A DNA stretch of 64,000 nucleotides from Fictibacillus enclensis. GTDB taxonomy: Bacteria > Bacillota > Bacilli > Bacillales > Fictibacillaceae. Positions within the stretch are counted from its first letter, which is position 1; each line of letters opens with the position of its first letter. The translations under genes were made by a program, and so were the position numbers. Positions 1 to 64,000 of the stretch are shown piece by piece. Below the pieces are notes generated by a model. The model worked only from the letters and a program-made list of their open reading frames with translations. It had not been told where the DNA came from and made no database searches. The DNA is taken from contig NZ_KQ758618.1 of the NCBI RefSeq assembly GCF_001457035.1, forward strand, positions 186,001 to 250,000. The letters run 5' to 3'.

Positions 1-1
1 A

Positions 2-124
2 TATGGCCAGGCGGCGGATGATGCAGCGGTATTGATTGGAACAGGGCTTTATACGTTGTTGAATTATGCGGGACAAAGATGGCTGGTGTTTCCCCCGGAA
101 AAAGGGGTCGGAAGCCATCTTTAG
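2..124 (+). CDS. C-terminal fragment of an unidentified protein
   Basis: An open frame enters from the left edge and stops at TAG 122-124, giving about 40 residues that begin YGQAADDAAVLIG and end GVGSHL. A rho-independent terminator follows about 105 bases later, which supports it being the real 3' end of a gene. The fragment is too short for me to assign a family. Confidence 0.5.
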   Translation, partial: YGQAADDAAVLIGTGLYTLLNYAGQRWLVFPPEKGVGSHL

Positions 125-228
125 CTGCTTGATTTTGAGGGTTTAAAAGAGTATCATTATAAAACTGGGTTTTTTATTATTAAAGGAATGATGGATATGT
201 TGACTTCAAACTTTAAATTGACCGGCCA

Positions 229-263
229 ATCCTGAACCGCAAAGCGGTTCGGGATTTTTTTTT
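229..263 (+). terminator. rho-independent terminator
   Basis: Stem ATCCtGAACCGC / GCGGTTCgGGAT with an AAA loop, followed by a run of nine T. It separates the partial gene at the left edge from the cation-efflux gene. Confidence 0.85.
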
Positions 264-294
264 CCTAAGGGAAACATTATTTTAGGAGGGGAAC

Positions 295-1200
295 ATGGAA
301 ATCGTACATGAAAGAGAGAAGATTGGAAAAAGGGTTGCCTGGCTTGCATTGGTCAGCAACTGTATATTAACCATAGGGAAAGTTGCAGTGGGGCTGCTGG
401 CCGGAAGTGAATCTGTGTTTGCGGACGGAATTCACTCGGCTGCGGACATTGTGGCTTCTATAGCTGTTCTCGCTGTGGTCGGCATTTCCAATAAGCCGCC
501 TGATGAGGACCATCCGTTTGGACATGGGAAAGCAGAAGTCCTGAGTGAAGGCTTTGTTGGAATCATTCTATTTCTTGTCAGCATTTACATTGTTGTTGAA
601 GGGATTCTTGGTTTCCTGGGGGAGCCTGAAGCTCCTGAATACATTGCATTGGTGGCGGCTCTGTTTTCCTATGTTGCGAAACATCTTCTGTATCGCAATT
701 CAATGAAACTTGGAGAGAAGTATAACAGTAAAGCCATCATAGCGATCGCCTTTGACCATAAAGCAGATATTGTGGCTTCTCTGGCTGCTTTTTTTGGTGT
801 AATTCTTTCCATTATCGGCGAGAAATATAATATACACTATTTGCTCTATGGCGATGCAGCAGCGAGCTTGATCGTGGCCTTTCTCATACTAAGAATTTCT
901 CTGAAGCTTCTGGGCTCGTCGATCGACATCCTCATGGACAAAAATATTGAGAAGCCGGTTCTTTCTCAATATCGAAAAGTCGTCATGGAGTTTCCCGATA
1001 TAAAGCGAATAGACCGCATGAGAGCAAGAACACATGGACATTACATTATTTTGGACCTGCGCATATCGGTTAATTTTGATTTGAGCATTAAAGAAGGGCA
1101 TGATATCGCCAGAAACCTGAGAGATGAACTTCAAACACAGTTTCCGGATATATCAGAAGTCTTTATCCATATCAATCCATACTTTCCCGACAAAGAGTGA
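295..1200 (+). CDS. cation diffusion facilitator (CDF) family metal efflux protein
   Basis: 301 aa, the usual size for CDF exporters, which move divalent metals (Zn, Mn, Fe or Co) out of the cell in exchange for protons. Several hydrophobic segments fill residues 15-205. The metal-site motif HSAAD in TM2 is at about residues 47-51, and a matching HKAD in TM5 at about 154-157; HPFGHGKAE lies in the loop between TM2 and TM3. The C-terminal 90 residues form the usual cytoplasmic ferredoxin-like domain with several His residues. ATG 295 has an AGGAGG box upstream. The metal cannot be told from sequence. It is flanked by terminators and so probably monocistronic. Confidence 0.88.
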   Translation: MEIVHEREKIGKRVAWLALVSNCILTIGKVAVGLLAGSESVFADGIHSAADIVASIAVLAVVGISNKPPDEDHPFGHGKAEVLSEGFVGIILFLVSIYIVVEGILGFLGEPEAPEYIALVAALFSYVAKHLLYRNSMKLGEKYNSKAIIAIAFDHKADIVASLAAFFGVILSIIGEKYNIHYLLYGDAAASLIVAFLILRISLKLLGSSIDILMDKNIEKPVLSQYRKVVMEFPDIKRIDRMRARTHGHYIILDLRISVNFDLSIKEGHDIARNLRDELQTQFPDISEVFIHINPYFPDKE

Positions 1201-1220
1201 CTGATGTCACTCTTTGTTTA
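1190..1220 (+). terminator. terminator overlapping the CDF stop codon
   Basis: Perfect 12-bp inverted repeat (1190-1201 and 1206-1217) with a TGAT loop. The left arm includes the last codons and TGA of the CDF gene. The T tract after it is short, so termination may be partial. Confidence 0.6.
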
Positions 1221-1275
1221 TGCTGAAGAAAAACGGGAATAGGTTTTGCATAAGAAATGAAGGAGGAGATCTCAA

Positions 1276-1563
1276 ATGAAAACGATTAATGTTCAGCTTG
1301 AATATACGGCAGAAGCACATGAAACGTTTGATAAGGACCTTCGTAACAAGCTAAATGATAATCTAAACAGTTTAGGGCTTAAAGTAGTTTCAATTGCAGA
1401 TTTCGGCTCATCAAATGATAACCTGCCAAGCTCGGAATCCGGAAAAGCAAAACCTGACGCTTCAGGAAATCAGGTCGCCATTATCCCTGATGACAATACT
1501 TCGGCGGGAGGCCAGTCCACTCCTGATGAACAGCTGCCCGGCCATGAAAATTCCGGAAAATAG
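1276..1563 (+). CDS. small acidic hypothetical protein
   Basis: 95 aa, not recognised. AAGGAGGAG lies just upstream of ATG 1276 and a terminator follows, so it is very likely expressed. Residues 1-45 look folded (alternating hydrophobics, MKTINVQLEY). The C-terminal half is rich in S, G, D, N and P and probably disordered. No signal peptide or membrane segment is seen. Confidence 0.7.
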   Translation: MKTINVQLEYTAEAHETFDKDLRNKLNDNLNSLGLKVVSIADFGSSNDNLPSSESGKAKPDASGNQVAIIPDDNTSAGGQSTPDEQLPGHENSGK

Positions 1564-1578
1564 AAAACAAGACACAAA

Positions 1579-1609
1579 GCTTCTCATCTTCGGATGGGGG
1601 CTTTTTTTT
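1579..1609 (+). terminator. rho-independent terminator
   Basis: Stem CTTCTCATC / GATGGGGG (with G-T pairs) closed by a TTCG tetraloop and followed by eight T. Confidence 0.75.
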
Positions 1610-1845
1610 GACTCAAGAAGCAGGAGCAAATGAATAAATCTGCATGCGAAGGAAATAGAAGAAAAATGCCGAAATAAGCAGTTAACACCGTAAACAGCTG
1701 AATATGTAGTAATATATCCTCAAATCAGAACAAATTTGTTGAAATAAAAAGGAATAATACTTAAATTGTTGAAAGGTATGTGGAGTATAGTTTCGTTTTA
1801 CATTCTGAAGTTTTTACATAATCCCATATCCCGTGCCAGTAGGAA

Positions 1846-1883
1846 GTAAGCACTACCAATAATCCAGGAATAGAGGTGCTTAC
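1846..1883 (+). promoter_or_regulatory. inverted repeat overlapping the RBS of the RsbT-like gene
   Basis: GTAAGCAC (1846-1853) is exactly complementary to GTGCTTAC (1876-1883) with a 22-base loop. The right arm covers the ribosome-binding GAGGTG (1873-1878) and the bases just before the GTG start at 1885. As RNA this would hide the translation start, so it is a candidate translational control element. In the rest of the gap after the preceding terminator I see no convincing promoter. Confidence 0.4.
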
Positions 1884-1884
1884 C

Positions 1885-2301
1885 GTGAACTATCACCAGG
1901 TTACGGTTGAAATAAAACGTGAATACGATATCTTCATCGCCCGGCAGAAGGGAAAGGTACTGGCACGGGAGATCGGATTTAATGCAGTTGATCAAGTGAG
2001 AATTAAGACAGCAATATCCGAGCTTGCAAGAAATATCTATCTCTACGCAGGCGAAGGAAAAATCATTGTAGAAGCGATCAGGGAAAACCATCGCGCCGGT
2101 ATCCGTGTTTCGGCCGTCGACCGCGGGCCTGGTATTCAAGATATTAATCTGGCACTCCAATCCGGTTACACCAGTTCGGGAGGATTGGGAACAGGCTTGC
2201 CGGGTGTTCAGAAGCTTATGGATATCTTCAACGTTCATACCATGCTGGAAGTAGGAACCGAAGTTACTGCCATCAAGTGGTGTATGCAACGAATAAATTA
2301 A
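1885..2301 (+). CDS. RsbT-like serine kinase / anti-sigma factor-type ATPase
   Basis: 138 aa HATPase_c (GHKL) protein. It aligns closely with RsbT, the switch kinase of the Bacillus general-stress stressosome. The N-box segment ISELARNIYLYA, the DRGPGI motif and the GGLGTGLPGV nucleotide-binding loop are all intact, so ATP binding should be retained. GTG 1885 is chosen because GAGGTG (1873-1878) sits 6 bases upstream and the resulting N-terminus lines up with RsbT; GTG 1876 is possible and adds three residues. No rsbR, rsbS, rsbU or sigB genes are adjacent, unlike the canonical rsb operon. Its partner is therefore unknown. Confidence 0.8.
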   Translation: MNYHQVTVEIKREYDIFIARQKGKVLAREIGFNAVDQVRIKTAISELARNIYLYAGEGKIIVEAIRENHRAGIRVSAVDRGPGIQDINLALQSGYTSSGGLGTGLPGVQKLMDIFNVHTMLEVGTEVTAIKWCMQRIN

Positions 2302-2302
2302 C

Positions 2303-2345
2303 AGCCGCCAACTCCTTATGGAAAAAGGAATAGCGGCTTATTTTA
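2303..2345 (+). terminator. terminator after RsbT-like gene
   Basis: AGCCGC (2303-2308) pairs with GCGGCT (2333-2338), with a possible inner stem, followed by TTATTTTAATT. Confidence 0.6.
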
Positions 2346-2385
2346 ATTCTTCTTCCATTTCTATACCGTGTTATAAGATAAAAGA

Positions 2386-2428
2386 AAAACACCCTCCCTT
2401 ATGACCGAAGGCGGGTGATGTTTTTTGA
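2386..2428 (-). terminator. minus-strand terminator
   Basis: On the minus strand ACA-t-CACCC and GGGTGT form a stem around a loop of about 18 bases, followed by TTTTTCTTTT. It overlaps the 3' end of the 49-aa ORF and would end the minus-strand yflT-like transcript. A T run on the other side may make it bidirectional. Confidence 0.6.
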
Positions 2429-2548
2429 TTTTATATTTTTGGAATGAAAAAGGGACCGGTTCATAAAAGATAGTTTCCGGGCATTTCCCTTGTAATGAAT
2501 AATCTCCAATAGTTGATTCAGTGCTTTTAACTGGTCGGTTTCGTTCAT
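2399..2548 (-). CDS. 49-aa small basic protein of unknown function
   Basis: 49 codons from ATG 2548 to TAA 2399, with a strong AAGGAGG 9 bases upstream and a terminator at its end. The product starts MNETDQLKAL and ends NITRLRS. Its N-terminal half could be an amphipathic helix and its C-terminal half is rich in K/R. It lies 69 bases behind the YflT-like gene with no terminator between, so the two are probably cotranscribed. No family is recognised. The RBS and context support it rather than any homology. Confidence 0.5.
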   Translation of the reverse strand: MNETDQLKALNQLLEIIHYKGNARKLSFMNRSLFHSKNIKSKNITRLRS

Positions 2549-2617
2549 GCGGATGCGCCTCCTTCTTCCTACACTATATGGAGAAGTGACGGCTGATATG
2601 TTTGGGGAACAAAAAAA

Positions 2618-2890
2618 TCAGGTTAAGTATTTCTTGTGGGTGACGGTGTTGAGCAAGATGTATTGTCCTTCTTTTAACACTTCAGCATATAATTTGGCTT
2701 CGCTTTCGGAAACGCCGATCATTATGAGTTTTTGCAGAATATTTGGTGGAGCTGGCAGGTTTTTTTGAGGCTCAGAGGGGTTGACGATGATCATGTGTTC
2801 TGTTTTCATGCCATCTTTCTTAAGTAACTTTAGTTTATTGAGAACTTTATTTTCTGAAGGATAAATACCAATAACCCTGCGAGTATTCAT
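2618..2890 (-). CDS. YflT-like (GSP17M) general stress protein
   Basis: 90 aa. The N-terminus MNTRRVIGIYPSENKVLNKLKLLKKDG and the later LIMIGVSESEAKLYAEVLKEGQYIL follow the pattern of the heat-induced stress protein YflT domain, a small ferredoxin-like fold. The molecular role of that domain is not established. AGGAGG lies just upstream of ATG 2890. A SigB-like promoter upstream fits the known SigB dependence of yflT. It shares a transcript with the 49-aa ORF downstream. Confidence 0.65.
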   Translation of the reverse strand: MNTRRVIGIYPSENKVLNKLKLLKKDGMKTEHMIIVNPSEPQKNLPAPPNILQKLIMIGVSESEAKLYAEVLKEGQYILLNTVTHKKYLT

Positions 2891-2943
2891 GGAAAAACCT
2901 CCTGTTTAATTGTTAATCGCAAATAAAAGGGAATATTATGTAA

Positions 2944-2969
2944 ATTCCCTTTGTAGGTAACTTCAAAAC
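2944..2969 (-). promoter_or_regulatory. candidate SigB promoter for the YflT-like gene
   Basis: On the minus strand GTTTTG (2969-2964), 14 bases, then GGGAAT (2949-2944). This resembles the SigB consensus GTTTAA-N12-15-GGGTAT and sits about 55 bases before the start codon. Confidence 0.45.
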
Positions 2970-3129
2970 TCTTTTTTAAAAACTTTTTTTATTTTAATGT
3001 TTGAACAAGAGTTAATGAGGGTAAAAAGCTTTTGAAGCAACTCACCCCCTTTATTGCCAAAGCCTATGGGTTTTGGTTTTTTTCTGCTTAGCGTACCGAG
3101 GAAAGCAGAAAGAATAGAGGAAAAAAAGA

Positions 3130-3271
3130 ATGACAGAGGTTATTCTGGCAACGGTATTGCCGATGGTAAAGGGGGAAACAACCCGGGTAAGCCATTGCCG
3201 CATGCTCCCTGGTGATCGGATTTTGGCTGGGGTTGGGCATCCATAAAAAACAGGCACGTAAAGTGATATAA
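3130..3271 (+). pseudogene. csbA: probable decayed csbA
   Basis: Just upstream of uvrB, where B. subtilis has csbA. A short frame from ATG 3130 reads MTEVILATVLPMV and then TRVSH, resembling the CsbA N-terminus with its TRV motif. A second frame ending at TAA 3271 reads SLVIGFWLGLGIHKKQARK, a membrane-helix plus basic tail typical of a CsbA C-terminus. The two parts lie in different frames and the middle is missing (142 bases against about 230 expected). The assignment rests on position and remembered family sequence, so it is tentative. The rest of 2970-3480 holds only AT-rich sequence and the uvrB promoter. Confidence 0.35.
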
Positions 3272-3395
3272 AAAGGTCTGCCTTTTCAGAGGGCTGGCTT
3301 TTTTTGCTTATATGAGCGAATTTCTTTAAAAAAAAGAAAAACAGTAGCATACTATACATTCTTCCATGCGGTATTGATTTCCAATATTTGACGCG

Positions 3396-3409
3396 CGAAT
3401 ATTTGTTCG
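3396..3409. promoter_or_regulatory. LexA (DinR) SOS box of uvrBA
   Basis: CGAATATTTGTTCG matches the Bacillus SOS consensus CGAACATATGTTCG at 12 of 14 positions. It lies about 30 bases upstream of the uvrB -10 element. DNA damage is expected to relieve LexA repression here. Confidence 0.8.
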
Positions 3410-3437
3410 TAAAAATTAGAGTTTCACAGGTTTGCTG

Positions 3438-3446
3438 TGTTATAAT
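3438..3446 (+). promoter_or_regulatory. uvrB extended -10 promoter
   Basis: TGT-TATAAT is a perfect -10 with the TG extension. The -35 at 17 bases is weak, as expected for an extended -10 promoter. The SOS box lies just upstream. Confidence 0.6.
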
Positions 3447-3480
3447 CTTATTAGCAAAATTTAGGACGGAGGTTATGAAT

Positions 3481-5463
3481 GTGAGCGAAACATTTGAGCT
3501 CGTATCTTCTTATAAACCTCAAGGAGACCAGCCTGAGGCAATACGTCAGCTTGTAAAAGGAATTAATGAGAAGAAGGAAAAAATGACGCTTCTTGGGGCT
3601 ACAGGTACAGGAAAAACCTTTACGGTATCCAATGTCATCAAGGAAGTAAACAAACCGACTCTGGTAATTGCCCACAACAAAACGCTTGCCGGGCAGCTCT
3701 ACAGCGAATTCAAGGAATTTTTTCCGAATAACGCTGTTGAATACTTTGTAAGTTATTACGATTATTATCAGCCGGAAGCCTATATTCCGCAGTCTGATAC
3801 ATTTATAGAAAAAGATGCAAGCATTAACGATGAAATCGATAAGCTAAGGCACAGTGCCACGTCTTCCTTGTTTGAAAGAAAAGATGTCATTATCGTATCC
3901 AGTGTGTCCTGCATCTATGGCCTCGGGTCCCCGGAAGAATACAAGAGCATGGTAATTTCGCTGCGTACCGGAATGGAACGTGACCGCGATCAGCTCTTGA
4001 GGGATTTGGTGGACATTCAGTATAACCGCAATGATATTAATTTCACCCGCGGTACTTTTCGCGTGCGCGGCGATGTCGTGGAAATCTTCCCTGCTTCCCG
4101 TGATGAACGGTGCCTGCGTGTGGAATTTTTTGGTGATGAGATCGACCGGATTACAGAGGTAGATGCCCTCACAGGTGAAATTGTCGGCGAGCGTAATCAT
4201 GTGGCCATTTTTCCGGCATCCCACTTTGTCACCCGTGAAGAAAAAATGAAGATGGCCATTCAGAGGATTGAAGCTGAACTCGAAGAGCGGCTGAAGGAAT
4301 TGAATGATGCCGGCAAGCTGCTTGAAGCCCAGCGTCTGGAGCAGCGCACCCGCTATGATATTGAGATGATGAGTGAAATGGGCTTTTGCTCGGGGATTGA
4401 AAACTATTCTCTTCATCTGACATTGCGCCCCATCGGATCCACCCCGTACACACTTCTTGATTATTTTCCCGATGATTCTATGATCGTGATCGATGAGTCG
4501 CATGTGACACTGCCGCAAATACGCGGAATGTACAATGGTGACCAGGCACGTAAAAATGTACTCGTTGAACATGGATTCCGCCTGCCTTCAGCGAAAGACA
4601 ACCGACCGTTGACGTTCGATGAATTTGAAGGAAAAGATAAGTTTCAGCACATTTATGTATCTGCAACACCCGGCCCATATGAAGAGGAGCATGCTCCGGA
4701 ACCCATCCAGCAGATCATCCGGCCTACCGGATTGCTGGATCCAACCATTGAAGTGCGTAAGAGCAAAGGTCAGATTGACGATCTTCTTGGTGAGATTAAC
4801 GACCGTGTTGCCAAAAATGAACGCGTGCTCGTGACTACGCTCACCAAAAAAATGTCTGAAGATCTGACTGATTACCTGCAGGAAATGGGTATAAAGGTAA
4901 GATACCTCCATTCTGAGATTAAAACGCTGGAGAGGATTGAGATCATCCGGGATTTGAGGCTCGGTGTGTTTGATGTGCTAGTGGGGATTAACCTTCTCAG
5001 GGAAGGACTCGACATTCCTGAGGTTTCTCTTGTTACGATACTCGATGCGGATAAGGAAGGATTCCTTCGTTCCGAAAGATCCCTGATTCAGACGATCGGC
5101 CGTGCGGCACGTAACAGCAATGGACATGTCATTATGTATGCCGACAAGATCACCAGGTCCATGGAGATTGCTATCGGTGAAACACAGCGACGCAGAAACG
5201 TACAGATGCAGTACAACGAGGAACATGGCATTGTGCCGCAAACGATAAAAAAAGCGGTTCACGATGCCATCCGGGCCACTCAGGCGGCAGAAGATGCCGA
5301 AGAGTACACATCCAAGGCACCAAAACAGAAGATGAGCAAAAAAGATCGCGAAGCCTTCATCGGGCGAATGGAAGCTGAAATGAAGGATGCGGCAAGAAAT
5401 CTGCAGTTTGAACGTGCAGCAGAACTTCGCGATTTGATACTTGAGCTAAAAGCTGAAGGGTAA
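3481..5463 (+). CDS. uvrB: UvrABC excinuclease subunit B
   Basis: 660 aa. UvrB is the damage-verifying helicase-like subunit of nucleotide excision repair; it is loaded by UvrA and recruits UvrC. Walker A GATGTGKT is at residues 39-46, the damage-wedging beta-hairpin ([11 protein letters not shown]) at about 90-105, DESH in the Walker B position, the helicase motif QTIGRAARN near the C-terminal third, and a UVR motif at the C-terminus that contacts UvrC. GTG 3481 is chosen because GGAGG (3468-3472) is 8 bases upstream; ATG 3475 would leave only 2 bases. The length then equals the B. subtilis protein. It overlaps nothing and is followed 11 bases later by uvrA, forming an SOS-controlled operon. 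Confidence 0.96.
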
Positions 5464-5474
5464 GGTGATAACAA

Positions 5475-8351
5475 GTGTCTACGAAACAAAACATTACGGT
5501 GAAGGGTGCACGCGCTCATAACCTGAAAAATATAGATATTACGATTCCTCGTGATAAGCTCGTGGTTCTGACAGGACTGTCAGGATCGGGGAAATCCTCG
5601 CTTGCTTTCGATACCATTTATGCCGAGGGGCAGCGACGCTATGTCGAGTCCCTCTCAGCCTACGCGAGGCAGTTCCTTGGGCAGATGGACAAGCCGGATG
5701 TTGACTCCATTGAGGGCCTTTCTCCCGCTATTTCCATCGACCAGAAAACAACGAGCAGAAACCCCCGTTCCACAGTAGGAACGGTCACAGAGATTTACGA
5801 TTATTTACGGCTTCTGTTTGCCAGGATCGGGCGGCCGGTCTGTCCGAATCATGGCATTGAAATTACCTCTCAGACCATTGAACAGATGGTTGACCGCATT
5901 CTCGAATATCCTGAACGCACCAAGCTCCAAATTTTGGCTCCGGTCGTTTCCGGGCGAAAAGGAGAGCATGTCAAAATTCTTGAGGATATCAAGAAGCAGG
6001 GCTATGTTCGTGTTCGAGTGGACGGAGAGCTTTTGGATGTCAGCGAAGACATTAAGCTTGAGAAGAATAAGAAGCATTCCATCGATGTGGTTGTCGACCG
6101 GATTGTAGTGAAGGAAGGAATCGCCACCCGGCTGGCGGATTCGCTTGAGACGGCATTGAATTTGGCAGGCGGAACGGTAACGGTAGATGTCATGGGAGAA
6201 GAAGAGCTTTTGTTCTCTCAAAACCATGCGTGTCCGTATTGCGGATTCTCCATTGGGGAACTTGAGCCAAGATTATTCTCCTTCAACAGCCCATTCGGAG
6301 CCTGCCCATCATGCGACGGACTCGGAATGAAACTGGAGGTCGATCCGGAACTCGTCATTCCGGACTGGGACCTGACGCTAAATGAAAATGCCATTGCACC
6401 CTGGACGCCTGTAAGTTCACAATATTATCCGCAGCTTCTGAAAAGCGTGTGCACTCACTTTGGCATCGATATGGATGTTCGCGTAAAGGATCTGCCAAAA
6501 GATCAGCTTGATAAAATTTTATATGGCGGCGATACGGAGCGAATCCGGTTCCGCTATAAAAATGATTTCGGGCAGGTTAAAACGAGCGATATCTACTTTG
6601 AAGGAGTACTTGCGAACGTAGAACGCCGTTACAAAGAGACAGGTTCGGATTACATCCGTGAGCAGATGGAAGGCTACATGGGCCAAAAAGCATGTCCGAC
6701 CTGCAAAGGATACCGTTTGAAAAAAGAGGCGCGGGCTGTGTTAATTAATGGTCAGCATATTGGTGAAGCGACAGCGCTGTCCGTGACCGAAGCCAAGGAA
6801 TTTTTCGAGAACCTCGATCTTACCAACAAAGAACGCGCGATCGCCCGTCTTATTCTTCGTGAGATCGTTGACCGGATCGGATTCCTCGTTAACGTCGGCC
6901 TTGATTATCTGTCCTTGAACCGCGCGGCAGGAACATTGTCCGGTGGAGAGGCACAGCGAATCCGTCTGGCCACACAGGTAGGTTCAAGGCTGATGGGTGT
7001 GTTGTATATTCTCGATGAACCGTCCATCGGACTTCATCAGCGGGACAATGACCGGCTGATCCGTACGCTTGAAGAAATGAGAAGCCTCGGAAATACGCTG
7101 ATCGTTGTCGAACATGATGAGGACACCATGCTGGCGGCCGATTATATTATCGATATTGGCCCTGGAGCAGGTGCCCATGGTGGAACGATTACGGCACAGG
7201 GCTCGCCGAATGAAATTATGGATGATCCAAATTCCCTGACCGGGCAATATCTGTCAGGCAAACGTTTTATTCCGCTCCCGTCCCAAAGAAGGAAGCCGGA
7301 CGGAAGGAACATTGAAATTGTGGGAGCTACCGAAAATAACCTTAAAAACGTAAAAATAAAAATTCCATTGGGGCTCTTTACCGGAGTAACCGGTGTTTCC
7401 GGTTCAGGAAAAAGTACGCTCGTCAATGAAATTCTTCATAAGGCATTGGCCCAGAAGCTTCATAAAGCGAAAGTAAAACCGGGGCAGCATAAGGAAATCA
7501 AAGGGCTGGAGCATATTGACAAGGTTATTGATATCGACCAGTCCCCGATCGGACGAACTCCTCGTTCCAATCCGGCAACCTATACCGGTGTGTTCGATGA
7601 CATCCGCGATGTATTTGCCTCTTCCAACGAAGCAAAGGTTCGCGGCTACAAAAAGGGCCGGTTCAGCTTCAATGTAAAAGGCGGCCGCTGTGAAGCGTGC
7701 CGCGGGGATGGGATCATTAAAATTGAGATGCATTTCCTGCCGGACGTGTATGTGCCATGTGAAGTTTGCCATGGAAAACGCTATAACCGTGAAACACTGG
7801 AAGTGAAATACAAAGGAAAAAATATTGCGGATATCCTGGATATGACAGTGGAAGAAGGGGTTGAATTCTTCGCCAACATTCCAAAGATCAACCGCAAGCT
7901 GTCCACCATCCTTGATGTCGGATTAGGATACATCAAGCTGGGCCAGTCCGCGACTACCCTTTCCGGAGGAGAAGCACAGCGGGTGAAGCTTGCTTCCCAG
8001 CTTCATAAGCGTTCAACGGGTAAAACGATCTATATCCTTGATGAACCGACAACAGGACTGCACGTTGATGACATTTCACGTTTGCTCAAGGTGCTTCAGC
8101 GCCTTGTGGATAACGGAGATTCCGTCGTCGTGATCGAGCATAATCTGGATGTTATCAAACAATGTGACTACTTGATTGACCTCGGACCGGAAGGCGGAGA
8201 TAAAGGCGGTACCCTCGTGGGTGCAGGAACGCCCGAAAAGCTTGCCGAGGTTGCCGAATCTCATACCGGCCGTTATTTGGCGCCGATTTTAAAACGTGAT
8301 AAAAAGCGAATGGAAACATTGCTGAAACAAAGAGAATCAGTAACAAAATAA
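5475..8351 (+). CDS. uvrA: UvrABC excinuclease subunit A
   Basis: 958 aa, full length. UvrA is the dimeric damage-recognition ATPase that delivers UvrB to lesions. It has two ABC-type ATPase modules: Walker A GLSGSGKS near residues 31-38 and GVSGSGKS near 640. LSGGEAQR signatures occur in both halves, with ILDEPSIGL and ILDEPTTGL Walker B segments. Zinc-binding Cys pairs are visible ([32 protein letters not shown]). Start GTG 5475 follows AAGGTGAT. It is cotranscribed with uvrB from the LexA-controlled promoter, and a strong terminator follows. Confidence 0.97.
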
Positions 8352-8363
8352 TTTGAGGCAAAA

Positions 8364-8409
8364 AGAAGAGCCTGCGAGAAAATCCTCGCAGAGCTCTTCT
8401 ATTTTTTTA
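8364..8409. terminator. bidirectional terminator after uvrA
   Basis: Long stem AGAAGAGC-CTGCGAG / CTCGCAG-GCTCTTCT followed by ATTTTTTT on the plus strand. It lies between convergent genes and overlaps the 3' end of the minus-strand membrane protein gene. Confidence 0.85.
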
Positions 8410-8602
8410 GAAATAGTAATAGCTTGTATATAAGAAAGTTGATCAAAAGGACGATCAAACTGCCGACCAGGGCAGCCAGAATCCGTTCACCAGCAGAATA
8501 GCCGGCTCCTGTGTCGGAAAACGCACTGTATACAATTCCTGCCACCATAAGCAAGGTTAAAAAAATCGTAAAAAATTTAATTCCTTTTTCAGTTGAAAAC
8601 AT
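8399..8602 (-). CDS. small two-TM membrane protein
   Basis: 67 aa from ATG 8602, which has GGAGG 5 bases upstream; an in-frame ATG at 8614 would add MEDN. Two hydrophobic segments (about residues 10-29 and 42-62) flank a short polar loop containing GAGYSAGERI. No family is recognised. It is convergent with uvrA and shares the bidirectional terminator. Confidence 0.65.
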   Translation of the reverse strand: MFSTEKGIKFFTIFLTLLMVAGIVYSAFSDTGAGYSAGERILAALVGSLIVLLINFLIYKLLLFLKK

Positions 8603-8755
8603 GTTATCCTCCATTAAGATTTCCCTTTCTAGTTGGGGAGCCAGTTACCCATAAAAACTGTGGGAAGGCAAAAACAAATATCCTCTTCTAAGATAGCTTA
8701 TAATAAGGGAAAAAAACAAATACTCACCCTATTTTTAAAAGGATGTCTTTTTATT

Positions 8756-8764
8756 TGGTAGAAT
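8756..8764 (+). promoter_or_regulatory. candidate extended -10 promoter for the yvl-like genes
   Basis: TGG-TAGAAT lies 52 bases before the start of the DUF4870-like gene. No clear -35 is seen. It is the best candidate in the divergent gap 8603-8815. Confidence 0.35.
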
Positions 8765-8815
8765 TACAAAGGGTAATCCTTTTCATTGCAGCAGTAAACC
8801 AGGAGGAAATGCAGC

Positions 8816-9118
8816 ATGAGCACAAATTTGAATCGTATTTTATCATCTCTATGTTATTTCAGCATGTTTTTTGCCCCGTTTTTATTTCCAGTCGTAATTT
8901 ATTTAGCTGTGCAGGATCAAGAGGTCATGAGACATGCGAAGCGGTCCTTTCTCTCGCACCTTTTTCCCGTCATCGCTATTCCTTTGAGCATCATTATTGT
9001 GGCCGAAACCGAATTCAGCATTACATCCATTGTGGTGTGCGCCATTCTGTTTGGACTGAGTTCACTCGTAATTATGGTATGGAATATTGTTCAGGGAATA
9101 AAAACCTTAAAAGCATAA
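8816..9118 (+). CDS. DUF4870-like small membrane protein
   Basis: 100 aa with AGGAGGAAA before ATG 8816. Three hydrophobic segments (about residues 10-32, 47-66, 70-95), with a short soluble stretch QDQEVMRHAKRSFLSH between the first two, match the DUF4870 pattern. It heads a group with yvlB and yvlD. In B. subtilis these belong to the yvlABCD group near uvrA, linked to cell-envelope stress; a yvlC (PspC) counterpart is absent here. Confidence 0.65.
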   Translation: MSTNLNRILSSLCYFSMFFAPFLFPVVIYLAVQDQEVMRHAKRSFLSHLFPVIAIPLSIIIVAETEFSITSIVVCAILFGLSSLVIMVWNIVQGIKTLKA

Positions 9119-9214
9119 ATGTAGTGCGGTATCCACCGACCGGAACAGAAAAGAACCCTGCATCCAGAAACAGCCGGCGCCGGTTTTTAAACTTTGAAGG
9201 AGGCGTCAAGTTAT

Positions 9215-10282
9215 ATGGAAGAGCGAAAAATGATTTTAAACATGCTTAACGAAGGCAAGATATCAGTGGAGGAAGCTGAAAAATTATTGCTTGCGGTTAA
9301 TCATAAAAAAACGTTTGCGCTGCCTTCGGGGACATTGGGCAAAAAAAATAAAGACCATAAAAAGGTGCCTTCCCAAGGGTTTAAAGTAGGGAAGTTCTTG
9401 AACCGGGTGGTTAAGCGGATTAAGACCGCAGACTTTGACCTGAATTTTGGTCCTCATGAGGATGTCCATCATATTTTTGAAGACCGGCATGTTATGTTTG
9501 AGGACATTGATATAGAAATTTATAATGGTTCTATCACCCTTGTACCGTGGGAACGAAATGATGTTCAAATTGAATGCGAAGCTGAAGTGTATAAAATTCC
9601 AGAAGGGACAGCAGCAAAAACAAAATTTCGCAATGAAACCTTCTATGACTGCGATGCCACACGGCTTCGTTTCTATGCGAGAAATAAACATCAAAAAGTG
9701 AATGCAGTCGTTTCTATTCCAAAAAAACAATATCACGAAATCAAGTGTGTGACATTCAACGGCGGAATAAAAACGAGTGATTGTCAGAGCCGTCACCTGG
9801 AACTGAAATCTACCATAGGGTCTCTGTTCGTCAACCGATGCGGTGGCGATAAATTAAAAGCGGAAGCTTCCAATGGGAGCATTACGCTGAAGGAAAGCAA
9901 TTGGAAGGAACTCGTTGCAGAAACAATGAATGGCCCCGTCCGGCTGAACGGAAAGTCCGAGCAAATTCGGATTGAGACCATCAACGGATCCATTTATTAC
10001 CGTTTAGACACACCGGCATCAGGGTATGCATCTTTAAAAACAGTGACGGGTAAAATAGAAGCAGAATTACCGGGATCTCTTGAAGTGGAGGCAAGCCTGA
10101 AAACCTATGTTGGCGGACTTGTCAGCGACTTTGACGGTATGGAAGTGTTGGAACAAAAAAAGGAAGTTACGAAGAAGTTTCTCCGTTTTATTGCAAATAA
10201 GGGAAGTGAACCGGCCTACCGGATGGAAGCCGAGGCGAAGACAGGCTCCATTGCTGTACTCAAGGCAAAACAGGAAGGCTGA
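9215..10282 (+). CDS. yvlB: YvlB-like DUF4097 beta-strand repeat protein
   Basis: 355 aa. The N-terminal 30 residues (ERKMILNMLNEGKISVEEAEKLL) form the short helical SHOCT-like domain typical of YvlB. Residues from about 80 onward carry repeated strands such as IEIYNGSITL, TFNGGIKT, EASNGSITL, ETMNGPVRL and ETINGSIYY, the DUF4097 adhesin-like beta-helix pattern. ATG 9215 is chosen because AAGGAGG (9197-9203) lies upstream; the longer frame from TTG 9194 contains the RBS itself. Family role: cell-envelope stress associated, molecular function unknown. It is 29 bases upstream of yvlD. Confidence 0.85.
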   Translation: MEERKMILNMLNEGKISVEEAEKLLLAVNHKKTFALPSGTLGKKNKDHKKVPSQGFKVGKFLNRVVKRIKTADFDLNFGPHEDVHHIFEDRHVMFEDIDIEIYNGSITLVPWERNDVQIECEAEVYKIPEGTAAKTKFRNETFYDCDATRLRFYARNKHQKVNAVVSIPKKQYHEIKCVTFNGGIKTSDCQSRHLELKSTIGSLFVNRCGGDKLKAEASNGSITLKESNWKELVAETMNGPVRLNGKSEQIRIETINGSIYYRLDTPASGYASLKTVTGKIEAELPGSLEVEASLKTYVGGLVSDFDGMEVLEQKKEVTKKFLRFIANKGSEPAYRMEAEAKTGSIAVLKAKQEG

Positions 10283-10311
10283 TTATTCCGAAAGAAAGTG
10301 AAGTGCAGTAA

Positions 10312-10686
10312 ATGTTTATGAATTGGATCATCTCTCTGCTTGTTAACACCGTCGTCCTTATGGTGGTAGCCGGCTATTATGAACCGTTTAAATTGGAGGG
10401 GGCAGGGGCAGCCCTGCTGGCCAGTATTATCCTCTCCATCTTCAACCTCTTCATCAAGCCCGTTTTGGTTTTATTGACACTTCCTGTAACGGTTTTGTCT
10501 TTCGGGCTATTTCTGATTGTTATTAATGCGGTTCTTTTAATGCTTACGGCTGAAGTCATGGGATCGAGCTTTGAAATTGACGGGTTTGGAGCTGCTTTTC
10601 TGGCAGCGATTATCATTTCAATATTGAATTTGCTGATCCAAAACTTCATTATTGAACCGATGCAAAAAAGGAAGCGTTCCAGCTAG
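10312..10686 (+). CDS. yvlD: phage holin family 4 / YvlD-like membrane protein
   Basis: 124 aa with four hydrophobic segments and the family pattern NLFIKPVLVLLTLPVTVLSFG followed by FGAAFLAAIIISILNLLI. The tail is basic (MQKRKRSS). The family is named after holins, but in Bacillus YvlD is a chromosomal membrane protein of the yvl group. The RBS is weak (AAGTGAAG), consistent with translation linked to the yvlB gene upstream. ATG 10318 is an alternative start. Confidence 0.85.
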   Translation: MFMNWIISLLVNTVVLMVVAGYYEPFKLEGAGAALLASIILSIFNLFIKPVLVLLTLPVTVLSFGLFLIVINAVLLMLTAEVMGSSFEIDGFGAAFLAAIIISILNLLIQNFIIEPMQKRKRSS

Positions 10687-10699
10687 GGGCGCTTTTTTT
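10672..10699 (+). terminator. terminator after yvlD
   Basis: AAGCG ... CGCTT stem that includes the stop codon in its loop, followed by seven T. Confidence 0.7.
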
Positions 10700-10740
10700 A
10701 GAAGATAGAATACGTTCCTGTTGTAAAAAGGAGGGGAAAC

Positions 10741-11271
10741 ATGGAGTCACAAAGGCTGATCTATCGAGCATACACCAAAGAGGACGATGAATTCTATGCT
10801 TCCATGTGGGGACAGCCGGATATTGTCCGGTACATAGGCAAGGGACTAACCAAAACGAAAAAGGAAGCGGTCCGCAGTTTGGAGAACTGGATTCTTCCAG
10901 GGTATAAAAACGGGATGGGGCTGTTTGTCATCATTCTGAAAGAAACCGGGGAGCCCATTGGACATGCCGGCCTCGTTCCCCAGGTCGTGGAAGGTCGGAA
11001 AGAAACAGAGATTGGCTATTGGCTTAAAAAGCCATTCTGGGGAAAAGGATTTGCTTCTGAAGCTGCCGGTTTTTTTATGTCATACGGCAAAGCTGAGCTT
11101 CATCAAAGCAGACTCATCTCATTGATTCATCCTAAAAATGCAGCCTCCATTGCGGTGGCGAAAAAGCTGGGCATGGTCTATGAAAAAACAGTATTCTTTA
11201 ATGGAAGCCGCACGCGTGTTTATGCAACCGGCCAGCCGCAAACCATATGGAAAGCAATAACTTGCGATTAA
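10741..11271 (+). CDS. GNAT family N-acetyltransferase (RimJ/RimL type)
   Basis: 176 aa. The N-terminal SQRLIYRAYTKEDDEFYASMWG, central IGYWLKKPFWGKGFASEAAG (acetyl-CoA binding motif A) and C-terminal HPKNAASIAVAKKLGM are typical of the Acetyltransf_3 subgroup that acetylates ribosomal proteins, peptides or small molecules. The substrate is unknown. AAGGAGGGG precedes ATG 10741. It is a single gene between the yvlD terminator and hprK. Confidence 0.88.
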   Translation: MESQRLIYRAYTKEDDEFYASMWGQPDIVRYIGKGLTKTKKEAVRSLENWILPGYKNGMGLFVIILKETGEPIGHAGLVPQVVEGRKETEIGYWLKKPFWGKGFASEAAGFFMSYGKAELHQSRLISLIHPKNAASIAVAKKLGMVYEKTVFFNGSRTRVYATGQPQTIWKAITCD

Positions 11272-11287
11272 GCCCGTAAATTGTGTT

Positions 11288-11317
11288 TTGTTTCCGTATT
11301 GCTGATAGTGTTACAAT
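11288..11317 (+). promoter_or_regulatory. candidate SigA promoter of hprK-lgt-ppaX-yvoF
   Basis: TTGTTT (11288-11293), 18 bases, TACAAT (11312-11317), about 33 bases before the hprK start. Confidence 0.45.
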
Positions 11318-11349
11318 AAATAGGAATGCAAGAACTATAGGAGGATACC

Positions 11350-12285
11350 ATGGCAAAAGTACATACAAAAGAGTTGATAGATAAGTTTCAGCTTGAACTG
11401 GTCAGCGGGGAAGAAGGCGTTCACCGAACCATCACCACCAGCGATATTTCCCGGCCGGGCCTGGAGATGGCAGGATATTTTACATATTATCCGGCAGAGC
11501 GCCTTCAGCTTTTGGGTAAAACGGAACTGACCTTTATCAGTGAGCTGCCGCCGCCGATTCGAAGAGAGCGGATGGAGCAGCTGTGCACGGATGAAACACC
11601 GGGAATTATCATCTCTCGTGAAATGGAGGTCCCGAAAGAACTTCTGATTGCTTCACACGGGACAGGCGTTCCGATTATGCGCACAAAAATGACAACGACC
11701 CGGCTGTCGAGCAGGCTGACCAACTACCTGGAAAGCAGGCTGGCGCCAATGACCGCTGTCCATGGTGTTCTTGTTGATATATATGGAATCGGTGTCCTGA
11801 TCAAAGGGGACAGCGGGGTAGGAAAAAGTGAGACGGCATTGGAACTTGTCAAACGGGGCCATCGTCTGGTGGCCGATGATTCGGTCGAAATCCGTCAGGA
11901 AGACGAAGAAACACTGGTCGGCAGTGCACCTGAGCTGATTCAGCATCTGCTCGAGATCCGGGGGCTGGGAATCATTAATGTGATGACCTTGTTCGGGGCC
12001 GGGGCCATCCGCAACTACAAGAAGATTTCCCTCATTATTCATCTTGAAACCTGGGACTCTAAAAAGGTTTACGACCGGCTCGGGCTGGAAGAAGAAACGA
12101 TGAAAATTCTGGAAACAGAAGTTCCGATCTTAACGGTTCCTGTCCGCCCCGGACGAAACCTTGCTGTTATTATAGAAGTGGCTGCCATGAACTTCCGCTT
12201 GAAGCGAATGGGGATGAATGCGGCCAAACAATTTAATGACCGATTAACTGACGCTATTGCTTCAGGCGATGATATCGAATTGTAA
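11350..12285 (+). CDS. hprK: HPr kinase/phosphorylase
   Basis: 311 aa. HprK phosphorylates and dephosphorylates Ser46 of HPr and Crh, and so sets carbon catabolite repression through CcpA. Walker A GDSGVGKS is at residues 153-160, and the family signature [10 protein letters not shown] near 202-211. The N-terminal receiver-like domain spans residues 1-125. ATG 11350 has AGGAGG upstream. It heads the conserved hprK-lgt-ppaX-yvoF operon. Its alternative substrate Crh is encoded in the same window at 32622. Confidence 0.97.
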
Positions 12286-12320
12286 TACATTAGAATAAGA
12301 AAGCAAAAGGAAGTGGAACC

Positions 12321-13136
12321 GTGGATTCAAGTATTCAACCAATCGACCGGGTTGCCTTTGAGCTGGGGCCGATTACTGTGTATTGGTATGGTGTAATTAT
12401 TGGTTTAGGCGCCCTGCTGGGACTGTGTATTGCCGTTAGAGAGTCGGAAAAACGGGGGCTCGGGAAAGATACATTTGTGGATGTTGTCATGTGGGCGGTT
12501 CCGATCGCAATCATTTGCGCAAGAATTTACTATGTGTTGTTTGAATGGGATTTCTACAGCAAGCATCCTGGAAAGATCATTGCCATTTGGGAAGGCGGAA
12601 TCGCTATTCATGGAGCACTTATCGGTTCGTTTTTAACCGCGTATATCTTTTCAAGGGCCCGCGGCATTTCCTTTTGGAAGCTCGCCGATATTGCGGCTCC
12701 GAGTATTATTCTCGGACAGGGAATCGGACGCTGGGGCAATTTTATGAACCAGGAAGCCCACGGGCGTGAGGTCAGCCGCAGCTTTTTGGAAAATACACTT
12801 CATCTGCCCGATTTTATTGTGAACCAAATGTACATAAATGGCGTCTATTACCATCCTACGTTTTTGTACGAATCGCTATGGGATCTTGCCGGGTTTGTCA
12901 TCCTGCTGCTGCTGAGGCGGGTCAACCTCAAAAGGGGAGAACTCTTCTTCAGTTATGTCATCTGGTATTCCATCGGCCGTTATTTCGTGGAAGGCATGCG
13001 TACGGACAGCTTGATGCTCACTTCGAACCTTCGGATTGCACAGGTCATCTCGCTCGTTTTAATTGCCCTATCCATCATTCTCATTGTGTATCGCCGCAAA
13101 ACGGGATTGGCAGAGAAGCGCTATCTCGAAGGATAA
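12321..13136 (+). CDS. lgt: prolipoprotein diacylglyceryl transferase
   Basis: 271 aa polytopic membrane enzyme that transfers diacylglycerol from phosphatidylglycerol to the lipobox Cys of prelipoproteins. The Lgt signature [13 protein letters not shown] is at about residues 136-148, and the conserved [12 protein letters not shown] with its catalytic His lies before it. Start GTG 12321 follows AAAGGAAGTGG. Its substrates in this window probably include the BtuF-like lipoprotein. Confidence 0.96.
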
Positions 13137-13158
13137 CAAGAAAGGAATCTGACACGTT

Positions 13159-13800
13159 ATGAAAATCAATACCGCACTTTTTGATTTGGATGGAACACTG
13201 ATCAACACGAACGAGCTGATTATCGCATCCTATCTTCATACGCTTGATAAATTCTTTCCTGAACAATACAACCGGGAACATATCATCCCTCTCATGGGGA
13301 TGCCATTGACCGAAACGATGGAGCATTTTGACAAAAACCAGGTGAAGGAACTGATCGAAACCTATAAGGAACATAATCTATCACATCACGAAGAACTGGT
13401 GACCGAATTTGAAGGCGTGATCGAAACGATTGAAACCCTTCACAAGAATGGATATAAATTGGGGATTGTGACGACTAAAATGAGGAATTCTGTTAATCTG
13501 GGACTGAAGATTGTCGGACTGGACAAGTTCTTTGAGACCATTGTAACGCTCGATGATGTGGAACGCGCCAAGCCTGATGCCGAACCGGTGGAAAAAGCGC
13601 TTGCGCTGCTAAATGCCAAACCGGAGGAAGCCATCATGGTCGGTGACAGCAAATACGATATTCTGGCCGGAAAAAATGCCCGTACAAAAACAGCCGGTGT
13701 TTCGTGGACCATACGAGGAAGGGAATACCTTGAGGAGTTTTCTCCCGACTACATGCTCGATCATATGACAGATCTGCTTACCATATTAGGAGAGAGATAA
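13159..13800 (+). CDS. ppaX: pyrophosphatase PpaX (HAD family)
   Basis: 213 aa HAD hydrolase with motif I DLDGT at residues 9-13, motif II VTTKM near 99-103, Lys in RAKPDAEP, and motif [15 protein letters not shown]. In Bacillus PpaX hydrolyses the pyrophosphate released when HprK dephosphorylates Ser-P-HPr, which explains its place in this operon. ATG 13159 follows AGAAAGGAA. Confidence 0.93.
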
Positions 13801-13801
13801 C

Positions 13802-14317
13802 GTGAGAAAAACGGAACGGTATCATGTCCAAGGCAAAAATTCGCTCTATCAAATTTACGCTACCGTTCCATTTTGGAAGGTGGCAAAGAATTTTATGGCC
13901 ATCCAAATCGCACGCTATACTCCTTTTCTTCCGGTGAAAAACTGGATGTACAGGACCTTTTTGGGCATGAAGGTGGGTGAGGACACGGCAGTTGCTCTGA
14001 TGGTGATGATGGATATCATGTTCCCGGAACGGATAACCATTGGGAGAAATTCCGTTATTGGTTACAATACGACCATTCTTGCTCATGAATACCTCATTTC
14101 CGAGTATCGTCTCGGAGATGTGCACATTGGGGATGAAGTCATGATCGGAGCGAACAGCACCATTTTGCCTGGTGTCTCCATTGGGGATGGAGCGATCGTG
14201 TCGGCTGGAACGCTTGTGCACAAGGATGTACCTGCGGGCGCTTTTGTCGGAGGAAATCCAATGCAGATGATTTATACGAGAGAAGAGCGTGAAGGACGCG
14301 AACGGGAAAAAAGTTGA
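13802..14317 (+). CDS. yvoF: YvoF-like hexapeptide-repeat acyltransferase
   Basis: 171 aa left-handed beta-helix protein. Hexapeptide repeats are visible ([53 protein letters not shown]), ending in the usual VGGNPMQMI. Probably O-acetyltransferase activity; the substrate is unknown. Start GTG 13802 follows AGGAGAGATAAC immediately after ppaX, so the two are translationally close. It is the last gene of the hprK operon, as in B. subtilis. Confidence 0.85.
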
Positions 14318-14338
14318 ATTTTGTCGTGCTTTCGCCTA

Positions 14339-14367
14339 TTGGGTTTTCTGTATGTTAGGAGTATACT
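14339..14367 (+). promoter_or_regulatory. candidate SigA promoter
   Basis: TTGGGT (14339-14344), 17 bases, TATACT (14362-14367), 38 bases before the TTG start of the next gene. Confidence 0.4.
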
Positions 14368-14404
14368 TAAAGCAAGACAACTCGGTAAGCAGGAGGGAAG
14401 TAAC

Positions 14405-14986
14405 TTGAACCGGAAATCTTTTTCTATTTTTTTTGTAAGAGATACATTCAAAGTAGGGCATTTAATGGATGAGTGCAACGTGAGCCAGCATCCTGCAGCC
14501 CAGGCGAGCAACAATACAGAACATCTTGCGACAAGGGATGCTTACCGTTTCCGTGCAGCAGTTTCCAAGCTAAAAGGAAGCTCGTTTGTGAAGCATTATG
14601 AACTTCACGACGATAAAGCGAGCGTGTATTATTTTGGCGATTATACATCCTATCGAAAGTTGGTTCCTCAGACTTCTCTTACAAAAGAAGATTACCTGCA
14701 TTATCTGGGTTCGGAGGAAGCTGTCTGTCAGCTCCTTCTTGATTCCACCGTTTACTTGCTAAAAGAACTCCATTTCCTTAATCATATTACGATCGAAATT
14801 CCTAACCATGGAAAAAAGTATACCGTCAGTGTTTCTCGCACTGAACTGAATGAGCACCTGAATTGTGAGCTTTCGGACATGAAAGATGGACACCACCATC
14901 GCTTTTATCTGCTCTGCCGCGAGTATGAGGTAAAGAACTTTGCCGCCCGTTTTGTTAAAAAGAAACGCATTCGCAGAAAACAATAG
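14405..14986 (+). CDS. hypothetical protein, 193 aa
   Basis: Not recognised. TTG 14405 is preferred because AGGAGGGAAG lies 7-10 bases upstream; a longer frame from 14321 would include this RBS. The product is soluble, His-rich and strongly basic at its C-terminus (FVKKKRIRRKQ). It contains FVKHYELHDDKASVYYFGDY and an ESD-like region with DGHHHRFYLLCREYEV. The basic tail suggests contact with nucleic acid or membrane, which is inference. It is absent from the equivalent position in B. subtilis, between yvoF and hisZ. Confidence 0.7.
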   Translation: MNRKSFSIFFVRDTFKVGHLMDECNVSQHPAAQASNNTEHLATRDAYRFRAAVSKLKGSSFVKHYELHDDKASVYYFGDYTSYRKLVPQTSLTKEDYLHYLGSEEAVCQLLLDSTVYLLKELHFLNHITIEIPNHGKKYTVSVSRTELNEHLNCELSDMKDGHHHRFYLLCREYEVKNFAARFVKKKRIRRKQ

Positions 14987-15010
14987 TAGATTATAACTAA
15001 ACTCAAGCTT

Positions 15011-15080
15011 TCTCTTTTTTGAGGCGTTGGGTTAAACATCGGAACCCAGCCGCCTCCCATGAGTCAGCTGGGTTTTTTGT
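15011..15080 (+). terminator. terminator with an overlapping alternative hairpin
   Basis: AACCCAGC (from 15041) pairs with GCTGGGTT (near 15069), followed by TTTTTGTTTTTT. The same segment, AACCCAGCCGCCTC, can instead pair with GAGGCGTTGGGTT upstream (15022-15034). The terminator hairpin ends the 193-aa gene transcript. Confidence 0.65.
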
Positions 15081-15091
15081 TTTTTAAGGAG

Positions 15092-16102
15092 CTATTCCAT
15101 TAAGGATTCCATCATCTCCCGGTTCAATGGGCCGATGTGTTGCTGAACGATTTGGCCTTGGGGACTGATGACAAAGGTAGTCGGAAGCGTCACCACATGA
15201 AATCTTTCACTCACTTCCCCTGTTTCGTCGAGCAGAATGGGAAACGTCAGCTTGTGTTTATTGGCAAAGCCGCGGGCGGCCTGTACAGAATCTTCAGAAG
15301 TGAGATGTACCGATAGGATTTCGATCGGTCTCCGGCTGTTTTCTTTATAAAAGCGCTCGATTTCTGGCATTTCTGCCTGGCAGGGAGGGCACCAGCTTGC
15401 CCAAAAATTTAAAAATACGGTTTTACCTTTAACCTGTGACAGAGTCACCTTCCGGCCATCTAATGTTTTCAGCACAAAATCAGGAGGAACATTTCCTCGT
15501 TTAAGGCCGGTGGTTGAAACGGCCACCGCTTTACCTTTTGTTTCGTCACTCTTTAGCCAAAAGAAGGATGTACTGCTCAAACCCAGCATCAAGACCAACG
15601 CAGCATAGATTGGAAGAAGACGCCTCTTTTTCCTGGTTAAAAAGATGGCCAATATACCTGAAACTATCAGGCAAAAAAGAGAAGAAGCTGCATCTTTTGC
15701 GAGAAAGGCTTGAAAACCTCCATACAGGAGCAAAAAGGAAAATCCCACCAGACAAAGAATATGTAAAAAGGTGGAAAGCGGAAGAGAAGATCGAGAAAGC
15801 TGAATGAATACATACAAAAGGGCTGCGGCTGCACCAATCAGGATACCCGGTTTGCCCCCGGAAAAATAGAGCAGATAGACGGGATGTTTGATAGTCAGGA
15901 CTGGGTGCAACAGAAAATAGCTTATTTTCCATACGAAAATCAGTAACAGGACCGCATTCCACGTAAGGTGCCATTCCTCCAGTTGTGCTTGGGTAATTCT
16001 TTGCTTTAGATAAACGGTTCCAAAGGCGGCCAGAAAGGAAATCAGCAAACAGGCTGTTCGTTCATCCAAATGCAGGGCTCCCCATTGAATATAGTCTTTC
16101 AA
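15092..16102 (-). CDS. membrane-anchored TlpA/ResA-like thiol-disulfide oxidoreductase
   Basis: 336 aa from TTG 16102, chosen because AAGGAGG lies 9 bases upstream; an ATG at 16174 would add a basic 24-residue leader containing that RBS. The N-terminal 190 residues hold about six hydrophobic segments. The C-terminal 140 residues form a thioredoxin domain of the AhpC/TSA-TlpA type, with active site WASWCPPCQAEMPEI and the cis-Pro segment TLPTTFVI. Such proteins reduce or exchange disulfides outside the membrane, for example in cytochrome maturation. The polytopic N-terminal domain fused to a TlpA domain is unusual compared with single-TM ResA. Confidence 0.82.
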   Translation of the reverse strand: MKDYIQWGALHLDERTACLLISFLAAFGTVYLKQRITQAQLEEWHLTWNAVLLLIFVWKISYFLLHPVLTIKHPVYLLYFSGGKPGILIGAAAALLYVFIQLSRSSLPLSTFLHILCLVGFSFLLLYGGFQAFLAKDAASSLFCLIVSGILAIFLTRKKRRLLPIYAALVLMLGLSSTSFFWLKSDETKGKAVAVSTTGLKRGNVPPDFVLKTLDGRKVTLSQVKGKTVFLNFWASWCPPCQAEMPEIERFYKENSRRPIEILSVHLTSEDSVQAARGFANKHKLTFPILLDETGEVSERFHVVTLPTTFVISPQGQIVQQHIGPLNREMMESLME

Positions 16103-16195
16103 AATCAGTCTCCTCCTTCTCTGCGTACGTCTAGTATTTACCATATACGCAATTAAGGACAAGTATGTTATCACATTTGGTAAGGAGGAAAGTCA

Positions 16196-16438
16196 GTGGG
16201 CGGTGTAGAAGATAAAATTCGTGAAAAGTTTAAATGTGTAAAGTGCGGCCATGGCCGGTGCAAAACGAAAGAGCTTGCGATGACTGGATCGGGGCTCAGC
16301 AAGCTGCTGGATCTCCAGCATAATCATTTTTTATTTGTTTCATGTGAGAACTGCGGATATGTTGAAGTGTACAATCCATCCATTCTGGAAGGAAAGAAAG
16401 GACAGCTTGGAACCATTCTGGATCTTTTCTTTGGGTAA
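16196..16438 (+). CDS. small zinc-ribbon protein (DUF2082-like)
   Basis: 80 aa from GTG 16196 with AAGGAGG 7 bases upstream. Two CxxC knuckles, CVKCGHG and CENCGY, about 30 residues apart, form one zinc ribbon; FVSCENCGYVEVYNPS is typical of the predicted nucleic-acid-binding Zn-ribbon family. Cellular role unknown. It is divergent from the thioredoxin-like gene. Confidence 0.75.
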   Translation: MGGVEDKIREKFKCVKCGHGRCKTKELAMTGSGLSKLLDLQHNHFLFVSCENCGYVEVYNPSILEGKKGQLGTILDLFFG

Positions 16439-16487
16439 AAAAAGCTTCAGCACAAAGAGGGCATGTGCTGAAGCTTTTTCTTTTTGT
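16437..16487. terminator. bidirectional terminator
   Basis: AAAAAGCTTCAGCAC / GTGCTGAAGCTTTTT, a 15-bp perfect stem with T runs on both strands. It lies between the zinc-ribbon gene and the convergent exchanger gene. Confidence 0.9.
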
Positions 16488-16491
16488 CTTG

Positions 16492-17553
16492 TTACAGCAG
16501 ATAGAATCCGACACCCATAATCATATAGGCAGCAAGCAGTGTCAGTCCTTCAAACCAGTTGGTGTCTCCGTCATTTGTCAGGGAAATGGTCAAAAAGACG
16601 GCCAGCACCATGGATACCAGTTCGGGCATCGAAAATACAAGGGACATTTGCTTTTCGAAAAATACGGAAATCAAAACCAGAACCGGTGCAACAAACATGG
16701 CAATCTGCAGGGTGGAACCCACGGCAATTTCGACCGTGATGCCTACTTTGTTTTTATAAGCCATCATCACGGCAGAGGCATGCTCTGCCGCATTACCCAC
16801 GATAGCAACAATGATGATCCCGATAAAGATTTCACTCCAGCCGAGCGTCTCGCCTACCTCTTCAAAGGTATGGACAAGGTTCTCGGATATGTACGCAACA
16901 GCAAGTGTGGCAAGGCCCAGCACAAGGATGGATTTTGACTTGGTCCATTCCGCCGTTTCTTGCTCCTCATTTTCTCCTTTTTCTTCGTCATAGGCATAAA
17001 CTCCGCGATGTGTGACGAGTTTAAAGTATAGAGCAGCGAGATAGAGAACGATCATGATGGCAGAAACCCAGATACTGAGAGTAAATGATTCCTGATCATT
17101 TAGTGTCATGGAGAAGACTTCAGGGAATACAAAAGCGACGACGATTGCAAAGATCATAAGACCTGCATTGTGCTGGGCATCATGAACATTGAACCTCTGA
17201 CGCTTGAACTTGAGTCCGCCAATAAAGAAGGATAATCCTCCAACCAGCAAGAGGTTTCCCAGTACAGAACCGGTCAGGGAAGCGAGCACCACCGGAACCA
17301 GGCCGGCTTTTAAGGCGAAAATGGAAATAATCAGTTCAACTGCGTTTCCAAAGGTAGCATTAAGCAGTCCGCCAATCCGCGGTCCAACCACGATCGCCAA
17401 ACTTTCCGTTGCCCTCCCCATATAAGAGGCTAGGGCTATAATCGTGACACAATAAAGAACGAACGAGATGACGGCCGGCCAGTGGAGCAAGGCCGCTGCC
17501 ACAGACAAAGGAACACCGGCTAAAATGAGTATAAAAAATATTCGATTGATCAC
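16492..17553 (-). CDS. cax: calcium/proton exchanger (CAX/ChaA family)
   Basis: 353 aa with about eleven hydrophobic segments. The two alpha-repeat signatures of the cation exchangers are present: GNAVELIISIFALK in the first half and GNAAEHASAVMMA in the second, the Glu residues being the cation ligands. An acidic loop (DEEKGENEEQE) separates the halves. It exports Ca2+ in exchange for H+. GTG 17553 has AAAGGAGC 7 bases upstream. The nearest B. subtilis relative is YfkE. Confidence 0.92.
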   Translation of the reverse strand: MINRIFFILILAGVPLSVAAALLHWPAVISFVLYCVTIIALASYMGRATESLAIVVGPRIGGLLNATFGNAVELIISIFALKAGLVPVVLASLTGSVLGNLLLVGGLSFFIGGLKFKRQRFNVHDAQHNAGLMIFAIVVAFVFPEVFSMTLNDQESFTLSIWVSAIMIVLYLAALYFKLVTHRGVYAYDEEKGENEEQETAEWTKSKSILVLGLATLAVAYISENLVHTFEEVGETLGWSEIFIGIIIVAIVGNAAEHASAVMMAYKNKVGITVEIAVGSTLQIAMFVAPVLVLISVFFEKQMSLVFSMPELVSMVLAVFLTISLTNDGDTNWFEGLTLLAAYMIMGVGFYLL

Positions 17554-17676
17554 AGAGTAAGCTCCTTTATCATAATTTTTTTAATGATCTTGTAGCATTA
17601 TTCCCTCTTTTTATCTTCTGTAACGTATTTTAACGCGTTTAAAAGAATGCATGCAAGAGGGTCAAAGAGGGGGATG

Positions 17677-17705
17677 TTGACGAACCGCAGAAAGAAGTGT
17701 AGACT
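17677..17705 (+). promoter_or_regulatory. candidate SigA promoter of the his operon
   Basis: TTGACG (17677-17682), 17 bases, TAGACT (17700-17705). The leader to hisZ is about 60 bases and shows no T-box or attenuator. Confidence 0.55.
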
Positions 17706-17768
17706 ACAACGTATAATTTATCTCGGTAGTATATTAGCGAACTAAAGCATAAGTGAAGGTGTGAGTCG

Positions 17769-18950
17769 ATGTCGAAGCCATTTGTTTTTGAAAAGCCAAT
17801 GGGAATGAGGGATACTCTTCCTGTTTTATATCAAGTAAAGCAGCAGGTTCGAACCGTAATGGAACAGGAAATCCGTGAATGGGGATACCAATTCATCCAA
17901 ACCCCTACACTCGAATATTACGATACGGTGGGAGAAGCTTCCGCCATACTGGATCAGCAGCTTTTCAAATTACTGGATTCAGAAGGGAAGACGCTCGTAC
18001 TGAGACCGGATATGACGGCTCCGATTGCGCGTGTTGTTTCCTCTTCTATGAAAGATGTTTCCTATCCGATCCGGCTGGCGTATGATTCAGCGGTGTTCCG
18101 ATCCCAGCAGCGGGAGGGCGGACGTCCGGCGGAGTTTGAACAGGTTGGAGTGGAATTGATCGGAGACGGTACTTCAAGTGCCGATGCCGAAGTGATTGCA
18201 CTGATGGTATCCACGCTTTCGAAGACGGGATTGCAGGAGTTTAAAGTGGCTGTTGGCCATATTGGCTTTTTGAATGAGCTTTTTGTTGAAGTTCTTGGAA
18301 ATGAAGACCGTGCTGAAGAATTGTTACGTTTTTTATATGAAAAAAATTATGTGGGCTATGCCAGCCATGTGAAGAGCCTTCCTTTATCTTCGATTGATAA
18401 AAAGCGACTGCTGGATCTTCTTCATCTCCGCGGAGGAGAGGAAGTACTGAAGTCAGCTGAGGATTTGACAGCAGTTGGAGGAAGAAAAGCGATCAGTGAT
18501 TTAAGAGAGCTTTTGAACATTCTTGCACTGTATGGTGTGCAGGATAAGGTGGTCCTTGATTTTACGTTATTCAGCCATATGAGCTACTATACAGGAATTG
18601 TTTTTGAAGGGTATACCAATGAACTGGGTTTCCCGCTATGCAGTGGAGGCCGTTATGATCAGCTCTTGGGTGAGTTCGGGCGAAGTGCCCAGGCGATCGG
18701 GTTTGGTATAAGGCTGGATTACCTCCTTGAAGCACTCAGTGCAAAGGAACCATCCGCTCCACGGTCATGCATCATCTTTAGTGCGGAAAACCGAAAAGAA
18801 GCCATTGCCAAATCTCGTGAACTTCGGGAACAGGGACGTTCAGTCGTGGTTCAGGATATATCGGGTGTCGGCAATGTGGATGAATACAGCGGCCGGTTTC
18901 AAGAAGTGATTTATGTAATCGGTAAAAGCGGGAAAGGAGAGGCACGATGA
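17769..18950 (+). CDS. hisZ: ATP phosphoribosyltransferase regulatory subunit
   Basis: 393 aa class II HisRS-like protein without tRNA-binding activity. It activates the short-form HisG and confers histidine feedback. Motif-2-like [38 protein letters not shown], and motif-3-like [12 protein letters not shown] are visible, while the C-terminal anticodon-binding domain of true HisRS is reduced. First gene of the his operon; it overlaps hisG by 4 bases (ATGA). Confidence 0.95.
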
Positions 18951-19591
18951 GCAGTTTACTCACAGTGGCGATGCCAAAAGGCCGTATTTTTCAGGAAGCT
19001 GTAGAATTGTTGCGCCAGGCGGGCTATCCGCTGCCTCCCGAGTTCGAGGATTCTAGAAAGCTGATCATTGAGATCGAAGAGGCGGGTATGCGTTTTATCC
19101 TGGCCAAGCCGATGGATGTTCCAACCTACGTGGAACACGGTGTGGCGGATGTCGGCATTGCTGGAAAAGACGTCATGCTGGAAGAAGAGCGGGACGTGTA
19201 TGAGGTTCTTGATCTGAAAATCAGTGACTGCTACTTGGCGGTGGCTGGTCTCCCGGAACAAAAGGTGCATTCCGTCGCACCGAAAATCGCAACGAAATAT
19301 CCGAATGTGGCAGCCCACTATTTCCGCGAACAAGGGGAACAGGTGGAAATTATTAAATTAAACGGTTCCATCGAGCTCGCTCCGCTGATTGGCCTGGCAG
19401 ACAGAATTGTGGATATTGTATCAACCGGTAGAACATTGAAGGAAAACGGACTGGTTGAGCTGGAGAAAATCAGGGAGATTACTTCCCGTATTATTGTGAA
19501 TCCTGCAAGCTACCGCATGAAGGCTGGCGTGATCGACGAACTGGTCGAGCGTTTAAGCAAAGTGGTGGAGAGCAAGGAGGAGATCAGGTGA
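18947..19591 (+). CDS. hisG: ATP phosphoribosyltransferase catalytic subunit, short form
   Basis: 214 aa, the short HisG lacking the C-terminal regulatory domain and so dependent on HisZ. It catalyses the first step of histidine synthesis (ATP + PRPP to PR-ATP). The signatures [22 protein letters not shown] and the PRPP-binding [14 protein letters not shown] are present. It overlaps hisZ and hisD by 4 bases each. Confidence 0.96.
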
Positions 19592-20868
19592 GGATTGAAC
19601 GGGCAACAAATCTAAACAGCTTGAAGCGAAATATTGATCAGGACTCAGAAGCCCAGCTGAAAGCGGTAAAGAGCATCTTAACCCAGGTACGTGAGCAGGG
19701 CGATGCGGCATTGTACGAGCTTACCGAGAAATTTGACAAGGTTCTGCTGAGTGAGCTGGAAGTAACAGAAAAAGAGATCGAGCAGGCTTACAGCGAAGTC
19801 GATGACGAAATGATTGCCATTATAAAGGAAGCAGCAAAAAATATTGAAGACTATCATGTGCAGCAGAAGAAGCAGTCCTGGTTTATTACCAAAGAAGACG
19901 GAACGCTGCTTGGACAGAAAGTAACGCCGCTTGATTCAGTCGGTGTGTATGTGCCTGGAGGAACGGCAGCCTATCCATCTTCGGTGCTTATGGGTGTGGT
20001 TCCGGCGAAGGTAGCGGGAGTCGGGCGAATCGTACTCGTTTCCCCTCCAGGAAAGGACGGAAAGCTTCCGGCTGGTGTACTGGTTGCCGCCAGAGAAAGC
20101 GGGATCAGCGCGATTTATAAAGCAGGCGGCGCCCAAGCGATTGGCGCGCTTGCCTACGGTACAGAAACCATTCAGAAGGTGGATAAAATCGTCGGGCCGG
20201 GAAATGTATACGTAGCATTGGCGAAACGGGAGGTCTTCGGCACGGTGGATATTGACATGATTGCCGGACCGAGTGAGATTGCCGTGCTGGCTGATGAAAC
20301 CGCCAATCCGGTTTATGTGGCTGCCGATTTACTGTCACAGGCCGAGCATGATCCGCGTGCCGCTGCCGTTTTGGTTACCACTTCTGAAGAACTGGCAAAC
20401 CAGGTGGCGGAGCAAGTTGAACTACAGCTTAAAACGCTGCCTAGACAAGAGATTGCCCGGGAATCGATTGAAACGTATGGAGCGATCTATCTGGTAGACA
20501 GCCTGAGCCAGGGTGTGGACGTCATCAACGAAATCGCTCCTGAGCATTTGGAAGTCATGACAGAGCACCCAATGGAGCTTTTGGGGAAAATCAAACATGC
20601 CGGGGCTATTTTTCTAGGGCCGAATTCGTCAGAGCCGGTTGGAGATTATTTTGCCGGAAGCAACCATGTATTGCCGACGAGCGGAACGGCACGCTTTTCC
20701 TCGCCTCTCAATGTGGATGATTTTACAAAAAAATCGAGTGTCATCATGTACAGTGAGAGCGCCATAGAGGAAAACGCCAAAAAAATCGCAGCATTTGCCC
20801 GGCTTGAGGGATTGGAAGCCCATGCCCGGGCAGTAGAGAAAAGACTGGGGGAAAGTGAACATGAGTAA
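19588..20868 (+). CDS. hisD: histidinol dehydrogenase
   Basis: 426 aa, full length. It performs the last two oxidations from histidinol to histidine with NAD and Zn2+. Seen: [17 protein letters not shown], the family signature near [23 protein letters not shown] with zinc-site residues, and [18 protein letters not shown] 19588 overlaps the hisG stop (GTGA) with AAGGAGGAG upstream. Confidence 0.96.
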
Positions 20869-21451
20869 CCGGACGTATTCAATCGAACGAAATACAAAAG
20901 AAACACAGATAGCCCTCTCTTTTGATATTGATGGAGACGGACAGGCGTCTATTGATACACCTGTTCCGTTTTTAAACCATATGCTTGACGGCTTTGCCCG
21001 CCACGGGCTTTTTAATTTAAAGGTAAACGCCACGGGTGATACCGAAATTGATGACCATCATACGACCGAGGATGTGGGAATTTGTCTTGGGACTGCGATT
21101 AAAGAGGCGCTTGGAGATAAAATGGGGATCAAACGCTATGGCAACGCATTTGTGCCGATGGATGAAACCCTTGCACAAGTTGCCATCGATTTAAGCAACC
21201 GCCCGCATTTAGAATTCCGGGCAGAGTTTCCTTCCCAAAAGGTAGGAACCTTTGATACCGAGCTTGTACATGAATTCTTCTGGAAACTGGCTCTTGAAGC
21301 GCGAATGAATCTTCACGTGATTGTTCACTATGGAACCAATACGCATCATATGATCGAGGCGGTCTTCAAGGCGTTTGCCAAGGCGCTGGATGAAGCGACC
21401 CTCATCGACCCGAGGGTGAAGGGTGTTCCTTCCACAAAGGGGATGTTGTAA
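20861..21451 (+). CDS. hisB: imidazoleglycerol-phosphate dehydratase
   Basis: 196 aa monofunctional HisB with the Mn-binding signatures [13 protein letters not shown] and the second half-repeat [23 protein letters not shown] 20861 is chosen because GGGGGA lies 9 bases upstream; GTG 20855 would add two residues. It overlaps hisD by 8 bases. Confidence 0.95.
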
Positions 21452-22087
21452 ATGATCGGCATCATTGATTATGGAATGGGAAATCTTCATTCGGTAAGCT
21501 CGGCGCTCAAACGGCTGGAGCAGCCCTATTTTCTGTCCGATAAAAAAGAAGAGCTGGATCAAGCGGACAAGCTTCTTTTGCCTGGTGTGGGATCGTTTAA
21601 GGATGCCATGCTGATTCTGAATGGAACTGGCCTTACCGATTTTATAAAGGAAGCAGCAGCAGCCGGAAAACCGCTTTTAGGAATTTGCCTCGGCATGCAG
21701 CTGTTATTTGAAGAAAGTGAAGAGAATGGCCTCACAAAAGGACTGGGACTTCTGCCTGGCAGAGTTGAACGGTTTTCAGGGGTCACAAATAATGGGGAAG
21801 CATACAAAGTGCCTCATATGGGATGGAACAAACTGCAGTACAACCGCAGATCTCCTCTTATTGAAAACCTTGAGGAAGGGTTTGTTTATTTTGTTCATTC
21901 GTATGTGGTTCAAAGTGATGATCCCGAAACTGTCATTGCAGAGGCGCAATACGGGGACAGGGCGGTACCGGCCGTCGTCGGCAGTAACAACATCTTCGGC
22001 ACACAGTTTCATCCGGAAAAAAGTTCGGAAGTCGGCATGACGATCTTGAGCAATTTTTGCAATCTGGCAGAGGAGGCAAAGGCATGA
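21452..22087 (+). CDS. hisH: imidazole glycerol phosphate synthase, glutamine amidotransferase subunit
   Basis: 211 aa class I amidotransferase. The nucleophile is Cys in [13 protein letters not shown], with His and Glu in [10 protein letters not shown]. It supplies ammonia to HisF. The start codon directly follows the hisB stop. Confidence 0.95.
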
Positions 22088-22812
22088 GCGAATTTATCTT
22101 GTATCCTGCAATTGACATGCGCGGTGGAAAATGCGTAAGGCTGCTGCAGGGAGATTACAACCAGGAGACCGTATACGGAGACTCTCCATTTGATATGGCA
22201 AAGCAATTTGCAGAAGCGGGAGCCAAGTGGATTCACATGGTCGACCTGGATGGCGCGAAAGCCGGAGAACGGGTCAATCATCAGCATGTGGTCAGGGTGG
22301 CCAATGAACTTCAGGTGTCGGTGCAAATCGGCGGGGGCATCCGTAATGAAGAAGATGTCGCTTTTTACCTGGAGGAAGGCGTAAACCGGGTGATTCTGGG
22401 AAGTGCAGCCATTTCGAATCCGGAATTTGTTGTTAAAATGCTCAGGAAGTATGGCAGCCAGATTGCCATCGGAATTGATGCGCGTGACGGATATGTTGCA
22501 ACAGAAGGCTGGCTCAACACCTCAGAGATCGAAGCGTCTGAGCTGGCGGAGAAGCTCGGGAATGAAGGAGCTGAGACGTTTATTTTCACGGATATCTCCA
22601 AAGACGGTACACTAAAAGGGCCAAATACGGAAGCCATTGGTGAGCTCGCTGGATTAACCGGTAAAAATGTCATTGCTTCAGGTGGTGTAAGTTCTCTTGA
22701 TGACCTGGCTGCCTTAAAGGCAGATCACCGCGGCATCGGTGGTGCCATTATTGGAAAGGCGCTTTACACAGGGCGGTTTACACTGCAGGAAGCGTTGGAG
22801 AAGGTGAAATAA
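22084..22812 (+). CDS. hisA: ProFAR isomerase (HisA)
   Basis: 242 aa TIM barrel with catalytic Asp in [15 protein letters not shown], Asp in [13 protein letters not shown] and the phosphate-binding GGGIR and IASGGVSS loops. ATG 22084 overlaps the hisH stop (ATGA) and has AGGAGG upstream; the longer frame from 22057 lies inside hisH and is not favoured. Confidence 0.95.
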
Positions 22813-23571
22813 ATGCTGACAAAACGAATCATTCCTTGCCTGGATGTAAAAGAAGGCCGGGTGGTAAAAGGAATTCAGTTTTTGAATTTGCTTGATGCAG
22901 GTGATCCTGTGGAGCTTGCGGCTTTTTATGACAGAGAAGGCGCCGACGAGCTTGTTTTTTTGGATATTTCAGCTTCACATGAAGGACGCCAGACGATGAT
23001 CGACGTGGTGGACCGGGTAGCGAGCCAGCTGGCCATCCCTTTTACAGTGGGAGGAGGCATTAACTCACTCGAGGACATGAAACGAGTTCTTCGGGCCGGA
23101 GCAGACAAGGTGTCGGTAAATACAGCAGCCTTGCTGCGTCCCGAGCTGATTACCGAAGGGGCGGACTATTTTGGTTCACAGTGTATCGTCACGGCGATTG
23201 ACGCCAAGTACGATGAAAGCCTTGGTTCCTGGAGGGTGTACACGCATGGAGGACGCAAGCCGACTAATTGGGAAGTGACCGATTGGGCCCGGGAAGCCGT
23301 CAAGCGTGGAGCCGGCGAAATCCTGCTGACAAGCATGGATCAGGACGGGGAAAAAACCGGGTTTAATCTTGCGCTGACCAAAACCGTCAGCGAGGCGGTA
23401 ACCGTGCCTGTTATCGCTTCAGGCGGAGCCGGTAATGCCCAGCATTTTTATGAAGCTTTTACAGATGGAAAAGCGGATGCTGCTTTGGCCGCAAGTATTT
23501 TTCATTATAAAGAAACCTCGGTCCGGGAAGTAAAGAAAGACCTAAAAGAAAAAGGAGTGGTGATCCGATGA
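22813..23571 (+). CDS. hisF: imidazole glycerol phosphate synthase, cyclase subunit
   Basis: 252 aa TIM barrel paralogous to HisA. Seen: [14 protein letters not shown] (catalytic Asp), [20 protein letters not shown] (second Asp) and [12 protein letters not shown]. It forms the IGP synthase heterodimer with HisH. Its start codon abuts the hisA stop. Confidence 0.96.
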
Positions 23572-24257
23572 ACCTGTCTTCCATCAAGTTTGATGAAAAA
23601 GGATTGATTCCTGCGATTGTCCAGGATGCGCGGACAAAAAAGGTATTAACCCTGGCTTATATGAATGAAGAGTCACTGAAAAAAACACTGGAGATTGGTG
23701 AAACGGTGTTTTACAGTCGTTCCCGCCAAGAGATTTGGCATAAAGGGGAAACGTCGGGTAACACTCAAAAAGTGATCGATATCCATGTGGATTGTGACCA
23801 GGATGCCCTGGTGGTGTTTGTGGATCCGAAGGGACCTGCATGCCATACTGGTGCCGAGAGCTGTTTTGGAGCTGGAGCTTCCGATTTGTCTGAGGCAGAA
23901 AAGAGCGGGAAAACCTCTTATGGAGACATTGTTCCTGGTAAAGAAGACAGCCAAGGAAAACCGCAGGATATTTTGAATGTGCTGCAGGGACTCATTGCCG
24001 AGCGCGAACGGGAAATGCCGGAAGGGGCCTACACGACCTATCTATTTGATAAAGGCGTGGACAAGATCCTGAAAAAGGTCGGAGAAGAAGCATCAGAGGT
24101 TATTATTGCGGCGAAAAACCGCGATAAAGAAGAGCTGAAATGGGAAGCAGCCGACCTGATTTACCACCTTCTTGTTCTTCTTCAGGAACAAAAGCTTCCG
24201 TTTGCTGAAGTTTTGAGTGTTTTAGAGGAACGCCATACATCAAAAGACCGTAAATAA
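23568..24257 (+). CDS. hisI: bifunctional phosphoribosyl-AMP cyclohydrolase / phosphoribosyl-ATP diphosphatase
   Basis: 229 aa HisIE fusion. Residues 1-115 are the cyclohydrolase, with [22 protein letters not shown] and [12 protein letters not shown] (Zn and Mg ligands). Residues 135-229 are the HisE pyrophosphohydrolase ([19 protein letters not shown]). It performs steps 2 and 3. Last gene of the operon, overlapping hisF by 4 bases (ATGA). hisC is not in the operon, as in other Bacillaceae where the aminotransferase gene lies elsewhere. Confidence 0.95.
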
Positions 24258-24266
24258 GTTTTTGTG

Positions 24267-24296
24267 AGGCCGCCGGCGAGGTTCCGGGGCCTTTTT
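24267..24296 (+). terminator. his operon terminator
   Basis: AGGCC-CCGG / CCGG-GGCCT stem with small bulge followed by five T. Confidence 0.75.
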
Positions 24297-24529
24297 GTCC
24301 CTTCACTGGCCGAATTGGGCGTAATTTTGGATAATTGGGCGCAAACTGATAATATTTGAGCATAAATTAAATTAATTGGGCGAAAAAGCAACATATTCGA
24401 GCAAAACTGAATTCAAACTACTTCCCTGTCCCACATTCCTAAAACAATTTCAAAAATATGTTAAATTTGTACTTGTATTCACCTGCCCAATACACTAAAC
24501 TAGTGAGAAAACAATTTCGTGAAAAGTAA

Positions 24530-24763
24530 TGAGAGGAACGAGTAGTAGCGGTCTCCCTGTTTTAGAGAGCCGGTGGCAGGTGCAAACCGGTACAAAGACC
24601 CTTATGAATTACCTCCTCGAACTTTCTTTGTGAACGTCCGGTCCTGCGGATCGTAGCAAGGAACGGCATGAACCGTTATTTCTCCAAGTGGAAGCGATGC
24701 TTCAACAAGGGTGGTACCGCGTGAAAAACCACGTCCCTTTTATACAGGGATGTGGTTTTTTTA
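24530..24763 (+). promoter_or_regulatory. T-box riboswitch of tyrS
   Basis: A leader of about 230 bases ending in the conserved T-box segment GTGGAAGC...AAGGGTGGTACCGCG (24689-24722). It is followed directly by a terminator, AAAACCACGTCCCT / AGGGATGTGGTTTTTTT (24724-24763). The AGTAGTAG stretch near 24540-24548 fits the AGUA loop of stem I. A TAC triplet in GAATTACCTC (24610-24612) is the likely specifier codon, matching the downstream tyrosyl-tRNA synthetase. Uncharged tRNA-Tyr would stabilise the antiterminator. The 5' boundary is approximate. Confidence 0.9.
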
Positions 24764-24788
24764 TATTAATCAGAAAGGAATGGTTTTG

Positions 24789-26033
24789 ATGAACACGAGT
24801 ATGGAGCAGCTGTCTGCATTCCAGAGAAAAGAGATGGAAAGGCAATACGCGTTGTATGCCAATGGCGTGAACGAAATCATTCCTGCCCTTGAGCTGAAGC
24901 AGAAGATTGCCAAATCGTTGCTTAAAAAGAAGCCATTGAAGGTGAAGCTGGGTTTGGACCCTTCCGCTCCGGATGTTCATATCGGGCATACCGTCGTGCT
25001 GCAAAAACTGAAGCAGTTTCAGCAAAACGGCCACATTATCCAGCTGATTGTGGGAGACTTTACAGGGAAAATCGGGGATCCCACCGGTAAGTCTGCCGCC
25101 CGGAAACAGCTGACAGATGAAGAGGTTAAGCATAATGCACAGACGTACGTTGAGCAGTTCGGAAAAGTCCTGGATATGAAGAAGGTGGAGCTTCACTATA
25201 ATTCTCAGTGGCTGCGCCTGCTGAACTTTGAGGATGTCATCCGGCTGGCGGGCAGTATCACCGTGGCCAGGCTGCTGGAACGGAACGATTTTAGCCAGCG
25301 GATCACCACCGGAAAGCCGATTTCTCTTCATGAATTTTTTTACCCGCTGATGCAGGGCTATGATTCGGTGGTTCTGGAAAGTGATATCGAACTTGGCGGA
25401 ACGGATCAGCATTTTAATGTATTGATGGGGCGGCAGCTTCAAGAACACTACCAAAAAGAAAAGCAGGCGGTCATACTGCTGCCTTTATTGGAAGGTCTTG
25501 ACGGAGTGGATAAGATGTCAAAATCGAAGGGCAATTACATCGGCATTCATGATAAGCCCAATGATATGTTTGGGAAAACGATGAGTATTCCTGACGAGGT
25601 GATTCCCAAATACATCGATTTGGCCACTGATTTTGATCTTGAGAAAAAGAAACTGCTGAAGGAGGATTTGAAGAGCGGCAGGCTTCATCCCCGTGATGCC
25701 AAAATCATGATTGGTGAAAACTTCGTGACCATGTTTCATGGAAGGAAGGCATCAGAGAGCGCAGTCCATCATTTTCAGCAGGTTTTTCAAAACAGAAAAC
25801 TCCCAGAAGATATACCAACCATGGTGTGGCAAAAAGCCCCCAAAATCCCGATAGTCGATCTGATTGTCGAGTTGGAACTGCTCCCGTCCAAGAGCGAAGC
25901 GCGCAAAATGATCCAAAACGGAGGAATTAAACTGAACGGGGAAAAAGTGGTAAACAAATCACTTGAGATTGAGATAAAAAATGATACAATCATTCAAGTA
26001 GGAAAAAGAAAGTTCTTAAAAATTACGTTATAG
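24789..26033 (+). CDS. tyrS: tyrosyl-tRNA synthetase (TyrZ-like)
   Basis: 414 aa class I synthetase. The HIGH motif is at residues 64-67 in [13 protein letters not shown] and KMSKS at 242-246; a C-terminal S4 domain follows ([19 protein letters not shown]). The sequence around HIGH and [14 protein letters not shown] is of the TyrZ rather than the TyrS subgroup of B. subtilis, although both are tyrosine enzymes. ATG 24789 follows AAAGGAA; the GTG at 24711 lies inside the T-box and is not the start. Confidence 0.94.
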
Positions 26034-26038
26034 ATCAT

Positions 26039-26073
26039 CATCACCGTTTCCTTTTTCGGGAGGCGGTGATGTT
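26039..26073 (+). terminator. tyrS terminator (weak)
   Basis: CATCACCG (26039-26046) / CGGTGATG (26064-26071) stem with a 17-base loop. The following T tract is poor (TTCTGTC). Confidence 0.5.
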
Positions 26074-26170
26074 CTGTCAAGAAGAAGTGGATGACAAAAA
26101 GTGTCTGCAACATCCATATTGCGGAATCGATCTTATCTATTTATATAGGAATATGAAAGCATAAAAAAAC

Positions 26171-26196
26171 CTTTGTCGAAAGTTTCCTTGACAAAG
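26171..26196. repeat. inverted repeat upstream of yvcD
   Basis: CTTTGTC (26171-26177) and GACAAAG (26190-26196) are perfectly complementary around a 12-base centre. The right arm overlaps a TTGACA hexamer (26188-26193). It could be an operator or an RNA hairpin. Confidence 0.35.
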
Positions 26197-26230
26197 TTAC
26201 AAAAAGGGTATGCAAGACACTTTTGGTGTG

Positions 26231-26239
26231 TGGTATACT
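26231..26239 (+). promoter_or_regulatory. candidate extended -10 promoter of yvcD
   Basis: TGG-TATACT, 74 bases before the yvcD start. A TTGACA at 26188-26193 is too far upstream to be its -35 and may instead serve a weaker -10 nearer to it. Confidence 0.4.
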
Positions 26240-26312
26240 TTTTTGGGTTGAATGGAACGGAGAGAAAAAAAGGCTATGTAATGGACCTTTTTACATAGAA
26301 TTGGAGGAAAGA

Positions 26313-27914
26313 ATGAAAAAGGAAAAACACGCGGAAAGTGACATGCGAATACTTCCTTTCATGCAGGATGGAACCGACTATTTCCATCGGGGTATTAAAG
26401 CTTATCAGAAAAAGGATTTAAACAAAGCAAAGCGTTTTTTTGAACGGGCGGTGCACTTACAGCCGGAAGAACCGACATTTTATTGCCAGCTGGCCACCAC
26501 ATTGGCCGAGCTGGGTGAATATGATAGATCAAACCTGTATTTAGACCAGGTTCTTGAAACAATGGGACAGGACATTAGTGAATGCTATTTTTTCATGGCA
26601 AACAATTATGCGCATATGGGAATGTTTGCAGAGGCCGAAACGTACGCTTCTCTATACATGAGAAAGGACCCGGACGGCGAATTTGTTGATGATGCACTTG
26701 AATTGCTGGATCTCATCCACTTTGAAACCGGAAGCGAGCCGCTTACAGAAGAAGAGGAGCTGATTGTCGGGCATGAAGAGGCACGTAGCAGTATTGAAAA
26801 CGGTGAGCTTGCCGAAGCAAAGGCTCAGCTGGCAGACTTGATCCGCAAGCATCCTTCGTTCTGGGCGGCCTATAACAATCTTGCATTGACCCATTTTTAT
26901 TTAAAAGAATATGACGAAGCATTGGGCGTGCTGAACCAAATTCTTGAGAAAAACCCAGGCAACTTAAATGCTTTGTGCAACCTTGCCATTTTTTATGAAC
27001 AGCTGGGCCGAATGGATGAAGCAGTGCAGCTGGTGGAGAGCCTGAAGAAGGTTTTCCCCATCCATCCCGATCACCGTTACAAGCTGGGCAGTACATTTGG
27101 GTATTTCAATGAGCATGACTATGCGAACCGCTGGCTGGCTTCTATCAACAAGCATTATTATTTCAATGACCCGGCTTATCTTCATTTCCTGGCAGTTTCT
27201 TATTTTGCCACAGGAAAGGAGGAACGGGCCCTCAATTGCTGGTCAAAAGCACAGGAAATCGATCCCGATGGACAGGTGGCCCCTTACTATTTAAAACAAG
27301 CAAGAGATGGATTACTTACGGTCACAGGGACAGATTACCAGTACCGTATCCCTTGGATGGCTAAACAGGAAATAGCCCAAAAACGCGATTTTGTGCAGCG
27401 ATTTAATAATGTGACGCGCGGCCTTCAAAAAAATAAATTGGTGCATTTAACCCTGATGAGGGGGAACAATAGCGAGGAAAACATTGAAATGCTCAGGTCG
27501 TTTTGCGGAAGGCTTGATGAGCATTCGGTTCTGAAGGAAGTCGCAGCCCATCTGTTACTGGAGATGGAACCTAAAATGCCAGTTTCCATTAAACGGGAAG
27601 ACGGGGAACATCAGGTTGAATCCATGTCACCGATTGTGGCAAGCGGATTAAACATTTTGTCCATTCTAAAAGAGAACGGCGCGTCGATTGATGATGATGT
27701 TACGTTTTTGTGGCTTGAAACCATGATTTTGGCCCGTTCCGACAGTTCCCTTTTAAGGAATCATACGGCCATTGCGGCAGCAATCGATTATGTGGCAAGG
27801 AAAAGAAAAGACGGCGCGTCGCAGCGCCAAATTGCAGAGTTGTATGGAATTACGGTTTCCATGCTTGCCTCCCGTATTCAGTTTATTAAACGGGGCCTGG
27901 AACGGGTGGATTGA
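26313..27914 (+). CDS. yvcD: TPR-repeat protein (YvcD-like)
   Basis: 533 aa. Tetratricopeptide repeats occupy about residues 25-330 (GIKAYQKKDLNKAKRFFERAVHLQPEEP, LALTHFYLKEYDEALGVLNQILEKNPGN). The C-terminal 60 residues (RKDGASQRQIAELYGITVSMLASRIQFIKR) look like a helix-turn-helix. It matches YvcD by position just before trxB and by architecture. ATG 26313 has GGAGGAAAG upstream. TPRs mediate protein contacts; the partner is unknown. Confidence 0.82.
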   Translation: MKKEKHAESDMRILPFMQDGTDYFHRGIKAYQKKDLNKAKRFFERAVHLQPEEPTFYCQLATTLAELGEYDRSNLYLDQVLETMGQDISECYFFMANNYAHMGMFAEAETYASLYMRKDPDGEFVDDALELLDLIHFETGSEPLTEEEELIVGHEEARSSIENGELAEAKAQLADLIRKHPSFWAAYNNLALTHFYLKEYDEALGVLNQILEKNPGNLNALCNLAIFYEQLGRMDEAVQLVESLKKVFPIHPDHRYKLGSTFGYFNEHDYANRWLASINKHYYFNDPAYLHFLAVSYFATGKEERALNCWSKAQEIDPDGQVAPYYLKQARDGLLTVTGTDYQYRIPWMAKQEIAQKRDFVQRFNNVTRGLQKNKLVHLTLMRGNNSEENIEMLRSFCGRLDEHSVLKEVAAHLLLEMEPKMPVSIKREDGEHQVESMSPIVASGLNILSILKENGASIDDDVTFLWLETMILARSDSSLLRNHTAIAAAIDYVARKRKDGASQRQIAELYGITVSMLASRIQFIKRGLERVD

Positions 27915-27956
27915 GCAAATCGATGGACGAAACCGCTTTTGCCCTATACCATGTAG

Positions 27957-28961
<1,005 letters not shown>

Positions 28962-29003
28962 ATCCGTAATTGTGTTTTAATCAGAATGTAACAGTGGTGA
29001 CAT

Positions 29004-29093
29004 AAAAAAGGGGTACAATAATTAATAAGAAATTGACCCCCTTTTTATAAAGAGCAAGACTTTGGCGCGGATAGCTTCCGCGCCCTTTTTTTG
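29004..29093 (+). terminator. two tandem terminators after trxB
   Basis: First: AAAAAGGGG / CCCCCTTTTT with an AT-rich loop (29004-29046). Second: GGCGCGGA / TCCGCGCC followed by seven T (29064-29093). Confidence 0.85.
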
Positions 29094-29198
29094 TGGAGCC
29101 GGCAAAAACCCTCGGAAAATGACGGAACGAGTTCGTTGTGAGGGACCCCCATTTTTAGTATACTAATGTTAATGTAACAGCTTATCGAGGTGAACATT

Positions 29199-29657
29199 GT
29201 GCAAAGAGTAACAAACTGTGTACTAGTTAAAGAAAATGAAGTGCTCCTCCTGCAAAAACCAAGAAGAGGCTGGTGGGTTGCGCCAGGCGGGAAGATGGAG
29301 TCAGAGGAGTCCATCAGGGATTCAGTCATCCGGGAATATCGCGAAGAAACAGGAATCTACATCAAGAATCCTCAATTGAAAGGCGTATTTAATTTTATTA
29401 TTAAAGAGCAGGACAAGATTATTTCTGAATGGATGATGTTCACCTTTTTAGCAACCGAAGCTGAAGGAGAAGCATTGGAAGAAAGTGAAGAAGGGAAGCT
29501 TGCCTGGAAACCTGCTGCAGAAGTAAGAAACCTGCCGATGGCTCCTGGCGATCATCACATTCTTGACTATGTCCTGTCCGGAACAGGAATGATTTTTGGA
29601 ACGTTCACTTATACACCGGATTTTGAACTTTTATCATACCGCCTTGATCCGGCATAA
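29199..29657 (+). CDS. yvcI: NUDIX hydrolase YvcI
   Basis: 152 aa. The complete Nudix box GGKMESEESIRDSVIREYREETGI (REEXXEE core present) is at about residues 31-54. It hydrolyses a nucleoside diphosphate derivative of unknown identity. GTG 29199 is chosen because GAGG (29187-29190) is 8 bases upstream and the product then starts MQRVTNC as in B. subtilis YvcI. First gene of the yvcI-rapZ-yvcK-whiA-crh group. Confidence 0.92.
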   Translation: MQRVTNCVLVKENEVLLLQKPRRGWWVAPGGKMESEESIRDSVIREYREETGIYIKNPQLKGVFNFIIKEQDKIISEWMMFTFLATEAEGEALEESEEGKLAWKPAAEVRNLPMAPGDHHILDYVLSGTGMIFGTFTYTPDFELLSYRLDPA

Positions 29658-29729
29658 GAAACGGTTATCAGAGAGCCGGAACTTCACATACACTATAGAC
29701 AAACCGATTCGACAAGGGGGAGAGCGGCC

Positions 29730-30605
29730 ATGGAAAAGCAGGATGTACAAATGGTAATCATTACAGGGATGTCAGGTGCCGGAAAAACCGTAGCGATGCA
29801 AAGCTTTGAAGACCTTGGTTTCTTCTGTGTTGATAATCTTCCGCCCGCCCTTCTGCCTAAATTTGTAGAGCTTATGGAAGAGTCGCATGGAAAGCTGAAC
29901 AAGGTGGCGCTTGTTATGGACTTAAGGGGCCGCGAGTTTTTTGACCAGCTGTTTTCAACGCTGGACCAGCTTCCTGTTCATTCGCACATTCAGCCTCAAA
30001 TTATTTATCTTGAAAGCAAAGATGCCGCACTTGTCCGCAGGTATAAAGAAACGCGGCGGTCGCATCCGTTGGCGAAAAGCGGAAACCCTCTTCAGGGCAT
30101 CATGCAGGAAAGAGAAATGCTTGAAGAACTGAAGGGCCGTGCACAGCAGGTGATCGACACGACTGACCTCAAACCGATTCAATTGCGCGAAAAAATCATT
30201 GAGCGTTTTTCACCGGAAAAATCGCATCCGTTTACAGTGAACGTTATGTCGTTCGGATTTAAATACGGAATGCCAATTGATGCGGATCTCGTGTTCGATG
30301 TTCGGTTTTTGCCGAACCCGCATTACATCGATCATATGCGTCCAAGGACAGGGCTTGAGCCGGATATCTCAGAATATGTACTGCGATGGCCGGAAACCAA
30401 GACGTTTCTTGAAAAGCTGATCGATTTGTTAAACTTTATGATCCCGCAATATAAGCGGGAAGGAAAAAGCCAGCTGATTATCGGAATCGGCTGCACAGGA
30501 GGCAAGCACCGTTCGGTTGCTCTGGCAGAGTACATTAAAAACGCTCTGTCCAAGGAATTTGTAACGTTGAGCAGCCATCGTGACATGGGAAAGGATAAGT
30601 CATAA
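29730..30605 (+). CDS. rapZ: RNase adapter / nucleotide-binding protein RapZ (YvcJ)
   Basis: 291 aa. Walker A GMSGAGKT lies near residues 12-19 and Walker B-like VDNLPPALL follows; the C-terminal domain has [18 protein letters not shown]. Enteric RapZ delivers GlmZ sRNA to RNase E. In Bacillus YvcJ binds and hydrolyses nucleotides and is linked to competence. The start follows GGGGGAGAG; the rapZ stop is directly followed by yvcK. Confidence 0.93.
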
Positions 30606-31550
30606 ATGAAACCTATATCAAAAGTCGTCGTTCTGGGAGGGGGAACAGGGCTCTCTGTTCTTTTGAGAGGCTTAAAAAGGTTTCCTGTTGATATCACGGC
30701 CATCGTAACGGTCGCTGATGATGGCGGAAGCTCAGGGCGCCTTAGAAAAGATTACGATATGCCTCCTCCAGGCGACATACGCAATGTTCTTGCCGCCTTA
30801 TCAGAGGTAGAACCGCTTGTGGAACAGCTTTTCCAGCACCGGTTTACAACGGGTGACGGCATTACCGGGCATTCCCTCGGAAATTTGCTGCTTGCTGCCA
30901 TGCATGATATCACAGGGGATTTCGTCATGGGAATCAAGGAATTAAGCAAAGTGTTAAACGTACGTGGACAGGTGCTTCCGGCAGCTAATAAAAGCGTTAT
31001 CTTAAACGCAGAATATGAAGATGGATCAATCATCACAGGTGAATCAAAAATTCCTTTGCGGAACAAACGAATCAAACGTGTATTTTTGACACCTGACCAT
31101 ATAGAACCGCTGCAAGCAAGCGTGGATGCGATCAATGAGGCCGATTTAATTGTGGTGGGACCGGGAAGCCTTTATACAAGCATCCTTCCCAATTTATTGG
31201 TTGGGGGTATTCGGGAGGCAGTTTCTAAGTCAACGGTGCCTAGAGTTTATGTTTGTAATGCCATGACCCAAAAAGGGGAGACCAACCACTTTTCAGCCAG
31301 TGACCATGTGCAGGCACTGATTGACCATTTTGGGGAAAAAATCATTGATGTAGTGATTGTAAACAATGAAATTATACCTGCCGAGTTTCTTGAGCTATAT
31401 CGCGAAGAAGGAGCCGAGCAGGTTCTATGTGATATGGAACGTTTAAAATCTTTTGGTTTTGACATTATTAGTGATAATATAATTCAATACGGCACATTAG
31501 TACGCCATGATGCGAGACGTGTATCTGAACTTCTTCTTTCGTTGCTGTAA
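30606..31550 (+). CDS. yvcK: gluconeogenesis factor YvcK (CofD/UPF0052 family)
   Basis: 314 aa Rossmann-like protein. Seen: [17 protein letters not shown] at the N-terminus, [27 protein letters not shown], and [17 protein letters not shown]. In B. subtilis it binds UDP-GlcNAc, is required for growth on gluconeogenic carbon sources and influences cell-wall synthesis. It abuts rapZ. Confidence 0.94.
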
Positions 31551-31635
31551 CGAAGAAAATAATCAGAAATTCAGGCTGACAGCAGCAGTGTTACCCTCAC
31601 GTTACCGTACAGGACAGGAGAGGGGTGAGAAAAAG

Positions 31636-32580
31636 ATGTCATTTGCAGCAGAAACCAAAAAAGAACTAACCAAGCTTGAAATCAAAGATTGCTGTGCAAA
31701 GGCGGAACTGGCGGCACTTATTCGGATGAATGGCTCCATTTCTTTTTCCAACCGTCAGATTGTTTTGGACATTCCAACTGAAAATGCAGCAATCGCCCGT
31801 CGAATCTATACATTGATTAAGAGAGTATATTCCTTTCATGTAGAGCTTCTTGTCCGTAAAAAGATGAGGCTGAAAAAGAACAATGTCTATATTGTAAGGC
31901 TGACTCGGGAAGCAAGGACTCTGCTTGAGGATTTAAATATTATAGATGAAACCTTTACATTTAACCGCGGCATTGCAGATGAGATTCAAAAAAAAGCGTG
32001 CTGCCGCCGATCATACATGAGAGGAGCTTTTCTTGCGGGCGGTTCCATTAACCATCCTGAGACAAGCTATCATCTCGAGATTTTTTCCATGTATGAAGAA
32101 CATACTGCCGCTCTTTGCGAATTAATGAATACCTTTGATCTTAAAGCGAAAATGCTCGAGCGGAAAAAAGGGTATATTATTTATTTGAAGGACGGTGAAA
32201 AAATATCCGAATTCCTGACTCTGATCGGCGCGCACAATGCGATGCTGTACTTTGAGGATGTAAGGATTTTAAAGGATATGAGAAACTCGGTGAACCGTCT
32301 GGTAAACTGCGAAACAGCCAACCTGAATAAAACAGTCGGGGCAGCGATGAGGCAGGTTGAAAACATTAAGTTTATTGAAAATGAGGTTGGACTAGAAGTG
32401 CTTCCCGATAAGCTCCGTGAAATTGCCGAACTCAGGGTGGCTCATCAGGAAATCACACTGAAAGAGCTCGGGGAAATGGTTTCCTCCGGACCTGTCAGCA
32501 AATCCGGTGTCAATCACCGTCTGCGTAAGATCGATGAAATCGCTAACAAAATTCGTTTAGGCCAACCCATTTCTAAATAA
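31636..32580 (+). CDS. whiA: DNA-binding protein WhiA
   Basis: 314 aa. An N-terminal LAGLIDADG-homing-endonuclease-like fold ([43 protein letters not shown]) is followed by a C-terminal HTH ([18 protein letters not shown]...[12 protein letters not shown]). In Streptomyces it controls sporulation genes; in Bacillus it affects cell division and chromosome segregation. ATG 31636 follows a purine-rich GAGAGGGGTGAG; the longer frame runs back into yvcK. Confidence 0.94.
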
Positions 32581-32621
32581 AGCACCCCATCATTTTATAT
32601 ATCTATTAAGGAGGAACAGCC

Positions 32622-32879
32622 ATGATTGAAAAGCAGGTAACCGTTCAATTGAAAACTGGACTGCAAGCTCGTCCCGCAGCCTTGTTTGTTCAGGAAGCGA
32701 ACCGTTACAATTCGGAAGTGTTTGTTGAAAAAGACGGAAAGCGTGTAAACGCAAAAAGCATTATGGGTATCATGAGCCTTGCCATTGGTTCAGGCGTGGA
32801 TATTACCATCTCTGTGAGCGGCCATGATGAAGAAGAAGCCATGAAGGGGCTTGAAGCTTTTATTACAGAACGCGACTAG
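32622..32879 (+). CDS. crh: HPr-like catabolite repression protein Crh
   Basis: 85 aa HPr paralogue. Residue 15 is Gln (LKTGLQARPAAL) where HPr has the PTS phospho-His, so it cannot carry PTS phosphate. Ser46 is present in NAKSIMGIMSL, the HprK target. Ser-P-Crh is a CcpA co-repressor. It is located at the end of the yvc operon as in B. subtilis. AGGAGGAAC precedes ATG 32622. Confidence 0.95.
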   Translation: MIEKQVTVQLKTGLQARPAALFVQEANRYNSEVFVEKDGKRVNAKSIMGIMSLAIGSGVDITISVSGHDEEEAMKGLEAFITERD

Positions 32880-32892
32880 GACAAGCAACAAA

Positions 32893-32961
32893 TAAAAGGG
32901 CAAAAGCCGTTTGCGATGATGAGATCATCGTTATTCCACTTTTGCCCTTTTGTTATTTTTT
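32893..32961. terminator. bidirectional terminator after crh
   Basis: AAAAGGGCAAAAG / CTTTTGCCCTTTT long stem with a large, partly self-complementary loop (GATGAT/ATCATC), T-rich on both strands. It overlaps the stop of the 28-aa ORF on the minus strand. Confidence 0.75.
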
Positions 32962-33039
32962 TGTTTTGGCGAACATTGCAAGAATCACTAGAAAGATAAC
33001 AATTACGCCGATGGAAATCAAGACGTTGTAAAAATTCAT
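32953..33039 (-). CDS. 28-aa single-TM small protein
   Basis: 28 codons from ATG 33039 with GGAGG 5 bases upstream. It has one hydrophobic helix (NVLISIGVIVIFLVILAMF) followed by AKTKK, the layout of a short membrane peptide with its basic tail inside. It lies behind clpP on the same strand, separated by the clpP terminator, and ends in the crh terminator. Small membrane peptides of this type often go unannotated. No homologue is recognised. Confidence 0.55.
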   Translation of the reverse strand: MNFYNVLISIGVIVIFLVILAMFAKTKK

Positions 33040-33055
33040 TCCACCCTCCAAATTG

Positions 33056-33089
33056 AAAAAAGCCGCTCATTGGCGAGCGGCTTTTTTTA
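33056..33089. terminator. clpP terminator
   Basis: AAAAAGCCGCTC / GAGCGGCTTTTT stem with a 6-base loop and T runs on both strands. Confidence 0.85.
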
Positions 33090-33094
33090 TTGTT

Positions 33095-33694
33095 TTAAAG
33101 GTTTTTTGGATCTTCTACAGAAGAAATCACCCGGTCAACCAATCCGTATTTTACAGCATCTTCAGCCAGCATAAAGTTGTCGCGGTCGGTGTCGCGCTCG
33201 ATGACTTCAAGTGGCTGTCCAGTTCTTTCGGAAAGAATCTTGTTTAGTTGTTCACGCATTTGGATGATGCGGCGGGCATGAATTTCGATATCCGTTGCCT
33301 GACCGCGTGTTCCGCCGAGCGGCTGGTGAATCATGACTTCAGAGTTCGGTAGGACATAACGCTTTCCTTTTTCACCGGCTGCAAGCAGGAATGCTCCCAT
33401 GGAAGCAGCCATACCAATGCAGATCGTTGAAACATTTGGCTTAATAAAGTTCATGGTGTCATAAATCGCCATACCAGCTGTAATGGATCCGCCAGGACTG
33501 TTTATGTAAAGGGAAATATCCTTTTCAGGGTCCTCGGCAGCCAAGAAGAGCAACTGGGCCACGATGGAGTTTGAAACATTGTCGTCAATTCCGCTTCCAA
33601 GCATGATAATACGGTCTTTTAACAGACGGGAGTAAATATCATATGCGCGTTCGCCACGGTTTGTTTGTTCAATAACTGTAGGAATTAAATTCAT
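33095..33694 (-). CDS. clpP: ATP-dependent Clp protease proteolytic subunit
   Basis: 199 aa. The catalytic triad is Ser98 (GMAASMGA), His123 (VMIHQP) and Asp172 (DRDNF), all at the family positions. ClpP forms the tetradecameric chamber served by ClpC, ClpE and ClpX. In Firmicutes its level rises in heat and other protein-folding stress through loss of CtsR repression, and a CtsR site overlaps its promoter here. A good RBS (AGGAGG) precedes ATG 33694. Confidence 0.97.
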
Positions 33695-33736
33695 GAATAA
33701 TCCTCCTTATAGGGTGTGTTTTCATGTGTTACTGTC

Positions 33737-33766
33737 ATCATACAAAAAAGGTCAAAAAAGGTCAAA
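33737..33766 (-). promoter_or_regulatory. clpP promoter with embedded CtsR operator
   Basis: The direct repeat GGTCAAA-AAA-GGTCAAA (33750-33766, plus strand) matches the CtsR heptad operator exactly. Read on the minus strand, the distal heptad supplies the -35 TTGACC (33765-33760). A 17-base spacer made of the second heptad and a T tract leads to -10 TATGAT (33742-33737). CtsR bound here would cover the -35 and spacer. Confidence 0.88.
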
Positions 33767-33932
33767 CGAAAAGCTTCTTAGTTTGTTAATTCTATGTAGA
33801 GGCGCAACAATCCTTTATTTAACAATATGTTTGGACTATCTTCATCATTCCCGGGTTGCCGGGATTTAAACCTGCCCGCCCTAAAGTTTTCAGAGATAAA
33901 GAGTGTTGTGCCAGCAGATAAACGTCTGCACC

Positions 33933-34145
33933 TTACGAATTTTTTATATTGTTGTATGCTTCTTCCAAGTTGCGGATCCGCCTGACAATTTCTCCGTTCT
34001 TATTTAAATGGTCGTTGATGAGCGTGCCTACGATGGAGCGGTAATACGCGTTCATGGCATGGGATTTTGTAAACACATCCTTGTTCCGCTCGATATATTG
34101 CAAAAAGTTCTCTTCGAAAAATTTCACTGAAAATTGTTCAGCCAT
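33933..34145 (-). CDS. hypothetical protein, 70 aa
   Basis: ATG 34145 is preferred, with AAAGGAGTG upstream; an in-frame start further out at 34259 would include this RBS. The product is soluble and helical, with charged and aromatic stretches (SVKFFEENFLQYIERNKDVF, NLEEAYNNIKNS). No family is recognised. It lies between clpP (same strand) and the divergent cold-shock gene. Between it and clpP there is a GC hairpin (TCCCGG-CAAC-CCGGGA, near 33849-33864) without a clear T tract. Confidence 0.65.
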   Translation of the reverse strand: MAEQFSVKFFEENFLQYIERNKDVFTKSHAMNAYYRSIVGTLINDHLNKNGEIVRRIRNLEEAYNNIKNS

Positions 34146-34252
34146 TGTTTTAGCACTCCTTTTTTTCAACTGTTTATATCGTATCAGATTCCTTGTTACT
34201 ACCCTAATGAAAAATTTCAGGGTGTAAACATTAAATAATATTTCTCCTCCTT

Positions 34253-34281
34253 TTGACAATTGGAAATTCCCGTGATATAGT
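34253..34281 (+). promoter_or_regulatory. SigA promoter of the cold-shock gene
   Basis: TTGACA (34253-34258), 17 bases, TATAGT (34276-34281), with a TG two bases before the -10. This gives a leader of about 120 bases, typical of csp mRNAs. Confidence 0.8.
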
Positions 34282-34368
34282 TGTCCTGACCATATACGTG
34301 TTATGATGCTGGATGTAAACGGTAAATGTTTTGCTTTTAGTTAGTAGCAATGTAACATGGTTCCAATT

Positions 34369-34384
34369 TTTAAAGCGCTTTAAA
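34369..34384 (+). promoter_or_regulatory. 16-bp perfect palindrome in the csp leader
   Basis: TTTAAAGCGCTTTAAA ends about 10 bases before the AGGAGG of the csp gene. It could be a cis RNA hairpin that tunes translation with temperature, or a protein-binding site resembling a degenerate cre. Confidence 0.45.
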
Positions 34385-34407
34385 TGCGCTGACAGGAGGA
34401 TATACCC

Positions 34408-34608
34408 ATGCAAAACGGGAAAGTAAAATGGTTTAACGCAGAAAAAGGATTCGGCTTCATCGAAGTTGAAGGCGGAGACGATGTATTCGTACACTTTTCT
34501 GCAATCCAATCTGAAGGTTTCAAATCTTTAGACGAAGGTCAAGAAGTATCTTTCGAAATCGTTGAAGGTGCTCGCGGACCACAAGCTGCTAACGTTACTA
34601 AACTTTAA
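34408..34608 (+). CDS. cspD: cold-shock protein (CspD-like)
   Basis: 66 aa OB-fold protein with RNP1 KGFGFIEV and RNP2 VFVHFSAI. It binds single-stranded RNA/DNA and acts as an RNA chaperone at low temperature. The N-terminus [10 protein letters not shown] and the EVEGGDDVF segment are closest to B. subtilis CspD; which paralogue is uncertain. GGAGG precedes ATG 34408. A leader of about 120 bases and a strong promoter fit high expression. Confidence 0.93.
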
Positions 34609-34617
34609 TAGCGTGAT

Positions 34618-34646
34618 AAAAAGAGCCAGTCATGGCTCTTTTTTTG
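34618..34646 (+). terminator. csp terminator
   Basis: AAGAGCC-AGTCAT-GGCTCTT followed by a T run. Confidence 0.88.
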
Positions 34647-34725
34647 TTTTTTGGAAACAGCTTCTATTAAGAAAAAGTGTTGTGCTTTGCGAATCTGTAG
34701 TATCATAGCTATAGGAGGGATTCGT

Positions 34726-36045
34726 ATGGAGCTGGGTTTATTTCAACAACAAAACTTAAGTCTTGTTATGACAGCTGAGCTTCGCCAGGCCATTGCCATC
34801 CTGCAATATCCTTGCTATGAACTTTCTCGGTTTTTACAGGAACAGGCGGTAGAGAACCCGTTAATCGAGTTGTCCGAATCATCCGCTGTTTTCGAGAAAA
34901 GTAAAAAGAAAGCGCTTCAAAAAGACCGTTCTCACCAGGATGCTGACATAATCGGGAGGATGCAGCCGGCCGAATTAACCATGCATGACCATCTTCTTCA
35001 TCAGGTGCTTGATATGCCTATTCCTGAAAACCAGGCAGCTGTGGTGCGTTACCTTATACTGAATATTGACGAAGCAGGGTATCTGGACATTACCAAGGAG
35101 GAAATGCTTGAACGCTTTACCATTCCTTCTGCTTTATTTCATGAGTGCATCGATTGGCTGCATCAGCTGGAGCCGGCTGGAATAGGAGCAAGAAACCTAA
35201 GGGAATGCCTGATTCTTCAGATGAAGGCATTGGGGATGTCAGAGTATGATCTGCCGTATCAGGTGGCGGATCACTATCTGGATCTGCTCGCAGAGAGAAA
35301 ACTGAGGCAGATTGCAAGTTTGCTCGCTGTTACCGTCCAGGAGGCTGAACAGGCGGCAGACTTTATTCAGTCACTTGATCCTAAACCAGGCAGGAAACTC
35401 TCACAGCCATCTGATATGGGTTACCTGTATCCCGATTTATCCGTCACTGAGAACAATGGGAGCTATTCCCTTGCCGTTAACGAACAATTTATACCCAAAA
35501 TCCGGTTGAATGAAGGCTATGCCGATCTTCTCCAAACAAAAGCCGGCGGGGCTGCACAATACTTGCAGGAACACTTCCAAAAGCTTCAATGGCTGCAAAA
35601 GAGCCTGGAGCAGCGGAAAAACACGCTGATCATGATTGCCAAAGAGATTGTATCAGCTCAGCAGCGATTTTTAAAGTGGGGACCGGAGCACCTTGTTCCC
35701 ATGACCTTGAAGGAGGTCGCTGACCGGATCGGTATGCACGAATCGACTGTCAGCCGGGCAGTCAAAAACAAAGTCATTCAGACGCCAAGAGGAGCGTTTG
35801 AACTAAAGTATTTTTTTACAGCCAAGATAGAAACAGTAGGCGGAGAGAATGCATCTGCACAAACCGCAAAGCTCGCGATCAAAAAACTGGTTGATTCCGA
35901 GGACAAAGCCAAACCCCTTTCGGACCAGGCGATTGCCGAAAAGCTGATTTCGGAAAAAGGGTTAAGTATTTCAAGAAGAACTGTAGCGAAATATAGAGAA
36001 GAATTGAATATCCCTTCTTCATCCAAACGGAAAAGGTACTCATGA
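34726..36045 (+). CDS. rpoN: RNA polymerase sigma-54 factor (SigL)
   Basis: 439 aa. The N-terminal Gln-rich region I (LGLFQQQNLSLVMTAELRQAIAILQ) binds activators. The core-binding domain follows, then an HTH (MTLKEVADRIGMHESTVSRAVKNK) and the C-terminal RpoN-box region ending ISRRTVAKYREELNIPSSSKRKR. It directs transcription from -24/-12 promoters with AAA+ activators; in Bacillus this covers levanase, arginine/ornithine and branched-chain amino-acid catabolism. ATG 34726 has AGGAGG upstream. Confidence 0.95.
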   Translation: MELGLFQQQNLSLVMTAELRQAIAILQYPCYELSRFLQEQAVENPLIELSESSAVFEKSKKKALQKDRSHQDADIIGRMQPAELTMHDHLLHQVLDMPIPENQAAVVRYLILNIDEAGYLDITKEEMLERFTIPSALFHECIDWLHQLEPAGIGARNLRECLILQMKALGMSEYDLPYQVADHYLDLLAERKLRQIASLLAVTVQEAEQAADFIQSLDPKPGRKLSQPSDMGYLYPDLSVTENNGSYSLAVNEQFIPKIRLNEGYADLLQTKAGGAAQYLQEHFQKLQWLQKSLEQRKNTLIMIAKEIVSAQQRFLKWGPEHLVPMTLKEVADRIGMHESTVSRAVKNKVIQTPRGAFELKYFFTAKIETVGGENASAQTAKLAIKKLVDSEDKAKPLSDQAIAEKLISEKGLSISRRTVAKYREELNIPSSSKRKRYS

Positions 36046-36076
36046 CAGCTCTTAAGCCAAAGAGCTGTTTTTCTTT
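36045..36076 (+). terminator. rpoN terminator
   Basis: Perfect stem ACAGCTCTT (36045-36053) / AAGAGCTGT (36060-36068) followed by TTTTCTTTTTT. It starts in the stop codon. Confidence 0.85.
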
Positions 36077-36141
36077 TTTCGTTAAAAGAAAAACATGGAA
36101 AAATTAGATGAATAAAACGAGTCCAATGGGGGAACAACTAA

Positions 36142-36393
36142 ATGAGTCCAATTACCATTACATTTTATACGAAAAATCACTGTCCTCTTTGCGATAAAGC
36201 ACATATGATATTAGAGGAGCTCCAGGAAGAAATGCCATTGGAGATCCGCAAGATTGATATTTACCAGTCAGACGAATTGATTGAAAAATACGGGCTGATG
36301 ATCCCGGTAATAGCGGCAGAGGGTGAAGAGCTTCAATACGGACAAATCAATAAAGAGAACTTAAGAAAGCGCTTACTAACAATTAATAAGTAA
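36142..36393 (+). CDS. glutaredoxin-like (DUF836) protein
   Basis: 83 aa thioredoxin fold with an N-terminal active-site-like motif HCPLCDKAHMIL and the cis-Pro loop LMIPVIAAEG, the pattern of the DUF836 glutaredoxin-like family. The redox partner is unknown. The RBS is modest (GGGGGAAC). It is located between rpoN and cggR. Confidence 0.8.
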   Translation: MSPITITFYTKNHCPLCDKAHMILEELQEEMPLEIRKIDIYQSDELIEKYGLMIPVIAAEGEELQYGQINKENLRKRLLTINK

Positions 36394-36420
36394 TTTTTGT
36401 TGAAATGTTGTCACATCTTT

Positions 36421-36429
36421 TGTTAGAAT
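36421..36429 (+). promoter_or_regulatory. cggR-gapA promoter (-10)
   Basis: Extended -10 TGT-TAGAAT about 40 bases upstream of the first CggR half-site; the -35 is weak. Confidence 0.45.
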
Positions 36430-36444
36430 GAAGAAGACTTAAAC

Positions 36445-36507
36445 GATAGTCATTTTTTTATCCCCTAGTCGGGACGCAAAATGACTATCCGGGACGATTT
36501 TTGTCCC
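36445..36507 (+). promoter_or_regulatory. CggR operator within nested hairpins
   Basis: The CggR operator consensus CGGGAC-N6-TGTC-N4-CGGGAC is matched by CGGGAC (36470-36475), six bases, TGAC, four bases, CGGGAC (36490-36495), with one mismatch. A perfect 12-bp inverted repeat, GATAGTCATTTT (36445-36456) and AAAATGACTATC (36478-36489), places the first half-site in its loop. GGGAC (36491-36495) can also pair with GTCCC (36503-36507). The operator lies between promoter and cggR start, as in B. subtilis. Confidence 0.85.
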
Positions 36508-36559
36508 TGGTATTGGACTCCTCTGATGTTCTGCCGTATACAAGATAGGGGAATGCAAG

Positions 36560-37582
36560 ATGAACGATTTAATAGAAGTACAGAAGAAGCTTTTGCCAGA
36601 TCTTCTGGAAGTCATGACAAAACGGTACAGCATTTTAAAAATTGTTCGTTTCCATGAACCAATCGGCAGACGAAATCTTGCAGTTAACCTTAATATGACG
36701 GAAAGGGTTCTCCGTTCCGAAGTTAACTTTTTGAAAGATCAGGGGCTGCTGTCCATTCTTCCTGGAGGAATGTCACTGACACAAGAAGGATTGAGTGTCC
36801 TTGAACGACTTGAAGTTCTTATTAATGAACTTTCGGGTCTTCGCGTTTTAGAAATGAGGTTAAGGGAAAACTTAAGTTTGTCGGAAGTGATTATTGTTCC
36901 GGGCGATAGTGATAAAGAGCCATGGATTAAAAACGAAATGGGGAAAGCGGCTGCCATGAGGCTTAAGCAGGAGCTCACCGGTCATCATGTGATTGCGGTA
37001 ACCGGTGGAACAACCACTGCCTCAGTCGCTGAAATGATGACACCCGGGACGAAAGACCAGGATCTTCTGTTTGTACCGGCCAGAGGCGGTCTTGGTGAAA
37101 AAGTCGAAAACCAGGCGAACACCATTTGTTCGACCATGGCAGCAAAAGCCCGAGGAAAGTACCGTCTGCTTCATTTGCCCGATCAACTGAGCAAGGAAAC
37201 CTACCTCTCACTGATGGAAGAACCCGGGGTAAAAGAAGTGATGGAACTGATTCATTCCGCAAGTATAGTCATCCATGGGATTGGCGATGCTAAAACAATG
37301 GCAAACAGAAGAAATTCTTCTTCTGCTGTGCTCGAAAAGCTGGAACGCGAAAAAGCTGTAGCGGAGGCTTTTGGCTACTACTTCAATCAAAAGGGAGAAG
37401 TTGTCCATCGCGTTCGAACGATAGGTCTTCAATTGAACGACCTGAAGCATAGTGATTTTATCATGGCTGTTGCCGGTGGCTCTTCGAAAGCGGAAGCCAT
37501 TGCAGCATTTATGAAACATGGTCCGAAAAAAGTTCTGGTGACTGATGAAGGAGCCGCTAATAAACTTCTTTCAGGAACATGA
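36560..37582 (+). CDS. cggR: central glycolytic genes regulator CggR
   Basis: 340 aa SorC/DeoR-type repressor. The N-terminal helix-turn-helix (IGRRNLAVNLNMTERVLRSEVNFL) is followed by a sugar-phosphate-binding domain from about residue 90 (VTGGTTTASVAEMM, VIHGIGDA, VAGGSSKAEAIAAFM). It represses the cggR-gapA-pgk-tpi-pgm-eno operon until fructose-1,6-bisphosphate accumulates. It is first gene of that operon with its own operator upstream. Confidence 0.95.
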   Translation: MNDLIEVQKKLLPDLLEVMTKRYSILKIVRFHEPIGRRNLAVNLNMTERVLRSEVNFLKDQGLLSILPGGMSLTQEGLSVLERLEVLINELSGLRVLEMRLRENLSLSEVIIVPGDSDKEPWIKNEMGKAAAMRLKQELTGHHVIAVTGGTTTASVAEMMTPGTKDQDLLFVPARGGLGEKVENQANTICSTMAAKARGKYRLLHLPDQLSKETYLSLMEEPGVKEVMELIHSASIVIHGIGDAKTMANRRNSSSAVLEKLEREKAVAEAFGYYFNQKGEVVHRVRTIGLQLNDLKHSDFIMAVAGGSSKAEAIAAFMKHGPKKVLVTDEGAANKLLSGT

Positions 37583-37605
37583 AAATCTATGTAACTTTTT
37601 GTGAC

Positions 37606-37624
37606 TAAAGAGCATTGCTCTTTA
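37606..37624 (+). promoter_or_regulatory. stem-loop in the cggR-gapA gap
   Basis: TAAAGAGC-ATT-GCTCTTTA, an 8-bp perfect hairpin 39 bases before gapA. In B. subtilis the cggR-gapA mRNA is cleaved near here and a stem-loop protects the gapA part; this one is a candidate for the same role. Confidence 0.55.
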
Positions 37625-37662
37625 ACTATATTTTTCTTCTAATAATAAGGAGGTCATTTTAA

Positions 37663-38670
<1,008 letters not shown>

Positions 38671-38690
38671 TAAAAGAGAGAATTAAACTG

Positions 38691-38727
38691 GAGGGGAAGG
38701 GTTGTTAAAGGCCCTTACCCTCTTTCC
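38691..38727 (+). terminator. hairpin after gapA (partial terminator)
   Basis: GAGGG-GAAGGG / CCCTTACCCTC stem followed by TTTCCTTT. It would allow more gapA than downstream message; pgk starts 136 bases later. Confidence 0.5.
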
Positions 38728-38862
38728 TTTGAAAGCACTGATTTTATGGGAGGCGGGCATTGATCTGAACTTCCCGTTTTCTCATGCCTGTTTTAGGTTA
38801 AACTAGGTTGTGAACCAAGGATTCTCTTCTTCTCTATTCAAGACTGTCAGGAGGTTATACTT

Positions 38863-40047
38863 ATGAACAAGAAAACAGTTCGTGACATCGACGTTAACGG
38901 CAAAGTGGTGTTCTGCCGCGTTGACTTTAATGTTCCGATGGAAAATGGAGAAATTACCGACGATACTCGAATTCGTGCGGCTCTCCCAACGATTCAATAC
39001 TTAACAGAGCAAGGGGCCAAAGTGCTGTTGGCCAGCCATCTTGGACGACCGAAAGGCCAAGTGGTGGAAGAGCTTCGCTTAAACCCGGTAGCCCAGCGTT
39101 TGAGCAATCTTCTTGGAAAAGAAGTTGTCAAAACAGATGAAGCCTACGGGGAAGAAGTGAAAAAGGCACTGACTGGCCTTGAGAACGGAAACGTCATCCT
39201 TCTTGAAAATGTCCGTTTTTATCCTGGAGAAGAAAAGAATGATCCTGAACTGGCGCAAAAATTTGCTGAATTGGCAGATGTCTATGTGAATGATGCGTTT
39301 GGTGCGGCTCACCGTGCCCATGCATCCACAGAGGGAGTTGCAAAGCTTCTTCCGGCAGTTGCAGGCTTTTTGATGGAAAAAGAGCTTGATGTACTTGGAA
39401 AAGCTCTATCTAATCCTGAACGTCCGTTTACAGCCATCATCGGCGGCGCAAAAGTAAAGGACAAAATTGATGTAATCAATAACCTTCTTGATAAGGTGGA
39501 CAACCTGATCATCGGCGGCGGTTTGGGTTATACATTTATCAAAGCGCTAGGCTATGATGTTGGTAAATCACTGCTCGAAGAAGACAAAATCGAAACCGCG
39601 AAGAGCTTTATGGAGAAAGCGAAGGAAAAAGGCGTGAACTTCCTGATTCCTGAAGATATCCTTGTTGCGGACGATTTCTCTAATGATGCCAATACAAAAG
39701 TGGTAGGCATTGATTCCATCCCATCTGATTGGGAAGGTCTTGATATTGGTACGAAAACGATTGAAAAGTACCAAAACACCATTAAAAATTCGAAACTTGT
39801 AATATGGAATGGGCCAATGGGCGTTTTCGAAATTGATGCGTTCTCCAAAGGTACTCGCTCCATTGCAGAAGCACTTGCAGAGGCAAATGACACTTACAGT
39901 GTGATTGGCGGCGGAGATTCTGCAGCAGCCGTTGAAAAGTTTGGCTATGCTGATCAAATGAGCCACATCTCCACAGGTGGCGGTGCTTCTCTTGAATTCA
40001 TGGAAGGCAAAGAGCTTCCTGGAGTTACTGCACTGAACGACAAGTAA
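38863..40047 (+). CDS. pgk: phosphoglycerate kinase
   Basis: 394 aa. The substrate-binding segment [34 protein letters not shown], the hinge, and the C-terminal nucleotide motif [13 protein letters not shown] with [13 protein letters not shown] are all present. It makes ATP from 1,3-bisphosphoglycerate. CAGGAGG precedes ATG 38863. Confidence 0.97.
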
Positions 40048-40067
40048 GTCCTAAGTATTACATTTGA

Positions 40068-43831
<3,764 letters not shown>

Positions 43832-43843
43832 TTTTAGTAACAT

Positions 43844-43884
43844 AAAAACAGGCTGGAACCAAATGGTTCCAGCCTGTTTTTTTA
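43844..43884. terminator. eno terminator
   Basis: AAAACAGGCTGGAACC-AAAT-GGTTCCAGCCTGTTTTTTT, a 16-bp perfect stem. The minus-strand tspO relic reads into it. Confidence 0.95.
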
Positions 43885-44227
43885 TTCCAGAGCAAATAAG
43901 GGACGAGGAGCCAGGCCGTGAGCTTGGAGAAAGCCTGACGGCAACGATTATCAGCAGCAGTGTTGTCAGAGCAACCACAAATTGAAAAAAACTGAAAAGC
44001 TGATTGACCACGTAATTGATCACAAACAGCAGCCAGAATGCTTTCGGCCGGAAACCGTATTTGTGATAAATCACGGCTGCTGCCCATATCATGCCGATGG
44101 TTTGTCCGGAAGGGATCCACGAAGGTTTGTTTAACGCATCATACCATTCACGGTCAATCGGGAATAAAACACTGGAAGCATAAAATAGCGCATAGAGCAG
44201 GATGAAAACGAAGACGCTTTTTTTCAT
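43881..44227 (-). pseudogene. tspO: decayed tspO (tryptophan-rich sensory protein)
   Basis: From ATG 44227 (GGAAG upstream) the frame gives a TspO-like N-terminus: a TM helix, then ALNKPSWIPSGQTIGMIWA, YHKYGF and LLFVINYVVNQLFSFFQF. The stretch between IGMIWA and YHKYGF is shorter than in the family, and the segment after FFQF is also missing. After LLLIIVAVRL the frame is lost; the next frame continues SKLTAWLLVPYLLW, the normal TspO sequence, so an extra TC in CTTTCTCCAAG explains the shift. The last helix is absent and the frame runs into the eno terminator. Confidence 0.75.
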
Positions 44228-44424
44228 GGATGTTTCTTCCTTTAAAAATCAAGTCGTGTCTTCTTCATTAGTATGTTTAGTAGCGGAAAGCAGAATGCCG
44301 GATAAATGCCAATTTCCGATAGAGCGGTGGTGGTAAACAAGCGGTCAATAAGATTGAAAATTTAAACAACAGAGCGCATAATGAAAACGGATACGTAAGT
44401 TAACGGAAAGAGGAGGAAATAGTC

Positions 44425-45498
44425 TTGAAGCATTTTGATATTGCGGTTATACCGGGAGACGGAATAGGCAAAGAAGTGGTTCCGCCTTCATTAAACGTTC
44501 TGAACACTATTGCTGAGCTCCACGGCGGCTTGAAATTCAGCTTTACCGAATTTCCATGGAGCTGTGAATATTACCTTGAACATGGAGAAATGATGCCGGA
44601 GTCAGGACTTGAAACGCTAAAAAATTTTAATGCGATCTTTCTGGGGGCTGTGGGAAATCCGGAAATGGTTCCCGATCATATATCCTTATGGGGCCTTCTC
44701 ATTAAAATTAGAAGGGCATTTGAGCAAACGATCAATATCCGCCCGGCTAAATATTTCAAAGGACTTCGTTCACCACTTGTTAATCCAAAAGATTTTGATC
44801 TCCTCGTTGTGAGAGAGAACAGTGAAGGAGAGTACAGTGAAGTAGGAGGAAGGATTCACAGCGGCCAGGATGAAACGGCGATACAGAATGCTGTTTTTAC
44901 AAGAAAGGGCACGGAAAGGGCAATGAGATATGCATTTGACCTTGCCAAACAGCGTAAGAACCATGTGACGTCTGCAACCAAATCCAATGGAATTGTTCAT
45001 TCGATGCCGTTCTGGGATGAAGTGTTTCGAGATGTACAAAAGGATTATTCTGATATTGGAACCGCCTCTTATCATATCGACGCTCTGGCAGCGGCCTTCG
45101 TCACGAAACCGGAAATCTTTGACGTAATCGTTGCTAGTAATTTATTTGGTGATATTTTAACAGATATCGGCGGAGCCATTATGGGAAGTATCGGAATTGC
45201 TCCGGCTGCTAACCTGAATGTGAACGGAAAGTATCCTTCCATGTTTGAGCCGGTCCATGGCTCTGCTCCTGACATCGTTGGCAAAAATATTGCCAATCCG
45301 ATTGGACAGATATGGACAGCCAAAATGATGCTGGATCATTTTGGTGAAGCTGAGCTGGGACAGAGACTTATTGATGTCATCGAGGAAGTGACCGAGGATC
45401 AATATAAAACACCCGATATTGGAGGGAAGTCTACAACCAATGTGGTTGCTGATGAAATTTGCTCACGACTTCTTAAAAGCGAAGCACTTTCAAAATGA
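44425..45498 (+). CDS. tartrate/D-malate dehydrogenase-like decarboxylating enzyme (IMDH family)
   Basis: 357 aa isocitrate/isopropylmalate dehydrogenase-family protein. N-terminal IAVIPGDGIGKEVVPP, substrate-site VVRENSEGEYSEVGG, the TSATKSN segment, the Mg-binding Asp region ASNLFGDILTDIGGAIMGSIG and FEPVHGSAPDIVGKN match the tartrate dehydrogenase/decarboxylase branch (YcsA-like). It oxidises D-malate or tartrate with NAD, releasing CO2; the exact substrate is uncertain. Start TTG 44425 follows AGAGGAGG. A weak cre-like site TGAAAACGGATACG (44382-44395) lies just upstream. Confidence 0.85.
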   Translation: MKHFDIAVIPGDGIGKEVVPPSLNVLNTIAELHGGLKFSFTEFPWSCEYYLEHGEMMPESGLETLKNFNAIFLGAVGNPEMVPDHISLWGLLIKIRRAFEQTINIRPAKYFKGLRSPLVNPKDFDLLVVRENSEGEYSEVGGRIHSGQDETAIQNAVFTRKGTERAMRYAFDLAKQRKNHVTSATKSNGIVHSMPFWDEVFRDVQKDYSDIGTASYHIDALAAAFVTKPEIFDVIVASNLFGDILTDIGGAIMGSIGIAPAANLNVNGKYPSMFEPVHGSAPDIVGKNIANPIGQIWTAKMMLDHFGEAELGQRLIDVIEEVTEDQYKTPDIGGKSTTNVVADEICSRLLKSEALSK

Positions 45499-45503
45499 TA
45501 AAG

Positions 45504-45538
45504 AAGCAGGTCATATTAACATGTGGCCTGCTTTTTTC
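45504..45538 (+). terminator. rho-independent terminator
   Basis: AAGCAGG / CCTGCTT stem with an AT-rich partly paired loop, then TTTTTT. Confidence 0.8.
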
Positions 45539-45671
45539 TGATTGACTCCGTGATGTGAATCAAACAGGTTTTAAGAAGAACATAAAGATAGATATTCCTT
45601 GTTACATAGACTCATATTATGATAAGTATTACAACAATAGAATTTTGGAGATTGAAGGGGGAGTGAGAAAC

Positions 45672-46238
45672 ATGTCGATGTTCGAAATGAACCTTGAACG
45701 GCTCTGTATCCGCGAAATCAAATCGAGTGATGCAGGGGTTATTGCTCACTGGAAAAGCGATCCTTTGTTTCGAAAGATGTCTACCGGAGGCATGACCATT
45801 ATCAACGAAGGCAACCAGAGGCAGGATATCGAAAAAAGCCTTGTACTCCCAAATGAAACTTATTTGATGGTATTGGAAAAGAAAAGCAGGAAGCCGGTGG
45901 GCTATGTCCGCTTTAACTGGATGGGGAGCATTCAGCGTTTCGGGTGGCTCCGGTTCGGGCTGGGCGAGGAGAGAGGAAAAGGATATATGCGCGAAGCTTT
46001 GAAAGGGATATTTCACCATCTATTTCAGGAGGAAACGCACAGGATAGATGCAGAGGTATTCGAATATAACGAGAGAAGCCTGCATCTTCTTGATACTCTT
46101 GGTTTTAAAAGAGAGGGGATCAGGCGGCTGGCTCACTATGATGAGGAGCGCTATTATGATATACACGTGCTAGGCCTCCTGAAATCAGACTGGCAGGAGC
46201 ACGAGTCGGCGGCTGCCCATAAGGCGGCCGTAAAATAA
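45672..46238 (+). CDS. GNAT family N-acetyltransferase
   Basis: 188 aa. LERLCIREIKSSDAGVIAHW, RFGLGEERGKGYMREALKGIFHHLF (acetyl-CoA motif) and NERSLHLLDTLGFKREGIRRLAHYDEERYYDIHVLGLLKSDW are typical of the RimJ/RimL-type group. The substrate is unknown. ATG 45672 follows GGGGGAG; the longer frame from 45555 lacks an RBS. It is directly upstream of the B12 riboswitch. Confidence 0.85.
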   Translation: MSMFEMNLERLCIREIKSSDAGVIAHWKSDPLFRKMSTGGMTIINEGNQRQDIEKSLVLPNETYLMVLEKKSRKPVGYVRFNWMGSIQRFGWLRFGLGEERGKGYMREALKGIFHHLFQEETHRIDAEVFEYNERSLHLLDTLGFKREGIRRLAHYDEERYYDIHVLGLLKSDWQEHESAAAHKAAVK

Positions 46239-46240
46239 CC

Positions 46241-46268
46241 TTTTCATTTTACGGCAAAGCGTTATAAT
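46241..46268 (+). promoter_or_regulatory. candidate promoter of the B12 cluster
   Basis: TTTTCA (46241-46246), 16 bases, TATAAT (46263-46268), just before the riboswitch. Confidence 0.5.
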
Positions 46269-46282
46269 GAAAATAGCTGAAT

Positions 46283-46483
46283 AACGGTTAAGGTCCGTTT
46301 TATGTCAAATAAAACGTTAAAAGGGAAGCTGGTTCAATCCCAGCACGGTCCCGCCACTGTAATCGGTAGAGCTTCTTTTATATCCACTGTTCGTTAAAGA
46401 ATGGGAAGGAGAAGATGTTCGATGACCGAGAGTCAGGAGACCTGCCTTAGCCGCATGTGCGATCCTTCGAGGAAAAGGTGAAG
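46283..46483 (+). promoter_or_regulatory. cobalamin (B12) riboswitch aptamer
   Basis: Conserved core elements in order: GGTTAAGGTCC near the 5' side, GGGAAGCTGGTTCAATCCCAGCACGG, the B12-box CCGCCACTGTAA (46351-46362), then GAGTCAGGAGACCTGCC (46430-46446). The terminator downstream forms the expression platform. Adenosylcobalamin binding should shut off the downstream genes. The boundaries are approximate. Confidence 0.93.
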
Positions 46484-46520
46484 CAATTGTAATCATTGAA
46501 AAATGAGTTACTGTTGATTC

Positions 46521-46544
46521 GCTCTCCGAAGGGAGGGCTTTTTT
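46521..46544 (+). terminator. riboswitch-controlled terminator
   Basis: GCTCTCC-GAAG-GGAGGGC followed by TTTTTTG, between the aptamer and btuF. Confidence 0.85.
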
Positions 46545-46595
46545 GTTTGCACAAAACGATCAGCTAAAAGAAGTACATACAGGAGCGTGGAAAAC

Positions 46596-47555
46596 GTGAA
46601 GAAATTAACTCAGATTACCATGATGCTGCTGCTCGTCATCGCCGTCATGGCCGGCTGTTCAGCCGGAAACCAGTCAGCAGACAAAAAAGAAAAGGGTGCC
46701 AATTCACCAAAAAGTGAATTCCCCGTAACCATTAAAGATGCATCAGGCGAAAATGTAAAAATTGAGAAGAAGCCAAAGAAAATTGTCTCGCTGATTCCGA
46801 GCAATACCGAGGTCGCATTTGCACTCGGTCTGGACAAGGAAATCGTCGGTGTTTCTGACTTCGATAATTATCCGGAAGCTGCCACAAAAAAAACGAAGAT
46901 TGGCGGCATGGACTTTAACGTCGAAAAGATTGTTGGCATGAAACCGGATCTTGTGCTTGCTCATGCTTCAAGTGCACACACTTCCAAGCAAGGAATCGAC
47001 CAGCTCAAAAACGCTGGTATAAAAGTTGTTGTAATTAATGAAGCACAGAACTTTCAAGACACGTACAAGTCCATAAACATGATTGCAAAAGCAACAGGCA
47101 CCCAAAAACAGGGGGATAAGATCGTTAAGTCCATGAAGGATGATCTTGCCGACATCAAAGAAAAAGCAAAGCAAGTGAAAAAGGAAAAGAAAGTCTGGGT
47201 GGAAGTGGCACCGGCTCCTGAAATTTATACAGCAGGCAAAGGAACGTTCATTGATGATATGCTGACCGCCATCCATGCAAAAAATGCCGCGGGAAGCCTG
47301 AAGGGGTGGTCAAAGGTATCAGAAGAACAGCCGGTCAAATACAATCCCGATGTGATCGTGACCACGTACGGATATTATTCCAAAAATCCGAAAGAGCAGA
47401 TTCTCTCCCGTAAAGGATGGAAAGACATTCCGGCTGTTAAAAACAAGAACATTTATGATGTGCACTCAGACAAGGTGACAAGACCGGGGCCGCGTTTGAT
47501 TGAAGGAGTGGAGGAGCTTGCAAAAGCCATCTATCCGGACGTATACAAAAAGTAA
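46596..47555 (+). CDS. btuF: cobalamin/corrinoid ABC transporter substrate-binding lipoprotein
   Basis: 319 aa. A lipoprotein signal peptide ends in VMAGCSAG (lipobox Cys near residue 21). A spacer rich in K/S follows, then a periplasmic-binding fold of the BtuF/TroA helical-backbone class (IVSLIPSNTEVAFALGLDKEIVGVSDFDNYPE). GTG 46596 is chosen because AGGAG (46581-46585) is 10 bases upstream; GTG 46587 is only one base from it. It captures vitamin B12 or cobinamide for the BtuCD transporter; the B. subtilis counterpart is YvrC. Confidence 0.9.
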   Translation: MKKLTQITMMLLLVIAVMAGCSAGNQSADKKEKGANSPKSEFPVTIKDASGENVKIEKKPKKIVSLIPSNTEVAFALGLDKEIVGVSDFDNYPEAATKKTKIGGMDFNVEKIVGMKPDLVLAHASSAHTSKQGIDQLKNAGIKVVVINEAQNFQDTYKSINMIAKATGTQKQGDKIVKSMKDDLADIKEKAKQVKKEKKVWVEVAPAPEIYTAGKGTFIDDMLTAIHAKNAAGSLKGWSKVSEEQPVKYNPDVIVTTYGYYSKNPKEQILSRKGWKDIPAVKNKNIYDVHSDKVTRPGPRLIEGVEELAKAIYPDVYKK

Positions 47556-48582
47556 ACTAATTATTTCATATGGCGCAGTGCTGCTGTTATTGTGCTTCGC
47601 CGTTGCATTGGGGATTTCGGTAGGTTCCATACCTATCCCCCTTTTTCATGTTATTCAAATATTAGGCGCCCATATTTTTCACTATCCTGTTCCCGATAAT
47701 ATTGATACATCGATGGTCAACATCGTCATGGCGATCCGGTTTCCGCGGGTCGTGCTGGCCATGCTCGTGGGATGTGCGCTGGCACTTTCCGGCACGGCGT
47801 TTCAGGGATTGCTGAAGAACCCGCTGGCTGATCCGTATACGCTCGGTGTGTCGTCAGGCTCGGCACTCGGGGCGGTTATTGTCTTATTCTTTGGTATTCA
47901 GCTGCCGTTTCTTGGCAGTTTTACGCTGCCGGTTTTCAGCATTATCATGGGGTTTCTTACATTGATCGGTGTAATTTATTTTGCGAGGCTTGTACAGCAA
48001 AACCTTTCTGTTGAGACCATCATCCTGGCCGGGGTGTTATGCAGTTCCTTTCTCGGGGCGGTCACGTCACTGTTGATTGCTTTAACCGGAGATGAACTGA
48101 GACAGATCATCGGCTGGCTGCTAGGCAGTGTTTCGATGAGAGGCTGGGCCTATGTAGAACTGATTGCTCCCTTTTTAATCGCAGGATTGCTGATTCTGCT
48201 GGCAAGCGCGCGTGAACTTAACGCGCTATCATTCGGTCAGCAGGATGCCAGGTCCATTGGAGTTGATGTTAAAAAACATACGGGGCTTGTTTTGTTTGGA
48301 GCTTCGCTTCTGACAGGGTCGGCCGTCGCTGTGTCGGGGACCATTGGGTTTGTCGGTCTTGTAATACCCCATATGGCCCGCATGATCTGGGGAGTTGATC
48401 ATCGCCATCTGCTTCCGCTTTCCATGATGCTTGGAGGCGTGTTTATGGTTTTGGTTGATTTACTGGCGCGGACCATTATTTCACCGACAGAACTTCCTAT
48501 CGGTGTACTGACCGCCATTATCGGAAGTCCGATTTTTGCGGTAATCTTTATTCGTTATCGGCGAAAGAAGGTGACTACATGA
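47518..48582 (+). CDS. btuC: cobalamin ABC transporter permease
   Basis: 354 aa FecCD/BtuC-family permease with about ten hydrophobic segments. Signatures RFPRVVLAMLVGCALALSGTAFQGLLKNPLADPYTLG and GTIGFVGLVIPHMARM are present. TTG 47518 is chosen with AAGGAG (47503-47508) 9 bases upstream, inside btuF, so the genes overlap by 38 bases. An alternative in-frame TTG lies at 47500. Confidence 0.92.
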   Translation: MQKPSIRTYTKSKLIISYGAVLLLLCFAVALGISVGSIPIPLFHVIQILGAHIFHYPVPDNIDTSMVNIVMAIRFPRVVLAMLVGCALALSGTAFQGLLKNPLADPYTLGVSSGSALGAVIVLFFGIQLPFLGSFTLPVFSIIMGFLTLIGVIYFARLVQQNLSVETIILAGVLCSSFLGAVTSLLIALTGDELRQIIGWLLGSVSMRGWAYVELIAPFLIAGLLILLASARELNALSFGQQDARSIGVDVKKHTGLVLFGASLLTGSAVAVSGTIGFVGLVIPHMARMIWGVDHRHLLPLSMMLGGVFMVLVDLLARTIISPTELPIGVLTAIIGSPIFAVIFIRYRRKKVTT

Positions 48583-50045
48583 TTAGCGTACAACAGCTTT
48601 CCGGAGGCTACGACGGCAAAAAGGTTGTGGACGATCTCTCGTTTTCCGTGGAGAAAGGGAAAATTACCGGGATTATCGGACCGAACGGAAGCGGAAAGAC
48701 AACGCTCATGAAAATGATCAATGGAATGCTTCCGTTTCAGTCAGGTGAAGTGTTGATCAAAGACAAACCGATCAGCAGCTATTCCGCCAAGGAACTGGCA
48801 AGAATTATCGCCGTATTGCCGCAGCATGCCGAGAGTTCGTTTGATTTTACGGTAAGAGAGGTCGTGGCGCTTGGACGCTATCCGTTTTATAAAGGATTAT
48901 TAAAACATTCAACACCACATGACGATGAAGTGGTTCAAAACTCCATGGAATTTACAGGGGTTGAGGAGTTTGCGGATAAAAGTATCCTGCTGTTGAGCGG
49001 CGGAGAGCGGCAGCGTGTTCTGTTGGCCAAGGCGCTCGCACAAGAGCCTGAAATTTTGCTGCTGGATGAACCGACCAACCATCTGGATTTGGCCTATCAA
49101 ATGAAACTGATGGATCTGTTAAAGGATTGGGTGGAAGGCTGCCAGCTGACGGTCGTGGCCATTCTTCATGACCTGAATATTGCCAGTCTGTATTGTGACC
49201 AGGTTCTTCTTCTGGATAAAGGGAAAATGAAGGCGATTGGAAAGCCTGGTGACATTATGGACAGCAGGATGCTTCAATCGGTATATAAGACGAACTTAAG
49301 CCGGCAGGAACATCCGCAAAAGGCAAAGCCGCTCATTGCGCTCGTTCCCCGGCAGCAGGACGAACGGAAGGACCTGTCTGAGATTGTCCTCGAGGCTACA
49401 CCTGAAACCATGATTTTTCGCAGTCCGTTCTCGTTAAAAACCATGTCATCTGCTCTCATCGGGGGAGGATATCAGTGGGCTAACACATTTGTGAACCGCC
49501 ATGTGAACAAAAATTATAATGTGGATGATGCCCAAAAAGAATTTGAGGATTATCTGTTTTCCATTTCTCTCAATCCAAACGATACCGTTGGCATGATGAC
49601 AGCGGCGAGGCTTCAGGATGCTGGAATGGTATCGGTCGAAGAAAAAGGTGTAAAACTGCTTGTCGCCTCCACTGTGGGAACAGGTAATGCGGTGGATGCG
49701 GGACGATCGTGGGAACGGAAGGATCAGCCCATGCCCATTGGTACGATCAATATCTGGATTTTCATGGAGGGTAAGCTGACGGACGAAGGCTTTGTTCAGG
49801 CGATGATGACGGCGACAGAAGCCAAAGCGGGGGCACTCCGCGACTATGGCATTAAAGATCCGGTAACAGGAACTCCAGCGACCGGTACATCGACCGACAG
49901 TGTTTGTATTGCCGCAACCCAAAACGGAGAGGAAATGAGGTATGCGGGGACGATCACACCGGCAGGAAAAGCGATTGGAAAAGCGGTCTATCAAACGGTA
50001 GGAACCGCTATTGAAAACTATAGAAAGAGAATGCTGCAACCATGA
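48579..50045 (+). CDS. btuD: cobalamin ABC transporter ATPase fused to adenosylcobinamide amidohydrolase CbiZ
   Basis: 488 aa fusion. Residues 1-240 are an ABC ATPase: Walker A GPNGSGKT near 34-41, Q-loop LPQH, LSGGERQRVLLAKAL, Walker B ILLLDEPTNHLDL, H-loop ILHD. From about residue 260 the CbiZ domain follows (SALIGGGYQWANTFVNRHV, STVGTGNAVDAG, TGTPATGTSTDSVCIA). CbiZ cleaves the aminopropanol arm of adenosylcobinamide or pseudocobalamin to yield adenosylcobyric acid, so the importer carries its own remodelling enzyme. The same fusion occurs in B. subtilis YvrA. It overlaps btuC by 4 bases (ATGA). Confidence 0.93.
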   Translation: MISVQQLSGGYDGKKVVDDLSFSVEKGKITGIIGPNGSGKTTLMKMINGMLPFQSGEVLIKDKPISSYSAKELARIIAVLPQHAESSFDFTVREVVALGRYPFYKGLLKHSTPHDDEVVQNSMEFTGVEEFADKSILLLSGGERQRVLLAKALAQEPEILLLDEPTNHLDLAYQMKLMDLLKDWVEGCQLTVVAILHDLNIASLYCDQVLLLDKGKMKAIGKPGDIMDSRMLQSVYKTNLSRQEHPQKAKPLIALVPRQQDERKDLSEIVLEATPETMIFRSPFSLKTMSSALIGGGYQWANTFVNRHVNKNYNVDDAQKEFEDYLFSISLNPNDTVGMMTAARLQDAGMVSVEEKGVKLLVASTVGTGNAVDAGRSWERKDQPMPIGTINIWIFMEGKLTDEGFVQAMMTATEAKAGALRDYGIKDPVTGTPATGTSTDSVCIAATQNGEEMRYAGTITPAGKAIGKAVYQTVGTAIENYRKRMLQP

Positions 50046-51004
50046 TGATTGCTTTACATTTACTGTCGATTGTTCTTGCTCTGATCATTGACCAGCTGAT
50101 CGGTGATCCCCGCTGGCTGCCGCATCCGGTGAAAGGGTTCGGCAAGATGATCAGCCGGCTGGACCGGGCATTGAACAGAGGAAACTATAAAAAGCTGAAG
50201 GGGCTCTTCATGCTCTTTCTTATTTTGGCTATAACTCTGGCACTCTCATTTTTTCTTATTTTCTTTGCGTATTCGGTTCATATGATTTTAGGTGTTTGTC
50301 TCGAGTCTATTCTGATTTCTACGACCATAGCAGCAAGAGGGCTGAAAGAGGCAGGGCGTTCCGTTTATGACCCGCTTGTCCGCGGAGATCTGGAGGAAGC
50401 CAGAACGAAATTAAGCTGGATTGTGGGAAGAGACACACAAGGCCTTCCTTCTCAGGAAATAGTGAGAGGTGTGGTGGAAACCGTGGCAGAGAATACGAGC
50501 GATGGCGTAACTGCCCCGCTTTTCTTTGCTTTTATCGGCGGGGCTCCGCTTGCCTTGCTGTACCGGGCCGTAAATACATGCGATTCCATGGTAGGCTACA
50601 AGAATGACAGATACAAAGACTTTGGCTGGGCATCGGCCAGGCTGGATGATGTGCTGAATTATATCCCTGCCCGTCTTACAGCGTTTTTGATGGTCTTTCA
50701 TGCAATGATGAAGAAGCGTCTGACGTTTGCCTGGCTGAAGGAAGAAGCCCGTCACCATCCGAGTCCCAACAGCGGCTGGGGAGAAGCAGCTGTTGCCGGG
50801 CTGCTGGGCATACGGCTCGGAGGAACCAATTATTATAATGGCCTGGTATCTTATCGCCCGTTCATCGGCCGGGCACAATACAGCCTGAAACCGATACATA
50901 TTGAAAAGACGATCGTCATCATGCAGCAAGCAGTCACATGGTTCACGATTATATTACTTGCAGCGGGAGGGATCTATATTGTTGCTGCCCAATCATGGAG
51001 CTAA
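50042..51004 (+). CDS. cbiB: adenosylcobinamide-phosphate synthase CbiB
   Basis: 320 aa membrane protein. Signatures: DQLIGDPRWLPHPVKGFGKMI at the N-terminus, ETVAENTSDGVTAPLFFAFIGGAPLALLYRAVNTCDSMVGYKN in the middle, and HPSPNSGWGEAAVAGLLGIRLGG near the C-terminus. It joins adenosylcobyric acid to aminopropanol phosphate, the step after CbiZ. It overlaps btuD by 4 bases. Confidence 0.94.
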   Translation: MMIALHLLSIVLALIIDQLIGDPRWLPHPVKGFGKMISRLDRALNRGNYKKLKGLFMLFLILAITLALSFFLIFFAYSVHMILGVCLESILISTTIAARGLKEAGRSVYDPLVRGDLEEARTKLSWIVGRDTQGLPSQEIVRGVVETVAENTSDGVTAPLFFAFIGGAPLALLYRAVNTCDSMVGYKNDRYKDFGWASARLDDVLNYIPARLTAFLMVFHAMMKKRLTFAWLKEEARHHPSPNSGWGEAAVAGLLGIRLGGTNYYNGLVSYRPFIGRAQYSLKPIHIEKTIVIMQQAVTWFTIILLAAGGIYIVAAQSWS

Positions 51005-52064
51005 CCCGGAGCTGCTGGCCCGATCGCTTCAGACTGAACTGAAGGAAAACAGCCTGGATTTTAGTGTGAACGTTAATCCGTATCCTCCGCTCGTCAATCT
51101 CAAGGAGGTTTGGGGATCTCTTTATGAAGAGATCCTTCACTATCCCCATCCATCTGCAGCTCCCTTTTTGCAATTGGCAGCGGAAATGGCCGGGCTCGGT
51201 CCAGAACAGGTTCTGGCAGGAAATGGAGCGGCAGAGCTTATTTTTCTCATCGCCCAAGCTTACAGAGGCGCCAATGTGCTGATTATTGAACCTGCGTTTT
51301 CAGAATACAGAGAAGCATGTGAAGCGAATGGATGCAAGGTTGAGAGTTTTATAACGCAGGAGGAATCAAAATGGGGGATTTCTTTTGAGGAATTAGAAAA
51401 ATCCCTTGAAGGCAAACAGCTTTGTTTTCTGTGCCAGCCCAATAATCCAACAGGAACTGCTCTTGATTCAGTTGAATTGGAAAAGCTTTTGCAACTTTGT
51501 TCAGAGAAAAAGGTGACCCTGGTTGTCGATGAAGCGTTTGTTCATTTCATGGAAAATCCGGTAACTGCTGTGCCTTTACTGGCTCATTTTAACAATTTGA
51601 TCCTACTGCGTTCCTTAACAAAGATGTTTCACTTGCCCGGTCTGCGGCTCGGCTACGCCATGTCGTCCCTAGATTTGATTTTAAAAATGAAGAAATACCA
51701 GCCACCGTGGAGTGTAAACGGACCGGCTCAAAAAATCGGGATGCTTTGTGTTGCGCAGGAAAAACCAATTGCTGCTGATATTGCTGAAAAGACGGCAAAC
51801 GAACGAAACCGGCTGTTTCCTGTCTTGCGCCGCCTGGGCTTCGAGCCCTCTCCTTCTCTAGTTAATTTTTATTTGTTACGAGAAAAGGGAGAAGAAAAGG
51901 ACCAGATGGACCTGATTAAGTATTTACTCTCAAGAAGGATTATTGTCAGGCATACCTTCAATTTTAACGGCCTGGAAGGAAGATTTATCCGTCTGGCGAT
52001 CCGGACGCCCGAGGAAAATGATGTGCTGCTGGATGTTCTTGAAGGGTGGAATGCATCATGCTGA
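50979..52064 (+). CDS. cobD: threonine-phosphate decarboxylase CobD (class I/II aminotransferase fold)
   Basis: 361 aa PLP enzyme resembling HisC. The N-terminal LPNHGANPELLARSL and DFSVNVNPYPP are typical of CobD, and the PLP lysine is in RSLTKMFHLPGLRLGY. It makes aminopropanol phosphate for CbiB. TTG 50979 is chosen because GGGAGGG (50965-50971) is 7 bases upstream; longer frames from 50901 lie inside cbiB. It overlaps cbiB by 26 bases. A histidinol-phosphate aminotransferase role is possible from fold alone, since hisC is missing from the his operon, but the context favours CobD. Confidence 0.85.
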   Translation: MLLPNHGANPELLARSLQTELKENSLDFSVNVNPYPPLVNLKEVWGSLYEEILHYPHPSAAPFLQLAAEMAGLGPEQVLAGNGAAELIFLIAQAYRGANVLIIEPAFSEYREACEANGCKVESFITQEESKWGISFEELEKSLEGKQLCFLCQPNNPTGTALDSVELEKLLQLCSEKKVTLVVDEAFVHFMENPVTAVPLLAHFNNLILLRSLTKMFHLPGLRLGYAMSSLDLILKMKKYQPPWSVNGPAQKIGMLCVAQEKPIAADIAEKTANERNRLFPVLRRLGFEPSPSLVNFYLLREKGEEKDQMDLIKYLLSRRIIVRHTFNFNGLEGRFIRLAIRTPEENDVLLDVLEGWNASC

Positions 52065-52660
52065 TTTTTATAACTGGAGGCGTGAGAAGCGGAAAGAGCT
52101 CATTTGCTGAAATGGTAGCGGTATACCACGGCAATAAAGGGTACCGCCTTCATTATGTCGCCACATGCGACCAAAGTGGAGAGGAGATGGCCGAGCGCAT
52201 CAACCGGCACAGGGAGGACCGTGAGAAAAGCGGGTACGCTTGGAAAACGTGGGAACAGCCCAGGAATATTCATGACTTGTGCACCGTTTTTAAACAAGAG
52301 GAAGTGATCCTGCTCGACTGTTTAACCAATCTTGTCAGCAATGAGCTTTTTGACGGGTGGCAGGAAAATAGGAAACAGTGGGAAGGGATTGCGTTTCGGG
52401 AATTGGTTTTTCAAAAAATCATGGATGCAATCATTGAGCTGGAGAAGCAATGCGGAGTCCTGATTATCGTTTCCAATGAAGTGTTTCAAGGCCTGCTGCC
52501 CGATGACAGCGGAACGTTTTACTTTATGCAGATAATGGGGCATCTGCATCAGCATATTGTGAGGCAAGCCCACTGGGTGTACCAGGTAGAGTTTGGCATG
52601 CCGATTTTACGCAAAGGATATGATGCGGATGAAAACCAATGCACAGCCTGTACGGTTTAG
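52058..52660 (+). CDS. cobU: adenosylcobinamide kinase / cobinamide-phosphate guanylyltransferase
   Basis: 200 aa. Walker A GGVRSGKS is at residues 7-14, the guanylylated-His motif RINRHREDR at about 45-53, and Walker B VILLDCLTNLVSNEL near 88. It phosphorylates and then GMP-activates adenosylcobinamide. ATG 52058 follows GAAGGGTGG; it overlaps cobD by 7 bases. Confidence 0.92.
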   Translation: MLIFITGGVRSGKSSFAEMVAVYHGNKGYRLHYVATCDQSGEEMAERINRHREDREKSGYAWKTWEQPRNIHDLCTVFKQEEVILLDCLTNLVSNELFDGWQENRKQWEGIAFRELVFQKIMDAIIELEKQCGVLIIVSNEVFQGLLPDDSGTFYFMQIMGHLHQHIVRQAHWVYQVEFGMPILRKGYDADENQCTACTV

Positions 52661-53441
52661 CTCATTGTACGGCTTGGGGCTGGCTTTGCAGTTTTTAACG
52701 GCCTTCCCTATTCGGACAGCGTTCCCGTGGACGAAGGAAACAAGTAAATGGAGCGTGTACTGGTATCCGGTTGTTGGCCTGCTGCTCGGCGGATTAACTG
52801 CCGTTCAGGCGCATTTTCTGAGTCAGCAATCGTTCATATCTCCCTTGATGGTCAGTTTTTATTTATTCAGTTTTTCTGTCGCATTAACAGGTGGACTGCA
52901 TCTCGACGGATGGATGGATTGCAGTGATGCCTATTTTTCATACGGAAGTAAAGAAAAAAGGCTGGAAATCATGAAGGATCCGAGGACCGGGGCATTTGGC
53001 GTTGTATCCGTCCTATTTCTGCTGAGCTGGCGTTTTCTGTTGATCTACGAAAGCCTGAGGATTGCACCTGAGAAGAGCTGGCTGCTGTTTCTGCTCATTC
53101 CGTTTCTGGCCCGTACCAGTATGGGCTGTCTGCTAATTTCTGCTCCCCTGGCTAAGGAGGAAGGCATGGCATTTGCCATAAAGCAGAATATTTCAAAAAT
53201 GAGCTTTGGAATGTACGCATTATATTTCTTGGGTGTGGGAGTCGGTTCATGGCTTGCAGGCATGCTTTTTTTATTTACGGGTCTGACGATCTTAGGAGCT
53301 TTATTTTTTCTTGTGAGCAAACGGTTTGCAACCATTGAGTTTGGCGGAATTACAGGAGACGCGCTTGGTGCGAGTTCAGAAGGGATGGAAACCGTATTAT
53401 GGCTCGGAGGGTGGCTGTTACTCTCCTTCGTCACGGGCTGA
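52629..53441 (+). CDS. cobS: adenosylcobinamide-GDP ribazoletransferase (cobalamin synthase)
   Basis: 270 aa polytopic membrane enzyme. FLTAFPIRTAFPW near residues 22-34, the metal-binding DGWMDCSDAYFSYGSKEKRLEIMKDPRTGAFG, and GGITGDALGASSE near the C-terminus are CobS signatures. It attaches alpha-ribazole phosphate to the activated corrinoid. ATG 52629 is preferred (AAAGGA 10 bases upstream); nearby ATGs at 52620 and 52623 are alternatives. It overlaps cobU by 32 bases. Confidence 0.92.
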   Translation: MKTNAQPVRFSSLYGLGLALQFLTAFPIRTAFPWTKETSKWSVYWYPVVGLLLGGLTAVQAHFLSQQSFISPLMVSFYLFSFSVALTGGLHLDGWMDCSDAYFSYGSKEKRLEIMKDPRTGAFGVVSVLFLLSWRFLLIYESLRIAPEKSWLLFLLIPFLARTSMGCLLISAPLAKEEGMAFAIKQNISKMSFGMYALYFLGVGVGSWLAGMLFLFTGLTILGALFFLVSKRFATIEFGGITGDALGASSEGMETVLWLGGWLLLSFVTG

Positions 53442-54028
53442 CGCTGGAGAATCAGCAAAAGAAATACATTGGATACAGTGATCCTCTTCTTTGCGAAGAG
53501 GGTAGGAATGAATTGAGAGAAATGCAGGAAAAGGAAAGCTTTTTACCTTCAGATGTGGTCCTTTCAAGTGACCGGAAACGGTGCCTGGAGACCGCAGAAA
53601 TTCTTTTTCCAGGCCAGCAGATCATCACGAGTCCGGCACTTCAGGAGATCCATTTTGGCGAATGGGAAAATCAAACGTATAAAGAGCTTTGTCATGACCG
53701 CCACTACAGAGAATGGATTGATGATCCATTTGGAACATGCCCCCCCGGGGGAGAGCATTTTCATGAATTTGAAAAACGTCTGCTTTCAGTATGGGAAGAG
53801 GAGATCTGGCCATTGGCGGAGCAAAACGGACATGTGACAGTGGTCACCCATGGCGGTCCGGTCCGCTTGTATTTATCGATGTTTGCTCCTGAACCAAAAG
53901 AAATGTGGGAGTGGAGTGTTTCCCATGGAAGAGGGTACACACTGGTTTGGAAAGAAAACAAAGGGAGGTTAAATGCATTATGCACTTTGTTACAGGAGGC
54001 GCCTTCCACGGTAAAGCCAAGTGGGTGA
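53399..54028 (+). CDS. cobC: adenosylcobalamin / alpha-ribazole phosphatase CobC (histidine phosphatase)
   Basis: 209 aa. The phosphohistidine motif LLRHGLT is near residue 11, with EIHFGEWE, PPGGEHFHEFEKR and VVTHGGPVRLYL. It removes the phosphate from adenosylcobalamin phosphate or alpha-ribazole phosphate. Start ATG 53399 is kept, although GTG 53411 is possible. It overlaps cobS by 43 bases, which implies translational coupling. Confidence 0.88.
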   Translation: MARRVAVTLLRHGLTLENQQKKYIGYSDPLLCEEGRNELREMQEKESFLPSDVVLSSDRKRCLETAEILFPGQQIITSPALQEIHFGEWENQTYKELCHDRHYREWIDDPFGTCPPGGEHFHEFEKRLLSVWEEEIWPLAEQNGHVTVVTHGGPVRLYLSMFAPEPKEMWEWSVSHGRGYTLVWKENKGRLNALCTLLQEAPSTVKPSG

Positions 54029-54408
54029 TGGAAACCTATTCAGCCTCGAGGAAGATGGAGGGCTGGTTTAATCTGTATGATGCCGTGTGCCCAGAGGCCG
54101 ATGAGTTCAAAACTTCGCTTGTCGTACTAGAAGGAATGGAGCAGTTGGTGAAGAAGGTTGTACAAGCGAATAAAAAGGGAACAAGAGAAGTGCTTAAGAA
54201 AAAATTGCATGCCTGGCTGGAATGGGAATCAGCCCTGCCTGGCCGCCGGCTTGTTTTGGTTGGAACAGACATCGGAAAAGGCATAGTGCCGATGGAGGAA
54301 GAAAACAGGAGATGGCGTGATGTTTCCGGCTGGTTTTTTCAAGATTGTGCGATGGCGGCTGAGAAAGTGCATGTGGTCTGGTATGGGTTGGAACAGACGA
54401 TAAAATAA
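53980..54408 (+). CDS. short CobU-like protein with degenerate P-loop
   Basis: 142 aa. Start MHFVTGGAFHGKAKWV aligns with the CobU P-loop but reads GGAFHGKA instead of GGxRSGKS, and the guanylylated-His motif HRxxR is missing. The end, GTDIGKGIVPMEEENRRWRDVSGWFFQDCAMAAEKVHVVWYGLE, matches the CobU C-terminus closely. So it is a shortened CobU paralogue in which the GTP-transfer chemistry may be lost. ATG 53980 with GGGAGG (53963-53968). It overlaps cobC by 49 bases. It may modulate or complement CobU. Confidence 0.75.
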   Translation: MHFVTGGAFHGKAKWVMETYSASRKMEGWFNLYDAVCPEADEFKTSLVVLEGMEQLVKKVVQANKKGTREVLKKKLHAWLEWESALPGRRLVLVGTDIGKGIVPMEEENRRWRDVSGWFFQDCAMAAEKVHVVWYGLEQTIK

Positions 54409-54423
54409 AAGGAGATGATCGGA

Positions 54424-55011
54424 ATGAAGCTTTACACACGTACTGGAGATGAAGGAAAAACAAGTGTGATCGGAGGCCGGCTGGATAAAAACCATATCCG
54501 TGTTAATGCCTATGGAACACTGGATGAGCTGAACAGCTTTGTTGGGGTGGCCGTTACAAAGCTCCAGGATGCCAAGTATGACGATATCCGGAACGAACTG
54601 GTGAAGATCCAGCATGAGTTGTTTGACTGCGGCGGCGATCTTTCAGCTGTAAAAAAGGATTATCCATATAAAGCAAACACCGACATGATCACCTTTTTGG
54701 AAGAGCGCATTGATGAATACATTAAAGAAGCTCCAGAGCTGGAACGCTTCATTCTTCCGGGAGGTTCAGAGGCTTCAGCCGCGATTCATGTTTGCCGTAC
54801 AGTAGCAAGGCGGGGAGAGCGGGAAATTGTGGCGCTGAAGCAGGAGAATGAAATCAACCCGGTTGTTTTAAAATATGTGAACCGCTTATCCGATTACTTT
54901 TTTGCCATTGCCCGGGTGATTAATTTCCGCGAAGGAGTAAAGGACGTGGAGTACGAACGAAGTGCGATCGTTTTCCGTGGAGGCAAGCGAAAAGAAAATG
55001 ACACGAAATAA
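54424..55011 (+). CDS. pduO: PduO-type ATP:cob(I)alamin adenosyltransferase
   Basis: 195 aa. N-terminal KLYTRTGDEGKTSVIGGRLDKNHIRVNAYGTLDELNSFVG and C-terminal CRTVARRGEREIVALKQE...VLKYVNRLSDYFFAIAR are PduO/EutT signatures. It adds the 5'-deoxyadenosyl group to the corrinoid, producing the form used by CbiB, CobU and CobS. ATG 54424 is 9 bases after GGAG. B. subtilis counterpart: YvqK. Confidence 0.94.
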   Translation: MKLYTRTGDEGKTSVIGGRLDKNHIRVNAYGTLDELNSFVGVAVTKLQDAKYDDIRNELVKIQHELFDCGGDLSAVKKDYPYKANTDMITFLEERIDEYIKEAPELERFILPGGSEASAAIHVCRTVARRGEREIVALKQENEINPVVLKYVNRLSDYFFAIARVINFREGVKDVEYERSAIVFRGGKRKENDTK

Positions 55012-55501
55012 ACATATCGCGCTGTTTACGGCGTTTGTTTCTCTGGCAGTAGCCGGTTCGTTTATCAAAATTCCTTCTCCAATAGGCAGTGTGGCCTTTG
55101 ATTCCATGCCCGCCCTGGCTGCGGCTGCGTTAATGTCGCCATGGTCGGGGCTTGCTGTTGCCTGTTTTGGGCATTTGCTAACAGCCGCCCTGGCCGGTTT
55201 TCCTTTGGGACCGCTCCATTTAGTGGTAGCGGTTCAGATGGGACTCCTGGGCTTCTTTTATGGCGTGCTATACAGAAAAAATGCGAAAACCGCTGCCACA
55301 TTGATGTTTATAACAGGAAATGGTGTCCTGGCTCCGCTCTGCTTCTGGACTGTTTTGGGAAAAGCGGTCGTTCTCGGACTTATCCCAAGTCTGCTGGCTG
55401 CTGCTGTGCTGAATGGTTTGACCGCACTTGTAATCATCCCGCGAATAAAGCGGTCGTTCCGGCATTCTGCCATGAGGATCAACCATGAAAAGAAATCGTG
55501 A
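54998..55501 (+). CDS. cblT: ECF-type S component, probable alpha-ribazole transporter CblT
   Basis: 167 aa with about five to six hydrophobic segments. ALFTAFVSLAVAGSFIKIPSPIGSVAFDSMPALAAAALMSPWSGLAVACFGHLLTAALAGFPLGPLH is an S-component pattern. ATG 54998 overlaps pduO by 14 bases, with GGAGG at 54979. Because it sits directly before a PurM-like kinase in a corrinoid cluster, it is assigned to the CblT role described in Listeria and Geobacillus. A cobalamin S component such as CbrT is the alternative. Confidence 0.6.
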   Translation: MTRNKHIALFTAFVSLAVAGSFIKIPSPIGSVAFDSMPALAAAALMSPWSGLAVACFGHLLTAALAGFPLGPLHLVVAVQMGLLGFFYGVLYRKNAKTAATLMFITGNGVLAPLCFWTVLGKAVVLGLIPSLLAAAVLNGLTALVIIPRIKRSFRHSAMRINHEKKS

Positions 55502-56201
55502 TATAACCGTGCAGGGCTTTGGCTCTGGGCATGTGGCGGTGATTGCCGCGGATAACTCTGGGGGAATTGGCAGCCTTCCGATGGATGAGGTAAAGGTCCC
55601 TTATGAGGTAGTCGCCCAGTATGGCGCCCGGGTCTGCGCGATGGAAGTGCTGGCTGCCGGGGCACTGCCCGTTTCGTTCATTATCCACTCCTTTAACGGT
55701 GAAGGGGCATGGAACGAGCTCGTGACAGGAGCACAAAAGACGTTTGCGGAGCTTGGTCTCGATACTATCGAAATCACGGGAAGCTCCGAAAGCAATATGA
55801 ACATGGTCCAGTCCGCTTCTTCTTTCACAATGATCGGCAGGGCGGCTCATCATGATTTGAAAATGGGAATCACGCCTTCAATTGCTAAAGTGGCGGTCAT
55901 AGGTGCGCCCCTTGTCGGGGAGGAAGTGATCAGCCGTTCTAAAGAGGGAATTTCATTATCTCTATTCCGGCAGCTGCTGAAAACAGACGGCATTTATGAA
56001 ATCCTGCCTGTCGGCTCCAAAGGCATTGGATACGAGCTCGGGGTACTGTGTGGTTCTTCGGCAAGGTTCAAGAGTACCCTGCCATTGGATAAGTCAGCCG
56101 GGCCATCTACATGCGTGCTAATCAGTTATGACGAAAAACAGCATTCCGCCATCAGAAGTTTGTGCGGAATGCTGTTTCATGAACTTGACCCATTATTTTA
56201 A
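55485..56201 (+). CDS. cblS: PurM-like (AIR synthase fold) kinase, probable alpha-ribazole kinase CblS
   Basis: 238 aa. N-terminal GSGHVAVIAADNSGGIGSLPMDEVKVPYEVVAQY carries the acidic metal/ATP segment of AIR-synthase-like proteins, and GSSESNM resembles the family loop before the second half. In Firmicutes lacking CobT, CblS phosphorylates salvaged alpha-ribazole to alpha-ribazole phosphate for CobS. Position next to the S component supports this. ATG 55485 follows GAGGAT. It overlaps cblT by 17 bases and, tail to tail, fetB by 9 bases. Confidence 0.65.
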   Translation: MKRNRDITVQGFGSGHVAVIAADNSGGIGSLPMDEVKVPYEVVAQYGARVCAMEVLAAGALPVSFIIHSFNGEGAWNELVTGAQKTFAELGLDTIEITGSSESNMNMVQSASSFTMIGRAAHHDLKMGITPSIAKVAVIGAPLVGEEVISRSKEGISLSLFRQLLKTDGIYEILPVGSKGIGYELGVLCGSSARFKSTLPLDKSAGPSTCVLISYDEKQHSAIRSLCGMLFHELDPLF

Positions 56202-56972
56202 TTGTGACCGCTCATTAAAAAACGTCCGGTAGCCATATTGAACAAAAAGGATGACGCTGAATGATACCGATCCGGCAATCCCCAGCATGATCGCAATCTG
56301 ATATTCAATCGCAGTGAGCGGGGAGATACCTGACAAAATCTGGCCGGTCATCATGCCTGGAAGAAATACGATTCCCATGCCGACCATCGAATTGATCGTG
56401 GGAAGAATGGCGGAATCAAACGCACGGTCGACGAGTTCTTTGGAAGCGGCTTTTGGAGTTGCCCCGAGCATCAAGGCTGCTTCCACCATGCGTTTTTGCT
56501 TTTTCATGCCCTCCACAAGGTGATTGACCCCAAGCGTTATCCCTGTCATGGCATTCCCAATGATCATCCCGGCAATCGGTATAACATACCTCGGCTCAAA
56601 CCAGGGAGAGAACTGAATGACCACATAGTTGAAAAATAGAAGGCTGACGAGAGTTCCTACTGTCATCGAAACAGCGATGACTTTTTTTAATGAAGAAGAT
56701 AAATCGTATTTGATCCGCTTAAAAACGTTATAGATTGCAAAAATTTCCATGAGAACGAAAATGAAAAGAGTCAGAAGGGGATGCGGGTGCTTGAATACAT
56801 AGGTGAGGATATACCCCGCGAGCACGAGCTGGATCGTCATTCTCAGGGTTCCGATGATAATCTCTTTTTCCCTCGCTATGCCTCTCCACTTCACAATCAC
56901 CGTCAATACCACGATAAAGAGATAGGCAGACAGAAGCTGCCACAACGAAATATCAATAATTTTATCGTTCAT
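56193..56972 (-). CDS. fetB: iron export-type ABC transporter permease FetB (UPF0014)
   Basis: 259 aa with about seven hydrophobic segments. The UPF0014 pattern IIGNAMTGITLGVNHLVEGMKKQKRMVEAALMLGATPKAA and FLPGMMTGQILSGISPLTAIEYQIAIMLGIAGS is clear. In E. coli FetAB exports iron and protects against oxidative stress. AAAGGAGG precedes ATG 56972, 19 bases after fetA. Confidence 0.92.
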   Translation of the reverse strand: MNDKIIDISLWQLLSAYLFIVVLTVIVKWRGIAREKEIIIGTLRMTIQLVLAGYILTYVFKHPHPLLTLFIFVLMEIFAIYNVFKRIKYDLSSSLKKVIAVSMTVGTLVSLLFFNYVVIQFSPWFEPRYVIPIAGMIIGNAMTGITLGVNHLVEGMKKQKRMVEAALMLGATPKAASKELVDRAFDSAILPTINSMVGMGIVFLPGMMTGQILSGISPLTAIEYQIAIMLGIAGSVSFSVILFVQYGYRTFFNERSQLK

Positions 56973-56991
56973 CAGCAGCCTCCTTTATTTT

Positions 56992-57609
56992 CTAATTGTA
57001 CCTTTCAAGATGTACCGGCACGTCAGCGTAACGGTCTGCAATTTGATTGGAGTGGGTGACTATGATGACCGTTCTATTCTTTTGTTTGGCCTTTTTTAAA
57101 AAAGATGAGATGACCTCATCCGCTGTTTCGTCATCAAGGGCGGATGATGGCTCGTCCAGCAGATAAACTTCCGCATCAAGCAAAAGAACCCGGGCCAGCG
57201 CAAGCCGCTGCTGCTCTCCGCCGGACAATCCCTCTGCATCTGTTTTTAATGATTTTCGTAAATGCACACTATGTAAAGCTTCTTCAAGCACTCGATCATC
57301 TGGCACCGCTTTCTCCGAGAACACCAGTCCGGCGACAAGATTATCTTTTACGGTGCCGGGAAATATGGCGGGCATTTGCTGAAGCATGATCACGTTTCTT
57401 CGATGCTGTACAGGATCAAGCGTGGCGATATCCTTCCCTTTGTAGAACACCTTGCCTTCATCCGGGCTGATCAGGTGATTCAGCAGTTTCAGCACCGTTG
57501 TTTTTCCGCTGCCGCTTTCTCCGGTAAGAATGCTCACTTTATTTTCTTCCATACGTAAATGACCAATCTTCAAAATATCTTTATAGCGAATCTCTTTTAG
57601 TTCAAACAT
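56992..57609 (-). CDS. fetA: iron export-type ABC transporter ATPase FetA
   Basis: 205 aa ABC ATPase. Walker A GESGSGKT near residues 31-38, Q-loop MLQQMP, signature LSGGEQQRLALARVL, Walker B VYLLDEPSSALDD, H-loop VIIVTHS. First gene of the minus-strand fetAB pair, with AAGGAGGCATT before ATG 57609. Confidence 0.92.
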   Translation of the reverse strand: MFELKEIRYKDILKIGHLRMEENKVSILTGESGSGKTTVLKLLNHLISPDEGKVFYKGKDIATLDPVQHRRNVIMLQQMPAIFPGTVKDNLVAGLVFSEKAVPDDRVLEEALHSVHLRKSLKTDAEGLSGGEQQRLALARVLLLDAEVYLLDEPSSALDDETADEVISSFLKKAKQKNRTVIIVTHSNQIADRYADVPVHLERYN

Positions 57610-57732
57610 GGGTCAATGCCTCCTTCCTGACAGCCCCTTTATGGCACGATAAATTATTTGGAATACGTTGCCGAACGAATGCCCGTATGATACATTAAGT
57701 ATAGTGTAACGTTGTCCGTGGAGGTGTGACAA

Positions 57733-57963
57733 ATGCAAACAGCAGCAACAGTTTTATTGGTGATTGTTTCGATCGCACTTATTATAGTCGTTGTTCTTCA
57801 ATCTGGCCGTTCGGCAGGATTATCAGGAGCGATTACTGGTGGCGCCGAGCAGTTATTTGGAAAACAAAAAGCCCGTGGAATGGATGCCGTCCTGAGCAGG
57901 CTGACGATTATTCTCGCCACATTGTTCTTCTTGTTGGCGATTGCGGTAGCGTATTTTATCTAA
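57733..57963 (+). CDS. secG: preprotein translocase subunit SecG
   Basis: 76 aa with two TM helices (residues about 4-23 and 55-74) around the family loop [37 protein letters not shown]. It is the accessory subunit of SecYEG. GGAGGTG precedes ATG 57733. The position before est, rnr, smpB and ssrA is as in B. subtilis. Confidence 0.96.
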
Positions 57964-57972
57964 TGATACCCC

Positions 57973-58012
57973 AACAGCAGGTGAATTTTTCACTTGCTGT
58001 TTTTATTTTTTT
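57973..58012 (+). terminator. secG terminator
   Basis: AACAGCAGGTGAA / TTCACTTGCTGTT followed by TTTATTTTTTT. Confidence 0.85.
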
Positions 58013-58102
58013 ATCCGCCAGTTTGAAAGCTTTTTCCAATAGGGATATGGTATGATTTTTTACGGACATTATAGGGTAACTAATGATAAAAAAGGTGATA
58101 AT

Positions 58103-58798
58103 ATGATTGGCTGTCTTTGTCTTCATGGCTTTACCGGCAGTCCGTATGAAGTAGAGCCGGTTACCCGCTATTTAGAAGAACATACCGATTGGCTGATTTC
58201 AGTGCCGACCTATCCGGGGCATGGAGAGCAATTGATGCTGAAGGGGATTACACACAAGCTTTGGATCGATGAAGCAGAACGCGCCTTTTTGGAATTGCGG
58301 AAAAAGAGCGACACGCTCTATATTCTCGGGTTCTCCATGGGTGGAATCATCGGCGGTTATCTTGCATCGAAGTACGGATGCGATAAACTCATCCTGCTCA
58401 GTGCCAGCGCTTACTATATGAACCCGGCACAGATGGTGAAAGATATCAAGGACATGATCATAAAAGGTATGCGGGGAACGCTGAAGGATGATGAACTGTA
58501 CCTGCGATACCGGAAAAAGTTTATGGATACTCCGCTTTCCGCCACGTTCGAATTCCGGAAGCTCGTCAAAACGCTCAAGCCTTCGTTTCGTGCTATTGAT
58601 GTACCTACTCTGATTATCCAGGGGGAGTGCGACGGACTGGTGCCGCGCAAGAGCGCAGAGTATATTTATAAAACCATACCATCGAAACGTAAGAAGCTAT
58701 GTTATTTAAAAGAATCAAAGCATATGATCTGCCACGATGTGAATCAGGAACAGCTGATCGAAGAAGTTTTTCAATTTTTAATGGAACCAACGAAGTAA
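58103..58798 (+). CDS. alpha/beta-hydrolase (carboxylesterase-like)
   Basis: 231 aa. Oxyanion-region CLHGFTGSPYEV, nucleophile elbow GFSMGG at about residues 82-87, Asp in IIQGECDGLVP and catalytic His in ESKHMICHD. ATG 58103 with AAGGTGAT upstream. It forms a tandem pair with the Est-like gene downstream; the two are distant paralogues. Confidence 0.85.
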   Translation: MIGCLCLHGFTGSPYEVEPVTRYLEEHTDWLISVPTYPGHGEQLMLKGITHKLWIDEAERAFLELRKKSDTLYILGFSMGGIIGGYLASKYGCDKLILLSASAYYMNPAQMVKDIKDMIIKGMRGTLKDDELYLRYRKKFMDTPLSATFEFRKLVKTLKPSFRAIDVPTLIIQGECDGLVPRKSAEYIYKTIPSKRKKLCYLKESKHMICHDVNQEQLIEEVFQFLMEPTK

Positions 58799-58813
58799 GG
58801 GAGAGTAAGCAGC

Positions 58814-59566
58814 ATGATGAAAATTACAGCACCAAAACCATTTATGTTTGAAGGAGGAAAACGGGCGGTATTATTATTACATGGCTTTACCGGCAGCTCA
58901 GCGGACGTTCGCATGCTGGGCCGTTTTCTGCAAAAGAAGGGATACACCTGCCATGCTCCACAGTACAAAGGGCACGCTGTCCCACCGGAAGAACTCGTAC
59001 ATACAGGCCCGGATGACTGGTGGAAGGATGTTATGGATGGGTTCAACCTTCTAAAAGAGAAGGGACATACGGAAATTGCCGTTTGCGGATTGTCGCTTGG
59101 CGGTGTTTTTTCATTGAAACTGGCTACCGAGCAGCCGGTGATGGGTGTCGTGCCAATGTGCGCACCAATGCATGTGAAAAGTGAAGAAACGATTTACCAG
59201 GGTGTGCTGGAGTATGCCCGTGAATACAAAAGCCGAGAAAATAAGTCGCAGGAGCAAGTGGATCTGGAGATGGAGGCGTTCAAAAAGACCCCTATGAATA
59301 CCTTAAAGGGCCTTCAACAGCTCCTGGGTGATGTGCGAAATTCCATCGACATGGTATACGCACCTACATTTGTTGTACAGGCTAGACATGACGAGATGAT
59401 TAATACGGACTCTGCCAATATTATTTACAATGAAGTGGAAAGCGATCTAAAGGATTTGAAATGGTACGAAGAATCCACTCATGTAATCACACTTGGCAAG
59501 GAAAAGGAACAGCTGCACGAGGATGTTTACACCTTCCTGGAAAAGCTGGACTGGACCATGGAGTAA
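58814..59566 (+). CDS. est: carboxylesterase Est (YvaK-like)
   Basis: 250 aa, very similar to B. subtilis YvaK and Geobacillus Est30. [21 protein letters not shown], nucleophile elbow GLSLGG near residues 95-100, QARHDEMIN (Asp) and [11 protein letters not shown] (His). It hydrolyses short-chain esters. ATG 58814 or 58817; the RBS is GGGAGAG. It is 15 bases behind the preceding hydrolase. Confidence 0.93.
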
Positions 59567-59592
59567 CGTTTTTCCCATAAGGAGGAGATGTA

Positions 59593-61893
59593 GTGGATAA
59601 GCAGCAACTGCTTGCGTTCATGAAAGAAGAAGCATATAAACCGCTTAGCGTTCAGGAACTGGAAGACGCCTTTGGGCTCCAGGAAGCGGATGATTTTAAA
59701 ATTTTGGTTCGCACACTGAACGAGATGGAAGACGAGGGGCTTGTTGTCAGAACAAGAACAAACCGATACGGTCTTCCTGACAAAATGAATCTTGTTCGAG
59801 GAAAGGTGCAGGCTCATGCGAAAGGGTTTGCTTTCGTCCTCCCTGAAACAGGAGAAGGAAAAGACGTCTACGTTTCTCAGGGAGACATGGGCAGTGCCAT
59901 GAACAATGACGTGGTGCTCGTACGCCTTAACACCAATTCAAAAGGCTCTCATCCGGAAGGTACCATTATCCGCATTTTGGAGCGTGGTGTAACAGAAACA
60001 GTAGGAACATTCCAGCAAAGCCGCAGTTTTGGGTTTGTGGTCGCTGATGACAAACGGATTCCGAATGATATTTTCATCCCGGCTGAAGGGGTAAATGGTG
60101 CCATTGAAGGCCATAAAGTCGTTGTTAAAATCACCAAGTACCCTGAAGGGCGAAACAGTGCAGAAGGAGAAGTCATCCACATTCTCGGCCATAAAAACGA
60201 CCCTGGCGTGGATATCCTTTCCGTCATTTTCAAACACGGGCTGCCAAGAGAGTTCCCTGAAGAGGTGCTTGAACAGGCAAACAGTGTGCCTGACACCATT
60301 GATCCGAATGATATCGAAGGCCGCCGTGATCTGCGCGACCAAACCATCGTCACGATCGATGGCGAAGATGCTAAGGATTTGGATGATGCTGTTAATGTAA
60401 TCAAGCTTGATAACGGCAATTATAAACTCGGTGTCCATATCGCTGATGTCAGTCACTATGTAACTGAAGGATCACCAATCGATGTGGAAGCGTTGGAACG
60501 GGGTACAAGTGTGTATCTCGTGGACCGGGTTATTCCGATGATTCCTCACCGCCTGTCCAACGGGATCTGTTCATTGAATCCGCGGGTGGACCGCCTGACG
60601 CTTTCCTGTGAGATGGAAATCACGCCTAAAGGCGAAGTGATCAAGCATGAGATTTTCCCAAGTGTGATCAAGACCGTGGAACGGATGACCTACACGAACG
60701 TACGGAAAATCCTGCAGCGTGAAGACGACGACGTCTTAAAACGTTATGAGCCGCTTATTCCGTTTTTTGATGGAATGGGCGAACTGGCCGAAATTCTGCG
60801 CAAGCGCCGATTTAACCGAGGTGCTATTGACTTCGATTTCAGTGAAGCGCGTGTCATCGTCAATGAAAATAGCGAGCCGCAGGAAGTGGTGCTTCGCGAA
60901 CGGTCGGTAGCGGAACGCCTGATTGAGGAGTTCATGCTGTGTGCCAACGAAACGGTAGCGCAGCACTTCCATAAGGCCGATCTTCCGTTCATGTACCGGA
61001 TCCATGAAGACCCGGATGCAGAGAAGCTGCATCGTTTCCTTGAATTCATCGCCATGTTTGGCTATGTACTAAAAGGCGGAGTGGAAGAGGTTCATCCGAG
61101 TTCACTGCAAAAACTTCTTGAAGAAGTAAAAGGCGAGCCGGAAGAAATGGTGATCAGCAAAATAATGCTCCGTTCCATGAAGCAGGCGAAATACTATCCG
61201 GAAAGCTTGGGCCACTATGGTCTGGCGACCGAGTTCTATACGCACTTTACTTCACCGATCCGACGTTATCCGGACTTAATCGTTCACCGGTTGATCCGGA
61301 CGTATCTTATTAACAAAAAGACCGATCCAAGCACGGTGGCAAAATGGAAAGGACAGCTTGAGAAAATCGCCAAGCATGCTTCCGACCGGGAACGCCGCGC
61401 GGTGGATGCCGAGCGTGAAACGGACGATCTAAAAAAAGCTGAATTCATGCAGGATAAAATCGGGGAAGAGTACGAAGGTGTCATCAGTTCCGTAACCAAC
61501 TTCGGGTTGTTTGTAGAACTTCCCAATACCATTGAAGGTCTCGTACATGTGAGCTACCTGGCTGATGATTACTACCGCTATGATGAGAAGCATATGGCCA
61601 TGATCGGTGAACGCACAGGGAACGTGTTCCGGATCGGGGATGAACTTGCGGTTAGGGTCATCAATGTGAATCTCGATGAACGGGCGATTGATTTTGAGAT
61701 CGTGGGTATGAAGGGAACACCCCGCAAACGGGGAAAAGACCGTCCAACAGTCATTGAAGGCGAAGGACGAAAGCGAAAAACACGCCGTCCTGAAGCCGAC
61801 CGAGGGGACAAAGGCGGATCAACAAAAGGCAAGAAAAAGCCATTCTATAAAGGGAATATCACGAAAAAGAAAAAGAAAAACAAAAAGAGATAA
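59593..61893 (+). CDS. rnr: ribonuclease R
   Basis: 766 aa. An N-terminal winged helix, two cold-shock domains, the RNB nuclease domain ([14 protein letters not shown] with the Mg-binding Asp cluster, [35 protein letters not shown]), an S1 domain ([27 protein letters not shown]) and a Lys/Arg-rich tail. It degrades structured RNA and, with tmRNA-SmpB, non-stop mRNA. Start GTG 59593 follows AAGGAGGAG. It is 101 bases before smpB. Confidence 0.96.
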
Positions 61894-61903
61894 ACCAGTG
61901 CAG

Positions 61904-61960
61904 GGAAACGTCATGCGGCCTTAAGCTTTATTTGACGTTTCCTGACCAATTCAGTATAAT
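61904..61960 (+). promoter_or_regulatory. smpB promoter overlapping an inverted repeat
   Basis: TTGACG (61932-61937), 17 bases, TATAAT (61955-61960): a near-consensus SigA promoter. GGAAACGTCA (61904-61913) and TGACGTTTCC (61933-61942) form a 10-bp perfect inverted repeat, and its right arm contains five bases of the -35. Confidence 0.75.
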
Positions 61961-61994
61961 TAAGGGTGCACTTGTTTTGGGGAGGTCATGAAGC

Positions 61995-62462
61995 ATGCCA
62001 AGAGGAGAAGGAAAACTTGTCGCTCAAAATAAAAAAGCGCGGCATGATTATCATATAGAAGAAACCTTTGAGGCAGGCATCGTCCTCCAGGGTACTGAAA
62101 TCAAAGCCATCCGGGCTGGCAGGATCAATTTGAAGGATTCATTCGCCCGTGTGCAAAATGGAGAACTGTTTCTTCACAACATGCACGTGAGCCCGTACGA
62201 ACAGGGAAACCGGTACAACCATGATCCGCTCAGAACACGCAAACTGCTTCTTCACAAGAAGGAGATCGCCAAGCTTTTGGGCCAGACAAAAGAGCAGGGA
62301 TACTCGATCGTCCCATTGAAGCTGTATCTTAAAAACGGATTTGCGAAGGTTTTAATCGGCTTGGCCAAGGGTAAAAAGAACTACGACAAGCGGCAGGATC
62401 TGAAGAAAAAAGATGCAAAACGCGAGATCGAACGTGCCTTCAGGGATCGCCAAAAGGCATAA
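61995..62462 (+). CDS. smpB: tmRNA-binding protein SmpB
   Basis: 155 aa OB-fold protein. [69 protein letters not shown] and the basic C-terminal tail [24 protein letters not shown] are the family pattern. It carries tmRNA into stalled ribosomes. GGGGAGG precedes ATG 61995. ssrA follows 126 bases downstream. Confidence 0.97.
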
Positions 62463-62481
62463 ACTGGAGAGTGTGGCCGGT

Positions 62482-62510
62482 TGAAATAACCGCGTAAAAA
62501 TGCTATACTT
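62482..62510 (+). promoter_or_regulatory. ssrA promoter
   Basis: TTGAAA (62482-62487), 17 bases, TATACT (62505-62510), with TGC before the -10 (extended). The mature RNA begins about 79 bases after the -10, implying 5' processing. Confidence 0.7.
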
Positions 62511-62588
62511 TATTTTGTTGCTAATAACTGAATAAAAGGTTGCAGCAGCTTTAACCTCCCGTAAGATTCACCCCGGGATTTCTATCAT

Positions 62589-62949
62589 GGGGACGTTACG
62601 GATTCGACAGGGGTAGTTCGAGCTTAAGTTGCGAGTCGAGGGGGTCGGCCTCGTTAAAACGCCAACGCCTATAACTGGCAAAACTAACAACAACCTAGCT
62701 TTAGCTGCGTAATAGCACTTTAGCTGATCCTCCCTCCATCGCCCATGTGGTAGGGTAAGGGTCTCACTCTTAGTGGGCTACGCCGGCTGTCCTCCGCCTG
62801 AGGACGAAGGAAGAGCGCAATCAGGCTAGCACTTCAAACGCCTGTCGATAGGCAGCTGAAGTCGCGAAACGCGAATCTATCGACTACACTCGTAGAAGCT
62901 TAAGTGCCGTTATCTTTGGACGTGGGTTCGACTCCCACCGTCTCCACCA
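62589..62949 (+). ncRNA. ssrA: transfer-messenger RNA (tmRNA)
   Basis: Starts GGGGACGTTACGGATTCGAC and ends with the tRNA-like GGGTTCGACTCCCACC...TCTCCACCA, whose termini pair as an Ala-type acceptor stem (GGGGACG / CGTCTCC). The tag reading frame at 62677-62712 encodes GKTNNNLALAA then TAA, so the degradation tag is (A)GKTNNNLALAA. It is shorter than the B. subtilis tag but keeps the C-terminal ALAA recognised by ClpXP. Confidence 0.96.
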
Positions 62950-63024
62950 ATACATACTGTTGGTGTTACTTAAAAATGTATGTTATATAATATTTTCACA
63001 TATTTCTTTGCATAGTGCTTTCAG

Positions 63025-63047
63025 ACCTAACCGAGTTAGGTTTTTTT
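63025..63047 (+). terminator. ssrA terminator
   Basis: CCTAAC-CGA-GTTAGG followed by seven T. Confidence 0.85.
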
Positions 63048-63151
63048 ACATTTGTAATATCTCAAGATAACCTGTATTAAGGGTCAGCTCATTCAATGGT
63101 TGACCTGAAGAACAAGAAAGGGTGGCACCATGTTTAACGCCATCTAAATGG

Positions 63152-63721
63152 TTATTCATAATATTTTGCCCATTCATTAAAAATGGTTGGCGAAATCTGT
63201 TTGACCCCTTGAAGGAATTCCTCTGCATATCCAAGCTTTTCAAGACCCGATATTAACTTCCTGGGATAAGTTCTATCAGTGGTAAATGCCCGTTTGTGGT
63301 CGATCACTTTTACCTCCCCCTTCTCGTTGAAGTAAATATGACGGACCTCTGTATCGTGTCTCAAAAAACCGATCCTCTTTAATTCAGAAAGCATGTATAA
63401 TATTTGTCTTATTTTTGAGTCAGAAAAACGTTTCTTTTCTTTGAGGTATTTTTTTAGATTATATCCGTTGACATACTCCATGACAATATAGTTCGATCCA
63501 TACTCATAGAGTCGGGGAATGATTGGGGATGATTGTCCCTTCTTTAATGCCTCCAGTTCAAGTTTTTGGGTTTTTTCTTTCCAGAAAATTTTTACACATT
63601 TATTGTGACTAATTTGAAAAACCGCTCCATCACCGCCCTTGCCAAGCTGTTTGTATTTTTCGAGATTTTCCAATGCTAATTTTCCTTTATTTCTGGCTGC
63701 TATCGCCGTTATGCTTTCCAT
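63152..63721 (-). CDS. protein kinase-like protein (small, YrzF-type)
   Basis: 189 aa from ATG 63721, with AAAGGA 9 bases upstream. It has a reduced kinase fold: Gly-rich loop LGKGGDGAVFQI near residues 27-38, Lys in VKIFWKE, Glu in LELEALKKG, hinge YIVMEYVNGYNLKKYL, and a catalytic loop-like LRHDTEVRHIYFNEKGEVKVIDHKRAF. The catalytic HRDLKxxN reads RHDTEVRH and the DFG reads IDHKRAF, as in several small Bacillus Ser/Thr kinase-like and lipopolysaccharide-kinase-like proteins. Substrate unknown. AT-rich compared with the genes before ssrA. Confidence 0.7.
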   Translation of the reverse strand: MESITAIAARNKGKLALENLEKYKQLGKGGDGAVFQISHNKCVKIFWKEKTQKLELEALKKGQSSPIIPRLYEYGSNYIVMEYVNGYNLKKYLKEKKRFSDSKIRQILYMLSELKRIGFLRHDTEVRHIYFNEKGEVKVIDHKRAFTTDRTYPRKLISGLEKLGYAEEFLQGVKQISPTIFNEWAKYYE

Positions 63722-63775
63722 CCATACACTTCCTTTATTAAAATTGGACTTCAGCAGCAACTACGTTGATCTCTG

Positions 63776-64000
63776 CTAGTATAAACCGAATTCCTTTCCC
63801 CAGCTGTTTATTTTTTCAATGTATCTTTTTAGCAGAATACTTTGTTCTCCATTCAACACCCTTTTAAGGTGATTTAGGAGTCTTTTCTCTAATGTTCTCT
63901 GTAAATAAGTCATTTTTAATAGCTTTAGGATGTCTGTTTGGAAGGTTATTCCTTCTTTTTGCATTTCCTGAGCGTATAACAGCATGCAATGACTTCTTAT
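63776..64000 (-). CDS. partial CDS, unknown protein entering from beyond the window
   Basis: The frame is open to the right edge (reads IRSHCMLLYAQEMQKEGITF at the edge) and stops at 63776, giving about 74 C-terminal residues. It ends with KINSWGKEFGLY and is helical and Lys-rich. The in-frame ATG at 63985 has no RBS, so the gene most likely begins beyond 64000. No family is recognised. Confidence 0.45.
   Translation of the reverse strand: MRSHCMLLYAQEMQKEGITFQTDILKLLKMTYLQRTLEKRLLNHLKRVLNGEQSILLKRYIEKINSWGKEFGLY

Follow-up and report, generated by a model that had tools for sequence, protein, structure and literature searches.

The window (the whole 64,000-nucleotide stretch of Fictibacillus enclensis DNA analyzed here) contains a gene cluster that is very likely a cobalamin-repressed operon for corrinoid uptake, remodelling and nucleotide-loop assembly, in which the terminal cblT-cblS pair would form an extra supply beside CobT in a predicted de novo producer of cobalamin. 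The enzyme activities and the direction of regulation given below are those inferred from sequence.

Organization of the operon and its leader

Twelve co-directional open reading frames run from btuF to cblS (46587-56201, + strand), with overlaps in 10 of the 11 neighboring pairs as counted on mechanical ORF limits, some of the starts being uncertain. The leader, on the same strand, has promoter-like hexamers TTTTCA-16-TATAAT (46241-46268), which are a consensus match only, followed by a cobalamin riboswitch aptamer (46274-46463; RF00174, 124.4 bits compared with a gathering score of 31.5, E = 8.6e-31). An intrinsic-terminator-like hairpin lies at 46521-46538 (+), with a T run after it; in the predicted leader fold, the loop and arms of this hairpin pair with upstream bases instead.

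The first three genes encode the corrinoid-binding lipoprotein BtuF (46587-47555, +; Peripla_BP_2, PF01497, E = 1.3e-38), the permease BtuC (47500-48582, +; FecCD, PF01032, E = 5.9e-91, with NF007081 BtuC the top NCBIfam match but under its cut-off), whose real start is probably later than the ORF start at 47500, and a fusion of the ABC ATPase BtuD with the adenosylcobinamide amidohydrolase CbiZ (48579-50045, +; ABC_tran, PF00005, residues 18-167, and CbiZ, PF01955, residues 286-474). BtuFCD would import corrinoids, and the fused CbiZ would trim those that are unwanted or incomplete to cobyric acid. The aminopropanol-phosphate arm would be re-attached by CbiB, the adenosylcobinamide-phosphate synthase (50042-51004, +; CobD_Cbib, TIGR00380 277.2 bits, cut-off 165.9), and CobD, the threonine-phosphate decarboxylase (50901-52064, +, start uncertain; TIGR01140 298.1 bits, cut-off 290.6). 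CobU (52046-52660, +; PF02283, E = 1.4e-40) would activate the product, and the ribazoletransferase CobS, acting on adenosylcobinamide-GDP (52593-53441, +; TIGR00317 114.6 bits, cut-off 110), would then add the lower-ligand nucleotide. The phosphate would be taken off by CobC, an alpha-ribazole/cobalamin-phosphate phosphatase (53399-54028, +; His_Phos_1, with TIGR03162 the top NCBIfam match at E = 3.9e-37, under its cut-off), and the corrinoid would be adenosylated by a PduO-type adenosyltransferase (54415-55011, +; PduO_Nterm, TIGR00636 212.8 bits, cut-off 108.5).

The original prediction of twelve mostly overlapping genes in one direction is confirmed, and its salvage and remodelling logic is supported by these Pfam and NCBIfam matches. 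Its single riboswitch is correct for the window cluster and not for the genome, which has four cobalamin riboswitches, and its view that such a compact unit is uncommon is not upheld, the complete gene set being present in the same order in 23 of 40 fetched CblS regions. The cluster is a predicted B12 uptake-and-repair operon common to many Bacillus relatives. The btuFCDR genes of Bacillus subtilis similarly place btuF-btuC-btuD and an adenosyltransferase behind a cobalamin riboswitch, whereas the window operon additionally holds CbiZ, the nucleotide-loop genes, CobU2, CblT and CblS, as judged from the accessible part of the source (PMC9600662). The cbiB-cobD-cobU-cobS-cobC core is shared with the cbiB-cobDUSC operon of Bacillus (Priestia) megaterium, for which, in contrast to the window operon, no cblTS appears among the operon names reported in the accessible parts of the papers (PMC8123684, PMC3573010). 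A literature search returned no paper joining Fictibacillus with cobalamin.

The two CobU-type genes

The window CobU carries a P-loop (GGVRSGKS) and a RINRH motif and lacks the C-terminal G(I/V)VP...R..RD..G motif. The short CobU-like gene cobU2 (53980-54408, +; a partial PF02283 match) encodes an altered P-loop (GGAFHGKA) that is without the Ser/Thr of the Walker A pattern, has no guanylylation segment in the alignment, and keeps the C-terminal motif as GIVPMEEENRRWRD. CobU matches the solved CobU structures (PDB codes 1c9k and 1cbu), which we take to be the Salmonella protein, over residues 6-186 (E = 9e-21), and CobU2 matches the C-terminal stretch 128-177 (E = 5e-4), aligning with 1c9k at the C-terminal motif. 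The P-loop, RIQHH and GIVPENRLARHFRDIAG are placed in one chain in the solved CobU, whereas in the window these elements are divided between two genes.

The motifs were counted in 83 regions (the window, L018, L019, L068-L110 and L123-L159), which are related and were mostly chosen for CblS; an earlier count on 36 loci, without L019, L100-L106, L109 and L122, was redone on this set. Two CobU-type genes are present in 47 regions, one in 9 and none in 27. The Ser/Thr of the Walker A pattern GGxxxGK[ST] is missing in 41 of the 47 CobU2 sequences and present in all 47 CobU partners, two of which have the form GAxxxGK[ST]. The guanylylation pattern R[IV]xxH, to whose His we assign a role in guanylylation by analogy with Salmonella CobU, is found in 2/47 CobU2 sequences compared with 47/47 partners, and the C-terminal motif G(I/V)VPx5RxxRDxxG, as in 1c9k, occurs in every CobU2 (47/47) and in none of the partners (0/47). 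A gain of this motif by CobU2 was considered and rejected in favor of retention, since the solved CobU and some one-gene CobU proteins carry it.

CobU and CobU2 may jointly do the work of one CobU, for example as a mixed oligomer, a reading we regard as possible rather than probable. Against it, four of the nine regions with one CobU-type gene (L134, L135, L136 and L142) have a CobU that is also without the C-terminal motif. In these four regions a second CobU-type gene could lie outside the fetched stretch. No paper title on a short CobU family was found among the accessible records of the literature search. If the split is true, database names calling CobU2 a bifunctional CobU would be wrong. 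Should the complementary motif loss indeed mark a divided enzyme, this well-studied step would be arranged here in a new way.

CblT and CblS

The predicted alpha-ribazole transporter CblT (54998-55501, +) is an ECF S component that scores alike with the general and riboflavin S-component models (PF12822, 39.4 bits with cut-off 30.7; PF07155, 39.1 bits with cut-off 26.7), and EcfT is encoded elsewhere in the genome. The sole solved-structure match is a riboflavin transporter (PDB code 3p5n, E = 0.003), so together with the tie between models the substrate of CblT is assigned from its neighborhood and a weak match to Listeria CblT (31% identity). The CblT proteins of Listeria, Lactobacillus plantarum and Cytobacillus each have the window gene as best match among five genome loci found with PF12822.

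The adjacent cblS (55485-56201, +) encodes a predicted, putatively PurM-like alpha-ribazole kinase with 29% identity to Listeria CblS over 231 amino acids (pairwise E = 2e-24). The window CblS alone scores 12.3 bits with Pfam AIRS (cut-off 24, E = 0.24) and has no Pfam or NCBIfam match at E ≤ 0.1; the AIRS (PurM-like) domain is matched by 18 of 30 CblS family members (best E = 9.4e-7), and 20 columns are invariant in 30 sequences including those of Listeria and L. plantarum. Searched against PDB sequences, the single CblS gave no match and the CblS alignment one unrelated chain (E = 0.59), while comparison of the alignment with single sequences in hhalign was weak (probability 15.5% for PurM and 1.8% for ThiL). 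An AlphaFold model built from three sequences is poor (pLDDT 47), and the Foldseek result obtained with it, 18 matches at E ≤ 0.001 that are AIR synthetase/ThiL save for two chains titled tt0281, is thus weak support. In the window and in relatives CblS is surrounded by nucleotide-loop genes and CblT. Among 72,556 plasmid records, the same seven hold matches to both CblT and CblS.

The two genes are credible homologues of the Listeria pair, in line with their original naming, and alpha-ribazole would presumably be the substrate of both proteins. Salvage of alpha-ribazole by CblT and CblS was reportedly described in Listeria innocua by Gray and Escalante-Semerena in 2010. The Listeria monocytogenes genes used for the identities above, presumably orthologues of those of L. 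innocua, belong to the same two protein families and sit in the pdu/cob/cbi region, where the record places cblT and cblS ~39 kb apart, whereas in the window the two genes directly neighbor each other as the last pair of a salvage operon, in a genome that also has cobT and bluB. In L. plantarum MF1298, according to the accessible parts of the sources, cblT-cblS adjoin cobS-cobC, which are neighbors also in the window (PMC5064896, PMC6167548, PMC6722938).

Routes to the lower ligand

CblT and CblS had been proposed to act instead of CobT in an organism without cobT or corrin-ring genes. A profile search of the genome (assembly 100% complete, 1% contamination) located cobT at G000:C1:47922-48917, with 442 bits compared with a cut-off of 319.3, and directly 3' of it bluB (246.7 bits, cut-off 150; match to BluB, PDB code 2isj, E = 8e-64), the pair having its own upstream cobalamin riboswitch. 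This CobT shares with the solved CobT (PDB code 1wx1) the Glu of the LGEG(S/T)GA stretch, which we take to be catalytic. A corrin-ring operon encoding CbiX, CbiJ, CbiC, CbiD, CbiG, CobB/CbiA, CobQ, SUMT, BtuR and further tetrapyrrole methylases lies behind another cobalamin riboswitch. The proposed absence therefore stands within the window, which is on contig C2, and fails genome-wide, as cobT and CbiC are both on the 2.04-Mb contig C1. The replacement of CobT is refuted, and the candidate reading of a CobT-less salvager was ruled out by the riboswitch-led cobT together with the corrin-ring operon. De novo synthesis of cobalamin is predicted for the Fictibacillus genome. The corrin operon resembles the gene order reported for the cobI operon of B. 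megaterium, in which species bluB is reported away from other cobalamin genes, whereas the Fictibacillus bluB follows cobT (accessible parts of PMC8123684 and PMC3573010).

The lower-ligand nucleotide could accordingly come from two sources: alpha-ribazole, for which CblT would be the importer and CblS the kinase, both from the window operon, and DMB, with BluB as the predicted producer and CobT as the predicted activating enzyme, both from the separate riboswitch-led pair on the other contig. Two sources in one genome would make CblT/CblS an extra supply line and not a replacement.

The distribution of the two routes was counted in 398 genomes of the class with CbiC as the corrin marker, and all probabilities are from Fisher tests that ignore relatedness. 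The CbiC-negative genomes include 30 with CblS, 62 with CobT and none with both (p = 1.9e-4), whereas in CbiC-positive genomes CobT accompanies CblS in 19 of 25, and all six that are without CobT have CblS (p = 2e-5). No CblT was found beside the gene in 15 of the 55 CblS genomes, so some of these may not be true CblS. Restricted to the 40 genomes with an adjacent CblT, CobT is present in 0 of 25 that are CbiC-negative (p = 1e-3); the CbiC-positive ones comprise 11 with CobT and 4 without, and two CbiC genomes have neither (p = 1.2e-3). The exclusion without CbiC, together with CblS in all CobT-less CbiC genomes, supports a functional equivalence between CblS and CobT. CblS thus appears to behave as a CobT substitute elsewhere and would be a second supply line in the Fictibacillus genome. 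Lactobacillus coryniformis, described as having the full anaerobic corrin pathway, is reported without cobT in the accessible parts of the sources, whereas the window genome has it (PMC5064896, PMC6167548, PMC6722938). No statement of the CblS-CobT exclusion was found in the accessible passages of the papers retrieved.

We give virtually no credence to CblT/CblS as the sole route to alpha-ribazole phosphate in a salvager without CobT, a description that is true of the window alone and that would suit the 36 of 55 CblS genomes missing CobT, but which is refuted here by cobT, bluB and the corrin-ring operon in the same near-uncontaminated genome, the cobT and corrin loci lying on a contig of megabase size. 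It is very unlikely that the operon ends in an S component and a PurM-like enzyme unrelated to CblT and CblS. The lack of an NCBIfam model and of a significant Pfam match for the window CblS would allow this, as would an S-component substrate that is unreadable from sequence, but the Listeria homology, the reciprocal best match of CblT, the common neighborhood and the exclusion pattern with CobT argue otherwise.

Also unlikely, at a less extreme level, is that import by CblT is secondary and CblS chiefly recycles internal alpha-ribazole, which CobC would produce from alpha-ribazole phosphate or which would stem from CbiZ-released loops. Such recycling would explain why cblTS is kept alongside the genome's own predicted synthesis and activation of DMB, and it fits both the shared gene run of cblTS, cbiZ and cobC and the co-occurrence of CblS with CobT in most CbiC genomes holding CblS; however, the presence of an S component next to CblS favors import, and the CbiZ of Rhodobacter, as described in the accessible part of the source, cuts pseudocobalamin and not cobalamin, so that released loops would carry adenine and not DMB (PMC7733943).

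The preferred reading of cblTS as an additional supply line corrects the original prediction in that CobT need not be missing where cblTS is part of a salvage operon. The class sample provides a testable rule, with the two routes exclusive in genomes without CbiC and most CblS genomes with CbiC keeping both, which bears on the prediction of the lower ligand that a bacterium uses.

Leader and gene order of the salvage operon

The cobalamin riboswitch of the window (46274-46463, 124.4 bits) has a promoter-like site on its 5' side (46241-46268) and a terminator-like hairpin on its 3' side (46521-46538), and is followed by a run of twelve genes ending at 56201: btuF, btuC, btuD-cbiZ, cbiB, cobD, cobU, cobS, cobC, a short cobU-like gene, pduO, an ECF S component gene and a PurM-like gene. 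Family matches and the riboswitch score bear out the twelve-gene, riboswitch-led cluster of the original prediction. Fold prediction for the leader pairs the terminator-like hairpin's loop and arms with upstream bases instead, as an antiterminator would. The nearest named relative, Fictibacillus solisalsi, has the same operon with a CblS 88% identical. On the minus strand, genes for a UPF0014 (FetB-like) permease and an ABC ATPase (56193-57609) run convergently towards the operon, and the permease ORF shares 9 bases with the end of cblS. Elsewhere in the window are a T-box leader (24520-24741) and a tmRNA gene (62589-62949) with the tag GKTNNNLALAA.

The same set recurs in other genomes. Among 40 fetched CblS regions, 23 carry BtuF, BtuC, BtuD, CbiZ, CbiB, CobD, CobU, CobS, CobC, CobU2 (the short CobU-like protein), PduO, CblT and CblS complete in the same order and direction; in some, additional DNA separates cobU from cobS. 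In seven of the 17 incomplete regions the only missing genes are pduO or cbiB-cobD, the latter alone or together with cbiZ; the remainder miss cblT or a larger part of the set. A riboswitch is present in 16 of the 19 regions scanned for RNA, including all 12 scanned complete regions, and also in the Cytobacillus region; none is found in the fetched stretches of L101, L102 and L107. Among 20 fetched CobT regions whose genomes lack CblS, four (L124, L125, L127 and L128) have the same operon without cblTS, with CobT inside or beside it and a riboswitch nearby. The compact unit is not uncommon, contrary to what had been proposed; the operon is well conserved and made of known parts.

CblT, CblS and a predicted second source of the lower ligand

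The last two genes, cblT (54998-55501, ECF S component) and cblS (55485-56201, PurM-like), are identified as putative CblT and CblS homologues, as originally predicted. The window proteins are 31% (CblT) and 29% (CblS, over 231 amino acids) identical to those of Listeria in pairwise alignment. A tblastn search of 72,556 plasmid records with CblS returns seven records and CblT returns the same seven; two are Listeria monocytogenes, and in the one examined CblS lies directly 5' of cobU-cobS-cobC, and CblT precedes the cbi genes. Another is L. plantarum pMF1298-5, in which the authors name the operon CblT, CblS, CobS, CobC (PMC6722938). Finally, the CblT homologues of three named records have the window gene as best match among the five PF12822 loci of the genome. 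The AIRS domain is matched by 18 of 30 CblS family members, the window CblS itself reaching only E 0.24. Of the ECF module on which an S component depends, the genome encodes an EcfT. The predicted substrate of CblT and CblS is alpha-ribazole. In L093, L102, L103, L105, L106, L143, L144 and L146-L153 the fetched stretch holds a CblS-like gene but no detected CblT; some of these genes may belong to a different PurM-like family, or their CblT may be encoded at a distance, as it is in Listeria.

The assembly (4.5 Mb, completeness 100%, contamination 1%), in which the window is 186001-250000 of contig C2, also encodes CobT. A genome profile search places cobT on contig C1 at 47922-48917 (TIGR03160, 442 bits with the cut-off at 319.3), followed by bluB (TIGR02476, 246.7 against 150) and preceded by its own cobalamin riboswitch (83 bits). 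CobT aligns over most of its length with the solved 1wx1 (E 1e-73), both having the LGEG(S/T)GA stretch, and BluB over most of its length with 2isj (E 8e-64). The same contig holds a corrin operon behind a 127.9-bit cobalamin riboswitch, with CbiX, CbiJ, CbiC, CbiD, CbiG, CobB/CbiA, CobQ, SUMT and BtuR, plus four additional tetrapyrrole methylases, of which one has a NIR_SIR domain; the first two ORFs of the operon match no Pfam family at E <= 1e-8. Judged by gene order and domain content, these four methylases would correspond, by analogy, to CbiH60, CbiE/T, CbiL and CbiF in the B. megaterium operon (PMC8123684). A fourth cobalamin riboswitch (4475-4675 of L008, a region of C1) lies directly 5' of a ribonucleoside-diphosphate reductase alpha subunit gene (4806-7073; NF006665, 1243 bits against 1057), an arrangement that would fit repression by B12 of a reductase independent of it. 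From cobT, bluB, the riboswitches and the corrin operon, the genome is predicted to make cobalamin de novo, to synthesise DMB itself and to use CobT. The gene content of the cluster had been read correctly, but the main claim, that a CblT/CblS route is used instead of CobT, is refuted.

In the proposed working of the operon, low cobalamin would allow read-through of the leader, judging from the riboswitch class. Corrinoids would enter via BtuFCD and be adenosylated by PduO, and pseudo-cobamides or cobinamide would be trimmed to cobyric acid by CbiZ; in Rhodobacter this enzyme cleaves pseudocobalamin but not cobalamin (PMC7733943). CbiB, CobD, CobU, CobS and CobC would rebuild the loop, its lower-ligand nucleotide being supplied either by CblT and CblS, through import of alpha-ribazole, or by BluB with CobT. 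Import would spare oxygen-dependent DMB synthesis.

Complementary motifs in two CobU-type genes

In alignments the solved CobU 1c9k carries the P-loop GGARSGKS, RIQHH and GIVPENRLARHFRDIAG in one chain. Scoring of these three motifs in 83 regions identifies two CobU-type genes in 47, including the window (cobU, 52046-52660; cobU2, 53980-54408). The long CobU keeps the P-loop and guanylylation motif and lacks the C-terminal G(I/V)VP...R..RD..G motif in 47/47, and the short CobU2 has this C-terminal motif in 47/47, with the P-loop Ser/Thr missing in 41 and the R(I/V)xxH pattern in 45. This complementary loss suggests a divided enzyme. The short protein, annotated as a bifunctional CobU in the Cytobacillus record, could alternatively be a non-catalytic partner of the long one or have a new function. 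Nine of the 83 regions have one CobU-type gene, five with all three motifs (L108 from Listeria, L129, L130, L132 and L144). The other four (L134, L135, L136 and L142) lack the third and speak against a strict rule of division, unless the fetched stretch misses a second gene. As cobU2 is also present in the four CblS-free operons, it belongs with the operon rather than with cblTS.

Distribution of CblS and CobT in the class

Searches of 398 genomes of the class identify CblS in 55, CobT in 195, BluB over cut-off in 99 and the corrin-pathway marker CbiC in 139. With CbiC, 19 genomes have both CblS and CobT, 6 CblS only, 114 CobT only and 0 neither; without CbiC the numbers are 0, 30, 62 and 167 (Fisher p 2e-5 and 1.9e-4, respectively, relatedness of the genomes being ignored). 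All four proteins occur in 7 genomes, including that of the window. A stricter count, restricted to the 40 CblS genes with an adjacent CblT, gives 11 both, 4 CblS only and 2 neither with CbiC, and 0 both and 25 CblS only without it; three genomes then have all four. In one genus (g94, ten genomes) five have CblS, the other five have CobT and BluB and none has both, possibly a recent exchange of the two routes.

By these counts CblS behaves as a CobT equivalent where the corrin pathway is absent, and most genomes with both CbiC and CblS retain CobT too. The useful new points are this exclusion pattern and the motif complementarity between the two CobU-type genes.
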